Positions 1-44,857 of a stretch of 44,857 nt of DNA are shown in pieces. How positions within the stretch are numbered: position 1 is the stretch's first letter; every line of letters begins with the position of its first letter. The notes below the pieces were generated by a model, which saw nothing but the letters and a program-made list of their open reading frames with translations, searched no databases and was not told where the DNA came from. Source of the DNA: Phycisphaeraceae bacterium. Lineage in GTDB: Bacteria > Planctomycetota > Phycisphaerae > Phycisphaerales > Phycisphaeraceae. The stretch covers positions 1-44,857 of the forward strand of contig JAHQVV010000213.1 in assembly GCA_019634195.1 (NCBI GenBank), read 5' to 3'. Both the position numbers and the translations under genes were made by a program.

Positions 1-466
1 CGTTCGTCGAACCGTAGGGCACGACCGGCGACAACCGCAGCAAACCGATCAGCACAAACGCCCGCGTCGGCGAGCTGCGTGTGATCGCCTCGCATACCGC
101 CGCCCCCTTCGGGTTCCGCGCGATCATCTGCATCACGCCGGGCCCGGCCAACCGCTTACCAATCACATACCCCAGTGGCGAGCCCAGTGTCGCGCCGGTC
201 AACGCGAGCGTCAAACCCACCGGCAAGCCAAACGCCCAGCCACACAACAACGACAGAACATGTGTCGGCAGCAGCGCGAGCCCACAACCCAGCGCCCCGC
301 CGAGCAAGAGCAACGACCCGATCCCGAGCCCACCCTCACGCAGCGCATCGCTGTAGCGATACGCCAGCGTCAACGCCACGACGCCGCCAAGCAACTGCCC
401 CACCGCGGCGAAGAACACGACCCCCGACGGCCGAGCGAGTTGTTTGAGGGTGGTAAGGCGGGTCAT
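1..466 (-). CDS. VTT/DedA-type (TVP38/TMEM64 family) membrane protein, 3'-truncated by window edge
   Basis: An open minus-strand frame runs from an ATG at 466 to the window edge without a stop (155 codons visible). The product is strongly hydrophobic, with a first membrane segment near residues 15-35 and further segments near 48-75 and 80-100. It carries the hallmarks of the VTT (SNARE-associated/DedA) domain: a proline-led hydrophobic stretch (LLPTHVLSLLCGWAFGLPVG), a glycine-rich segment ending GKRLAGPG, and a late LIGLLRLSPVVPYGSTN motif that matches the family R-x-x-P-x-x-P-x-x-x-x-N pattern. Family members are integral inner-membrane proteins proposed to move or scramble lipids; the substrate here is unknown. 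The gene lies downstream of the Gfo/Idh/MocA gene on the same strand, separated from it by a terminator. Frame and family are well supported; the C-terminal part lies outside the window. Confidence 0.72.
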   Translation of the reverse strand, partial: MTRLTTLKQLARPSGVVFFAAVGQLLGGVVALTLAYRYSDALREGGLGIGSLLLLGGALGCGLALLPTHVLSLLCGWAFGLPVGLTLALTGATLGSPLGYVIGKRLAGPGVMQMIARNPKGAAVCEAITRSSPTRAFVLIGLLRLSPVVPYGSTN

Positions 467-499
467 AGGTCAAGTCTAGCGCGTTGCATAGCCGCCGAA

Positions 500-534
500 C
501 TATAAAAAGAAGCCGCCGCGTCACCACGCGGCGG
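500..534 (-). terminator. Rho-independent terminator downstream of the Gfo/Idh/MocA gene
   Basis: A perfect 9-bp G+C-rich stem (plus-strand arms 513-521 and 526-534) with a 4-nt loop is followed, on the minus strand, by a T-rich run (plus-strand tataaaaaga at 501-510). It sits about 115 bp after the oxidoreductase stop codon and just ahead of the VTT gene, so it separates the two transcripts. Confidence 0.7.
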
Positions 535-649
535 ACAAAGTCTTGTTGACTCACCACGATTTGGGTTCAACGCGTTCTATCAAGCATGCGTCGACTCGTT
601 CGCTGCGTAGTGACGCAGCGGCTTCGCCCAACACCTGAACGCAAGCGAT

Positions 650-2020
650 TCATGCCTCGACCTTCGGCGGGGCGAACCCGTCGCGGTACGTCCGGCGGAC
701 CACCGTGTCCGTCGCTTCCTGGCTATTAGTGAACGTCAGCGTCTTCTTGTCCCACTTCAGCTCTTGGCCGGCGAACCGGCTGGCCTTCACGGGCAAAATT
801 GCGCACTCGGTCATGCGGAGGCCCGCTTCAAACGGCGTCCAGACCTTGACTCCCTTGTCGCCCAGCGCCTTGTCGACCCAGCTGCCCCAGTGCGCGTAGT
901 TACCAACGTCTGTGTTCGCGCCCAAGCCCTTGGGCGAGACCAGCTTGTTGTCGCGGTAGATCTCAAATTTTCCGCCGCCCGCATCAATGAAGAGCGTGCC
1001 ACCCTCGCATTGCACGACCGTGTTGTTCGCGCCGGCACTATCTTTTGGGATGCCGATCGAGCGGAGGTCAAAGCCCTTGCCTGCGTCGTTGTAGTAGATC
1101 GGGAACGTATCGTTCTTGAACTTATCGCCCTTGACCGCATAGGTGATTGTCGACTTGCACTCGGTGCAGTGGTACCAATCGGCCTTGCGTGGCGTCTCAC
1201 ACTTCACCGCCACCGGCGAGGCCAGCTCCGGGTAGCTGTACATGATGATGTCCAGGAGGTGCACGCCCCAGTCCCCCAGGCCCGCCGTGCCGAAGTCCCA
1301 CCAGGAGCGCCACTTGTTCGGCGCGATGCCATCGCGGTACGGTTGCTTGTCCGCCGGGCCGAGCCAGAGGTCCCAGTCGATGTTGGCCGGGGGCTGCTTG
1401 GCGCCTGGCAATTCGAGTTCTTTCGCGCTGCCGCGCCGGGTACTGGTCCAGCAGTAACCGGCGATCGCCTTGCCCAGCAGGCCGCGCTCGAGGATATCGA
1501 CCGCGATGCGCCGGTTGGCGTTCTGCATCCGCTGGTTGCCCGTGTTCGTCGCCAGGTGCGGTTTCGCCGCAACCGCGTCTTCCAGCATCTTCAGCTCTTC
1601 GAGTTGCTGCACCAGGGGCTTCTGGCCGTAGCAGTGCTTGTCGTTGGCCAGCGCCAAGAGCATCGGCGCGATGTGGGTGTGGTCGGGCGTGCAGACGTTG
1701 ACCGCGTCGAACTCGTCGAGGCGATCAGCAAACACCTTGCGGTAGTCCGTTTCGCGGAACGCGTCGGGGAACTGCTTGCCGACCTTCTCAAGCGGGTTGG
1801 TATCGACATCGCACAGACCAACGATCTTCGCCTTGGGGTGGCGGTTGATCGCGTTGCGGTCCATCCCGCCGATGCCGCCGACACCGATCTGCAAGACGCG
1901 CAGCTCCTTGGCCCCGGCCGTCGGGTTCGCGTTGGCGAGGCTCGGCAGCGTGGGGATCGCCGCGGCACCCAGCAGGGCGGCGGTCGTCTTCACAAAATCG
2001 CGTCGGTTCAGATCATGCAT
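650..2020 (-). CDS. Secreted Gfo/Idh/MocA family oxidoreductase with Tat signal
   Basis: The 456-aa product begins with a twin-arginine signal (MHDLNRRDFVKTTAALLGAA), so it is probably folded with its cofactor and exported to the periplasm. A Rossmann fold follows, with the NAD(P)-binding motif GVGGIGG near residues 46-52. A G-Q-K-P motif stands at the place where the family usually has E-K-P; its lysine is the expected catalytic or structural residue. The C-terminal half is the usual Gfo/Idh/MocA alpha/beta domain. Planctomycetes carry many such Tat-exported paralogues, usually assigned to sugar or inositol derivative oxidoreduction, but the substrate cannot be read from the sequence. The start is supported by GGAG six bases upstream of the ATG. 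It is transcribed alone: a palindromic repeat and a gene remnant separate it from the upstream cytochrome operon. Confidence 0.9.
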   Translation of the reverse strand: MHDLNRRDFVKTTAALLGAAAIPTLPSLANANPTAGAKELRVLQIGVGGIGGMDRNAINRHPKAKIVGLCDVDTNPLEKVGKQFPDAFRETDYRKVFADRLDEFDAVNVCTPDHTHIAPMLLALANDKHCYGQKPLVQQLEELKMLEDAVAAKPHLATNTGNQRMQNANRRIAVDILERGLLGKAIAGYCWTSTRRGSAKELELPGAKQPPANIDWDLWLGPADKQPYRDGIAPNKWRSWWDFGTAGLGDWGVHLLDIIMYSYPELASPVAVKCETPRKADWYHCTECKSTITYAVKGDKFKNDTFPIYYNDAGKGFDLRSIGIPKDSAGANNTVVQCEGGTLFIDAGGGKFEIYRDNKLVSPKGLGANTDVGNYAHWGSWVDKALGDKGVKVWTPFEAGLRMTECAILPVKASRFAGQELKWDKKTLTFTNSQEATDTVVRRTYRDGFAPPKVEA

Positions 2021-2096
2021 AGCAGGCTCCAGGAGAGAGGTTCAAGAACAACGATGGCCGTTGAACCCAATATGTTACAGCACGCCTTGTGTTTGA

Positions 2097-2264
2097 GGCG
2101 GTCAATCCCGCCGCGGCCGGGCCTGCTTCAAAGACGGCAAGCTCGTCTACGGCCTGCACGACACCCCGGAAGGCTGCGTCGAACTCGGCCGACACTTTGC
2201 CGAAGCCGTGATTGGGTTGATCAAGCGGAACGAACAATGGATCAGAAGCCATATGACAGGGTAA
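2097..2264 (+). pseudogene. Possible 3' remnant of a lost hydrolase-like gene
   Basis: This plus-strand frame has no start codon and follows an in-frame TGA at 2094. It reads as a plausible protein C-terminus (KDGKLVYGLHDTPEGCVELG, then a helix-like RHFAEAVIGLIKRNEQ) up to a TAA at 2262-2264. G-L-H-x-x-P-x-G followed by a terminal helix is reminiscent of SGNH/sialate O-acetylesterase C-termini, but that is inference from a short stretch. It sits in a 327-bp gap between two minus-strand genes where nothing else codes. It could also be chance open frame in high-G+C DNA. Confidence 0.35.
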
Positions 2265-2276
2265 ATTGGCTTGTCT

Positions 2277-2344
2277 GAGCACGAAGCATAAGCGAGTGGC
2301 TTAAGTCGGAAATCATTCGGGTCACTCGCTTACGCTTCGTGCTC
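2277..2344. repeat. 22-bp inverted repeat, stem-loop downstream of the cytochrome-WD40 gene
   Basis: The arms at 2277-2298 (gagcacgaagcataagcgag and on) and 2323-2344 match at 21 of 22 positions around a 24-nt spacer. The structure begins four bases after the stop codon of the minus-strand gene ending at 2348, so it may act as a transcript end or mRNA-stabilising hairpin. There is no clear T-run. Similar palindromes are common between planctomycete genes. Confidence 0.75.
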
Positions 2345-2347
2345 GGA

Positions 2348-5323
2348 TCAAAACCCAGCCGCCTTGCGCAGCTCGTTGTACTTCGGCATGAGCGCATCGA
2401 TCTCGGTCTGCTGCTTCGCCCCGGCGTTGGGATTACCAGCCGCACGCAGCTCATCGCGCTGCTGTTTTAGCGCATCGATCTTCAGCCGCAGTTCAGCCGC
2501 CTGCCACTTCGCAACCGCGCGCTGCGCCTTGGCAAGCCCCTGCTCAGCGGCCGCCGCTTTAGACGCCGCCTGCTGCTCGACTTCCTTTGCCTTGACGAGC
2601 GCTTGCTTTAATTGCTTGAGCCTGTCCTCGCGCGGGCGGACCTGGCCCTTGGCGTGGTAAAAATCCTTGCGCACCTGGTCGTACGTCTTGTTGGCCTGGT
2701 CCAACTCGCTGCCGCGTTCCTTGGCCATCTGGTTGGCGCGGTCGGACTCGACACGCTGTTTCTCGTGGGCCTCAGACGCGCCCTGCGTCTTCTCTTGGGC
2801 CTTACCCAGCTCGGCCTTACGCTTCTCGAGTTCTGTGCTGCGCTGCTCGGCCCGGGTTTGTAGCTGCTGCACCTTCCGCTTCAGGTCAGCGGACTTGCGC
2901 TCCTGGTCCGATGCCTTGCGGTGCAAATCGTCGGCCTTGCGGGCCTGGTCGTCGGCCTGTTTCTTCAGCTCTTGTGACTTGCGGAGCAGGGCGTCCGCGT
3001 TGCTGCGCGCCGATGTGGCCTGCTTCTGCAACTGTTCGGATTGAGCCCGGGCGTCGGCGGCACGCTTGGCCTTGGCCTCGTAAGCGGCCTTGTGTTCCTG
3101 GCTGCGCTTGGCCTTCGCGTCGAACGCCTTCTTGAGGTCTTCGGCACGCTTGGCTTTCTCGGCGGCCTGCTTCGCTAGTTCCTCCGAACGCTTTCGCAAC
3201 GCTTCATCATCTGGCTTGGCGCCCGCCTGCTGCTTGGCCTGGTCGGCCTGGGCACGCGCTTGATCGGCCTGCTGCTTAGCCTGATCGAACTGCGCCTTCG
3301 CTTGATCGGCTTCGCGCTGCGCCTGATCCGACTGGGCCTTGGCCTGGTCCGATTCACGCTTTGCTTGGTCGGCGGTGGTCCTTGCCTGATCGGCCTTGCG
3401 CTTCGCCTCATCGCCAGCAGCCCTGGCCCGGTCGGCCTCCTGCTTGGCGCGATCACTGCCGGCTTTCCTGGTCTGGGCGTCTGCCTTCGCCTTATTCGCG
3501 GTGTCCCGCGCGGACTTGGCTTGCTGGTCGGCCGACTTGGCTTGCTCGCTGGTCTTGGCTAATTCGCTCATCGCCTTCGCGTGCTCGGCCACAGCCTTAT
3601 CAAGGTTCTGCGTGGCGCGGTTGGACTCGTTCTGAGCGCCTTTGAGCGTGTTCTGAGCCGATCGCAGCTTGTTCTGCATGTCGCGCAGCACACGGTTCGC
3701 CTCATCGCGTCGTTTGCCCGCGTCCTTGCGCGCCTGGTCCAGCTTGGGGATGCTTTGTTCGCCGGCCTTGATCGACGCGTGCAACGCCTTGAGCGCCACG
3801 TCGGCGTCGGCCGCGGCTTTGCTGGCCTGCCGGGCGTTAGCCTGCTGCTGCTTCGCCGCCGCACGGGCCTGCTCCAGCGCCGCCTGACGCGCCACCAACA
3901 CCTCGGCCGACTGCGACCGCGCGACCGCGATCGGCGGGGGGTTACTCGTCCACGCATCGACCTGCTGGGCCTTGTCCTTCAGCGACCACCGCACGAGCTT
4001 GCCCGTCAGGTCGCCAGCGACGACGGCCTGCGATGTCGTATCAAAAGACGCGCTCAGACCGATCGAACCCAGCGGCTTGGTCTCTAACTTCTTGGCGCCG
4101 CTGGCGTCCCAGACGCGGACCATCTGGTCGCGCCCGGTCGTGACGAGCCGGCCGTCCTCAGCAAAGGCGATCGACATCGCGCCGCCGCTGTGCGCGGTCC
4201 AGTTCTTGACCTGCTTGCCGGTCTTCATCTCCCACAAGCGGGCCTGGCCGTCCTCACCGCTTGAGGCGAGGACCTTGCCGTCATAGCGCCAGCTCAGCTC
4301 GGTGACCGAGTCGCCGTGGCCGTCGAGCCGGTAGACGTGCAGACCCGAGTCGGCTTCCCAGATGTGGATCCCACCGTTGCGGTCGCCGCTGGCCAGGTAC
4401 TCGCCGTCGGGGCTGAACGCGACCGCGGTGACCCACTCGGTGTGCTTGTCGAGGTTGTAGCGAAGTTCGCCGGTCGCGACGTCGTAGCCTTTAACGCGTT
4501 TACTCGGGCCGCCCAGCGCGACGAGGCGCTGCGTCGGGTCCAGGTCTGCGGCGAGGACCGCGTCAACTTCGTCGCCGACACGCGCGACCTCGTTGCCGGA
4601 TTTGACGTCGTAGAGCACGACGGTGCCGCTTGCCCCGCCGACGCCGCCGCCGACCATGAGCAGCTTGCCGGTCCAGGAAAAGCGCAGGGTCTGCGGCTGG
4701 CCGTAGGCATAGGGCAGCACGCCGAGCAGCTCGCCCGAGTCCGTGTGGTGGATGAGCACCTGGCGCTGACCGGTTGTCGCGACGATGGGCGACCAGGGGT
4801 GGCCGGCGACATCGCTCACCGCACCGGGGCGCGGTGTGTGATGGATCGGGCCCAGCGGCATGCCCGTCGGCATGATCGGCGGGCCATCGGGGCGACCCAC
4901 CGCGGCGCTGCCGACCGACAAGTCAACGCGCGGCTTCTTAGGCTTGTTGGCCGAGCTCGACGCCGTCTCACGCAGGCCCTGCTTGATCCACTTGCGGATC
5001 AGCTCGAGCTGCTCGTCCTCGACCTTGCCCCCCTTGGGCGGCATCTTCGGCTCCAGCGTGTGCTCCATCACGCCCAGCAGGATCGAGTCCTCCAGGTTCT
5101 CGGTGAAGACGATCTCGCCGCTCGCGCCGCCCGCGACCGTCGCGCGGTAGCTGGTCAGGTCCACGCCGCCCTTGGACTTGTCCGCGTTGTGGCAGTTGAA
5201 GCAGCTCTGCTGAAAGATCGGCCGGATGTGATCTTGGTAGTTGACCGCGTCTTTGGCGGAGCTAATGTGTGCAACCGCCACGGACATGGCTACGAACAGG
5301 GTTTTTGATACAGCTTTTCGCAT
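2348..5323 (-). CDS. Planctomycete cytochrome c (PSCyt1) fused to WD40 repeats and a long coiled coil
   Basis: The 991-aa product has three parts after a signal peptide (about residues 1-23). A PSCyt1-type cytochrome c domain covers about 25-120, with the heme motif CFNCH at 41-45 and M-P-P-K at 94-97 as a candidate axial-methionine region. WD40 blades span about 170-447 (for example [20 protein letters not shown] near 298-317). An alanine-, lysine- and glutamine-rich coiled coil then fills about 470-975 with many D-Q-A-K-type repeats. Cytochrome-WD40 proteins are planctomycete specialities of unknown role; a 500-residue coil is unusually long and suggests a fibrous or spacer function at the cell envelope. 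It is the last gene of the DUF1501-PPC-DUF1549 run, 132 bp after the preceding stop with a palindromic repeat between. Heme attachment would depend on the ResB/CcsA operon upstream. Confidence 0.88.
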
Positions 5324-5376
5324 GCTCTATCTCGTAATTCCATTTTGCGCCAGAGAACGCATGGGTTTGTTTTGAC

Positions 5377-5446
5377 GGGAGGGCGAGGCTCCTGCCGAGC
5401 CGCATACGCCCTGCAACTCGCGGCTCGGCAGGAGCCTCGCCCTCCC
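5377..5446. repeat. Dispersed palindromic repeat, family A copy 1 (27-bp perfect arms)
   Basis: The arms at 5377-5403 (gggagggcgaggctcctgcc and on) and 5420-5446 are perfect inverted copies around a 16-nt loop. A second copy with the same arm and loop lengths lies at 42877-42946, and a partial copy begins at 44808. This copy lies between the DUF1549/DUF1553 gene and the cytochrome-WD40 gene. Confidence 0.95.
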
Positions 5447-5455
5447 AAAAAATCG

Positions 5456-7975
5456 TCAGTGATTAAAGATGAACTCTTTGCTGTTCAGCAACGCCCAGAA
5501 GACGTCTTCCAGCGCCTCGTTCTGCTTCTCGCCGGACTCGACAAGCTTCATCACGCGCGACAGCTCCGCCTCGCTGGGCTTGCGTGACAACGCCGCCAGG
5601 TACAGGTGCTCGACGACCTGGTCCGGGGTCTTGCCCGCTTCAAGCAGGTTGCGGACCAGCCGGCCGGACCGGATCTTGTTGTTCGTCGTGCTGCCGTTGA
5701 TCAGGTGCAGGGCCTGGCTGAGGTTCGGCTCCATGACGACCTCGCAGGAGCAGACCGTCTCGCGCGACGATCGGCCGAAGGTCGTGAGGAAGTACGTGCT
5801 CGTGTTGCCGTCGATGATCTGCACCGCGCGGGCGCCCGGCGGCAGGCCGCGGAAGTCGTCCTCGGTCCGCGTGACCTGCGTGATGCAGTCCAGCAGGACC
5901 TCGGCCCGGATACGCCGCGGGTGGGCCCGGCTGAAGTTGGTCGTGTCTGTTGCGTTCGTGTCGTTGGCGCGCGTGGACCGCTGGTAGGCATGCGAGGCGG
6001 TGATATCGCGGATCAGCTGCTTGATGTCGTAGTCGGTCTGCACCAGGCGATCACCCAGCGCATCGAGCAGCTCGGGGTTCACCGGCGGGTTGGAGATCCG
6101 CACGTCATCGATCGGGTGGGTGATGCCCCGGCCCAGGAAGTGCTCCCAGACAAAGTTCGCCAGGTTGCGGTTAAACGGCTGGTTCTGCGTCGAGGTCAGC
6201 CAGCTCGCGAGCACCTCGCGGCGGTCTGTGTTCTTAGGGATGTTCGCGGTGCCCCCGCCGAGGAAGGTCGGCTGCATCTCCCGGCCGTCCAGCGGGTGCT
6301 TCACCTCGCCGGAGTTGCGGTTGAAGATGACGCGCTCGCGCGGGTCTTCGGCGTTCTTGCGCCCGATCTGCGTAAAGAACGCGGTGAAGCCGTAGTAGTC
6401 GTCCATCGTCCAACGATCGAACGGGTGGTTGTGGCACTGGGCACACTGCATGCGTGCGCCGATGAAGTTCTGCACGACGTTTTCAGAGAGCTTGAGCGTG
6501 TTGCGCTCGACCTCATAAAAGTTTGTCGCCGGGTTCTCGAACGTCCCGCCACCGGCCGCGATGAGGTCGAAGACCACATCGTTCATCGGCCGGTCCTCGA
6601 CGAGCTGGTCCCGCAGCCACTCGTAGTACAGCACCGCAGACTTCTGGCTGATCCCGTTGTTGTTGTTGCTGCTGGTGATCTGCAGGCGCTCGGCCCACTT
6701 CATCGCCCAGATGTCCGCGAAGGCACCATCTTCTAGCAAACGATCCACGAGCTTGGCCCGCTTGCTGCCGTCATTGTCGGCGACGAAGGCGTCGAGCGTC
6801 TCGATGCTCGGCAGCTGGCCGATGATGTCCAGGTGGACCCGGCGGGCGAAGGTCGCGTCGTCGGCAAGCCCGGCCGGGACGATGCGCATCTTCTTGAGCT
6901 TGGCGTTGATGTGGTCGTCGATGTAGTTCGCTTTTGAGAGCTTGTCGGGGTAGCCCTTGGCCGAGCCCCGGGGCACGACGATGACGGGCGTACCAACGGT
7001 GTAGGCGTCGAACCGGGCCATGACGAAGGCCTCGCCGCGGTTGCCGGCCTTGATGACGCCGTCGTTGCCGATCTTCGCCGAGGTCTCGTTGCTGGTCATC
7101 AAGACCGCCAGGTCGGTGACATCGCGATCGCTGCCGTCGGAGTACTGGGCCCGCACGGTGATCTGCTGCTGGTCGCCGGTGCCTTCGAGGACGATGTCCT
7201 GCGGGAAGACCTGGATGCCGGTGACGATGGCGACGTCCTTGGGGTCGTCCGGCGCGCCGGCGTCGAGCCAGCCCTTAAGCGTGTGGTAGAAGGCGTGGTC
7301 CTTGCCGAACAGCTTGCCGCCGGTGTGGGGGACGGCGCCGATGGACTTGGTCAGCAGCATCGAGGCCTCGGTGTCGGCGAGGTTGATGCGTCGGCCTGGC
7401 TGCTCGGTAGTGATGCGCTTGTGGTCGCCGACGGGGTCGAAGCCGAAGAGCGAGAGGTTAAAGCCGTCCTGCCCGCGGGCCGAGCCGTGGCACGAGCCGT
7501 TGTTGCAGCCGGCCTTGGCGAAGACGGGCAGCACGTCGAGGCGGAAGCTGATCGGCCGGGTCTTGGTCGCGTGCTTGACGGTAACGGGGATCGTGACGCG
7601 TTGTTTGTTGTGCTCGACGATGAGCTGGGTCTCGCCGTCGGACCCGGGGCGCAGCACCCCGTGCTTGACCGACGCGATCGAGGGGTCGGCGATGGAGAGC
7701 TTGGCCTTGCGGGTGAGGTCTTCGGTCACGCCATCGCCCCGGCGGGCACGGACAACGACGGCCTGCCCGTCTTCGCGCGTGCTCAGCTCGATCTTCGGCG
7801 GGTAGACCTCGAGCGCGCCGGCGGGCGCGGCCTGCGCCCGTGCCGGCCGCGCGGCACCCGGGTCCGCATCCGCGGGCAGGTTCGGCACCAACAGCGCCCC
7901 GGCGCCGACCATCAGCAGCAGGGCGGGCAGCAGCCGGCCCACCCCCGCGAGTTTTGGAATCCGTTTGCTCATCAC
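5456..7975 (-). CDS. DUF1549/DUF1553 (PSCyt2-PSD1) protein with bacterial Ig-like domains
   Basis: The 839-aa secreted protein has a hydrophobic N-terminus (about residues 12-32). An Ig-like (BIG2) region follows at about 57-134, then a cytochrome-like segment with an unusual C-x4-C-H motif (CNNGSCH, 157-163), then a second Ig-like region at about 253-335. DUF1549 starts near 351 and contains a canonical CxxCH (CAQCH, 511-515). DUF1553 fills the C-terminal third (about 585-835). This pairing is a planctomycete signature; the proteins are thought to be envelope-associated and redox-active, possibly in polymer use, but no reaction is established. The start overlaps the stop of the PPC gene (GTG at 7975 or ATG at 7972, both inside the overlap), which points to translational coupling. 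The C-x4-C-H spacing would be non-standard for heme attachment. Confidence 0.92.
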   Translation of the reverse strand: MMSKRIPKLAGVGRLLPALLLMVGAGALLVPNLPADADPGAARPARAQAAPAGALEVYPPKIELSTREDGQAVVVRARRGDGVTEDLTRKAKLSIADPSIASVKHGVLRPGSDGETQLIVEHNKQRVTIPVTVKHATKTRPISFRLDVLPVFAKAGCNNGSCHGSARGQDGFNLSLFGFDPVGDHKRITTEQPGRRINLADTEASMLLTKSIGAVPHTGGKLFGKDHAFYHTLKGWLDAGAPDDPKDVAIVTGIQVFPQDIVLEGTGDQQQITVRAQYSDGSDRDVTDLAVLMTSNETSAKIGNDGVIKAGNRGEAFVMARFDAYTVGTPVIVVPRGSAKGYPDKLSKANYIDDHINAKLKKMRIVPAGLADDATFARRVHLDIIGQLPSIETLDAFVADNDGSKRAKLVDRLLEDGAFADIWAMKWAERLQITSSNNNNGISQKSAVLYYEWLRDQLVEDRPMNDVVFDLIAAGGGTFENPATNFYEVERNTLKLSENVVQNFIGARMQCAQCHNHPFDRWTMDDYYGFTAFFTQIGRKNAEDPRERVIFNRNSGEVKHPLDGREMQPTFLGGGTANIPKNTDRREVLASWLTSTQNQPFNRNLANFVWEHFLGRGITHPIDDVRISNPPVNPELLDALGDRLVQTDYDIKQLIRDITASHAYQRSTRANDTNATDTTNFSRAHPRRIRAEVLLDCITQVTRTEDDFRGLPPGARAVQIIDGNTSTYFLTTFGRSSRETVCSCEVVMEPNLSQALHLINGSTTNNKIRSGRLVRNLLEAGKTPDQVVEHLYLAALSRKPSEAELSRVMKLVESGEKQNEALEDVFWALLNSKEFIFNH

Positions 7976-10377
7976 TTGCCCTTCGCCTGCGCGTTGTCCT
8001 TGCCCGGCCGGTCGACACGCAGCCGACCACCCTGGCCGAAGCGGTGGATCACCGGCTCGCCGTTGACCTGGATCACCAGCTCACACATCAGCGACTTGTA
8101 GCTCCGCAGCGGCGTGTTCTCCGCGACCTTTACTTTGAAGCTCGCTGTCTCCTGGCCCGGCTTGATCTTGAGCGGCTCGGCGGTCACGTGCGCCGGCAAG
8201 CCCAGCAGCTTCAACTCGCCCTCGCCCTGCCAACCGCGTGGGTGCTCGAGGTTAACCACGAGCTGCGTCGTCTGGCCCTGCTTGCACTTGGCGCTGTCGA
8301 TCGTGCCTTTGACGAACGGCTCTTCGACCTTGACGGTGAACAACTGGCTGGACGCCCAGACCGCGCCGCCCTTCTGGTTGCCGTTGCCGATGATCACCAT
8401 CGGCCAACCGCGCGACGGGGTGCTCGCGTTCGCGTCGATCTCGTAAACGCCTTCGGTGTTCGTCTTATTCAGATCGATGCGCCCCGGGGCGCCGATCCCC
8501 GGCGGGCGGTAGAGCATGTACAAGCGGACCTGCTCCTCGTATCCCTCGTTGCGCGTGAGCCGGACCTGCAGCTTCTTCTTGCCGCCGTGCACCAGCGGGG
8601 CCTTGGGCTGGATGACGTCGATCTTGAACGGGATCGCCTGGGTGACCGCGACGGGGATCGTGTCGAGCGTGCTCTTGTAGTACTCGGTGCGGTTGGGGTT
8701 GGCCATAACCAGCGGGGTGACCTGACTGAAGCCGCCGCGGATGTGTTCGGCGCTGTCGCCCTTGGGCTTGGACACCGCTTGGATATCGGCGAGCACCGCA
8801 CCCACCGTCGCATCGGGCTTGGCCTCGAAGACAACGGGCATGAGGTTGCCTTGCTCGTCCGAGCTGTGGCCCTTGTAAGACACCCCGCCTGGCAGCCCCG
8901 CGATCTCGGGCGTCAGGTCGCCGCCGACACGCGTCCGCTGAACTGTGACGAGCGCCGCGGTGCGGTTGCCCTGCGGCAGGGCGATGGCTTGTCGGCTCTG
9001 CGGGCGGTTGCGGTCGTAGCGTGTGATCGCGGTGGACAACGCGGGCTGGTCAAGCGTGACTTCAAGCCGATACACGTAGTCGGCCCCGCCACGCAGGCGA
9101 TGGTCCTTCACGCGGACGTAGTAGTCGCCGTCCTGCGGCGCCTTGAAGGCCAGCACGCTGTCCGCGCCGCCCTGGTCGTCGTTGCCCTGGATATGCTTAT
9201 TATCCGCCGCGTTGAACACGTTGATCACCGAATCCAGCGGGCTGCCCATCGACCTTGCGAAGCAGCGGAACGTCGCCTGCTGCCCCTTCTTCATGCTGAA
9301 CTTGAAACAGTCGTGGTCGCCCCGCTGCTCGATGATGCCGTTGAACGCGACGGGCGGGGCGTGCGCCTCGGTTGCCTTGACGTCGTTCATCGAGTTGTTC
9401 TTCGCCGCAGGGTTCTCGATGACGTTCTTCAACCGGTTCACCCGCAGCGGCAGGCCCGACATCGCACGCAGGCCCTTGTACTCCGCAAGCACCTCGTAGC
9501 CGTTGTCCGGCTGCGCCGGCAGCGTGACCTGTTGTGCAAAGTCACCACCCGCGTCGCCGATCATCCGCAGCTTCACCAGCTGCCCCGGCTCGCCGCCCAG
9601 CGGGTACACCAGCCCCGGCTGGATCGCCTCGTCGACTTTGAGCAGGTACCAGTTGTTCGTCGAGCCCAGGTAGCCGGAGTCACGCAGTGTCAGCACGTAC
9701 CGGCCGTCCCGCGGCGCGATGAACGACACCACCGGGTCCTGCTTATGCTGCAGCGTGTCGTCGCACGCCGCGACCTCGTTGCCCTGCGTATCAAGCACCG
9801 CCAGTGTCGAGTCCGTAAACCCCCGGCCAAGACGCATCCCGACCACCTCGGCCACAAACGGCTGGCCCTTCTTCAAATCGACCGCGAAGTAATCCACGTC
9901 CTCCGCCTCGGTCCGCCCAACGACGATCGTGCCCAGCTCGATCGCCTGCGGCGAATCAAAGCTCGTGGTCTGCGTAAACCGCTTGCCGTTCTTCGTCGGC
10001 TCGTCGCGCTGTTCTTTCACCAACGGTCGATCCACCACGTGGAACGTGACCATCTCCGTCACGCCCGTCTCCGTCACCAGGCGCAGCTGATGCTCGCCCA
10101 GCGGCGCATCGGGCGCAATGGTGAAGGTCGCGTGGACGCGTTTGGACCCGTCCTTTTCATGGTTCGTCAGCGCGCTGGCCGCGATGCCTTCCGTGTGGAA
10201 CAGCGCCCCGCTGGCATCGTGCAGCCGTTCACCGTAGAACGTGACCTCGACCGTCTGCCCACGCTGACCCGCAACGGGCAGCAGGTTGTTGAGTTGGGGC
10301 AGGCCCGCAAACGCCGCCGCCGATTGCAACGACAACAGGACAAGACCTATCGCTCCGTGCCAGCCGATTCTCATCAT
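7972..10377 (-). CDS. Secreted PPC-domain-type (pre-peptidase C-terminal-like) protein of the cytochrome operon
   Basis: The 801-aa product has a signal peptide (about residues 1-24) and is otherwise built of beta-rich segments. An IPT/TIG-like opening (LPVAGQRGQTVEVTFYGERL) is followed by two stretches that look like pre-peptidase C-terminal (PPC) beta-sandwiches. The signs are F-x-V-x-x-K-K-G-Q (for example DYFAVDLKKGQPF, and later CFKFSMKKGQQATF) and paired D-x-x-Y-x-L/V-R-V/L-x-D motifs. No catalytic centre is visible, so it is probably an adhesive or scaffold partner, not an enzyme. It lies 36 bp downstream of the DUF1501 gene and its stop overlaps the start of the DUF1549/DUF1553 gene, so the three are co-transcribed. 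The role is inferred only from context. Confidence 0.82.
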   Translation of the reverse strand: MMRIGWHGAIGLVLLSLQSAAAFAGLPQLNNLLPVAGQRGQTVEVTFYGERLHDASGALFHTEGIAASALTNHEKDGSKRVHATFTIAPDAPLGEHQLRLVTETGVTEMVTFHVVDRPLVKEQRDEPTKNGKRFTQTTSFDSPQAIELGTIVVGRTEAEDVDYFAVDLKKGQPFVAEVVGMRLGRGFTDSTLAVLDTQGNEVAACDDTLQHKQDPVVSFIAPRDGRYVLTLRDSGYLGSTNNWYLLKVDEAIQPGLVYPLGGEPGQLVKLRMIGDAGGDFAQQVTLPAQPDNGYEVLAEYKGLRAMSGLPLRVNRLKNVIENPAAKNNSMNDVKATEAHAPPVAFNGIIEQRGDHDCFKFSMKKGQQATFRCFARSMGSPLDSVINVFNAADNKHIQGNDDQGGADSVLAFKAPQDGDYYVRVKDHRLRGGADYVYRLEVTLDQPALSTAITRYDRNRPQSRQAIALPQGNRTAALVTVQRTRVGGDLTPEIAGLPGGVSYKGHSSDEQGNLMPVVFEAKPDATVGAVLADIQAVSKPKGDSAEHIRGGFSQVTPLVMANPNRTEYYKSTLDTIPVAVTQAIPFKIDVIQPKAPLVHGGKKKLQVRLTRNEGYEEQVRLYMLYRPPGIGAPGRIDLNKTNTEGVYEIDANASTPSRGWPMVIIGNGNQKGGAVWASSQLFTVKVEEPFVKGTIDSAKCKQGQTTQLVVNLEHPRGWQGEGELKLLGLPAHVTAEPLKIKPGQETASFKVKVAENTPLRSYKSLMCELVIQVNGEPVIHRFGQGGRLRVDRPGKDNAQAKGK

Positions 10378-10413
10378 CTGTTGTCCCGTTGCGTGTACAC
10401 GAAAGAGTATTGC

Positions 10414-11772
10414 TTATGCCTCGCGCTCCAGCGTCTCGCTGAGCACCTTGCCGCCGTCGACGATCTCGATCGGCCGATCGCCCGGGGCCATGAGTTCTTT
10501 GTCCGCCACGATGCCGAGCTGGTTGTAGACCGTCGTCGCCAGGTCCGCGTGGCTCACGGGCTTGTCCGCGACCGCGGTCGAGGTCGCGTCCGACGCGCCG
10601 TAGGCCATGCCCCCCTTGAAGCCGCCCCCGGCCATCGCCGTCGAGAAGACACGCGGGAAGTGGTCCCGCCCGCTGTCCTTATTAATCTTCGGCGTCCGGC
10701 CGAACTCCGTCGTCAGCATCACCATCGTCCGGTCCAGCATGCCGCGCTCGTCCAGGTCACTGATCAGCGCCGCATAAGCCTGATCCAGCTGCGGCAGCTG
10801 TTTCGTCATCGCCGCTTGGATGTTCTGGTGGTGGTCCCAGCCGCCGAGCGTCGTCGAGACGAAGCGGACGCCGGCCTCCGCCAATCGCCTGGCCAGCAGC
10901 ATCCGCATCCCCGCCGGGTTCTTGCCGTACTTGTTCCGCACCGCCTCGGGCTCGGCCCGCAGGTTGAACGCCTCGCGCGCCTTCGTCGACGAGATCATCG
11001 TGTACGCCCGGCTGTAGAACTCGTCCATCGCGTCGAGCGCATCGGACTCCTCCAGCGAGCGGAAGTGGTCGTCCACCGCGTCGAGCATCGCCTGCCGGCG
11101 GGCAAAACGCTTGTGGTCGATGTCGTTAGGCAGCGACAGGTCGCGCACCTGGAAGTTTTCTTTAGACGGGTTGTCGCCGATCGAGAACGGCCCAAACTTG
11201 TTGGACAGGTACCCGCTCCCGGCGTGCTCGTTGGGCTGGCGGGGCACACAGACGTAGGGCGGCAGCTCGCCGTTGGCACCCAGTTCGTGCGAGATGACCG
11301 AGCCGAAGGACGGGTACTTGACCGCCGGGCTGGGCTTGTAGCCGGTGAACATATTGTGCGTGCCGCGTTCATGAGCGGCCTCGCCGTGCGTCATCGACCG
11401 GATGAACGTGATTTTGTCCGCGACTTTGGCGGTCTGCTTCATCAGCTGGCCCAGTTGAATCCCCGTCACGTTGGTGTCGATCGGGGAGAACGGCCCGCGG
11501 TACTGCGACGGGGCCAGGGGCTTGGGGTCCAGCGTCTCCTGGGCCGCCATCCCGCCGGGCAGGAAAATATGGATCACGCTGTCGCACTCGGGGTTCTTGA
11601 GCGCGTAGTCCTTCTGCTCGGCCATCGCCTGGGCCTGGAAGAACTGCGGCAGCGTCAGCCCGAGCCCGCCGATCAGGCCGGCATACATGAACTCACGCCG
11701 CGACGGGCGCATCGCGTGGTCATCGCAGCCGCAAGGGGTAAAAACGGGGCGTTTAGGGTGTTGATCCGTCAT
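10414..11772 (-). CDS. DUF1501 family protein (sulfatase-like fold) with Tat signal
   Basis: The 452-aa product has a twin-arginine signal (PSRREFMYAGLIGGLGLTLP) after a short Cys-containing leader (CGCDDHAMR). The body matches DUF1501, a planctomycete-rich family distantly related to alkaline phosphatase/sulfatase folds. Diagnostic stretches are IHIFLPGGMAAQETLDPKP, FIRSMTHGEAAHERGTHNMF, VSTTLGGWDHHQNIQ and TEFGRTPKINKDSGRDHFPR. The enzymatic reaction is not established. The frame is open to 11826, but the ATG at 11772 is preferred because an AAAGG sequence lies about eight bases upstream and the signal then begins at the usual distance. It is the first gene of the DUF1501-PPC-DUF1549-cytochrome/WD40 operon. 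The 230 bp upstream to the CcsA stop show no gene and presumably hold the promoter. Confidence 0.9.
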   Translation of the reverse strand: MTDQHPKRPVFTPCGCDDHAMRPSRREFMYAGLIGGLGLTLPQFFQAQAMAEQKDYALKNPECDSVIHIFLPGGMAAQETLDPKPLAPSQYRGPFSPIDTNVTGIQLGQLMKQTAKVADKITFIRSMTHGEAAHERGTHNMFTGYKPSPAVKYPSFGSVISHELGANGELPPYVCVPRQPNEHAGSGYLSNKFGPFSIGDNPSKENFQVRDLSLPNDIDHKRFARRQAMLDAVDDHFRSLEESDALDAMDEFYSRAYTMISSTKAREAFNLRAEPEAVRNKYGKNPAGMRMLLARRLAEAGVRFVSTTLGGWDHHQNIQAAMTKQLPQLDQAYAALISDLDERGMLDRTMVMLTTEFGRTPKINKDSGRDHFPRVFSTAMAGGGFKGGMAYGASDATSTAVADKPVSHADLATTVYNQLGIVADKELMAPGDRPIEIVDGGKVLSETLEREA

Positions 11773-12002
11773 CGATCGGCCTTTCATTCGCTGAGATGCG
11801 GCAGACAAGATTCTACGGCCAGACATGCCGGGGGCCTAGAAGCACCCCAACAATCCATGGCGACGCAGACAACCGCAACACTATTACGCCTGAAATCGGC
11901 TAGATCAGGCGATCACCCGTAAGTGGGCTTCGTTCATGATCCTCGCAGACTAGGCTGTGACGGTCTTGTGCTGATGGGGTCCTACGGCCGCACGCACCGT
12001 GC

Positions 12003-14042
12003 TCAAGCAGACGCGGGCAAGCCCTTGAGCCTCTCTTCGCGTTGTTCCCAACACACACGCACGCCCTCGATCAACTGGCCCAGCCCCGCAGCCATCATGA
12101 ACAGCAGCAGCCAGGCGGAGAACCAGTAGTAGATGTTGAGCGTGCCCATCAGCGTCATCGTCAGGAAGGCCGCCGTGGTCAGCACGCCGACGATGAGCAG
12201 CCCGCTGCCGATCATGACTTGCTGCAGCGGGGGCAGCAGCGGGGGGTGCTTGAGCCGGTAGTTGGTGTACCAGAGGTGCGTCGGCACCCATAGCGGCAAC
12301 GACATCAGCAGCAGGATATTCGTCCCGATCACCGTTAATACCGCCCACGCCCCGTCCATAAAACCGTAGGCGTGCAATCCGACGCCCAGCATGTTCGTGC
12401 CGAACCACGACCAGATCGTGACGATGTTGCCGCCGATAGCCAGGACCATGATGCCGCGTTCCTTGACCAGGTGCCCCCACCGCGCGTGGAGGATGATCGC
12501 GTTCATCAGGACGATCAGGATCGCACCGTTCTCTTTCGGGTCCCAGCCCCAGAACCGGCCCCAGGACTGGTCCGCCCAGATCCCGCCTAAGACCGTGCCG
12601 ACAAAACTGAACAGCAGCGCAAAGCAGATCACCGCGTAGACCATGCCGGCGATCGCTCGGGCCATCTTCCGGTCCATGAGCGACGTGGTCATGCCGAAGA
12701 CGATGTAGCAGATCGCGATGAACCCCGCCAGGAAGGTCGCCGAGTAACCCAGCGTGATCGTGATCACGTGCGTGCCCAGCCAGAAGTTCGAGTCGAGCAC
12801 CGCCTGCATCACGCCCATCGTGTCGCCGTCTTTGGAGAGGTGCAGCGCGACGAGCAGCGTCGCAACGCCCGCGGACGACGCCGCCAGCGACGCGACGCCG
12901 AGCTTGGTGATCTTCTCGAGGACGATCGCGCCGCCCACGATGCCCCAGCCGATGAACACGGCCGAGGAGTACAGGTTCGTCACCGGCGGTCGGCCCTGCA
13001 GCCAGATGCGGACGATCAGCGCCGCGGTGTGCAGCACGAACACGATCATCAGCACAGCCATGCCCGACCGCCACAGCGCCGTGTATCCGTCCCTGGGCAG
13101 GATCGGCCGAAGCAGCATCGCGAGCAGGCCCATCAGCCCGGCGAGGATATACAGCGCGATGCCCTTGGAAAACGGCGCGTACCGGTTGTAGCCCTGTTCA
13201 AAAGCGGCCTTACGCGCCTTGGCCGGGACAAAGTCTTGCTTGAACGCCAGGTGGTCTTGCAACGCCGAGTTAAACGCCTGGTGGTTGTCGTCCCGCAGCG
13301 CCTTCATCATCGCCTGCCAGGTCTGGCCCGCCTTGCGATCCAGCGCAAATTCGTTGAGCCCCTCCCTTGGGTCCTTGACGATCGGCACCCACTCGTCGCC
13401 CTGCACCTCGGGTGGAACGACAAAGGGCGTCGCGTTGATACGAAGACGCTGGATCAGCGACAGCTTCCGCATGAGCCCGATGACGTGCTCATCAAACGGC
13501 TTACGCAGATCGTCGCGCACCTTGTCCGCACGCTCCGCCTGACGCCCGACTTCAAAATAGATCGGCTCGGCACCCTCGCTCGGCGGGTTCATGAACTCGC
13601 CAAATGAAAACAACTGGCCGTCCTCCGGCGTCTTGCCGATCAGCCCCAGCACCCCGGGGTCGTCGATGCGGATCACACGGCGCTGCATCGCCTCGGGACG
13701 CCCCGCCATTAACTCCGCAAGCCAGATCACCGCGGGCTTGTCGGAAGTGCCCTCACCCTTGAGCAGCATCTCGTCCATCAACGACTGCTTCTGGCTGATC
13801 TGCAACAACGCGTTGCGGGCGACCGTGTCGAACGGCTTGACCCGCCCGTCCTGCGAGACGGGGACCTTGCCAAGCGTGTCGTAATGAAACCGGGACAACT
13901 CGTCGGGCTGCGTCACCTTATACGCGCCCATCAACAGGTACACCGCGATCACCGCCGCCAACACGTAAGGCAGCGCGCGCAGCACCTTTGAGCCGCCGGT
14001 CGTTTCAATCGTTTCAAATCGGTCTTGCTTGGATTCACTCAT
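12003..14042 (-). CDS. ccsA: Cytochrome c biogenesis protein CcsA/ResC (System II heme handling)
   Basis: The 679-aa polytopic membrane protein exports heme and attaches it to apocytochromes together with ResB. The tryptophan-rich WWD signature lies at about 489-504 (WADQSWGRFWGWDPKE). Candidate heme-ligand histidines sit in or near membrane segments at 338, 425, 519 and 557. Unusually for a stand-alone CcsA, there is a 250-residue hydrophilic region between the first membrane segment (about 25-42) and the core (from about 295). It opens with DGRVKPFDTVARNALL, a motif I associate with the large fused ResB-CcsA proteins of other phyla. The gene is 12 bp downstream of resB and ends the lipoprotein-resB-ccsA operon. 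The neighbouring CxxCH proteins are plausible clients. Confidence 0.93.
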   Translation of the reverse strand: MSESKQDRFETIETTGGSKVLRALPYVLAAVIAVYLLMGAYKVTQPDELSRFHYDTLGKVPVSQDGRVKPFDTVARNALLQISQKQSLMDEMLLKGEGTSDKPAVIWLAELMAGRPEAMQRRVIRIDDPGVLGLIGKTPEDGQLFSFGEFMNPPSEGAEPIYFEVGRQAERADKVRDDLRKPFDEHVIGLMRKLSLIQRLRINATPFVVPPEVQGDEWVPIVKDPREGLNEFALDRKAGQTWQAMMKALRDDNHQAFNSALQDHLAFKQDFVPAKARKAAFEQGYNRYAPFSKGIALYILAGLMGLLAMLLRPILPRDGYTALWRSGMAVLMIVFVLHTAALIVRIWLQGRPPVTNLYSSAVFIGWGIVGGAIVLEKITKLGVASLAASSAGVATLLVALHLSKDGDTMGVMQAVLDSNFWLGTHVITITLGYSATFLAGFIAICYIVFGMTTSLMDRKMARAIAGMVYAVICFALLFSFVGTVLGGIWADQSWGRFWGWDPKENGAILIVLMNAIILHARWGHLVKERGIMVLAIGGNIVTIWSWFGTNMLGVGLHAYGFMDGAWAVLTVIGTNILLLMSLPLWVPTHLWYTNYRLKHPPLLPPLQQVMIGSGLLIVGVLTTAAFLTMTLMGTLNIYYWFSAWLLLFMMAAGLGQLIEGVRVCWEQREERLKGLPASA

Positions 14043-14054
14043 GGCAACACTCGC

Positions 14055-15440
14055 TTATGCCGAGGCATTCGCCCTCCGTTCATACCGCAGCAGAGACACG
14101 ACAAAGTGCATGCACAGCCCAACCGTTACCACCACGCACGACAGGTAAGGCACCCACGCGCCGGGGTTGTCCGCGACCTGAAGCACCGTCCCGAGGTTCC
14201 GGTTCAGCGCCGACTGCTGGAAGAAACCCGACTGGAAAAACGCCTTCTGATCGTAACGCAGCGGCTGGTTCATCTTGATGAACGCGTCCCGGCTCTCGCC
14301 CGACTCGGGCGCGTCCAGGTGCAGCGTCGACGAGTAGTTCATCGGCGTCGTTGTGCCCGTGAACTTGTCGTGGCGGAAGTCCACCAGCTGGAGGGTGTAG
14401 GGCACGTGCGTCTCTTTGAATCGCAGGGAGACCTCCCATGTCTGGCCATCCAGTTCGAGTTGGATCGGCCGAACGGTTCCGACTGTCGAGAGCAGGTACT
14501 CGCCCAGGCGTTTTTCCCCGTCGAACAGAGTAACGACCACGGACGGCTGGTCCACGTCCATCTCTGTGCCGGTCGCGGCGTCCTTCTCTTTCATTGTCCA
14601 GAGCAATTGGGTGCGATCGCCATCTTCAAAATCGACACTGACCTTTTCCGTATTCGCCATCCACCTGTCCACGCGTACCTTGACGGGGACCGTTGTGTCG
14701 GTGATCGGCTCGTCGTTTTCGCCTGCCGACTCGATGATCGCCTGCGGGATCACGATGTGCTCTTCCTTGCCGTCGCCCAGGTCCCTGACGAACGCGATCT
14801 CGGCCTCGCGGATATCGCGGATCGTGTTGGACGCGCCCTGTTCGTGGATCCACATCTGGCCTTCGGTCGCGCCGATTCCAGTGATGTACTCGCCGACAAG
14901 CATGAGGATGATGCCCGCGTGGATGAGCACGATCCCGGCCTTGCGGCTGCCGAAGATGTAGTGGCAACCCACGCCGATCAGCGTCATCGGCACGGCCCAG
15001 ATCAGCATCATCACGATGACGTCCTGCTGGATCGTCGCGGAGGTCTTCGGCTCGAGCACGGTGTACGCCGTGACCGACGTGCCGGCCAGGACCAGGCCGT
15101 AGCCGAGCCACAGCATGTTGCCCTTGCCCGTGACCTTGTACCGCAACGCGTGCGCCGCGAGGAGGTTGACCAGCAGCAGGCCGATGATCAGGAACCCGCC
15201 GGGGAACCAGTGGCCGTAGGCCCAGGTCTCTTCGCTGCCGGGGTACAGCAGCGATCGGAAGACATCGAAGGGCACGTACACAAAGCTGGAGCGGAAGTAT
15301 TTCTCAACGACCTGCCAGATGCCCAATTCGACCTGCGCGAGCGTGCCGACGAAGATGAGGTACATCGACATCGCCAGCAGCACGACCGTCAGCCGCAGTG
15401 ACGCGAGCCAGGTCAACGGGTTGTCTTTCGAAAGCTTCAT
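14055..15440 (-). CDS. resB: ResB-like cytochrome c biogenesis protein (System II)
   Basis: The 461-aa protein has a ResB domain: an N-terminal membrane hairpin starting SLRLTVVLLAMSMYLIFVGT, further membrane segments near 75-135 and 165-185, a large periplasmic beta-rich region, and a last membrane segment near 430-450. ResB forms the heme-attachment complex with CcsA and binds the apocytochrome. The start codon overlaps the stop of the preceding lipoprotein gene by four bases (ATGA), and ccsA follows 12 bp downstream, so the three are tightly co-expressed. The length is normal for ResB. Confidence 0.92.
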   Translation of the reverse strand: MKLSKDNPLTWLASLRLTVVLLAMSMYLIFVGTLAQVELGIWQVVEKYFRSSFVYVPFDVFRSLLYPGSEETWAYGHWFPGGFLIIGLLLVNLLAAHALRYKVTGKGNMLWLGYGLVLAGTSVTAYTVLEPKTSATIQQDVIVMMLIWAVPMTLIGVGCHYIFGSRKAGIVLIHAGIILMLVGEYITGIGATEGQMWIHEQGASNTIRDIREAEIAFVRDLGDGKEEHIVIPQAIIESAGENDEPITDTTVPVKVRVDRWMANTEKVSVDFEDGDRTQLLWTMKEKDAATGTEMDVDQPSVVVTLFDGEKRLGEYLLSTVGTVRPIQLELDGQTWEVSLRFKETHVPYTLQLVDFRHDKFTGTTTPMNYSSTLHLDAPESGESRDAFIKMNQPLRYDQKAFFQSGFFQQSALNRNLGTVLQVADNPGAWVPYLSCVVVTVGLCMHFVVSLLRYERRANASA

Positions 15441-16123
15441 GATTCGTCTGTCGCCTGTTCGGGTACCTCGCCGCCGCCCTCATCGATCGTCTCCAACCCC
15501 GGCAGCACGGGGCGGGGCACACCCTTGGGCCTGAAGGTGAGGACCATCTGCGCCATGCCCGTTCGGTTCGCTTCGAGCGTCGCGTCGTCGCCTGCGAGTT
15601 TGAAGAACCAGGTCTGGTACACCCCGCCGCCCTCTGCGGGGATCTGTACGATCGCGGCGGCGATGCGCGTCGGCATGTGTTCGCCCTGATACTGGCCGTG
15701 CAGTTCGATGAAGGTCGCCTCGCCAACCCCGATGTTCATCGGCTCGGAGATCTTGTCTTTGGGGCCGGGCCCGGTCACGTTGGTGATGTAGATCTGCTGG
15801 AGCCAGCGGAAGACGTTCGCGTTCACGCCACCCGCGTCGCCGTCGATCTTCGACACCGTCATGCGCCCGGGCAGCGACTCGGTCGAACCCTTGAAGCGGT
15901 AGTCGGCCAGGAGCCGGTCCGGCACCTCCGGGGCGTCGATCCAGCCCGGCGGGACCTCCCACACCCAGGACAAGCCATCGACCTCAACCTCTGCCTCGCG
16001 CAGCGCGGTGTCCGGCCAATCGTAGCCGACGGGCTTGGACACCTCGTAACGCTCGATCGTCGGCTCCTCGCCACAGCCCAGCACAAACAGCGGGGCGATC
16101 AGGATGAACATCAGGCGTTTCAT
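15437..16123 (-). CDS. Lipoprotein of the ResB-CcsA operon, unknown function
   Basis: The 228-aa product starts MKRLMFILIAPLFVLGCGEE, a signal peptide with a lipobox (F-V-L-G-C), so a mature lipoprotein anchored at Cys17 is expected. The rest is soluble with mixed alpha/beta character and no metal- or heme-binding motif (no CxxC, no CxxCH). A longer open frame extends to 16231, but the signal peptide fixes the start at 16123. The stop overlaps the resB start by four bases. Its position as first gene of a System II operon suggests a role in cytochrome assembly or in monitoring the envelope, which is inference only. Confidence 0.85.
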   Translation of the reverse strand: MKRLMFILIAPLFVLGCGEEPTIERYEVSKPVGYDWPDTALREAEVEVDGLSWVWEVPPGWIDAPEVPDRLLADYRFKGSTESLPGRMTVSKIDGDAGGVNANVFRWLQQIYITNVTGPGPKDKISEPMNIGVGEATFIELHGQYQGEHMPTRIAAAIVQIPAEGGGVYQTWFFKLAGDDATLEANRTGMAQMVLTFRPKGVPRPVLPGLETIDEGGGEVPEQATDES

Positions 16124-16209
16124 AAGAGGGGTTTCTAGCGAGGTTTCCGGGAGGGTGTTGCGAGGAGCCATTGTAGGTCGGTCGTCCGTCGCCGGTCGCG
16201 TTTTGTGTT

Positions 16210-19200
16210 TCACCGCGCGACCTTCTCCCACTGCCGGTCCAGGCGCTTAGGCGAGACCTTCTCGCTGGTGCCCAGTTCCTGCGCGAAGAGCGATACGCGC
16301 AGCTCTTCGATCAGCCAACGGTACTGCTCCAGCTCGGGGTCGAACCCGCCTTGCTCAGCTAGAGCCGTCTGGGCCCTGGCGTACCGGTTCCAGTGCTCGG
16401 CGACCTCTTTAAAGGCAGCGGCATCCTGCGGTGCGCCGCCGCGTTTGAGCTTCTCCAGCCGGCGGTTAATCGCCGCCAGGTAGCGCGGGTAGGACGCCAG
16501 CCGGGCCCAGGGTGTTTCAATCAAGAACGAGGATGAGAGCAGGTTATTCAATTGGATACGCAGGTCCGCTTTCGCGTGGGGTGCGGCGCTGAAGTCGGCC
16601 CGGTCCACTGCAAGCCTTGCATGCTGCGCCGCCTCCAGTACCGGCGCGACAACGCGGCGCACCTCGCGCTCGGCGATGTCCAGCCGCTGCAGCCCAACGC
16701 GCTGACGCGTGATGAACGCCTCCTCGCTCTCGATCTTCTCCTTGTCGAAGAGGAACGCCCGCTCGGTCATCCGCAGCACGAGCTGGTCGCGGAGCCCGGC
16801 CGGGTCGCCGATCGACGCGAACCAGAGCCGGAGCTTGTCCACGCCCGGCCAGTGGTCGGCCCGCCAAACAAAATCGCGCTGCACCTCAAACGAGAACAGC
16901 CGACGCAGGCCGCCTCGTGTCAGCCGGCGTGCTTTTGTGCGTGTGTCCACCAAGCGCAGCGCAACGTCGGTGGTCTCGTCGATCAGCGCGGGGTAGGCCC
17001 GCAGGTCGACGCCGCTGCGTGTGGTATCGACGTGCTTGGGTAGGTCGCCGAAGGACCATTCTGTTGCGGGCGGCGCGCTGTAACGCGGGTCGTCCATCCC
17101 CGCGTAGCTCGGCAGCGCCCCGGCCCCGAGCTTGCGGCGCACCGCGCCCAGGTCCCGACCTTCCGCGAGTGTCTGCCCCTGCTCGCCCACGACGCGCACG
17201 TTCATCTTGAACGCGTCGGGTAGCGAGGCGAGGTCGAAGTCGCTTGCCGAGAGGTTCAGCCCGCCGACCTTGGCTAGCGCCTGAGCCGCGGCGTCCTCAA
17301 ACGAGCCGCTACCAAACTGCAAGTGCTCGATCGCCTTGCGCGCAGCAATCGGCGCCGGGCTCAGCGTCTTGCGTAAGCCCTTGGGCAGCGTTCTTGTAAG
17401 CGCGACCAGCTTCTGTTCGAGCATGCCCGGCACCAGCCAGCCGAGCCGACGCGCATCAAGCTGGCCCAACGCCTCGCGCGGCAGCGTCAGCGTCAAGCCA
17501 TCGCGTTCGTCGCCGGGGTCGAAGGTGTACGCAAATTTGTGCGATGCCTGCTCGACCTGCAACCGGTCGGGGTACGCCGTCTCGGTGACGTCTTCCGCGG
17601 CTTGCGCCAGGAGCATCGGCAGCTCCATGTGCAGCGGCTTCGGTGATGCTTGCCCCTCACCCCTTCTCCCGTGGGCAGAGGGGTGCAGCCCCTTGAGCCA
17701 CTTTTTCAGCGTCGCGCCGTCTACCACCGTCTCGGGCAGACGCTCGTCGTAGAACGCGTAGCGCACGTCATCGGCCGCGACCAGGCCGTGCCGGCGGGCC
17801 TTGGCTTCGAGCGATCGCGCTTGTTCAAGCTGCTCGCGGTTGTGCTGGAAGAACGGAAGGTCGCAGTCCCACTCGCCTTCGACCAGCGCGCATTGGATAA
17901 ACATCTGACGAGCTTCGGCCGGGTTGACCCGGGCTAGCGGCACAGGCCGGGCGCGAACGAGCACCAGGCCGTAGAGCGAGACCCGCTCGCTGCACATCGC
18001 CGAGCCCGTCTCGCGCACCCAGCGCGGGTCGCTGTGCGTCTTCTTCACCAGGTGCCCGGCGATCGGCTCGATCATGCCCGGCTGGATCTGCCCGACCGTC
18101 CGCGCATACCGCCGCGTCGTCTCGACCAGCTCCGCCGCGACCACCCACTTGGGTTTGCTGGCAAACAACGACGAGCCGGGCCAGAGGTTCAGCTTCTGCC
18201 CGCCCGCCCCGTTGTACTCAAAGCCGTCGCCTTTGCTCGCGATATTCGAGAGCAGGCCGGTCAAGAGCGCGCGGTGGATGGCGTCGGCCTTCGCGTCAGA
18301 GATGACTTCGCTGCCTTGCCCCCTCTCCCCACGGGAGGGGGATGGGGTGAGAGGCGAATCAGCAGAATGACTCGATCCGTCGCGTTTCTTCTTCTCGGCA
18401 GAGCCTCGCCCCTCACCCCCGGCCCCTCTCCCGCGGGGCGAGGGGTGCAGCTCTTTCACCATCCGCTTGAGCTGCTGGTGCACATCGACCCACTCGCGCA
18501 TCCGCACGTCGTTCAGGAAGTTCTGCTTGCACGCCTTGCGCAGCTTGTTGTGCGAGAGCTTGGCCTTCTGCTCGTGATAGAACGACCACAGCTTGAGGTA
18601 AGAAAGAAAATCGCTGCGCGGGTCGGCGAACTGCTCGTGCGCCTGGTCGGCCTTACCCTGCTGGTCCATCGGCCGCTCGCGCGGGTCCTGGAGTTCCAAC
18701 GCCGAGGCGATCACCAGCACCTGCTCCATCACGCCCCCGTCCTGGCCAGCGAGCACCATCCGCGCCACCCGCGGGTCTACCGGCATGTGCGAGAGCTGCC
18801 GGCCCAGCGCGCTGACCTTGTCGTCGTCCGTCAGCGCGCCGATCTCGTGCAGCGTCTTGTACCCATCGCGCACCATGCTCGGCCGAGGCGGGTCGATAAA
18901 CGGGAAGTCCTGGATCGCGCCGAACCGCAAGGTCTCGATCTGTAAGATCACCGACGCGAGGTTGCTGCGCAAGATCTCAGGCGTCGTAAATTCATCACGC
19001 GCCTCAAAATCGTCCTTCGAATACAGACGCACACACACGCCCGGCCCGACACGGCCGCACCGCCCCTTGCGCTGGTCGCAGCTCGCCTGGCTCACCGCCT
19101 CGATGGGCAACCGCTGCACCTTCGAATTTGGCGAGTACCGGCTGACGCGGGCGGTCCCCGTGTCCACCACGTAACGGATCCCCGGCACCGTCAGCGACGA

Positions 19201-20262
19201 CTCGGCCACGTTCGTCGCCACCACGATCTTGCGTTTGGAACTCTTCGCGAAGATCGCCTGCTGCTGCGCATTGGTCAGCCGCGCATACAACGGGAGCACC
19301 TCGCTAGCCGGCTGCCTCCGCTCGAGCAGCCCGCAGCAGTCACGGATATCACGCTCGGTCGGCATGAACACCAGCACGTCGCCGGCCCGGTCCAGGCCCT
19401 CGATCGCTTGGGCGACGGCCTCGGATTCGTCCGGCACCTCACCGTACTCATCCGGCTCGATCGGCTCGTAGCGCACCTCGACCGGGTACGTCCGGCCGGA
19501 CACCTCGATCACCGGCGCCGGCTCGAGCCCGCCGCGCGTCGCCACGCCGAAGTGCTCGGCGAAGCGCCGCGTATCGATCGTCGCCGACGTGATGATCACG
19601 CGTAGGTCCGGCCGCTTGGGCAGGATCTGCCGGATGTGCCCGAGCAGGAAGTCGATGTTCAGCGAACGCTCGTGCGCCTCGTCGATGATCAGCGTGTCGT
19701 ACGCGTCGAAGAACCGGTCCCGCGCCGCTTCCGCGAGCAGCACGCCGTCGGTCATCAGCTTGATGTACGTCTTCGGGTTGGTTTTGTCGGCAAAGCGGAC
19801 CTTGTAGCCCACGTCCTGACCCAACGGCGAGGACAACTCTTCGGACACACGCTGCGCGACCGACCGCGCGGCCAAGCGCCTGGGCTGGGTATGCCCGATC
19901 AACCCCTCGACGCCCCGGCCCATCTTGAGCATCAGCTTGGGCAGCTGCGTCGACTTGCCCGACCCCGTCTCGCCCGCGACCACAACGACCTGGTGCTCGC
20001 GCACCGCGTCGATGATCTCCTGGGCCCGCGACGTGATCGGCAGCTCGTCGGGTAGTTCGATCTTTGGGGCGCTCGCCCGCCGCTGCTTGAGCGTTTGGAT
20101 CGATTCGTCCAGCTCGCGCTGGAGCTTGCCGAGGCTGCGGTCGTGGGGCTTGCCGCTCTGCCTGGCCTGCTCGATCGCGCGCAGGCGCTTGCGTAGCCGG
20201 AACCGATCGCCGGCCATCGCCTGGTTGATAAGCTTGGCGGATTGGGCAAGGTCGCGGGGCAT
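16210..20262 (-). CDS. hrpA: ATP-dependent RNA helicase HrpA (DEAH box) carrying two in-frame repeat insertions
   Basis: The 1350-aa protein is close to the usual HrpA length of about 1300. Walker A is GETGSGKST (about 97-105) and the DEAH box is LIIDEAHERS (about 194-197). Helicase C, HA2 and OB-like regions follow, and a DUF3418 C-terminal region (ending near LSFAQELG-type sequence) is typical of HrpA. HrpA acts on RNA and ribosome complexes in the cytoplasm. The frame is open to 20361, but the first 33 codons are encoded by a dispersed palindromic repeat, so the ATG at 20262 is preferred. Two low-complexity stretches beginning LHPS (plus-strand 18312-18453 and 17651-17689) interrupt the protein at predicted linkers and are encoded by sequence like the intergenic repeats. 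Its promoter lies in the 200 bp shared with yqgE. Confidence 0.93.
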   Translation of the reverse strand: MPRDLAQSAKLINQAMAGDRFRLRKRLRAIEQARQSGKPHDRSLGKLQRELDESIQTLKQRRASAPKIELPDELPITSRAQEIIDAVREHQVVVVAGETGSGKSTQLPKLMLKMGRGVEGLIGHTQPRRLAARSVAQRVSEELSSPLGQDVGYKVRFADKTNPKTYIKLMTDGVLLAEAARDRFFDAYDTLIIDEAHERSLNIDFLLGHIRQILPKRPDLRVIITSATIDTRRFAEHFGVATRGGLEPAPVIEVSGRTYPVEVRYEPIEPDEYGEVPDESEAVAQAIEGLDRAGDVLVFMPTERDIRDCCGLLERRQPASEVLPLYARLTNAQQQAIFAKSSKRKIVVATNVAESSLTVPGIRYVVDTGTARVSRYSPNSKVQRLPIEAVSQASCDQRKGRCGRVGPGVCVRLYSKDDFEARDEFTTPEILRSNLASVILQIETLRFGAIQDFPFIDPPRPSMVRDGYKTLHEIGALTDDDKVSALGRQLSHMPVDPRVARMVLAGQDGGVMEQVLVIASALELQDPRERPMDQQGKADQAHEQFADPRSDFLSYLKLWSFYHEQKAKLSHNKLRKACKQNFLNDVRMREWVDVHQQLKRMVKELHPSPRGRGAGGEGRGSAEKKKRDGSSHSADSPLTPSPSRGERGQGSEVISDAKADAIHRALLTGLLSNIASKGDGFEYNGAGGQKLNLWPGSSLFASKPKWVVAAELVETTRRYARTVGQIQPGMIEPIAGHLVKKTHSDPRWVRETGSAMCSERVSLYGLVLVRARPVPLARVNPAEARQMFIQCALVEGEWDCDLPFFQHNREQLEQARSLEAKARRHGLVAADDVRYAFYDERLPETVVDGATLKKWLKGLHPSAHGRRGEGQASPKPLHMELPMLLAQAAEDVTETAYPDRLQVEQASHKFAYTFDPGDERDGLTLTLPREALGQLDARRLGWLVPGMLEQKLVALTRTLPKGLRKTLSPAPIAARKAIEHLQFGSGSFEDAAAQALAKVGGLNLSASDFDLASLPDAFKMNVRVVGEQGQTLAEGRDLGAVRRKLGAGALPSYAGMDDPRYSAPPATEWSFGDLPKHVDTTRSGVDLRAYPALIDETTDVALRLVDTRTKARRLTRGGLRRLFSFEVQRDFVWRADHWPGVDKLRLWFASIGDPAGLRDQLVLRMTERAFLFDKEKIESEEAFITRQRVGLQRLDIAEREVRRVVAPVLEAAQHARLAVDRADFSAAPHAKADLRIQLNNLLSSSFLIETPWARLASYPRYLAAINRRLEKLKRGGAPQDAAAFKEVAEHWNRYARAQTALAEQGGFDPELEQYRWLIEELRVSLFAQELGTSEKVSPKRLDRQWEKVAR
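17651..17689. repeat. Palindromic-repeat sequence inside hrpA (short insertion)
   Basis: The plus strand reads tgcccctcaccccttctccc and ends gaggggtgcagc. On the coding strand it gives LHPSAHGRRGEGQ, which is foreign to HrpA family sequence. It shares its gaggggtgcagc end with the longer insertion at 18401-18453. Confidence 0.7.
18312..18453. repeat. Palindromic-repeat pair inside hrpA (long insertion)
   Basis: Two G+C-rich units (18312-18356, ccccctctccccacgggagg and on; and 18401-18453) flank a short spacer. Both read like the intergenic 'cccctcacc...ctctcccg' palindromes. The coding strand yields LHPSPRGRGAGGEGRG and later SPLTPSPSRGERGQG, adding about 45 residues between two helicase-associated helices without breaking the frame. 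Confidence 0.8.
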
Positions 20263-20280
20263 GGGGGTCGTCGGTGGCAC

Positions 20281-20354
20281 GGGCGTCCCGCCCGTGTTGG
20301 AGTAAGCCTGTCGTGGGGATTCACGGCTGCGCCGTGACGACGGGCGGGACGCCC
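20281..20354. repeat. Dispersed palindromic repeat upstream of hrpA (15-bp arms)
   Basis: The arms gggcgtcccgcccgt (20281-20295) and acgggcgggacgccc (20340-20354) are exact inverted copies, with a smaller cacggc/gccgtg hairpin inside. It lies in the divergent hrpA/yqgE promoter region and creates a spurious N-terminal extension for hrpA. Confidence 0.85.
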
Positions 20355-20462
20355 ACCCCACTTTTTCACGCGCAACGACGCGCTAATGAAGAATAAGCAT
20401 TTTATCCGTAAGCGGCAGCGGTTATGCTGGCACGGGCTTGTTGATCCGATTGTGGAGATTTC

Positions 20463-21026
20463 GTGTTGCATGATTCATTGTCCGGGAGTTTGGTCGTGGC
20501 GTCGCCGAGCATGGACGACCCGCACTTCGAGCACGCGGTGATCTTGATGATCGAGCACGGCGACAACGGCGCGATGGGCCTGATCATCAACCAACCCATG
20601 GAGACGAAGGTCGACGAGGTGTGGGATCAGATGAGCGTGCTGCCTTGCCCGGTGGACCAGTCGCTGATGCGTGGCGGGCCCTGCGACGGGCCGTTGATGC
20701 TGCTGCACGACCGGCCGCAGCAGGCGCAGATCGAGGTCTGCCGGGGTGTTTGCTTCACGGCCGATGAGCCCATGGTGCGCGAGCTGCTGGCCGAAGACCC
20801 CGGGGCGATGCGCTACTTCGTCGGCTACGCCGGCTGGGGCCCGGGTCAGCTTGAGGACGAGCTCAACCGCGGCGGCTGGCTGGTGACACAGGCCAACGCC
20901 GACGTCGTCTTCGACCCGGACGCGGATGACGGGCTGTGGATGCGCGTGATCACGGGGATCGACCGCTCGATCGCGATGCTGGCGATGAACCCGAAGCTCG
21001 TGCCGCGCGACCCGTCGATGAATTGA
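20463..21026 (+). CDS. yqgE: YqgE/AlgH family protein (UPF0301)
   Basis: The 187-aa cytoplasmic protein has the YqgE/AlgH pattern from its first residues: GSLVVASPSMDDPHFEHAVI, then MIEHGDNGAMGLIINQP, a central GGPC-type turn, and F-V-G-Y-A-G-W-G-P-G-Q-L with E-x-E/D-L-x-R-G-G-W near 120-143. The family is widespread and conserved; AlgH has been linked to alginate regulation in Pseudomonas, but no biochemical activity is settled. The start is a GTG at 20463 with GGAG five bases upstream. It is divergent from hrpA and followed immediately by a long perfect palindrome. It appears monocistronic. Confidence 0.93.
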   Translation: MLHDSLSGSLVVASPSMDDPHFEHAVILMIEHGDNGAMGLIINQPMETKVDEVWDQMSVLPCPVDQSLMRGGPCDGPLMLLHDRPQQAQIEVCRGVCFTADEPMVRELLAEDPGAMRYFVGYAGWGPGQLEDELNRGGWLVTQANADVVFDPDADDGLWMRVITGIDRSIAMLAMNPKLVPRDPSMN

Positions 21027-21027
21027 C

Positions 21028-21098
21028 GTTAGCCGGCGGGCTTGTCCCGCCGCTCGACACGATTCGGAAGCATCGGCGGGACAAGCCCGCCGGCTAAC
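21028..21098. repeat. Dispersed palindromic repeat, family B copy 1 (25-bp perfect arms)
   Basis: The arms at 21028-21052 (gttagccggcgggcttgtcc and on) and 21074-21098 are perfect inverted copies with a 21-nt loop. The element fills the gap between two convergent genes (stops at 21026 and 21110), where it could end both transcripts. A close copy lies at 26860-26934. Confidence 0.95.
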
Positions 21099-21109
21099 GC
21101 GAAACCTAG

Positions 21110-21562
21110 TCATTCCTCGGTGATGAACAGCTCGTGGCCCTCGCCCTTGACGCCTTTGGCTTCTTTGAGGAACGCTCGGAGCTTATCGTTTTCTCCGGCC
21201 AATGCGGCGTTTTCCGCTTTGGCCAGCGCGACGATCAGCTTGTTCATGATCACCCGGTAGGAGGTTTTCAGGTCGCCCGTCGTCGCGCTCTTGGGCAGGT
21301 GAGCCTTGGCCTCAACGGATACCGCGATCATCTCAGCCAGGAGCTCGGCCGACTCTGGGGTCTTCTCGGGGTCTTTCAGGTTCCGGTTGACTTGCTTGTA
21401 TTTGCGGCCCAACGCCTCCATGGCCTCGTGGATGACCTCCGCGGCGTCAGTGTCGCTGCCGCCGTGGCTGTCTGCTGCGGCGGGCTGCTGCGTGGGGAGA
21501 AGGGCGAGGGCAAACGCTGCGATCAAAGCGGCGGCAAGCACGTACAGGGGCGAACGCTTCAT
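21110..21562 (-). CDS. Cytochrome b562-like periplasmic protein
   Basis: The 150-aa product has a signal peptide (about residues 1-30, ending Q-Q-P-A-A-A-D) and a mature all-helical domain of about 115 residues. The pattern matches the cytochrome b562 four-helix bundle: Met48 in helix 1 (HEAMEALGRKYKQVNRNL) and His143 in the last helix (VKGEGHELF). The Met-to-His distance is 95 residues, the same as between the axial ligands Met7 and His102 of E. coli cytochrome b562. Family members bind heme b non-covalently (no CxxCH is present or needed). Heme binding here is an inference from spacing and fold. The open frame reaches 21682, but the signal peptide and the neighbouring symporter gene fix the start at 21562. 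Confidence 0.72.
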   Translation of the reverse strand: MKRSPLYVLAAALIAAFALALLPTQQPAAADSHGGSDTDAAEVIHEAMEALGRKYKQVNRNLKDPEKTPESAELLAEMIAVSVEAKAHLPKSATTGDLKTSYRVIMNKLIVALAKAENAALAGENDKLRAFLKEAKGVKGEGHELFITEE

Positions 21563-21650
21563 CTTAGAATCTCCGGGTGGGTGGACAAATAGGTGCGGGT
21601 ACAACGCTCGATGATACCGATGTATTCCCGCCCGGGCACAACAAATTACC

Positions 21651-23198
21651 TTACTTACGCGGCGAGCCAAGCCAGCAGACAACGAGGCTCACATAGGCTC
21701 CATATACCATCCAGTAGGGGAACGCTGGCCACCACACTTTTGCCCCCTGCAGACCATAGTGCCAGTCGATCAGTACAGGCAGATAACGCGACGCAGCGAT
21801 CACCGCCATGCCGGCCACCAGCGCCGCGATCACACTCCGCGTGCTGCCGCGCCCGGTCAGGATCACGCACAAGAACACACCCAGCAGCCCCGCGTACGCG
21901 AACGTCATCACGCTCAGGGCGAAGGGGATCAGCGTGTCCTCTTCGGCGTTGTACATCAGCGACATCGCAATCGCGGAGGCCGTGAGCACCACGCCCATCA
22001 CCAGGACCATGCCGCGCGAGGCCGTTGCGTTGCCTGCGTCGTCGACTTGGGCCTGTGGGTTCAGCCGTCGCCGGACCGGGTTGATCACGTCGCTGAGCGC
22101 GCTGGACGCCATCGCGTTGATCGCCGAGTCCAGGCTGCTCATCGCCGCGGCGAACAGCCCGGCCATCGCCAGGCCGCGCAGCCCGATCGGCAGCTCGTGC
22201 AGCAGGTACTGCGGGTAGACCTCGCGCCCGTCGGCGACCGCCATCGCCGGGGCCGCGTCACCCATCACGTCCGGCCGGGCGTAGAACACGAACAGCAGCA
22301 GCCCCGTGAACAAAAACAGCACGGTGATCGGCAGGGCGATCAGCGTCGCGCCGATGAGCGAGCCGATGCTCTGCCTGAGGCTCTTGCAGGTCAGCAGCCG
22401 CTGGGCCATGTCGTGGTCGGTGCCGAAGGCCGCGGCGTAGAAAAACGTCAACGCGATCGCGGCGAGCAGCGTGTCGCCGCGTGAGAGGTCAAGGCTCGTA
22501 TCGACAAGCTTGGTCTTGTCATCGGCCTGCAGGACATCGAACACCTCGCCGACCGGCAGGGGGATCGCGTCGAGCAGCAGGACCATCGACACGAGCAGCG
22601 CACCGACGACAACAATGAGCTGCAGCGTGTCCGTCCAGATGACGGCCTTGATGCCGCCCATCACGGTGTACAGCGTGCCGATGGCGCCGAAGACAACGAT
22701 CGCGGTGATCAGGCTCGACGGGTCGAGGGTGTCGTAGAGGATGTAGGAGAACGCGGTGCCCGCGATGAACAGCCGGGCGCCTGATGCCAAGACGCGGCCG
22801 ATGAGGAAGGCGACACTCGCCGCGGTGGAGGCGCCGGGGCTGACGCGCTGGCCGAGGTAGCCGTAGACCGTTGAGCAGCCGGCGCGGTAGATCGGCGGGA
22901 GCAACAGCGCGCAGACGAGGACCGCCCCGAACACCTTGCCCAGCTCGTACACCAGCAGCGTCAGGTCTTTGTTGTAGGCGTACTCGGGCCCGCCGATGAA
23001 CGTCGCGGCGCTGAGCGCGGTCGCGGCGAAGGACATCGCCACCGCCCAGGCGGGCATGCGTCGTCCGCCGAGGAAGAAGCCTGTTTCGTCGCTGGTGCCG
23101 CGCGAGGCGAGCGCACCGATCACGATGATGGCCGCGAAGTAGCCGGCGATAATGAGCCAGTCCACGCCGGCGAGTTGGCTGTTCAGCAGGTCTGGCAT
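21651..23198 (-). CDS. Sodium:solute symporter (SSS family)
   Basis: The 515-aa protein has about 13 hydrophobic segments. It shows the SSS-family N-terminal pattern, with FFLGGRRMPAWAVAMSFAAT near residues 41-60 followed by S-A-A-T-F-I-G-G (63-70), where the first segments form the sodium site. The family includes sugar, sialate, proline and iodide transporters, and the substrate cannot be told from the sequence. The length is normal. It lies upstream of, and on the same strand as, the cytochrome b562-like gene, with an 88-bp gap after its stop. A 120-bp dispersed repeat lies upstream of its start. It is probably transcribed with or just ahead of the b562-like gene. Confidence 0.92.
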   Translation of the reverse strand: MPDLLNSQLAGVDWLIIAGYFAAIIVIGALASRGTSDETGFFLGGRRMPAWAVAMSFAATALSAATFIGGPEYAYNKDLTLLVYELGKVFGAVLVCALLLPPIYRAGCSTVYGYLGQRVSPGASTAASVAFLIGRVLASGARLFIAGTAFSYILYDTLDPSSLITAIVVFGAIGTLYTVMGGIKAVIWTDTLQLIVVVGALLVSMVLLLDAIPLPVGEVFDVLQADDKTKLVDTSLDLSRGDTLLAAIALTFFYAAAFGTDHDMAQRLLTCKSLRQSIGSLIGATLIALPITVLFLFTGLLLFVFYARPDVMGDAAPAMAVADGREVYPQYLLHELPIGLRGLAMAGLFAAAMSSLDSAINAMASSALSDVINPVRRRLNPQAQVDDAGNATASRGMVLVMGVVLTASAIAMSLMYNAEEDTLIPFALSVMTFAYAGLLGVFLCVILTGRGSTRSVIAALVAGMAVIAASRYLPVLIDWHYGLQGAKVWWPAFPYWMVYGAYVSLVVCWLGSPRK

Positions 23199-23210
23199 GG
23201 CTTGGGCTCC

Positions 23211-23336
23211 TTCTCCCTTTCAGGGAGAAGGCGGGGGATGAGGGTGGGGCGTCAAGTAGGCCAGCGCTTGTTCAGTATTTCTTTGTGAGTACTACGCTGG
23301 CCCCTCACCTCAACCCTCTCCCTTAGAGGGAGAGGG
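23211..23336. repeat. Dispersed ~120-bp repeat, family C copy 1
   Basis: The outer ends pair (ttctccctttcagggagaag at the left; ctctcccttagagggagagg at the right), and the core contains gcgggggatgagggtggggc. The same ordered core, including a gcttgttc segment and a ccctcacc...ccctctccct right end, recurs at 41140-41259. This copy lies between the lipoprotein gene and the symporter gene. Confidence 0.85.
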
Positions 23337-23346
23337 GGCAAGGCCG

Positions 23347-23862
23347 TCAGTCTTTCGCCTCGACGAATAGGTGGTTGCTTGCGGCCTTGGACCACTGCTG
23401 GTCTTCTTGTCTAAAGAGCTTGCCGGGGTCGACGATCAGGCCGACGTCCGGGTCGTCCAGCGGGCCGAGGTGCCGGATCCGGCATCGGGCCAGGGAGGGT
23501 CGGTCGTCGTCGCCGCCCCATTTGACGCCGTCGGTCGTGAAGGTCTCGCCGCTTTGCGAGTCGCGGAACAAGCCGGCCAGGCGGTCGTAGCGGACCTCGG
23601 CGCCGGTCTTCGGGCCGATGAGCAGCAGCGCAACGAGCATGCCGTGCTCGGACTTGAGCGCGATGCCGTGGCTCTTGGCGTAGTCCATGTACAGCTTTGG
23701 CTCGGCCCAGTTGCTCGCGGGCCCGATCTCAAACGCACCGACTTTGGAATCCGCCAGGCCCTTCTTCGCCCGGTCCTGCGGGTTGCCCAAGACATTCGAC
23801 AGGTCCCCGCACCCGGGCAGGGCGAGGAGAACGATCAGCAGCATCGAAGTCAATCTCAGCAC
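23347..23862 (-). CDS. Small lipoprotein, unknown function
   Basis: The 171-aa product begins with a short signal peptide and lipobox (LLIVLLALPGCGDLSNVLG; Cys18 would be lipidated). The mature part is soluble and mostly alpha/beta, with no recognised domain. The frame opens with GTG at 23862; a GGGGGAG sequence lies directly against it, so a start a few codons later (TTG at 23853 or ATG at 23844) is also possible and would leave the lipobox intact. It stands between the glycosyltransferase and symporter genes on the same strand. I do not recognise a function. Confidence 0.72.
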   Translation of the reverse strand: MLRLTSMLLIVLLALPGCGDLSNVLGNPQDRAKKGLADSKVGAFEIGPASNWAEPKLYMDYAKSHGIALKSEHGMLVALLLIGPKTGAEVRYDRLAGLFRDSQSGETFTTDGVKWGGDDDRPSLARCRIRHLGPLDDPDVGLIVDPGKLFRQEDQQWSKAASNHLFVEAKD

Positions 23863-23904
23863 TCCCCCGATATCGGCTATTGCTTGAGTTGAACTAGAGC
23901 GTAA

Positions 23905-25332
23905 TCAAGCCGGCCCGGCCAGCTCGCCGTACACCGCCTCGCACTTCGCCGCGGCGCCGTCCCACGTCAGCTCGCGCACCTCCAGGTCCGCGTGCTTGCG
24001 CATGGTCTTACTCAGCGGCGGGTGACGCAGCACCGCGATGATCTTGTTGGCGATGTCGTGGGTGTCCCAGAAGTCGACCTTCAGTGCGTGCTCGAGCACC
24101 TCGCTGACGCCGGACTGCCTGGAGATGATCACCGGCACGTCGTGCGCGATCGCCTCCAGCGGCGCGATGCCAAAGGGCTCGCTCACCGACGGCATCACGT
24201 AGACATCCGCCATCTCATAGATCCGCGCGACATCCGCACCGCGCAGGAAGCCGGTGAACGTGATCTTGGAGCCGATGCCCGCCTTGGCGGCCTGCTCGAT
24301 CGTGCGCTCGATCTGGTCCCCCGAGCCGGCGACGACGAACTTCACGTTGTCCATCTTCTCGAGCACCTTCTTCGCCGCGGCGATGAAGTACTCGGGCCCT
24401 TTTTGCATCGTGACCCGGCCCAGGTACAGCACGACCTTCTCGCCCTTCTTGATCCCTGCCGGGGGCACAACAGGCTTGGACTTCTCGACGCCGTTCTGGA
24501 CCGTCCGCTCGACGCCGTTGTAGACGACACCGCACTTGTCTTTGTCCAGCCCGAAACGGTTGATCAGGATCTTGCGCGTGAACTCGCTGACCGCGATGAC
24601 ACGGTCGGCGGCCAGGACGCCTTGCTTCTCGTACTCGGCGATCTGTGTGTTCGCGCCCTCGCCGGCTCGGTCGTACTCCGTCGAGTGCACGTGCGCGATC
24701 CACGGCTTGCCCGTCGCTTCAGACAAAGCCTGCGCCGCGGGGAACGTCAGCCAGTCGTGCGCGTGGATGACGTCGAAGCTTTGGCCGTTGGCCAGGTCCA
24801 GGCAGAGGTCGGCGTATCGCCGCGTCTGCTGAAACAGGTCGCCGGAGTAATCGAAGTCTGGCGTAGGCGGCGGGGCGGCCGCCGCGTCGCCATCAGCCGC
24901 ATGCGGGTTAGCACCCTCAGCCGCCGCGGCCGGCTTGCTGTGGATAAACCCGATGCCCTCGCTCTTGCGTGTGCCGGTGGGCGAGTACTGCAGCCCGCCG
25001 CCGGGGTACACGCTAGCCATGTGCGAGGGCACGGCCTTGAAGACGACGTTGCGGAAGGCCTCCTTGCCCTGTGCGTCGACAGGCGTCGGCTTGGGGTCGG
25101 TCTTGAAAGTGCTGGCCACGGCGTCGGGGGCGCGGTCCCCTGTCGCGGCGCTTCGGGATTGCGGGGACAGCATCTTGACGTGCGACGTGTACTCGCCGCC
25201 GACGTGTTTAGGCAGGACAAAGCTGATCCGCGTGCCGCGCGCGGACATCGCCCGGGTCAGCCCGTAGCAGGCCGTGCCTAGGCCGCCGGTAATAAACGGC
25301 GGGAACTCCCAACCCAGCATCAAGACACGCAT
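23905..25332 (-). CDS. Glycosyltransferase family 4/5 (glycogen-synthase-like)
   Basis: The 475-aa GT-B enzyme starts MRVLMLGWEFPPFITGGLGT, the nucleotide-sugar-enzyme opening typical of glycogen/starch synthase-like proteins (G-G-L-G in place of K-x-G-G-L). The C-terminal half has the GT4 pattern: V-V-Y-N-G-V, LYLGRVTMQKGPEYFI, VVAGSGD, and the late VMPSVSEPFGIAPLEAIAHD in which E-P-F-G-I-x-x-L-E-A is the donor-binding motif. A low-complexity, Ala/Pro-rich stretch near residues 130-155 inserts between the subdomains. A role in alpha-glucan or other polysaccharide synthesis is likely; the acceptor is unknown. It is divergent from the CDGSH gene, and its upstream region carries a 17-bp tandem repeat. 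Confidence 0.9.
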   Translation of the reverse strand: MRVLMLGWEFPPFITGGLGTACYGLTRAMSARGTRISFVLPKHVGGEYTSHVKMLSPQSRSAATGDRAPDAVASTFKTDPKPTPVDAQGKEAFRNVVFKAVPSHMASVYPGGGLQYSPTGTRKSEGIGFIHSKPAAAAEGANPHAADGDAAAAPPPTPDFDYSGDLFQQTRRYADLCLDLANGQSFDVIHAHDWLTFPAAQALSEATGKPWIAHVHSTEYDRAGEGANTQIAEYEKQGVLAADRVIAVSEFTRKILINRFGLDKDKCGVVYNGVERTVQNGVEKSKPVVPPAGIKKGEKVVLYLGRVTMQKGPEYFIAAAKKVLEKMDNVKFVVAGSGDQIERTIEQAAKAGIGSKITFTGFLRGADVARIYEMADVYVMPSVSEPFGIAPLEAIAHDVPVIISRQSGVSEVLEHALKVDFWDTHDIANKIIAVLRHPPLSKTMRKHADLEVRELTWDGAAAKCEAVYGELAGPA

Positions 25333-25371
25333 AGCAATCTCGCTTCAAGCCGATCGATCGGCCTAGCTATT

Positions 25372-25405
25372 AACAGGCAACGTAAGCAAACAGGCAACAT
25401 AAGCA
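25372..25405. repeat. 17-bp tandem duplication in the divergent promoter region
   Basis: The unit aacaggcaacgtaagca (25372-25388) is repeated directly at 25389-25405 with one change (g to a). It lies 40 bp upstream of the glycosyltransferase start, in a 341-bp gene-free stretch (25333-25673) that otherwise shows no recognisable gene or strong hairpin. It may be a regulator site pair or a slippage product. Confidence 0.8.
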
Positions 25406-25673
25406 CGACCGCCGCTGCCTCACACGCAACCACGATCCGCCGACGGTAAAAACAGGCCAAGAGTCCAGTTCGCCTTCGCAGCGCATCGCGCGGAGCCCAG
25501 CGACACCTTCAAGACGATAAAATAGCAAGCCATGTGAGCGTTGCAAGGGCTAAAACCCCTCATTCGCTAAATTTTTGCGCATCCGTAACGGCCGCGTGCC
25601 TATTTTTAGTGCGTCAAACCCTTGCTGTGACGCAAATGAATGCTCTTCACACCCCAAAACCACGGAGTCCCTT

Positions 25674-25886
25674 ATGCCCCGACTCGTCCAGTTCAGCGAC
25701 AAAGGCCCGATCGAGATCCCCCCGCAGGATGAATCCGTCTGGATCTGCGGCTGCGGCCTGTCCCAAAACTTCCCGCACTGCGACGGCTCGCACAAGAAGT
25801 GCGAACGCGCCGAGCCGGACGAACAGAAGGTCTACGTCTACGACGAGAGCCGCAAGCGCGTGATCGAAGAGAAAGACAAAGCGTAG
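25674..25886 (+). CDS. CDGSH iron-sulfur domain protein (mitoNEET type)
   Basis: The 70-aa product has a complete CDGSH motif at 25-40: C25-x-C27-x2-S30-x3-P34-x-C36-D-G-S-H40. It therefore has the three cysteines and one histidine that hold a [2Fe-2S] cluster in this family. No membrane anchor is present, so it is a soluble single-domain form. Family members are redox-active or cluster-transfer proteins. The frame is open to 25575, but the ATG at 25674 gives the compact protein expected. The downstream aldolase gene begins at or just after its stop codon (a GTG overlaps the TAG by one base), which suggests a shared transcript. Confidence 0.93.
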
Positions 25887-25921
25887 TGCCCCATTCAAAC
25901 GAATCATCTAGCCCCACGCCC

Positions 25922-26851
25922 ATGCCGGTCGTGCCTAGGCGCACGCCAGTAGGCGTGTCGGCGGTGTTGCTGCCATTCCACGCCGATGGCTCGATCGATT
26001 GGACAGGCTTCGAGGCCCATGTCGCCCGCACCGTCGAGGCGGGGCTGGCCCCCGCGGTCAACATGGACACGGGCTACGCGCCGCTGCTGGACGACGCGAC
26101 ACGCATCGAGGCCCTCAAGCGCACGCGCGATATCTGCAAGGGGGCGTACTACGTCGCCGGGGCCGGCGTGTTTGATAAGCCCGGCGATGGTTTCGACCCG
26201 GCGGGGTATCAAGCGGCGATCGACGAGGTCCAGCAGCACGACGGCGAGCCGGTCGTCTTCCAGTCCTTTGGGCTTACAAACCTGGATGATCGGCTCATCA
26301 CAGCTGCCTACGCGCAGCTTACAAAGGACGCGGACTCGTTCATCGCCTTCGAACTCGGGGGCATGTTCGCGCCCTTCGGCAAGATCTATTCGCTCGGCGT
26401 CTACGAGCAGCTCATGCGCCTGCCCAACTGCATCGGCGCGAAACACTCCTCGCTGTCGCGGCAGCTCGAGTGGGACCGCCTCGCGCTGCGGAACAAGGTC
26501 CGCCCCGACTTCCACGTCTTCACCGGCAACGACCTGGCCATCGACATGATCATGTACGGCAGCGACTACCTGCTGGGCCTGTCCACCTTCGCGCCCGACC
26601 TCTTCGCCAAACGCGATCAACTCTGGGCCGACGGCGACGCATCCTTTTACGAGGTCAACGACCTGCTGCAGTACCTGGGTTTCTTCGCCTTCCGCGGGCC
26701 CGTCCCCGCCTACAAGCACAACGCCGCGATGTTCCTCAAGCTCCGCGGCTGGATCGGCTGCGACGACACCCACCCCGGCAGCGCCGAGCGGCCCGACAGC
26801 GACCGCGAAGTGTTGGCGGAGTTGTTGCCGAGGGTTGAAACGCTCTTGTAA
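25922..26851 (+). CDS. Dihydrodipicolinate synthase (DapA)/N-acetylneuraminate lyase family protein
   Basis: The 309-aa TIM-barrel protein has the family opening ([19 protein letters not shown]) and an I-G-A-K-H-S-S segment whose lysine is the expected Schiff-base residue. The Y-N-x-P motif that supplies the catalytic tyrosine in DapA/NanA is not evident (the matching region reads [10 protein letters not shown]), so this is a divergent member and a lysine-biosynthesis role is doubtful. It may act in sugar-acid or keto-acid aldol cleavage. The frame continues upstream; a GTG at 25886 overlapping the CDGSH stop is an alternative start. The OYE-family gene follows after a palindromic repeat, and the pair may serve one catabolic route. 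Confidence 0.85.
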
Positions 26852-26859
26852 AAAGCCTT

Positions 26860-26934
26860 GTTAGCCGGCGGGCTTTTCCCGCCGCTCGCCTTACCGCACC
26901 ACCCAACCTCCGCGGGACAAGCCCGCCGGCGAAC
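26860..26934. repeat. Dispersed palindromic repeat, family B copy 2
   Basis: The 23-bp arms at 26860-26882 and 26912-26934 are near-perfect inverted copies (two mismatches) and match the family B sequence at 21028-21098. It lies between the aldolase and the OYE-family gene on the plus strand. Confidence 0.92.
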
Positions 26935-26949
26935 GCCTGGAACCCGCCC

Positions 26950-28449
26950 ATGCCCGCTATCCCACGCATCGCGAAGTACAAGACCGCTGCCGATCTCCGT
27001 GCGGCGTGTGAAACAATGGGCCATGCGATCCCGGCCGACGATCACGCGCTGACGGCTGAAGACTCGCCGCTGAGCCAATCCATCGACGTCGGCGGCTTCA
27101 CCGTCGGGAACCGCTGGGCGATCCACCCGATGGAGGGCTGGGATGCGACAGCCGACGGCCAGCCGACCGAGCACACGCTCCGTCGCTGGCAGCACTTCGG
27201 CGAGTCGGGCGCGAAACTCATCTGGGGCGGTGAAGCGGTGGCCGTGCGACACGATGGGCGTGCCAACCCGAACCAGCTGTACTTTAAAGAAGGCAACGAG
27301 CAAGGCCTGGCCGAGCTGCGACAAGCCCTCGTCGACGCACACAACGCACGCTTCGGCGATAACGCATCCGACGATTTACTGGTCGGCCTGCAGCTCACGC
27401 ACTCCGGCCGGTTCTCACGCCCTAACGACAAAGCCACCATCGAGCCACGCGTCGCGTACCGCCACCCTGTCCTCGACGCGCGTGTCGGCATCACCGACGA
27501 CTCGGCCGTGCTCGGCGACGACGAGGTCTACCAACTCATCGGTGACTACATCGCCGCCGCGAAGGTCGCCGAGCAAGCCGGCTATCAGTTCGTCGATATC
27601 AAGCACTGCCACGGCTACCTCGGACACGAGTTCTTGTCCGCGTACGACCGCCCGGGCGGCTTCGGCGGCTCGTTCGAAAACCGCACCCGCTTCCTCCGAC
27701 TCATCTGCGAAAGCATCCAGCAAGCCTGCCCCAAACTCATCCTCGGCGTCCGGCTCAGCGCGTTTGACCACTACCCGCACAAACCCGATCAGGCCCAATC
27801 CAAGGGCGGACGCCTGGGCCCGGGCATCCCCGATTCAGAAGGCGTCGGAGCGGGCAGCGCTTACCCCGGCTTTGGTTTAAATCGTGACAACCCCGCAGAG
27901 ATCGACCTTGCCGAACCGATCGAGCTGCTCAAGCTGATGCGTGACGAACTGAACATCGCCATCGTCAACCTCACCGCCGGCTCGCCGTACTACAACCCGC
28001 ACCTGCAACGCCCCGCGTACTTCCCGCCGAGCGACGGCTACCAGCCGCCCGAAGACCCGCTGCTGGGTTGCCTTCGGCAGATCGATGTCGTGCGTCAGCT
28101 CAAACAGGCCGTGCCCGACCTGCCGCTCGTCGGCACCGCGTACACCTACCTGCAGGAGTACCTGCCCCACGCCGGCCAGGCGCTGGTCCGCGACGGCTGG
28201 GCCGACTTCATCGGGCTCGGCCGCATGGCGTTGTCCTACTGGGACCTGCCCGCCGACGTCGCGGAGGGCAAAGACATCGACACCCGCCGGCTCTGCCGGA
28301 CCTTCAGCGACTGCACCACCGCCCCGCGCAACGGGGTCATCTCGGGTTGCTACCCGCTGGACGACTACTACAAACTCAAGCCGGAGCACGACGAGTTGAA
28401 AGCCGCAAAAAAAGAAATGATCGCGCGGCTCAAGGTCCTGAATAAGTAA
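26950..28449 (+). CDS. NADH:flavin oxidoreductase, Old Yellow Enzyme family
   Basis: The 499-aa protein is an FMN-binding TIM barrel. It carries the OYE signature with its catalytic and FMN-contact residues: HCHGYLGHEFLSAYDRP followed by G-F-G-G-S-F-E-N-R-x-R (about residues 218-245). It also shows an early HPMEGWDAT FMN segment and late V-G-T-A-Y-T-Y and G-L-G-R-M strands. At about 500 residues it is longer than classic OYE (about 360-400) but shorter than the OYE-plus-ferredoxin-reductase fusions, and no cysteine cluster for a 4Fe-4S centre of the 2,4-dienoyl-CoA reductase type is evident. Members reduce activated C=C bonds or demethylate; the substrate is unknown. It is followed at once by a 26-bp perfect palindrome. 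Confidence 0.9.
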   Translation: MPAIPRIAKYKTAADLRAACETMGHAIPADDHALTAEDSPLSQSIDVGGFTVGNRWAIHPMEGWDATADGQPTEHTLRRWQHFGESGAKLIWGGEAVAVRHDGRANPNQLYFKEGNEQGLAELRQALVDAHNARFGDNASDDLLVGLQLTHSGRFSRPNDKATIEPRVAYRHPVLDARVGITDDSAVLGDDEVYQLIGDYIAAAKVAEQAGYQFVDIKHCHGYLGHEFLSAYDRPGGFGGSFENRTRFLRLICESIQQACPKLILGVRLSAFDHYPHKPDQAQSKGGRLGPGIPDSEGVGAGSAYPGFGLNRDNPAEIDLAEPIELLKLMRDELNIAIVNLTAGSPYYNPHLQRPAYFPPSDGYQPPEDPLLGCLRQIDVVRQLKQAVPDLPLVGTAYTYLQEYLPHAGQALVRDGWADFIGLGRMALSYWDLPADVAEGKDIDTRRLCRTFSDCTTAPRNGVISGCYPLDDYYKLKPEHDELKAAKKEMIARLKVLNK

Positions 28450-28450
28450 T

Positions 28451-28529
28451 GTGTAGCGGGAGACGCGCAGCGTCCCGGGCGAATTGTTTCAGATCGTTCG
28501 AACGGGACGCTGCGCGTCTCCCGCTACAC
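28451..28529. repeat. 26-bp perfect inverted repeat after the OYE-family gene
   Basis: The arms at 28451-28476 (gtgtagcgggagacgcgcag and on) and 28504-28529 are exact inverted copies with a 27-nt loop. The element starts two bases after the stop codon. The rest of the gap to 28638 contains a gggctgagcttgtcgaaccc stretch that looks like another dispersed repeat fragment, and no gene. Confidence 0.95.
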
Positions 28530-28638
28530 AAAAGCTTGAATCACTCGGTTTGCCTTTGGGGTGTCGGGCTGAGCTTGTCGAACCCTGACCGCCCGCCGCG
28601 GAGGCGACTGCAACACTTAATCAAACCAAGCCACTTCA

Positions 28639-29289
28639 TCAATCCTCAATCGCTTTGATCTTGATGTTTTTAAACTGCATCTTCATGTGAACCCCGCCGT
28701 GCAGTTGCAGGCCGATCTTGCCCTTCTCGGGGTAGGTCACACCGTCGTAGTCGTTGATGAGCTCGCCGTTGAGGTAGGTCTTGATGTTCTTGCCCTTCGT
28801 GACGACGCGTAGCGTGTTCCACTGGCCGAGCTTGTGGGCTTTTTTGATGGTGTCATCGGGCTGTTGAGGGTAGCTGCCGTTCTTGTCTTTGGGGCAATAC
28901 AGCGCGCCGGTCAGGTCTTTCTTCAGCGAGCGCGAGACCCCGATCTGCACTTGGTGTGATTGCCCGCGGAGGAAGATGCCCGAGTCGTAGTCTTTGCTGG
29001 GCGTCTTGTAGTCCGCGACGAGTTCATAGTCGCCAAACCCCGCGTCGGTCCAGAGCACCGATCCCTTCTTGCCCGGGTTCTCGCCGATGATGACGCCGTC
29101 CTCGAGCTTCCAGTGGTCGGGCTTTTTTTTATTGTCGTTGGTCCAGCCGTCGAGGCTGTCTTCCGGCATGAGCGAGGCCCAGCCGTCGTCGCCCTTGTCT
29201 TTTTTCTTGCCGTGATGATCGGCGGTCGCCAGGGTCGCAAACAAGCCCATCGTCAGGCAGAGGGTGATCGCCAGGGTCGTCGTCTTCAT
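28639..29289 (-). CDS. DUF1080 (3-keto-disaccharide hydrolase/LamG-like) secreted protein
   Basis: The 216-aa product has a signal peptide (about residues 1-23). A single DUF1080 domain with a concanavalin-like beta-sandwich follows: S-L-D-G-W-T near 43-48, W-K-L-E-D-G-V-I-I-G, a D-Y-E-L-V-A-D-Y-K strand, S-G-I-F-L-R-G, W-N-T-L-R-V-V and G-x-I-G-L-Q-L-H-G-G near the end. The family is abundant in planctomycetes; some members hydrolyse 3-keto sugars, others only bind glycans. The frame is open to 29394, but the signal peptide fixes the start at 29289. It is divergent from the methionine sulfoxide reductase gene, with 107 bp between the two starts. Confidence 0.92.
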   Translation of the reverse strand: MKTTTLAITLCLTMGLFATLATADHHGKKKDKGDDGWASLMPEDSLDGWTNDNKKKPDHWKLEDGVIIGENPGKKGSVLWTDAGFGDYELVADYKTPSKDYDSGIFLRGQSHQVQIGVSRSLKKDLTGALYCPKDKNGSYPQQPDDTIKKAHKLGQWNTLRVVTKGKNIKTYLNGELINDYDGVTYPEKGKIGLQLHGGVHMKMQFKNIKIKAIED

Positions 29290-29396
29290 CGCTAGGCTCG
29301 CTTTCGTCGGGTCCTCTGCAATCAATCGCAAGAGTGAGTATAGACTAGACGCCGATCGCGACGACTTATTAAAAGACCAGCGCAGCCAAACCACGG

Positions 29397-29876
29397 ATGA
29401 CCGAAACCCTCGCCATCACGCCCGGCCAAGACCGAGAGGACACCTACCGCCAGCTCCTTCCACAGCTGCTCGCGATGATTGAGGCGGAGCGCGACCGCGT
29501 GGCCACGCTCGCGAACCTCTCTGCGGCGCTGCGTCAGGCCTTCGGCTTCCACTGGGTCGGGTTCTACCTTGTCCAGGGCAATGAGCTCGTGCTCGGCCCG
29601 TTCCAGGGCCCCGTCGCCTGCACAAGGATCGCCCACGGCAAGGGCGTCTGCGGCACCGCGTGGTCGACGAACACGACGCTGATCGTCCCCGACGTCGAGG
29701 CCTTCCCCGGCCACATCGCCTGTAGTGCACAAACCAAGAGCGAGATAGTCGTGCCCATCCACGATGAGCAGGGTGACGTCTGGGCCGTCCTCGATGTCGA
29801 CTCGTCAAACAAAGACGATTTCTCGGACGTCGACCGCGACGCACTCGAACAACTCGCCGCGTGGCTAATTCGCTAG
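29397..29876 (+). CDS. msrC: Free methionine-(R)-sulfoxide reductase (fRMsr, GAF fold), with replaced 3' end
   Basis: The 159-aa GAF-fold enzyme reduces free methionine-R-sulfoxide in the cytoplasm. Cys75, Cys85 and Cys109 have the same spacing (10 and 24) as Cys84, Cys94 and Cys118 of the E. coli enzyme, and the surrounding sequence (VACTRIAHGKGVCGTAW; HIACSAQTKSEIVVP) is canonical. The C-terminus ends abruptly after LEQLAAWLIR. A second copy of this end, diverged at synonymous positions and nine residues longer, lies 560 bp downstream at 30379-30454. The resident 3' end therefore seems to have been displaced by inserted DNA that also brought the convergent gene at 29873-30352. The stop codons of the two genes overlap in one CTAG. 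Confidence 0.92.
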   Translation: MTETLAITPGQDREDTYRQLLPQLLAMIEAERDRVATLANLSAALRQAFGFHWVGFYLVQGNELVLGPFQGPVACTRIAHGKGVCGTAWSTNTTLIVPDVEAFPGHIACSAQTKSEIVVPIHDEQGDVWAVLDVDSSNKDDFSDVDRDALEQLAAWLIR

Positions 29877-30352
29877 ACCGCACACTGCGGCCAAGACATC
29901 ACACGGGTGCCACTATCTGAGAGTGGGGGTGCTTCAAATAAATCAAGTACAGTCCCGCCGGGAGAGTTGTAAGAGGAAAGTACAAGACCTCCACTCAACT
30001 CAAATTCGACCATCGGCCCATCGCCATCGTCGTAATCATGTACATGTATTCCTTTCAAACGACTACCCGCATCATTGATCCAATCAGACATGACTTCTAC
30101 GGGAAACACTTTTTCATCCAAGGAATCCTTGCAACTCACGCCCCAATGAAAACTTGTGGAAAGATCAAGATAGACGTTGGACTCTAATTTCAGCCAAAAA
30201 CTGTAGTACTCCCAGTCTTCACCACAGATGCCTGGCAGTTCTACGCCTTTGGTGCAGTCAGCCTCAGAACGCAAGACTTGAACAATACGTTCGCCTGCAT
30301 GTTCTTTTGCAATTTCTGCTAACGATTCACGGGTTTTCGCATGTTTATTCAT
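29873..30352 (-). CDS. Hypothetical protein on a probable foreign insert
   Basis: The 159-aa product starts at MNKHAKTRESLAEIAKEHAG and has no signal peptide or membrane segment. It is acidic and aromatic in the middle (EDWEYYSFWLKLESNVYLDL), with beta-strand character towards the end (VEFELSGGLVLSSYNSPGG). I do not recognise the family. Local base composition is visibly lower in G+C than the neighbours (about half, against nearly two thirds around it), and codon use differs in keeping with that. The gene is convergent with, and shares a CTAG stop with, the fRMsr gene, and lies inside the 560-bp segment bounded by the 15-bp direct repeat. Horizontal acquisition is likely; the function is unknown. 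The start at 30352 is preferred over an upstream extension that would run through the fRMsr remnant. Confidence 0.7.
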   Translation of the reverse strand: MNKHAKTRESLAEIAKEHAGERIVQVLRSEADCTKGVELPGICGEDWEYYSFWLKLESNVYLDLSTSFHWGVSCKDSLDEKVFPVEVMSDWINDAGSRLKGIHVHDYDDGDGPMVEFELSGGLVLSSYNSPGGTVLDLFEAPPLSDSGTRVMSWPQCAV

Positions 30353-30378
30353 GATCTTGGAGGAGATTGTACGTCGTC

Positions 30379-30454
30379 TTTCTCGGACGTCGATCAAGAC
30401 GCCCTGGAGCAGCTGGCCGCTTGGGTTACCGGCCTGGGCGAATCTTCGACCTAA
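30379..30454 (+). pseudogene. Displaced 3' remnant of an fRMsr gene
   Basis: Reading in frame from 30380 gives FSDVDQDALEQLAAWVTGLG and five more residues before a TAA at 30452-30454. The first 15 residues match the C-terminus of the intact fRMsr (29820-29864) at 14 positions, but 7 of the 14 identical residues use a different synonymous codon. The first 15 bases (tttctcggacgtcga) are identical to 29819-29833. No start or upstream domain is present. Confidence 0.8.
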
Positions 30455-30538
30455 TCCGCACAACCCGTTAAGTCTGTCACCCTGTCAGTCGATGGTCACC
30501 CTAGCGTCCTTACGATCCACGCAAGGGAGATTGACCCG

Positions 30539-31441
30539 ATGTCCGACACCGTACCGACCACCAACGACACCGCGAACGACACCGAGTCGGTCGTGCAAGC
30601 AGCGATCCAGGAGATCAGCCACATCGCCACCCTCCCCGAGGTGACGATAAAGATTATCAAGCTGGTCGAGGACCCCGACTCCACCGCCCAAGACCTCAAC
30701 AACGTCATCAGCAACGACCCCGCGCTGGGTGCCCGCATCCTCAAGGTTGTGAACTCCGCGTTCTACGGCCTGCCCGGGCAGATCGGGTCGATCAACCGCG
30801 CGATCGTGTTGCTCGGCCTCAACGCCGTGAAGAACATCGCCATCGCCGCCAGCCTCGCCAAGCTGTTCCGCGGCGGCAAGATCGCGGCCAACTTCGACGC
30901 ACGCGACCTCTGGCACAACGCCATCGCCTCGGCCTGTGCGACCCGCCTGCTCGCGGAAAAAGTCTCGCTCGGCCTGCCCGACGAGGCCTTCCTCTCAGGC
31001 CTCATCCACGACATCGGCATCATGGTTGAGATCCAGGCCCGGCGCAACCAGTTCGTCGAGGTCCTCCAGAAGCTGGACGAAAACCCGGGCCTGTCGCTGC
31101 TCCAAGCAGAGCTCGAGGTCATGGGTGCCACCCACGAACAATTCGGCCAGGGCCTGTGCAAGCTCTGGAAGTTCCCGCAGAGCTTCCAGTATGTCACCGG
31201 CTTCCACCACCGGCCGACCGAGCTGGCCGAAGGCCAACGCACACTCACCGGCCTGGTCTGCGTCGCCGACGTGATCACCAAGCAGCTCGCGATGGGCTTC
31301 ACCGCCGGCACCGAGCAGAACGAAGTCGACCCGGCCCTGCTCAAGGAGCTGGGCCTGACCGAGGGCCACCTCAAAGAGGTCGCCGAACAGCTGCCCGAGG
31401 CCATCGAAGAGGCCAGCGGTATCTTCCAGATGGGTGGGTAA
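30539..31441 (+). CDS. HDOD domain signalling protein
   Basis: The 300-aa protein contains an HDOD domain from about residue 25 to 225. It has the usual opening (IATLPEVTIKIIKLVEDPDS), a D-P-A-L-G-A-R-I-L-K-V-V-N-S-A-F-Y-G stretch, L-L-G-L-N-A-V-K-N-I-A, and a later L-I-H-D-I-G motif. HDOD domains are HD-like folds without a reliable phosphodiesterase centre and act in signalling networks such as motility, cell cycle or stress. No receiver, GGDEF or other output domain is fused. The start has a GGGAG sequence about nine bases upstream. A clear terminator follows the gene, so it is a separate unit from the lipid genes downstream. Confidence 0.93.
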   Translation: MSDTVPTTNDTANDTESVVQAAIQEISHIATLPEVTIKIIKLVEDPDSTAQDLNNVISNDPALGARILKVVNSAFYGLPGQIGSINRAIVLLGLNAVKNIAIAASLAKLFRGGKIAANFDARDLWHNAIASACATRLLAEKVSLGLPDEAFLSGLIHDIGIMVEIQARRNQFVEVLQKLDENPGLSLLQAELEVMGATHEQFGQGLCKLWKFPQSFQYVTGFHHRPTELAEGQRTLTGLVCVADVITKQLAMGFTAGTEQNEVDPALLKELGLTEGHLKEVAEQLPEAIEEASGIFQMGG

Positions 31442-31476
31442 TTCATTCAAACGCAGGAAATCTTCGGGGGAAAGAA

Positions 31477-31504
31477 GCCGGCGTCCGAAAGGGTGCCGGT
31501 TTTT
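31477..31504 (+). terminator. Rho-independent terminator after the HDOD gene
   Basis: Bases 31477-31486 (gccggcgtcc) pair with 31491-31500 (gggtgccggt) over a GAAA tetraloop, including three G-U pairs, and run into TTTTT (31500-31504). It lies 36 bp after the HDOD stop codon. Confidence 0.85.
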
Positions 31505-31627
31505 ACGTGCGCATAACGCGGATCTAGCCAAACACTCGCAATCGGGTTCGATAGTTCATCTATCGTCCGCGTCCTTTGCATGGATGCTGCTCGCCGCCGC
31601 CTGCCTGGTGAGGCCGGGAACCGCTCA

Positions 31628-32590
31628 ATGAAGCTCGAATACCGAACGGTGTGGATCAGCGACACGCACCTGGGCTCCAAGGGCGCCCGGGCCAAGGACC
31701 TGTCGCGCTTCCTCAAGCAGGTCCGTTGCGAGAAGCTCTACCTCGTCGGCGACATCATCGATTGCTGGCGGCTTAAAAGCCGCTGGTACTGGCCGGCCGA
31801 GCACAACGACGTCATCCGACGCATCCTCAAGCACGCCTCGCGCGGCACCGAGGTCATCTACACCCCCGGCAACCACGACGACGCGGCACGGCAGTTCGTC
31901 AACATGGCCTTCGGCGGCGTCGATATCAAGCCCCACACCACGCACACCACCGCCGACGGCAAGCAGCTGTTCATCACCCACGGCGACCAGTACGACCTCG
32001 TCATCCAGCACGCCAAGTGGTTGTCCGTCCTCGGCAGTGTCGCGTACGAGACACTGTTGAAGATCAACCGTTACTACAACGTCGTCCGCCGCTGGTTCGG
32101 GATGCCCTACGCGTCGCTCAGCCAGGCCATCAAGCTCAAGGTCAAGCGGGCCTGCATCTTCATCAGCAAGTTCGAGGAGATCCTCGCCGGCGAAGCGAAA
32201 AAACGCGGCATGGACGGCGTCGTCTGCGGGCACATCCACAAGGCCGAGTCGCGCACCATGGACAGCGGCGTGCGGTACCTCAACTGCGGCGACTGGGTCG
32301 AGTCGTGCACCGCGCTGGTCGAACACATGGACGGCAGGCTCGAAATCATCGACGGCATCAAGGCCATCGAGCAGCTCAAAGCCGACCGCCTCGCTCAACG
32401 GGCCGAGCAGGATACCGGCCCCATCGATGAAGACGGCGACCTGCTCGAAGCCGACGAAGAACCCGTCGAGCTGATGCCCGCCGACCGCGCGCTCTTCGGC
32501 GCCTTCCAGCCGATCTTTCCCGGGCCATCCCCCGGGACAACCCACCACCCCACGCCGACACCCCGCCACGGCGACCCCCTCAAGGACTAA
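31628..32590 (+). CDS. PlcP-like calcineurin-type metallophosphoesterase (LpxH-related)
   Basis: The 320-aa protein has all the metal-binding motifs of the superfamily: D12-x-H14 (ISDTHLG), G41-D42-x2-D45, G81-N82-H83-D84, a later THGD and GHIH. The R-x-x-W-Y-W-P-x-x-H-N-D-V segment (52-62) and the R-G-T-E-V-I-Y-T-P-G-N-H-D stretch closely recall the rhizobial and marine PlcP phospholipase C, which belongs to the same LpxH-related group. PlcP removes headgroups from phospholipids to give diacylglycerol under phosphate limitation. A proline- and acid-rich tail (about 250-320) has no known domain. The glycosyltransferase gene starts two bases after its stop, the usual arrangement of the PlcP-Agt pair. 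An LpxH role in lipid A synthesis is the main alternative. No PhoB-like box is obvious upstream. The frame opens at 31580; the ATG at 31628 fits the domain start. Confidence 0.85.
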   Translation: MKLEYRTVWISDTHLGSKGARAKDLSRFLKQVRCEKLYLVGDIIDCWRLKSRWYWPAEHNDVIRRILKHASRGTEVIYTPGNHDDAARQFVNMAFGGVDIKPHTTHTTADGKQLFITHGDQYDLVIQHAKWLSVLGSVAYETLLKINRYYNVVRRWFGMPYASLSQAIKLKVKRACIFISKFEEILAGEAKKRGMDGVVCGHIHKAESRTMDSGVRYLNCGDWVESCTALVEHMDGRLEIIDGIKAIEQLKADRLAQRAEQDTGPIDEDGDLLEADEEPVELMPADRALFGAFQPIFPGPSPGTTHHPTPTPRHGDPLKD

Positions 32591-32592
32591 GC

Positions 32593-33666
32593 ATGAGATT
32601 CGTCCTCGTCACCGATGCATGGGCCCCGCAGGTCAACGGCGTCGTCCGCACCTGGCAGCACGTCACCCAGGAGATGACCAGGCTCGGCCACGACCCGCAC
32701 GTCATCCACCCCGGCGCGTTCAAGACCATCGGCGCGCCGCGCTACCCCGAGATCCGGCTGGCCATCTTCCCCGGCAAACTGTTACGCAAGAAGCTCGAGG
32801 CGCTCGACCCCGACGCGATCCACATCGCCACCGAGGGGCCGCTAGGCTTCGCCGCGCGGAAGTGGTGCACCCGGAACAACATCCCCTACACCACCAGCTA
32901 CCACACCCAGTTCCCCCACTACCTCCGCCAGTACTTCGGCGTGCCCAAGTCCTGGAGCTACAAGTTCATCCGCTGGTTCCACGGCAAGGCCAGGCACACC
33001 CTCGTCCCCACCAAGCAGGTCGGCAAAGAGCTCAACAAGAACGGCCTGGACAACATCGTCGTCTGGTCGCGCGGCGTCGATACCAACCTCTTTAAGCCCG
33101 GCTACCCCGTTCCCGAAGCGCTGGCCAGCCTCGACAGGCCGGTCTTCATCTACGCCGGCCGGATCGCGATCGAGAAAAACATCGAGGCCTTCCTCGAGCT
33201 CGACCTGCCCGGCGCGAAGGTCGTCATCGGCGACGGCCCGCCCCGCGAAGCGCTCGAGAAGAAGTACCCCGACGCGATCTTCGTCGGCTACAAGTTCGGC
33301 GAAGAACTCGCGGCGCACTACGCCGCCGGCGACGTGTTCGTCTTCCCCTCCCGGACCGACACGTTTGGTGTCGTCATGCTCGAGGCCAACGCCTGCGGCC
33401 TGCCCATCGCCGCCTACCCCGTCACCGGCCCGATCGACGTCGTCCAGCAGGGCCAGACCGGCTACGTCTACACCGACCTCCGCGAAGCCGCGGTCGAGGC
33501 GCTCGAACTCGACAAAGAACCCTGCATCGCCTTCGCGTCAAGAAACAGCTGGGCCCGCTGCGCCCAGACGGTGATCGATCATCTGGCGATGCGACGCGAC
33601 GTCCCCGAGCCGGCGCCCGCGGTCAATGTCGAAGACGTACAACCCCCCAAGAGCGCGGTGGCCTAG
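32593..33666 (+). CDS. Glycosyltransferase family 4, candidate glycolipid synthase (Agt-like)
   Basis: The 357-aa GT-B enzyme starts MRFVLVTDAWAPQVNGVVRT, the pattern shared by diacylglycerol glucosyl/mannosyltransferases and related GT4 enzymes. Late motifs are FIYAGRIAIEKNIEAFL, VIGDGPPR and FPSRTDTFGVVMLEANACGL, where E-x7-E-type residues bind the nucleotide sugar. It begins two bases after the PlcP-like gene, which makes a lipid acceptor likely: the pair would turn phospholipid into glycolipid. Lipid A or exopolysaccharide glycosylation cannot be excluded. Its stop codon overlaps that of the convergent membrane-protein gene in a CTAG. Confidence 0.88.
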   Translation: MRFVLVTDAWAPQVNGVVRTWQHVTQEMTRLGHDPHVIHPGAFKTIGAPRYPEIRLAIFPGKLLRKKLEALDPDAIHIATEGPLGFAARKWCTRNNIPYTTSYHTQFPHYLRQYFGVPKSWSYKFIRWFHGKARHTLVPTKQVGKELNKNGLDNIVVWSRGVDTNLFKPGYPVPEALASLDRPVFIYAGRIAIEKNIEAFLELDLPGAKVVIGDGPPREALEKKYPDAIFVGYKFGEELAAHYAAGDVFVFPSRTDTFGVVMLEANACGLPIAAYPVTGPIDVVQQGQTGYVYTDLREAAVEALELDKEPCIAFASRNSWARCAQTVIDHLAMRRDVPEPAPAVNVEDVQPPKSAVA

Positions 33667-35582
33667 TCGTTCTGTCCCGAGTCGACGGCTTCGTCATGGA
33701 GAGGCCAAACGACCCAGTCGCCATCGACCGCGGTGTGGCCTTCGCCTATGACCCATTGGATGACGTCCTGCTCGCGGTCGCCATCCGCGTCATAGGCGGC
33801 CGTCCCGTTGTCGTCATCGCGGTCGGCACCGACGCTGTAGAGCACCGGCCGGCCGTCTTTCAGCGTGTCATTCAACGGCCCGCCGGTGATCCGGTCGATG
33901 GGCATGGTCGGCAGGTAGCGCGGCACGAGGGCTTCAAGCGTGTCCGGGTACGCCCCGTGGTCGGCTTTGTACAGTTCCAGTGCCAGCGCGGTTAGCGCGC
34001 CATCCGCGTAGGCGGTGTGCCGTTCAGCCACCTTGCGCACCGCGCCCAGCGCGGGCATGGCCCACGCGATTGGGAAGTACCGCGTCCTTTGATAGAGCGA
34101 GTCTTCGATCAGCGTGGAGAGCTCCGCTTCAGCCTTCGACTCGGGGTGCTCCCACATCGGCAGCGACACCTCGGCCTCGTACAGGGTGTAGAACCGGTCG
34201 ACCATCGCCGTCATGTCCTTGCGGTCGGCGACGACCATGACCGCCGCGGGGGAGACCGCCGTGCCGATCACGGTTGGCAGGAAATCCGCCTCGTCGGAAA
34301 TCCCAAAGTATCCCGGCCCGCCGAAAGACGACAGCTCCGAGGCCAAGCGACGCCAGGCCCGCGCGTCCAGGTGGCCGTTGCCCCTGCCGTTGTCGGTGTA
34401 CAGGTGCTGGATCAGGTCCATCATGAAAGCCCGTTCGCCGTCAAAGCCGGGCTTGTAACCGCGCCCCGCAGCGATTTGGTGGGCCAGGCCAGCCAACTGC
34501 TGGGATGAGAACGAAGCGGGGTACGCCGCGAGCGCCTCGCTGAGCGTTTGGTACATCAACTGCCGTATCGAGATGGTGACCAACTGATTGATCAGTGTGT
34601 TCTGTTCGTCGGCGTGGTCGGCGATGCCCAGCATGGCAACGAGGTTGGCGTATGCGGTATCGGCGTCTCCGGCGTCCAGGGCGCGGAACGTGTCTACGCT
34701 GAGCACCCGCCCGGCCGAACGAAGCGATGTGAGATGCTCCAACAGGATCATCCAGACCATCGGCGGCTCGTCGGCGTACTGGGCCTTCAACAACCGGGCA
34801 TCCGACTCATGCTCTTGCAGGGTCTTGCCCGGATCAAACAACGGCAGGTCGGCGATATCGGTCTCGTACCCGGCGATAAAACCCAGGCCCGGCATGCCCG
34901 CGGCCCGGCGTAGGTCGGACATTGCCCCCGCGTGGTTGTTGAGGAACGCCGTAACCACGGGCCAGCCGTCCTCGCCAGGACGGGCCCGCTCACTGATGAG
35001 GCTGTATACGTTCGGCTGTCCTTCGGCTGGTTCGGCGGGGGGCTGGGTATAGCCCATTGCCAGCATCGCGCGGCGCACGACCGGCCAGGCGCGCTGGTCC
35101 TCGGGTACCGCTGCCGCCTCAACATTCATCGCCACCGTATAGTCGACCGCGATATTGCGCGAGCCGGTGAAGTAGTACACCCCCATCGCGGTGTACAGAC
35201 CGATCAAGGCAACGACGCACCAAAACGCCCAACGCCAGGCGTGCCACAGCAGGTTTCGTTTGCGCTTCGTGGCCCTGCGAATCAGCTTGGCCGTCTTAGA
35301 CCAGTCGCCGAAGCGCTTGACCGCTTCGTCCCCGCTCTGCCCGGCCGCTATCGCGTCTTCAAAGTGTGCAACGAGCTCGCGCGCGATGTCCGCCTTCTCC
35401 ATGCGCCAAAGCCTGGTCCTGCGGACCAGCTTCGTGAGCAGCGCCTTCGTCTCATCGGGGATCGAGGCCTGCACGATCGTACGGCGCCAATCCAGCCGGC
35501 ACGACACCCGCCAACGGATGATGTCGCGTATCGGCGTGTACCAAAACCTTAAAAGCAATGACGGTTCGCGGCTCTCGCTCAT
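33663..35582 (-). CDS. Large membrane-anchored protein with HAAS-like prefix, partner of PadR
   Basis: The 639-aa product opens with a soluble region whose residues about 25-85 resemble the HAAS/permease-prefix segment often encoded next to PadR regulators (RELVAHFEDAIAAGQSGDEA, then a V-K-R-F-G-D-W motif). One membrane segment follows near 100-120, and a long extracytoplasmic domain of about 500 residues has no family I recognise. The stretch near the end (ALTALALELYKADHGAYPDT, then LEALVPRYLPTMPIDRITGG) resembles the periplasmic part of pseudopilins. The ATG at 35582 overlaps the padR stop by four bases, so the two are translationally coupled. The open frame to 35663 is rejected for that reason. 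It is probably controlled by the PadR repressor; its activity is unknown. Confidence 0.85.
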   Translation of the reverse strand: MSESREPSLLLRFWYTPIRDIIRWRVSCRLDWRRTIVQASIPDETKALLTKLVRRTRLWRMEKADIARELVAHFEDAIAAGQSGDEAVKRFGDWSKTAKLIRRATKRKRNLLWHAWRWAFWCVVALIGLYTAMGVYYFTGSRNIAVDYTVAMNVEAAAVPEDQRAWPVVRRAMLAMGYTQPPAEPAEGQPNVYSLISERARPGEDGWPVVTAFLNNHAGAMSDLRRAAGMPGLGFIAGYETDIADLPLFDPGKTLQEHESDARLLKAQYADEPPMVWMILLEHLTSLRSAGRVLSVDTFRALDAGDADTAYANLVAMLGIADHADEQNTLINQLVTISIRQLMYQTLSEALAAYPASFSSQQLAGLAHQIAAGRGYKPGFDGERAFMMDLIQHLYTDNGRGNGHLDARAWRRLASELSSFGGPGYFGISDEADFLPTVIGTAVSPAAVMVVADRKDMTAMVDRFYTLYEAEVSLPMWEHPESKAEAELSTLIEDSLYQRTRYFPIAWAMPALGAVRKVAERHTAYADGALTALALELYKADHGAYPDTLEALVPRYLPTMPIDRITGGPLNDTLKDGRPVLYSVGADRDDDNGTAAYDADGDREQDVIQWVIGEGHTAVDGDWVVWPLHDEAVDSGQND

Positions 35583-35944
35583 GCCGCACCCCCCGGCAGT
35601 GGGGGCGCCCCGGCACCGTCCCCGAGGCCGAGCTTGCCCAGCGCCACGGACAACGCCTCCCACTGCGACGTGTCCTTCGCAAGCCGGCGTTTGCCCTTGC
35701 CCGTCAGCCGGTAGTACTTGCGGGGCCTGCCTGTATCCGCCTTGTCCATGCGCGACTTGATCAGGCCCTTTGCTTCAAGGTTGTACAGCATGGGGTACAG
35801 GGTCGACTGCCCCAGGTCCAGCACGCCGTCGGTCCGCTTGGCCAGCGTTTTAACCATCTCGTAGCCGTACATCTCGCCGTTTTGGAGCAAGGTCATGACG
35901 GCCAGGGGGGCGGCACCACGCATCAATTCGCGTTCGATCTTCAT
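35579..35944 (-). CDS. PadR family transcriptional regulator
   Basis: The 121-aa protein is a PadR winged helix. Its N-terminal helix and HTH (LMRGAAPLAVMTLLQNGEMY; GYEMVKTLAKRT) lead to the recognition helix and wing with the family motif G-Q-S-T-L-Y-P-M-L-Y-N-L-E-A-K-G-L-I and T-G-R-P-R-K-Y-Y-R-L-T-x-x-G. The C-terminal dimer helix is short, as in the PadR-s2 group that regulates membrane proteins. The ATG at 35944 is preferred (GGAG six bases upstream) over a GTG at 35956. It overlaps the downstream HAAS-like gene by four bases. A perfect palindrome over its own -10 region suggests autorepression released by a ligand. Confidence 0.93.
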   Translation of the reverse strand: MKIERELMRGAAPLAVMTLLQNGEMYGYEMVKTLAKRTDGVLDLGQSTLYPMLYNLEAKGLIKSRMDKADTGRPRKYYRLTGKGKRRLAKDTSQWEALSVALGKLGLGDGAGAPPLPGGAA

Positions 35945-35956
35945 TATTGGCTCCAC

Positions 35957-35977
35957 ATACTATTTATAACATAGTAT
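35957..35977. promoter_or_regulatory. Candidate PadR operator
   Basis: A perfect inverted repeat, atactat-(7)-atagtat, lies 13 bp ahead of the preferred padR start in an A+T-rich island within G+C-rich DNA. PadR proteins bind such short dyads at their own promoters. Overlap with the predicted -10 element fits autorepression. Confidence 0.6.
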
Positions 35978-35996
35978 AAGATCCGTCCGGCATCAA
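35968..35996 (-). promoter_or_regulatory. Candidate promoter of the padR operon
   Basis: On the minus strand, TTGATG (35996-35991) and TATGTT (35973-35968) are separated by 17 bp, resembling a housekeeping -35/-10 pair. The -10 lies within the palindromic operator. This is sequence inference only; the rest of the 300-bp gap to 36244 shows no gene. Confidence 0.4.
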
Positions 35997-36244
35997 GCGG
36001 AACCTGAAAGATTTTCCAGCACCCCTGGCTCTTGAGGCCGCCTCCCGAACGGTCGGCCCCAACGCGGCAGAACGCGCGACGCGCGTGTAGCGGGGGGTGT
36101 AGGCTTGCTCAAAAGCCGGAAAATCATCCGCTTTTACCTTCATCGAGCCTGCACCCCGGCGATACGATATGCCTGATGGTCGTTGCAGCAAGCCCCTGCC
36201 GAACCAGGCAGCCGGGGGGTGGCTTCGAGGAAAGGGATAAAGAC

Positions 36245-37249
36245 ATGAAACGACGAAGCCATGTGACGCTGATCTGGGGTTGTTTACTCGGCCTGCTGGT
36301 ATTGCCCGGCCAGGCGATGTCGATCGCCGGGTACGACGTCTGGACCTACCAGTTCCCGGGTGCACCGATCACCGGGTTCCGCGACATCAACGCCGACGGG
36401 GATGTGGTGGGTTACTACCAGACCAACGCGTCCGACTTCAACACCGCGCAGGCGTTGGAGATTGTCGGTGGTGTTGCGCAAACCATCACGATCCCGACGG
36501 CCACAAGCGACCGACGGGCGTTTGGCAACAACGATGCGGGCGATGTCGCCGGGTCGTTCAACAACCTCGGCTCGCACAGCTTTGTCCGGTCCGGCGGCGT
36601 GTTCACCACCATCGACTTCCCCGGCACGACGCAGGGCACAACGATCCGCGGGCTCAACAACCTCGGCGATCTCGCCGGCGAGTACGACGATTCGTCGGGC
36701 CAGCACGGGTTTGTCCGCCGGATCAGCGGCGTCTTTCAAACCGTCGATGTGCCGGGCGCAACGACAACGACCGTCCGGGCGATCAACGACGCGGGCCGTA
36801 TGGCGGGGTTCTATACCGATTCTTCCGGCCAGGCGCACGGCTTTGTCAGCGACGACGGCGTCGCGTTCACCACCATCGATCACCCCGACCCGACAGCGCT
36901 GAGCACACTGGCCGGCGGGATCAATAACGACGGGGTCGTCGCCGGCGTTTGGCTCGCGTCCCCGGGTTCTCCCGAAAGCCAACCCGCCCGCGGGTTCTTG
37001 CTTGATAGCGGCGTGTATACGCCTTTCGATCTGGCCGGTGCGGTCTCGACGATCCCGCTGGGCATCAATGACAGCGGGCAGATCGCCGGCGAAGCCGTTG
37101 CTTCCGACGGGACCCACTACGGCTTCATCGCCACACCCGTGCCGAGCCCGGGTTCGGGCGTTGTGATCCTGATCGGCTTGACGGCGGTACTACGCCGTGG
37201 CGCAGCAAACAGGCCGTGCAGGCAGCGGCTGAGCCAGGTCCAGGCTTAG
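36245..37249 (+). CDS. Secreted HAF-repeat protein with PEP-CTERM-like tail
   Basis: The 334-aa product has a signal peptide (about residues 1-26) and five or six repeats of the HAF type, in which D/N-I-N-A/D-x-G-D-V-V/A-G-x-Y/F is followed by a H/Q-G-F-V-x strand and an x-F-T-T-I-D-x-P strand (for example INDAGRMAGFYTDSSGQAHG). Such repeats probably form a beta-propeller. The C-terminus carries VPSPGSGVVILIGLTAVLRR, a proline box, membrane segment and basic cluster like a PEP-CTERM sorting signal but with P-S-P in place of P-E-P. Surface or extracellular location is therefore likely; the ligand is unknown. The frame is open to 36032 but the ATG at 36245, after a GAGGAAAGGG stretch, fits the signal peptide. 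Confidence 0.85.
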   Translation: MKRRSHVTLIWGCLLGLLVLPGQAMSIAGYDVWTYQFPGAPITGFRDINADGDVVGYYQTNASDFNTAQALEIVGGVAQTITIPTATSDRRAFGNNDAGDVAGSFNNLGSHSFVRSGGVFTTIDFPGTTQGTTIRGLNNLGDLAGEYDDSSGQHGFVRRISGVFQTVDVPGATTTTVRAINDAGRMAGFYTDSSGQAHGFVSDDGVAFTTIDHPDPTALSTLAGGINNDGVVAGVWLASPGSPESQPARGFLLDSGVYTPFDLAGAVSTIPLGINDSGQIAGEAVASDGTHYGFIATPVPSPGSGVVILIGLTAVLRRGAANRPCRQRLSQVQA

Positions 37250-37272
37250 CAACCCGTGGAGTCAATCCACCA

Positions 37273-38064
37273 TCAGCTGCTCGCGCTCGTATAGAAACGC
37301 AGGGCGTAGCGCCAAAAGAGACGCGCCGCAACCAGCAACGCGGCGGCGATCACCAGGCCGCCGAGGACCCAGGTGAATTCGCCGCGGCCTAATAGCACGT
37401 CCGCCGGCACGGTGGTCATGAACGCGACGGGCAGCACGAACGTGAAGAACGCGCGGTAGGCGCCGGGGTACGCGGCGACGGGGTACCGGCCCGCTTCGAG
37501 CAGCGCGTGCATGGCGTGGGTGACGTTGGCGAGCTTGGTGAACCAGATCGTCAGCGTCGAGAGCAGGTAGCCCAGCGCGTAGTAGATCGTGATACTCACG
37601 GCCAGCGGGACGAGCAGGCGCACATAGTTGGCCGCGTCCACCGCGGGCTCGAGGCGGAAGGACGCGGCGTAGACGATCAGGCCGAGCCCGAGGAAGAGGT
37701 TGGGCACGCCCCAGACCGAGACCTTGCGGGCGCTGAGCCAGAACTGCGAGTCGATCGGCTTGAGCAGGACGAAGTCGAGCGTGCCGTTGCGGACGAACTC
37801 GCTGATCTGCTGGCGGTTGGGCGCGAGCAGGGTCTGCTGCAGGCCGTCGAGCATGGTGTAGATGCCCACGACGATCAGCGCCTGGTTGAACGACCAGCCG
37901 TTCATCGCGTACTCGGTGCGCAGGAGCGCCCAGAGCGCGAAGAGGGCCCCGCCCATCGACGCGAGCGAGGAGATAGTCGCGAGCACGAAGTTGGCGCGGT
38001 ACTCCATCTCTGACGAAACTGAGGCTGACCAGAAAATCAGGAGTGTTTTTGAGTATCGCTTCAT
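37273..38064 (-). CDS. ABC-2/DUF990-type transporter permease
   Basis: The 263-aa protein has six hydrophobic segments. It shows the DUF990 pattern: an opening M-E-Y-R-A-N-F (about 21-27), a central R-N-G-T-L-D-F-V-L-L-K-P-I-D-S-Q-F region, and a late P-V-A-F-M-T-T-V-P-A motif. It would form the membrane channel of an exporter with the permease and ATPase genes upstream. The ATG at 38064 matches the family N-terminus; a GTG at 38073 is an alternative. It is the third gene of the set, 110 bp after the first permease, with a repetitive spacer between. The substrate is unknown. Confidence 0.88.
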   Translation of the reverse strand: MKRYSKTLLIFWSASVSSEMEYRANFVLATISSLASMGGALFALWALLRTEYAMNGWSFNQALIVVGIYTMLDGLQQTLLAPNRQQISEFVRNGTLDFVLLKPIDSQFWLSARKVSVWGVPNLFLGLGLIVYAASFRLEPAVDAANYVRLLVPLAVSITIYYALGYLLSTLTIWFTKLANVTHAMHALLEAGRYPVAAYPGAYRAFFTFVLPVAFMTTVPADVLLGRGEFTWVLGGLVIAAALLVAARLFWRYALRFYTSASS

Positions 38065-38093
38065 TGAAAACACGCTTTGCTTGTCGAATGACC

Positions 38094-38159
38094 AATGACC
38101 AAGCCTAAATGACCAATATCAAACCCTCTTCTCTCATTGAACATTTCGGCTTGGTCATT
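38094..38159. repeat. Palindromic spacer with AATGACCA repeats between two permease genes
   Basis: The 12-bp arms aatgaccaagcc (38094-38105) and ggcttggtcatt (38148-38159) are exact inverted copies, and aatgacca recurs three times nearby. It lies between co-oriented ABC genes and resembles a dispersed planctomycete repeat. Confidence 0.75.
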
Positions 38160-38173
38160 CGGACATTCCATCG

Positions 38174-39007
38174 CTATGCCCCCATCGCCGAGTAGTGCCT
38201 GAGCCCGCGCCGCCAGAGGGCTTGCTGGAGGATGGCGAACAGGGTGATCCACCCGACGATCGTGAGCAGGCCTCGCGCGATGAGTTCGGCCGGCATCGCC
38301 TCGGGGGGCGCGGCGATCAGCTGCGCGGGGAACCAGAGGATGTAGGGGTAGGGCGTCCAGAGGATCACCTCCTGTAAGGCCGGTGGCAGCGTCTGGATCG
38401 GCACGACCAGGCCGGACAGGAACAGGTAGGGCATGTAGTTGAGGTTCTCCAATGCGGAGACGCGCTCGATCCAGAACGCGAGCATGGAGATGGTGTAGGA
38501 GATAAAGAACCGCAGCAGGAACGCGAGGTAGCCGCAGGCGAGCGCCAGCAAGACGCGCCACCCCTGCGGCAGCCACGTGCCCGGCTGCTCGCCGCTGCCC
38601 CACAGCGCCTCGGGGAAGATGAACAGGCTCAGCCCGATGAAGAGGATCGAGAACGGCAGGCGGGTGAACTGCTCGCCGGCGTGCAGCAGGATGTACCGCC
38701 ACAGCGGGTTGACCGGGTGCAGCAGCATCGACGAGAGCCGGCCGGAGACGACGTCGTACTCGAACTCGTAGATGACCCAGCAGATGGTGAGCTGGCGGAA
38801 GATGAAGACGCCGATGAAGTAGCGGGCCGCGTCGACAGAGCCGAAGCCTTCGAACGCGCCGCTCGCGCCGGCCTGCACCCAGATGCCCATCATGATCAGC
38901 GGCAGCGTGGTCGCGATGACCCAGAAAAAGATCTCGGCGCGGTAGGTCGTCATCAACGCGTAGAACGCGTTGAAATAAGCCTTCGTGATGCGCGGGGTCG
39001 GGGTCAC
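38174..39007 (-). CDS. ABC-2/DUF990-type transporter permease, GTG start overlapping the ATPase gene
   Basis: The 277-aa protein has six hydrophobic segments and an R-A-E-I-F-F-W N-terminal motif (about 22-28), placing it with the paired DUF990-like permeases. The open frame reaches 39334, but the family start is near VTPTPRITKAYFNAFYALMT. A GTG at 39007 overlaps the ATPase stop codon by four bases (GTGA), so the real start is almost certainly there. With the ATPase and the second permease it makes an exporter of a type that includes a cyanobacterial methyl-viologen exporter; the natural substrate is unknown. Confidence 0.88.
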   Translation of the reverse strand: MTPTPRITKAYFNAFYALMTTYRAEIFFWVIATTLPLIMMGIWVQAGASGAFEGFGSVDAARYFIGVFIFRQLTICWVIYEFEYDVVSGRLSSMLLHPVNPLWRYILLHAGEQFTRLPFSILFIGLSLFIFPEALWGSGEQPGTWLPQGWRVLLALACGYLAFLLRFFISYTISMLAFWIERVSALENLNYMPYLFLSGLVVPIQTLPPALQEVILWTPYPYILWFPAQLIAAPPEAMPAELIARGLLTIVGWITLFAILQQALWRRGLRHYSAMGA

Positions 39008-40002
39008 GGCGTTGTCTCGCCCTTGTTGTTGCCCGAATCGAACAGCCTTGCGATCACGTCCTCGATCGGCGGGTCGGTCACGGTCAGGTCTTCGACGTCC
39101 AGCTCGGCGAGCACCCGGCCGACCGCGTCGGTCAGCGCCTCGCGCTGGACCAGCAGGCGGGCGACGCGCCCCTCGTTCGCCTCGATCTCGCCGAAGCGGT
39201 TGAGCACGGCGTCCTCGACCGGCGCCGCCAGGTCCAGCTTCACCTCGCGAAGCGGCGCGAACCGCTGCACCACGCCCTCGAGCGACCCGTCGTACAAGAG
39301 CGCCCCCTCGTGGATCACCACCACGCGCGGGCACAGCGCGGTGATGTCGGCCATGTAGTGGCTGGTCAGCAGGATGCTCGCCTGCTGCTCCTCGTTGTAC
39401 TGCTTGAGGAAACTGCGCACCGCGGTCTGCGCGTTGAGGTCCAGCCCGAGCGTCGGCTCATCGAGGAACAAGACCTTCGGGTGGTGCAGGAGCGCCGCGA
39501 CCAGCTCGCACTTCATCCGCTGGCCCAGCGACAGCTTGCGGACCGGCTGGGTGAGCTCCTCGTCCAGGCCGAGCAGCTCGGCGAACACCTCCACCCGACG
39601 CATCGCTTCCTTCTCTTCGATGCCGTACACCGCGGCGTTGACGTGCAGCGAGTCCATCGGCGGCAGGTCCCAGATCATCTGCTGCTTGTTGCCCATCACC
39701 AGCGTGATCTGTTTGAGCAGCTCGGCCTTGCGCTTAAACGGCTCGTGCCCGAGCACCGAGACCGCCCCGGCCGTCGGGTGGACCAGCCCGGTGAGCATCT
39801 TGAGGGTCGTGGTCTTGCCCGCGCCGTTGGGGCCGAGGAACCCGACGACCTCGCCCGGCTCGATGGTCAGGTCGACCGCCTTGACCGCCTGGATCTCGCG
39901 GTGCCTGCGCTTGATGAAGTGCTTGACCGTGCCCACGAAGCCCGGCTTCTTGTCGGCGACGCGGTACGTCTTAGTCAGGCCTTGGGTCCGGATCGCGGGC
40001 AT
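39004..40002 (-). CDS. ABC transporter ATP-binding protein for the DUF990-type exporter
   Basis: The 332-aa protein has Walker A GPNGAGKTT (about 58-66), the Q-loop region with M-G-N-K-Q-Q-M, the signature LSLGQRMK (about 145-152), Walker B VLFLDEPTLGLD, and the switch histidine in LTSHYMADI. A 90-residue C-terminal domain of DUF4162 type follows. A stretch near residues 16-30 (DKKPGFVGTVKHFIKRR) is typical of the ATPases that pair with DUF990 permeases. The frame is open to 40035; the ATG at 40002 fits the domain start. It is the first gene of the three-gene exporter operon. Confidence 0.92.
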   Translation of the reverse strand: MPAIRTQGLTKTYRVADKKPGFVGTVKHFIKRRHREIQAVKAVDLTIEPGEVVGFLGPNGAGKTTTLKMLTGLVHPTAGAVSVLGHEPFKRKAELLKQITLVMGNKQQMIWDLPPMDSLHVNAAVYGIEEKEAMRRVEVFAELLGLDEELTQPVRKLSLGQRMKCELVAALLHHPKVLFLDEPTLGLDLNAQTAVRSFLKQYNEEQQASILLTSHYMADITALCPRVVVIHEGALLYDGSLEGVVQRFAPLREVKLDLAAPVEDAVLNRFGEIEANEGRVARLLVQREALTDAVGRVLAELDVEDLTVTDPPIEDVIARLFDSGNNKGETTP

Positions 40003-40097
40003 CGCAGAGATTCTACAGGCACCGCGCCTCGGCACGCCCGCCGGCGATGGCTAAACCTCCAAACCCCACACAATCAGAGCGCCGGCCCCGACACGGA

Positions 40098-40952
40098 TCA
40101 ACGCGCCAGGTCCCGAGGCAGCAGCGCGTCCTTGCCACGATGGTGCCTGTTGACCACCCAGTTGTCCGTGTCTTGATAGCTGGTCGCGTTGATCTGAAAA
40201 GTCTGCACACTGCCGTCGGCATCCGCGAAGTTGCTCGGGGCGTTCTGATCCTCCACGACGATGTAGCCGCCGGCGTCATTGATCTCGCCCACGTGCTCGT
40301 AGGTCGAACCGTTCGGGGCGGGGTGCGAGACCAGAGCGCCCTGGTAAGGATCACCGTTCTCATCTTGTACGCCATGGGGCGCGAAGTTCCCGAACGCAAA
40401 GTCCGACGCAAGCAGCGTGAACTCCGCGTCGTGCTCGCCCTCGGGCGACCACGTATCGTTCAGCCGTTCGTAAGCGCCGACATCTTCATAATAAAAATGT
40501 TTGGCGCGATAATTATTACCCACGTACAGCATGTAGCTAAGGATGTTGTCGTCCCTCGTGTTGTAATCGAGGAATTTGGGGGCGATCAACGGGCAGTGCA
40601 TCACCGCGTCCTGGTCGTTGTTCTGCATGTAGTCGTAATAGATCGGCCGGAGGTCGTAGCCATTGCCAACGAGCTGCCATGGGCGTATTCGCGCGCCTTT
40701 CGTCATGGCGTCGAACCACCCGCCGGTTTCACCGGCCGCCGAGCCGTAGCGGTAGCCCGCTTCCGGGAAGAACTCATCGTGATCGATCGCATAGGAGAGC
40801 TGCACCTGCGCGATGCTTCGGACCGCGACCTGGCACTTCACGATGTTGGCCGAGTATCGCGCCTTGCTCAAGACGGGCAGCAGGATCGCGATCAGCAGCG
40901 CGATGATCGAAATCACCACGAGAAGCTCGATAAGGGTAAAGGCCTTGCGCAT
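40098..40952 (-). CDS. Type II secretion-like pseudopilin (DUF1559-like family)
   Basis: The 284-aa protein begins MRKAFTLIELLVVISIIALL, a prepilin peptidase signal with cleavage expected after Ala4 (here A-F, not the commoner G-F) and the conserved Glu8. The extracellular part has the aromatic- and aspartate-rich style of planctomycete DUF1559-like pseudopilins. Such proteins are numerous in the phylum, and their assembly (pilus, secretion or surface fibre) is not settled. An AAGGAG sequence five bases ahead of the ATG supports the start. No partner pilus gene is visible. The 362-bp stretch upstream (40953-41314) contains only a family C repeat and a short palindrome. Confidence 0.9.
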   Translation of the reverse strand: MRKAFTLIELLVVISIIALLIAILLPVLSKARYSANIVKCQVAVRSIAQVQLSYAIDHDEFFPEAGYRYGSAAGETGGWFDAMTKGARIRPWQLVGNGYDLRPIYYDYMQNNDQDAVMHCPLIAPKFLDYNTRDDNILSYMLYVGNNYRAKHFYYEDVGAYERLNDTWSPEGEHDAEFTLLASDFAFGNFAPHGVQDENGDPYQGALVSHPAPNGSTYEHVGEINDAGGYIVVEDQNAPSNFADADGSVQTFQINATSYQDTDNWVVNRHHRGKDALLPRDLAR

Positions 40953-41139
40953 GGTGCTCCTTCAAGATAAACAAGACAACTGCAGATAGGTCACTGCATT
41001 ATAAGCACGACGCCGCATCATTTCTAGGGCGTTCCGGAAGGTTCTATCGGCGTTTTGCCCCAATGCCGACAGCCAGAGACACCCGGGGAGCCTGTTTTGG
41101 GGCGTTAGAGCATTTTTGGCATGGCTCGGGCCCCGAGCC

Positions 41140-41259
41140 TTCTAGGGAGAAGGCGGGGGATGAGGGTCGGGCGTGAAGCAGGCCGCGGCTTGTTCTGTCT
41201 TTCATTGTGAAGACGACGCCCCACCCTCACCCCAACCCTCTCCCTGGAAGGGAGAGGGC
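41140..41259. repeat. Dispersed ~120-bp repeat, family C copy 2
   Basis: It shares its ordered core with 23211-23336 (agggagaaggcgggggatga near the left; accccaaccctctccct at the right, with gcttgttct between). An 8-bp-arm palindrome (ggctcggg-c-cccgagcc) lies just left at 41123-41139. It separates the terminase gene from the pseudopilin gene. Confidence 0.85.
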
Positions 41260-41314
41260 GCCAAGGCACCGTGTCAACAAGGACGCAGGATGCTCTAGAG
41301 CCCAGAAAACAGCC

Positions 41315-42835
41315 TCAATACCCCCGCCGCCTCACGCGGTCGCGTCCTTGATCAAACGCCAGGATGAGGTAGCGCAGGGCGTCGCAGGCGTGGTCGGAGC
41401 CCTCTTTGAGCGGGTTCTCGTCGTTGGGGCGTTTAGGGTTGTAGCGGTACTTCTGCAGCGCGAGGATCAGCCCCTTACAGCGCGGGTGGATGCGCAGTAG
41501 GCCGTGGTCCATCCGGCGGAGCACCGCCTCGATACCCAGCCGCACAGGGGCCTTGGGCGTGCGGACCGTGCAGCCCTTCTGGCGGAGCACGTCGATCTCG
41601 CTGCGCCCGGTCTGGCTGGAGCGTTGCTTGCCCGCCGGGTCGACCGCCAGCGCATCGAGCCGATCCAACTCGGGCAGGCCGTGCCGCCGGGCCATCGCGT
41701 TCGCCGCGGCGAGGTTGTCGCTGAGGATGCGTTCCTTGGCGATGTAGTCGCCGGCGATGTGCAGGATCGCGTCCGGTCCACGGCTGACGGCCCACGCCCA
41801 CAGCACGACCGTCTCGTTGCGCAGCCCGAAGTCCATCCCGCCGTACCAGACGCCCCAGCCCTTCGGCGTGTTTTGGTTGCTTCGATCGTAATCGCGCTGC
41901 TTGTACCACGGCTCCGCGTCTTCGACGAAAAGCTCTGGGTCGAACTTCGGGTACACCGCCGAGCGCGTGACCGGCCGCTTGCACATCATCTCCGCGTCCC
42001 ACAAGCCGTCGCCAAGCCGGGTGCGCTGATCGATCAGGTCCTGCACCGGCAGGTGGCCATCCGCTTGCTTCGCTCGGCCAAGGCAGTCGTCCCAGACCTT
42101 GCAGCCCCCGCACTTGATCGGCGGCGGGCAACGCGCGACGACATCCATCGCGTTCCAGCGGTAGAGTCGGCGGTCCTCGCTGTCGGTCAATTCGGACATC
42201 AGGCCGCCGACCTCGTGCATCGTCGACAAGGCCTCGATCCGGCCGGGCACATGCCTCCCGCCACACACCGCCGAGCGCGTCACCAGCTGCGCCGCGTCCC
42301 ACACATCCCGCTTCATGACATCGACCTCGTCGCACCGCAGCACCTGCACCCGCGTGCCCCGGACCGACTGCTCGCTGCACGAGAGCAGTTCGACCCGGCT
42401 GCCGTTTTGCAGCACGACCTTGCGCTGCGTCGGCGTCTTCGCCAGCACACCGCCACCAGCACTCAGCACCGGCTGATCCAGCAGCCGCCGCAGGTGCTCG
42501 TACATCTTCTCCGACTGCTGCAGCGAGCCGCCGAGGATGCGGACCTGGATGCCCGGCTTAAACAGCAGGTCCAAGACCGTCGCCGCCGCGCCGAGCATCG
42601 TCTTGCCCCCGCCGCGGTTGGCCCAGACCACCGCGTCGCCGGGCCGGTCGAAGAAGCTGTCCGCCAAGTAATCGAACGGCCCGGGGGTGTCCTGGTCGCT
42701 CCGCTTGGCGGGCAAGCGCAGGCCAAAGGCTGTCTCGACGAACTTGTGTAGCTGCGCGGGTGTGGTCGGGCGCAGCGATTGGAGTTGCCGCAAGCGTGCG
42801 CCGGGTCGGCGTTGTTGAGCTGAATGAGTTGTCAT
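41315..42835 (-). CDS. terL: Phage-type large terminase (DNA packaging ATPase-nuclease)
   Basis: The 506-aa protein has the terminase ATPase: Walker A ANRGGGKT (72-79) and Walker B LRCDEVD with D169-E170. The nuclease part has MDFGLRNE, a D-P-A-G-K segment, and HACDALRYLIL near the C-terminus, which are the expected metal-binding acidic sites. A Cys4 cluster, C236-x5-C242-x2-C245-x5-C251, lies between the two domains and is unusual for this family. The frame is open to 42958, but the extra 41 codons are encoded by a family A repeat, so the ATG at 42835 is preferred. Upstream on the same strand are a small helical protein, a ParB-like protein and a GNAT protein; no portal, protease or capsid gene follows. 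Confidence 0.88.
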   Translation of the reverse strand: MTTHSAQQRRPGARLRQLQSLRPTTPAQLHKFVETAFGLRLPAKRSDQDTPGPFDYLADSFFDRPGDAVVWANRGGGKTMLGAAATVLDLLFKPGIQVRILGGSLQQSEKMYEHLRRLLDQPVLSAGGGVLAKTPTQRKVVLQNGSRVELLSCSEQSVRGTRVQVLRCDEVDVMKRDVWDAAQLVTRSAVCGGRHVPGRIEALSTMHEVGGLMSELTDSEDRRLYRWNAMDVVARCPPPIKCGGCKVWDDCLGRAKQADGHLPVQDLIDQRTRLGDGLWDAEMMCKRPVTRSAVYPKFDPELFVEDAEPWYKQRDYDRSNQNTPKGWGVWYGGMDFGLRNETVVLWAWAVSRGPDAILHIAGDYIAKERILSDNLAAANAMARRHGLPELDRLDALAVDPAGKQRSSQTGRSEIDVLRQKGCTVRTPKAPVRLGIEAVLRRMDHGLLRIHPRCKGLILALQKYRYNPKRPNDENPLKEGSDHACDALRYLILAFDQGRDRVRRRGY

Positions 42836-42876
42836 CTGGTTGTTCCCCAAAATGTGTTTAAGGATTGCGGTTTGTC

Positions 42877-42946
42877 GGGAGGGTGAGGCTCCTGCCGAAC
42901 CGCGCGTCTTCTGTGACAGGCGGCTCGGCAGGAGCCTCGCCCTCCC
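42877..42946. repeat. Dispersed palindromic repeat, family A copy 2
   Basis: The arms at 42877-42903 and 42920-42946 have the same 27-bp length and 16-nt loop as the copy at 5377-5446; the left arm differs at two positions and the right arm is identical. It lies between the small gene and terL, within what should be one operon. Confidence 0.95.
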
Positions 42947-42954
42947 AGAGAGCT

Positions 42955-43380
42955 TCAATCGCCTTGGACAAGCGTTTCATCCGGCTCGGGCACCGACAGC
43001 GCCTGGGCGAGCGCATCAAACGCCTCGTCTTGTTCGGGCTGCTGCTCCGTGCCCAGGCTCGAGGCCCGGCTCAGTTCGGTCTTCAGCAAGTCCACGCAGG
43101 CCTTGCGGACCTGCTCGGCCGAGAGGGTTTCGTCTTCCGCGGTCGCTTGCCCGATCAGCCGTGTCGCCGCGACGAGGCGGTACCGCGACAACAAGAGCTG
43201 CGTCTGGGCGTCGGCCAGCACGCACAGGCCCGCCAACGTCCGCCGTGTCTCGGGCTTGGCCGCCCAATCAACGAGGTCGTCAAGCGACAGGTTGTTCGCG
43301 CTGGCGAAGGACAGGATGTCGTGCTCGGCCTGGGCCAGGCCCAGGATCAGCCGGTCTTCCGTCTGTATTGGCGCACTCAT
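42955..43380 (-). CDS. Small helical protein of the packaging module
   Basis: The 141-aa product is almost entirely alpha-helical and acidic, without signal peptide or membrane segment (for example LILGLAQAEHDILSFASANN; RKACVDLLKTELSRASSLG). I do not recognise a family. Its position, directly ahead of terL and overlapping the ParB-like gene by four bases (ATGA), is where a small terminase subunit normally lies. Size and helical nature fit that role, but no HTH is convincing. The repeat 42877-42946 now separates it from terL. Confidence 0.75.
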   Translation of the reverse strand: MSAPIQTEDRLILGLAQAEHDILSFASANNLSLDDLVDWAAKPETRRTLAGLCVLADAQTQLLLSRYRLVAATRLIGQATAEDETLSAEQVRKACVDLLKTELSRASSLGTEQQPEQDEAFDALAQALSVPEPDETLVQGD

Positions 43381-44003
43381 CGATTGTCTCCTTGTGGGAT
43401 GTTGAGAAGGGCGAGCAGCGCCGATTCGCGCGTGCCGCCGAGGTCACGCAGGCGCTTCTCGATCGCGCGACGCTGCGCGGGCAGCACAAAAAACGTCAGG
43501 CACACCGGCATCTGATCTACGGGCCTGGGTGCTTGAGGCGACGGCGTAGCAGCATTCAATGCCAAATACTTTTTGACCCGTGGCCCGTCCTCGGGCAAGC
43601 GCCGGGCCAGCTCATGGACCGGCATCGTCTTGCCCAACCTGTCGAGCAGCGCGGCGCGTTTCCGCGGGGCGTCCTCGCCACGCATCCGGTTCAGCGACGC
43701 GAGCAAGAGCATCGCCTGCTCGTCATCGACCGCCCATAGGTTGGTGTGGGCCGTGGTGTGGCCCAGCCGCTTGAGGGCCATGACGCGGTGGTGGCCGTCG
43801 AGGACCTGGTACCGCTCGCCGATCGGCCTGGCGATGATCGGCGGGTACAAGCCGGTGCGTTGGATCTCGCCGACAAGCTTGTCGAACAACGCCTTGGGCA
43901 TGGCATTGCTGTTGAGCGGGTGCGCATCGAGCCGATCGATCGGCAGCGCTTGCGTGCGCTGCGCTGGGGTTTGCGGGGTCGGGCGTGTGGGTGGGTCAGG
44001 CAT
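43377..44003 (-). CDS. ParB-like N-terminal domain protein of the packaging module
   Basis: The 208-aa protein has a ParB/Srx-type fold from about residue 18 to 110: L-P-I-D-R-L-D-A-H-P-L-N-S-N opens it, and VLDGHHRVMALKRLG (66-80) contains the D-G-H-H-R motif that binds CTP or acts in ParB-like nucleases. A basic C-terminal region (QRRAIEKRLRDLGGTRESA) may contact DNA. Phages often carry such a protein ahead of their terminase genes. The start at 44003 overlaps the GNAT stop by eight bases, and the stop overlaps the next gene by four bases, so these three genes form one tightly coupled unit. Confidence 0.85.
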   Translation of the reverse strand: MPDPPTRPTPQTPAQRTQALPIDRLDAHPLNSNAMPKALFDKLVGEIQRTGLYPPIIARPIGERYQVLDGHHRVMALKRLGHTTAHTNLWAVDDEQAMLLLASLNRMRGEDAPRKRAALLDRLGKTMPVHELARRLPEDGPRVKKYLALNAATPSPQAPRPVDQMPVCLTFFVLPAQRRAIEKRLRDLGGTRESALLALLNIPQGDNR

Positions 44004-44778
44004 GGGTGTTTTCCTTGAGGTAGTAGATTGGGTTGGCGAGCAGGCGCTGCCGAGCGGCATCGAGCACCTCGGCCGGGCTCGGCGGCTTCGACACGCCGCG
44101 TCCACCGGCCGAGCGGTACCAGCGCGTCAGTTCCTTGTTCAGCATCAGCCGGCTGGGCTCGGGCAGCGCCTCGATCCGCCGCTGGACAAGCGAGGGCGCC
44201 GCCAGCCCGTTCGGCTCGATCCCCGCAAAGCGGAGCGCGGCGATCGCCCGCTCATGTGCGGGCAGTGCAGGCCGCTGGTACGCGGTCATCCCCGCGCGTT
44301 CGAAGAACGGGCTGACCCGGCCCATCACCGCCAGGGCCTCGGTGTACCGCGTCGTGGCGGTGGACAGCGCGTGCCTCACCAGCCGTACCGCCAAGCCCAA
44401 GCCGCGGTAGCGCGGGTCGATCATGACCCGGCTGATGCAGCGCAGCTCTTCGTTGAGCAGCTGCGACCGCGGCTTGGGGCGGAGGTGGCCGTAGCGCCCG
44501 CCCAGCGCGGCGTCACGGAGCCGGCACGACAAGGACGGCAGCGACTCGACCAGCACCGCGATCGCTTGCGGCGTTGTTGGGTGGGCCAGGAAACGATCTG
44601 CCGCGCTCGGCGTGCTGTCGCGGATCGTGAGGATTCGCGTCATCGTCATCGGGTTGCCCGGCCGGTAGTGGTGGGGCTTGAGCGCGAGGTAGTCGGCCCG
44701 GTAGCCTTGCACGATCGCTAAGCCGTCAGGCCGATCACGCGGGTCGATTGATTGGAATCGTTGGAAGAGGGTGGGCAT
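43996..44778 (-). CDS. GNAT-family acetyltransferase of the packaging module
   Basis: The 260-aa protein has an acetyl-CoA-binding motif at about 115-130 (CISRVMIDPRYRGLGLAVRL; the R/Q-x-x-G-x-G/A core reads R-G-L-G-L-A). A following helix and a Y-T-E-A-L-A-V-M...F-F-E-R-A-G-M segment are typical of GNAT folds. An N-terminal region of about 45 residues ending in H-Y-R-P-G-N-P-x-T resembles a sequence common to a subgroup found on phages and plasmids. A C-terminal helical extension (about 185-260) may bind DNA or a partner. The start at 44778 lacks a clear ribosome site, and the gene is the first visible one of the module; more may lie beyond the window. Confidence 0.8.
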   Translation of the reverse strand: MPTLFQRFQSIDPRDRPDGLAIVQGYRADYLALKPHHYRPGNPMTMTRILTIRDSTPSAADRFLAHPTTPQAIAVLVESLPSLSCRLRDAALGGRYGHLRPKPRSQLLNEELRCISRVMIDPRYRGLGLAVRLVRHALSTATTRYTEALAVMGRVSPFFERAGMTAYQRPALPAHERAIAALRFAGIEPNGLAAPSLVQRRIEALPEPSRLMLNKELTRWYRSAGGRGVSKPPSPAEVLDAARQRLLANPIYYLKENTHA

Positions 44779-44807
44779 GAGAGAGGAGTTGTTGGGAGAG
44801 GTTTTTG

Positions 44808-44833
44808 GGGAGGGCGAGGCTCCCGCCGAGCCG
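44808..44833. repeat. Family A repeat, partial copy 3 at the window edge
   Basis: The sequence gggagggcgaggctcccgcc and on matches the left arm of copies at 5377 and 42877 with one change, 30 bp ahead of the GNAT start. The right arm is either diverged or beyond the window edge. Confidence 0.75.
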
Positions 44834-44857
44834 GGAGGTAGAGGTGATTCGCGGCGC

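Follow-up and report, generated by a model that had tools for sequence, protein, structure and literature searches.

A diverged fRMsr gene end left beside an orphan gene: probable scar of a homology-anchored insertion in a Phycisphaeraceae genome

In the window analysed here (44,857 nucleotides of contig JAHQVV010000213.1 from a Phycisphaeraceae bacterium), the gene for free methionine-R-sulfoxide reductase (fRMsr) is followed by a second, diverged version of its own end, and an orphan gene lies between the two. By comparison with a congener, the second end appears to be the old resident one, and the first end together with the orphan appears to be the added part. We propose that the locus is probably the scar of a homology-anchored insertion, by which one gene was acquired through recombination. 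The source genome (G000; 3.62 Mb, 246 contigs, 89.6% complete) was compared with four congeners, G001, G002, G003 and G004, and holds a second locus of the same anatomy.

The fRMsr gene (29397-29876, forward strand) is open throughout its 159 codons, so the resident gene stays intact, and it finishes with the first of the two ends (end 1). Its product has the GAF fold (PF01590, E = 6.4e-17). In a comparison with PDB sequences, it matches the solved fRMsr structure 3mmh over residues 11-155 (E = 1.5e-42), and YebR (1vhm) is also a relative (E = 5.5e-32). NCBIfam gave no model for either fRMsr or the orphan, and Rfam gave nothing at E ≤ 0.1 over positions 29000-31500. Both flanking genes are native, since they occupy the same places in G002: a 3-keto-disaccharide hydrolase-like gene on the left (28639-29289, reverse strand; PF06439, E = 6e-38) and an HDOD-domain gene on the right (30539-31441, forward strand; PF08668, E = 7e-55). 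As a side observation, the distribution of fRMsr within the family is patchy, with matches at E ≤ 0.001 in 6 of 25 genomes (one match being weak), and the best 80 of its 571 relatives in genome_contigs belong to Bacteroidota judging by their titles. The gene may thus be an old import into the genus.

The two ends form a direct repeat of 46 nt (29819-29864 and 30379-30424) with 80% identity, a spacing of 560 and identical first 15 bases. The preliminary description of this DNA had singled out those 15 bp (29819-29833 and 30379-30393), which turn out to be the first part of the longer repeat. Read in frame, the copies differ at 9 of 45 nucleotides, giving seven synonymous codons and one residue change (R to Q); 14 of 15 residues are common to both, and our recount of shared residues and synonymous codons agrees with the earlier one. 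The second end (end 2; 30379-30454, forward strand) reads FSDVDQDALEQLAAWVTGLGESST and, as also noted earlier, has its own longer tail and its own stop (TAA at 30452-30454). Past the shared tryptophan the tails, LIR and VTGLGESST, do not match. End 2 stands without the remaining gene, and an ATG at 30341, within the insert, starts a 37-codon frame that runs through it.

Which of the two ends is native can be judged from G002. Window positions 28638-29866 align to G002 12229-10973, and positions 30380-31504 align to G002 11019-9898. In G002 the locus is collinear and uninterrupted, the insert is absent, and one stretch of 47 bp (10973-11019) matches both ends of the window. That is, nothing has been deleted relative to G002 at the insertion site; those 47 bp have been doubled instead. 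The 84 bp between end 2 and the HDOD gene (30455-30538) are native intergenic DNA, with 66 of 76 aligned bases identical to G002 and a score that none of 1000 shuffles reached. In contrast, no match to this part of G002 is seen in the 84 bp that directly follow the fRMsr stop, whose score was reached by 232 of 1000 shuffles. Because end 2 continues into G002-like native DNA, it is, by position, the resident end. Because the DNA directly behind fRMsr has no such match, we judge that end 1 arrived with the insert, from about position 29834 onward at least. The right junction is placed at or near 30379, as the alignment with G002 resumes at 30380.

The coding sequences of the ends speak less clearly. 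Over 45 coding bases, a small sample, end 1 differs from G002 at 10 and end 2 at 14; end 1 is therefore the nearer of the two, and the case for end 2 as the native end comes from the sequence that follows it. We also searched for the left crossover, or the start of the incoming stretch, through the identity with G002 at fourfold sites, and none was visible by this measure (59% in fRMsr against 60-78% in four neighbours, which makes fRMsr the lowest, though not distinct). One of the four congeners, G002, is informative for an empty site: the G004 contig stops short of it, and G001 and G003 carry fRMsr away from the HDOD gene. The preliminary description had predicted an uninterrupted site in relatives, closed by the ending at 30379-30454, and this is what G002 contains, with that ending joined to native downstream DNA. 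Its further proposal, that the incoming DNA brought its own fRMsr end, is supported by this one relative together with the codon pattern.

That pattern argues against a copy made on the spot. When end 1 was changed by simulated neutral substitution at nine places, one residue change or fewer resulted in a fraction of 6e-5 of trials. Neutral drift of a duplicate is thus very unlikely, which fits the earlier view that the divergence excludes a fresh duplication. Among G001, G002 and G003 the fRMsr ends differ mutually at 8, 10 and 14 of 45 positions, so the two ends within the window are about as divergent as those of different congeners. Few residue changes combined with congener-level divergence suggest that the two ends were separate for most of their history, each within a functional gene and in different genomes.

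The gene between the ends (29873-30352, reverse strand) has 159 codons and differs in composition from its surroundings. Its G+C content is 46.7% overall and 43% at third positions, compared to 57.8-64.8% and 82-90%, respectively, in four neighbouring genes. The lower G+C had been remarked on before, as had the overlap of the orphan and fRMsr stops in CTAG (29873-29876), and both features hold. When the insert was shuffled 2000 times, a frame of at least 155 codons appeared in 4 cases. The spacer that separates the orphan's ATG from the repeat is only 26 bp long (30353-30378), so a promoter would largely sit in resident DNA.

No relatives of the orphan were detected. In 301 genomes of the order, its own match alone reached E ≤ 0.001, with none in the other 300 (G001-G004 included). 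Across 392 genomes of the phylum, there were eight weak matches besides its own (E 0.006-0.085), which we attribute to chance: five are short partial alignments and three cross stop codons. Searches of phages and plasmids were likewise empty, as were genome_contigs and viral_contigs under an exact 8-residue pattern search, which reaches close relatives only. Pfam, NCBIfam, PHROGs and PADLOC gave no significant family match, and the best hit among PDB sequences had E = 0.16. Structure prediction gave a model of poor quality (mean pLDDT 59.7), and a fold search of the PDB with it returned nothing useful (best E 0.23). A donor sequence for the insert was not found in the searches made.

The same anatomy recurs on another contig of the genome, in a gene unrelated to fRMsr and with its own repeat (locus L118, contig C190, positions 287-1779). 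Here a sigma-70 region 4 gene stops at 313, with a terminator-like hairpin behind it (359-397). The interposed gene, a methyltransferase of 336 codons, has 53% G+C in a locus of 64%. Beyond it lie a second, diverged sigma-gene end (a coding remnant of 24 nt at 1685-1708, its first 12 bases the same as in the first end) and a second copy of the hairpin (1741-1779). Plain alignment of the two copies detects the hairpin alone. In G001, G002 and G003 the sigma gene is directly followed by the next gene, uninterrupted (G004 gave no match), and none of these three gave a match to the methyltransferase. Within 863,685 bases of the genome, the opening 25 bases of the hairpin are found at these two places only, even with up to four mismatches.

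Several surveys place these two loci in context. Diverged direct repeats gave 11 matches in 361 kb of the source genome, the sigma locus among them, and none in a block-shuffled copy. The same scan of 908 kb of Bacteroidota control loci returned 63 matches, unsorted; repeats of such score are abundant there, and real genomes can thus contain many that score as high. A protein-level survey of gene ends over the 863,685 bases (24% of the genome) scored fRMsr at 75 and two other intergenic matches at 36 each. One match inside another gene scored 84 and, by eye, resembles a shared C-terminal signal. For comparison, stretches of G001 gave two intergenic matches (39 and 37) and 80 Bacteroidota loci gave four (61, 39, 36 and 36). 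The fRMsr repeat stands out by its place, not by its score alone. The sigma case escaped this survey, as its called frame is below the 90-residue limit, and was found by the DNA scans. A wide DNA repeat scan of the same bases produced 56 matches. In 43 of them both copies fall in called genes and in 13 they do not; the fRMsr pair counts among the 43 because the orphan frame, as called by the program, is lengthened to cover end 2. Of the 11 own-genome matches, seven besides the window's own were inspected singly, as was one of G001; those of the 13 that were not inspected singly were judged from the table. Further scars may be among these 13 (e.g. at L166 and L180). This makes two cases in roughly a quarter of one genome, and other genomes may hold such ends too.

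Some of the other repeats merit a description of their own. A third candidate, a pair of 53-bp repeats around a 416-codon gene on L133 (amino-acid dehydrogenase-like by eye), was ruled out: each of the four congeners has the region with its order kept (unbroken in G004 and G002), and both repeats are members of a family with many copies. The L133 repeats (6936-6988 and 8345-8397), as well as those on L127, L161, L175 and L187, are repeated hairpin-like elements of several kinds, and the L133 kind has many matches across G000-G003. Within the window, positions 5375-5448 and 42873-42964 both match one spot in G002 (about 13730-13827), on both strands, and are probably another repeated hairpin element. 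On L119 (contig C195 of the source genome, 6125-8464), two adjacent 3-keto-disaccharide-hydrolase-like genes share 76% identity over 467 bp, and the DNA between the repeats has 52% G+C. Locus L063, from a record of Algoriphagus chordae (gene at 3968-4738 and a stop at 5363, in reverse-strand coordinates), carries on its minus strand a gene whose end is repeated 625 bp downstream in DNA called as non-coding (GMIEQKETCMEILRGFCGKA versus GMNERKEESLEIVRGICEKA; score 61). It is possibly a similar scar or a small paralogue. Finally, L208 (contig C1 of G001, 12010-15491) is an integron-like cassette array with seven GGTTAG-ended repeats among small minus-strand genes (one glyoxalase-like, one ankyrin). 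It adjoins deformylase and formyltransferase genes, and no integrase was found among its seven tested ORFs.

A homology-anchored insertion would account for the fRMsr locus as follows. The donor would be a relative at roughly the distance that separates species of the genus, and its DNA carried an fRMsr end (end 1) and then the orphan, tail to tail. This DNA would recombine with the resident fRMsr inside shared sequence, which would leave the gene whole and with the donor's end. The far side would be joined within the last resident fRMsr codons, at or near 30379, presumably through short homology, and the old end would be left as a 75-bp remnant in front of the HDOD gene. The same product would also result from one crossover with a circle and a subsequent deletion. 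The source may have been DNA taken up from outside the cell, and such uptake by this bacterium is possible. Genes of the ComEC and DprA families are present in the genome, and since they also occur in 10 and 11, respectively, of 14 control genomes, they are weak evidence for it.

The scarred locus could instead have been built elsewhere and have arrived here complete, as part of a longer stretch exchanged by ordinary homologous recombination. Protein identities leave room for this. Between G000 and G002, fRMsr is 70% identical and HDOD 87%, compared to 82% and 85% between G001 and G003, and an fRMsr so far below HDOD allows an import of the gene from another lineage. On the other hand, the DNA after end 2 and the HDOD gene are G002-like, so such an import must have ended to the left of them or come from a near relative. 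Moreover, the original event would merely be moved to another genome. We regard this history as unlikely, though worth keeping in view.

A site-specific integrative element, stripped of its recombinase in the manner of a CIME, is a less likely explanation still. Here the 15 bp would be the core of an attachment site, and what is left of the element would be a replacement fRMsr end and one cargo gene. The geometry suits it well: an identical 15-bp core is present at both borders of the insert (at 29819 and 30379), it starts both ends, and the new end lies in the gene with the old end outside. In 863,685 bases of the genome, this sequence is found at these two places only, even with one mismatch allowed. 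However, of the 25 ORFs called from 16.2 to 44.7 kb, the 24 other than that at 35582-35956 yielded no recognisable recombinase, though 13 of these 24 have no family match, and the insert is only about 545 bp. Integron core sites (GTTRRRY or RYYYAAC) were absent within 40 bp of five tested points at the locus. An identical run of 15 bp is also only mildly unusual between copies of 80% identity, as it arose in about 2% of trials, and in 3 of 90 trials that kept the protein. The sigma case, in turn, has a different 12-bp repeat, so no site is common to both loci. The suggestion in the preliminary description that the 15-bp repeat marks a crossover or attachment site is therefore unsupported as far as an integrase site is concerned. 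Two loci with the same anatomy and different sequences fit homology to each target gene as the guide, and favour a homology-anchored insertion over an attachment site.

We also considered a class of one-gene mobile units, each carrying a substitute 3′ end of the gene it enters and sharing no common recombinase. This would be a long shot. If such units existed, each would be a small circle or fragment recombining at the start of the duplicated end, and they would provide a harmless way of inserting behind different core genes (e.g. fRMsr or the sigma-factor gene).

That the gene end was duplicated locally long ago, around an inserted gene, and then drifted is very improbable: a duplicating insertion also gives a direct repeat around the insert, but drift would hardly have confined nine nucleotide differences to one residue change (the 6e-5 above), and the tails fail to match. 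Most improbable of all is an assembly artefact in which the loci of two strains were joined in a metagenome-assembled contig, since, even if the contig number and completeness of this assembly resemble a metagenome bin, the ends share no exact match longer than 15 bp (usual assembly words exceed this), the rest of the contig keeps the order of G002 over the compared stretch, and the same anatomy is found at a second locus on another contig.

The one-at-a-time arrival of orphan genes is rarely visible in bacterial genomes. At a locus of this kind, the left-behind, diverged gene end marks the junction, and resident and incoming DNA can be told apart without the donor. Two scars in 24% of one genome suggest that this footprint could be counted across genomes, which would make the share of homology-anchored one-gene insertions measurable.

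How does the locus compare to known systems? Integrative elements can restore the 3′ end of a protein gene, as SGI1 does in trmE, and CIMEs may lack a recombinase of their own. As in those elements, the new gene end at the fRMsr locus would come from the incoming DNA and the old end stands at the far border. Unlike them, the insert is tiny, no recombinase was recognised around it, and its site is not shared by the two cases in the genome.

The scar belongs to a known kind, as its anatomy matches insertion with long target duplication. This was described for restriction-modification genes, notably in Helicobacter pylori (Nobusato et al. 2000, as presented in PMC3031569, PMC3154945 and PMC4978471). 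In the passages of these papers that concern it, a gene at a resident locus is flanked by a long direct repeat of resident sequence, as in our case, and the repeat is single in the one uninterrupted relative, G002 (10973-11019). The fRMsr locus departs from those accounts in its cargo, an orphan rather than a restriction-modification gene (a typical rather than a defining feature there), and in its copies, which have diverged to the level of species; one copy therefore came with the insert. Homology-facilitated illegitimate recombination, as summarised in PMC3240628, offers a second parallel: one side is anchored by homology (here this would be the fRMsr side, with which the swapped end is consistent), the other joins through short or no homology, and the inserts are gene-sized. 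In that summary, the homology at the junction is mostly 3-10 bp and resident DNA of similar size is generally deleted, whereas at fRMsr the resident DNA was doubled. The nearest worked example that we found appears to be the displaced effector ends of the type VI secretion (T6SS) arrays of Vibrio cholerae, for which a process similar to homology-facilitated illegitimate recombination has been proposed (PMC5361080). The arrays have as their target an effector gene whose 3′ part varies, along with an immunity gene; at our locus the target is a repair-type enzyme gene, and the cargo has no known function. In both settings, nevertheless, an incoming gene together with a new end would shift the old 3′ end, or the neighbour, downstream.
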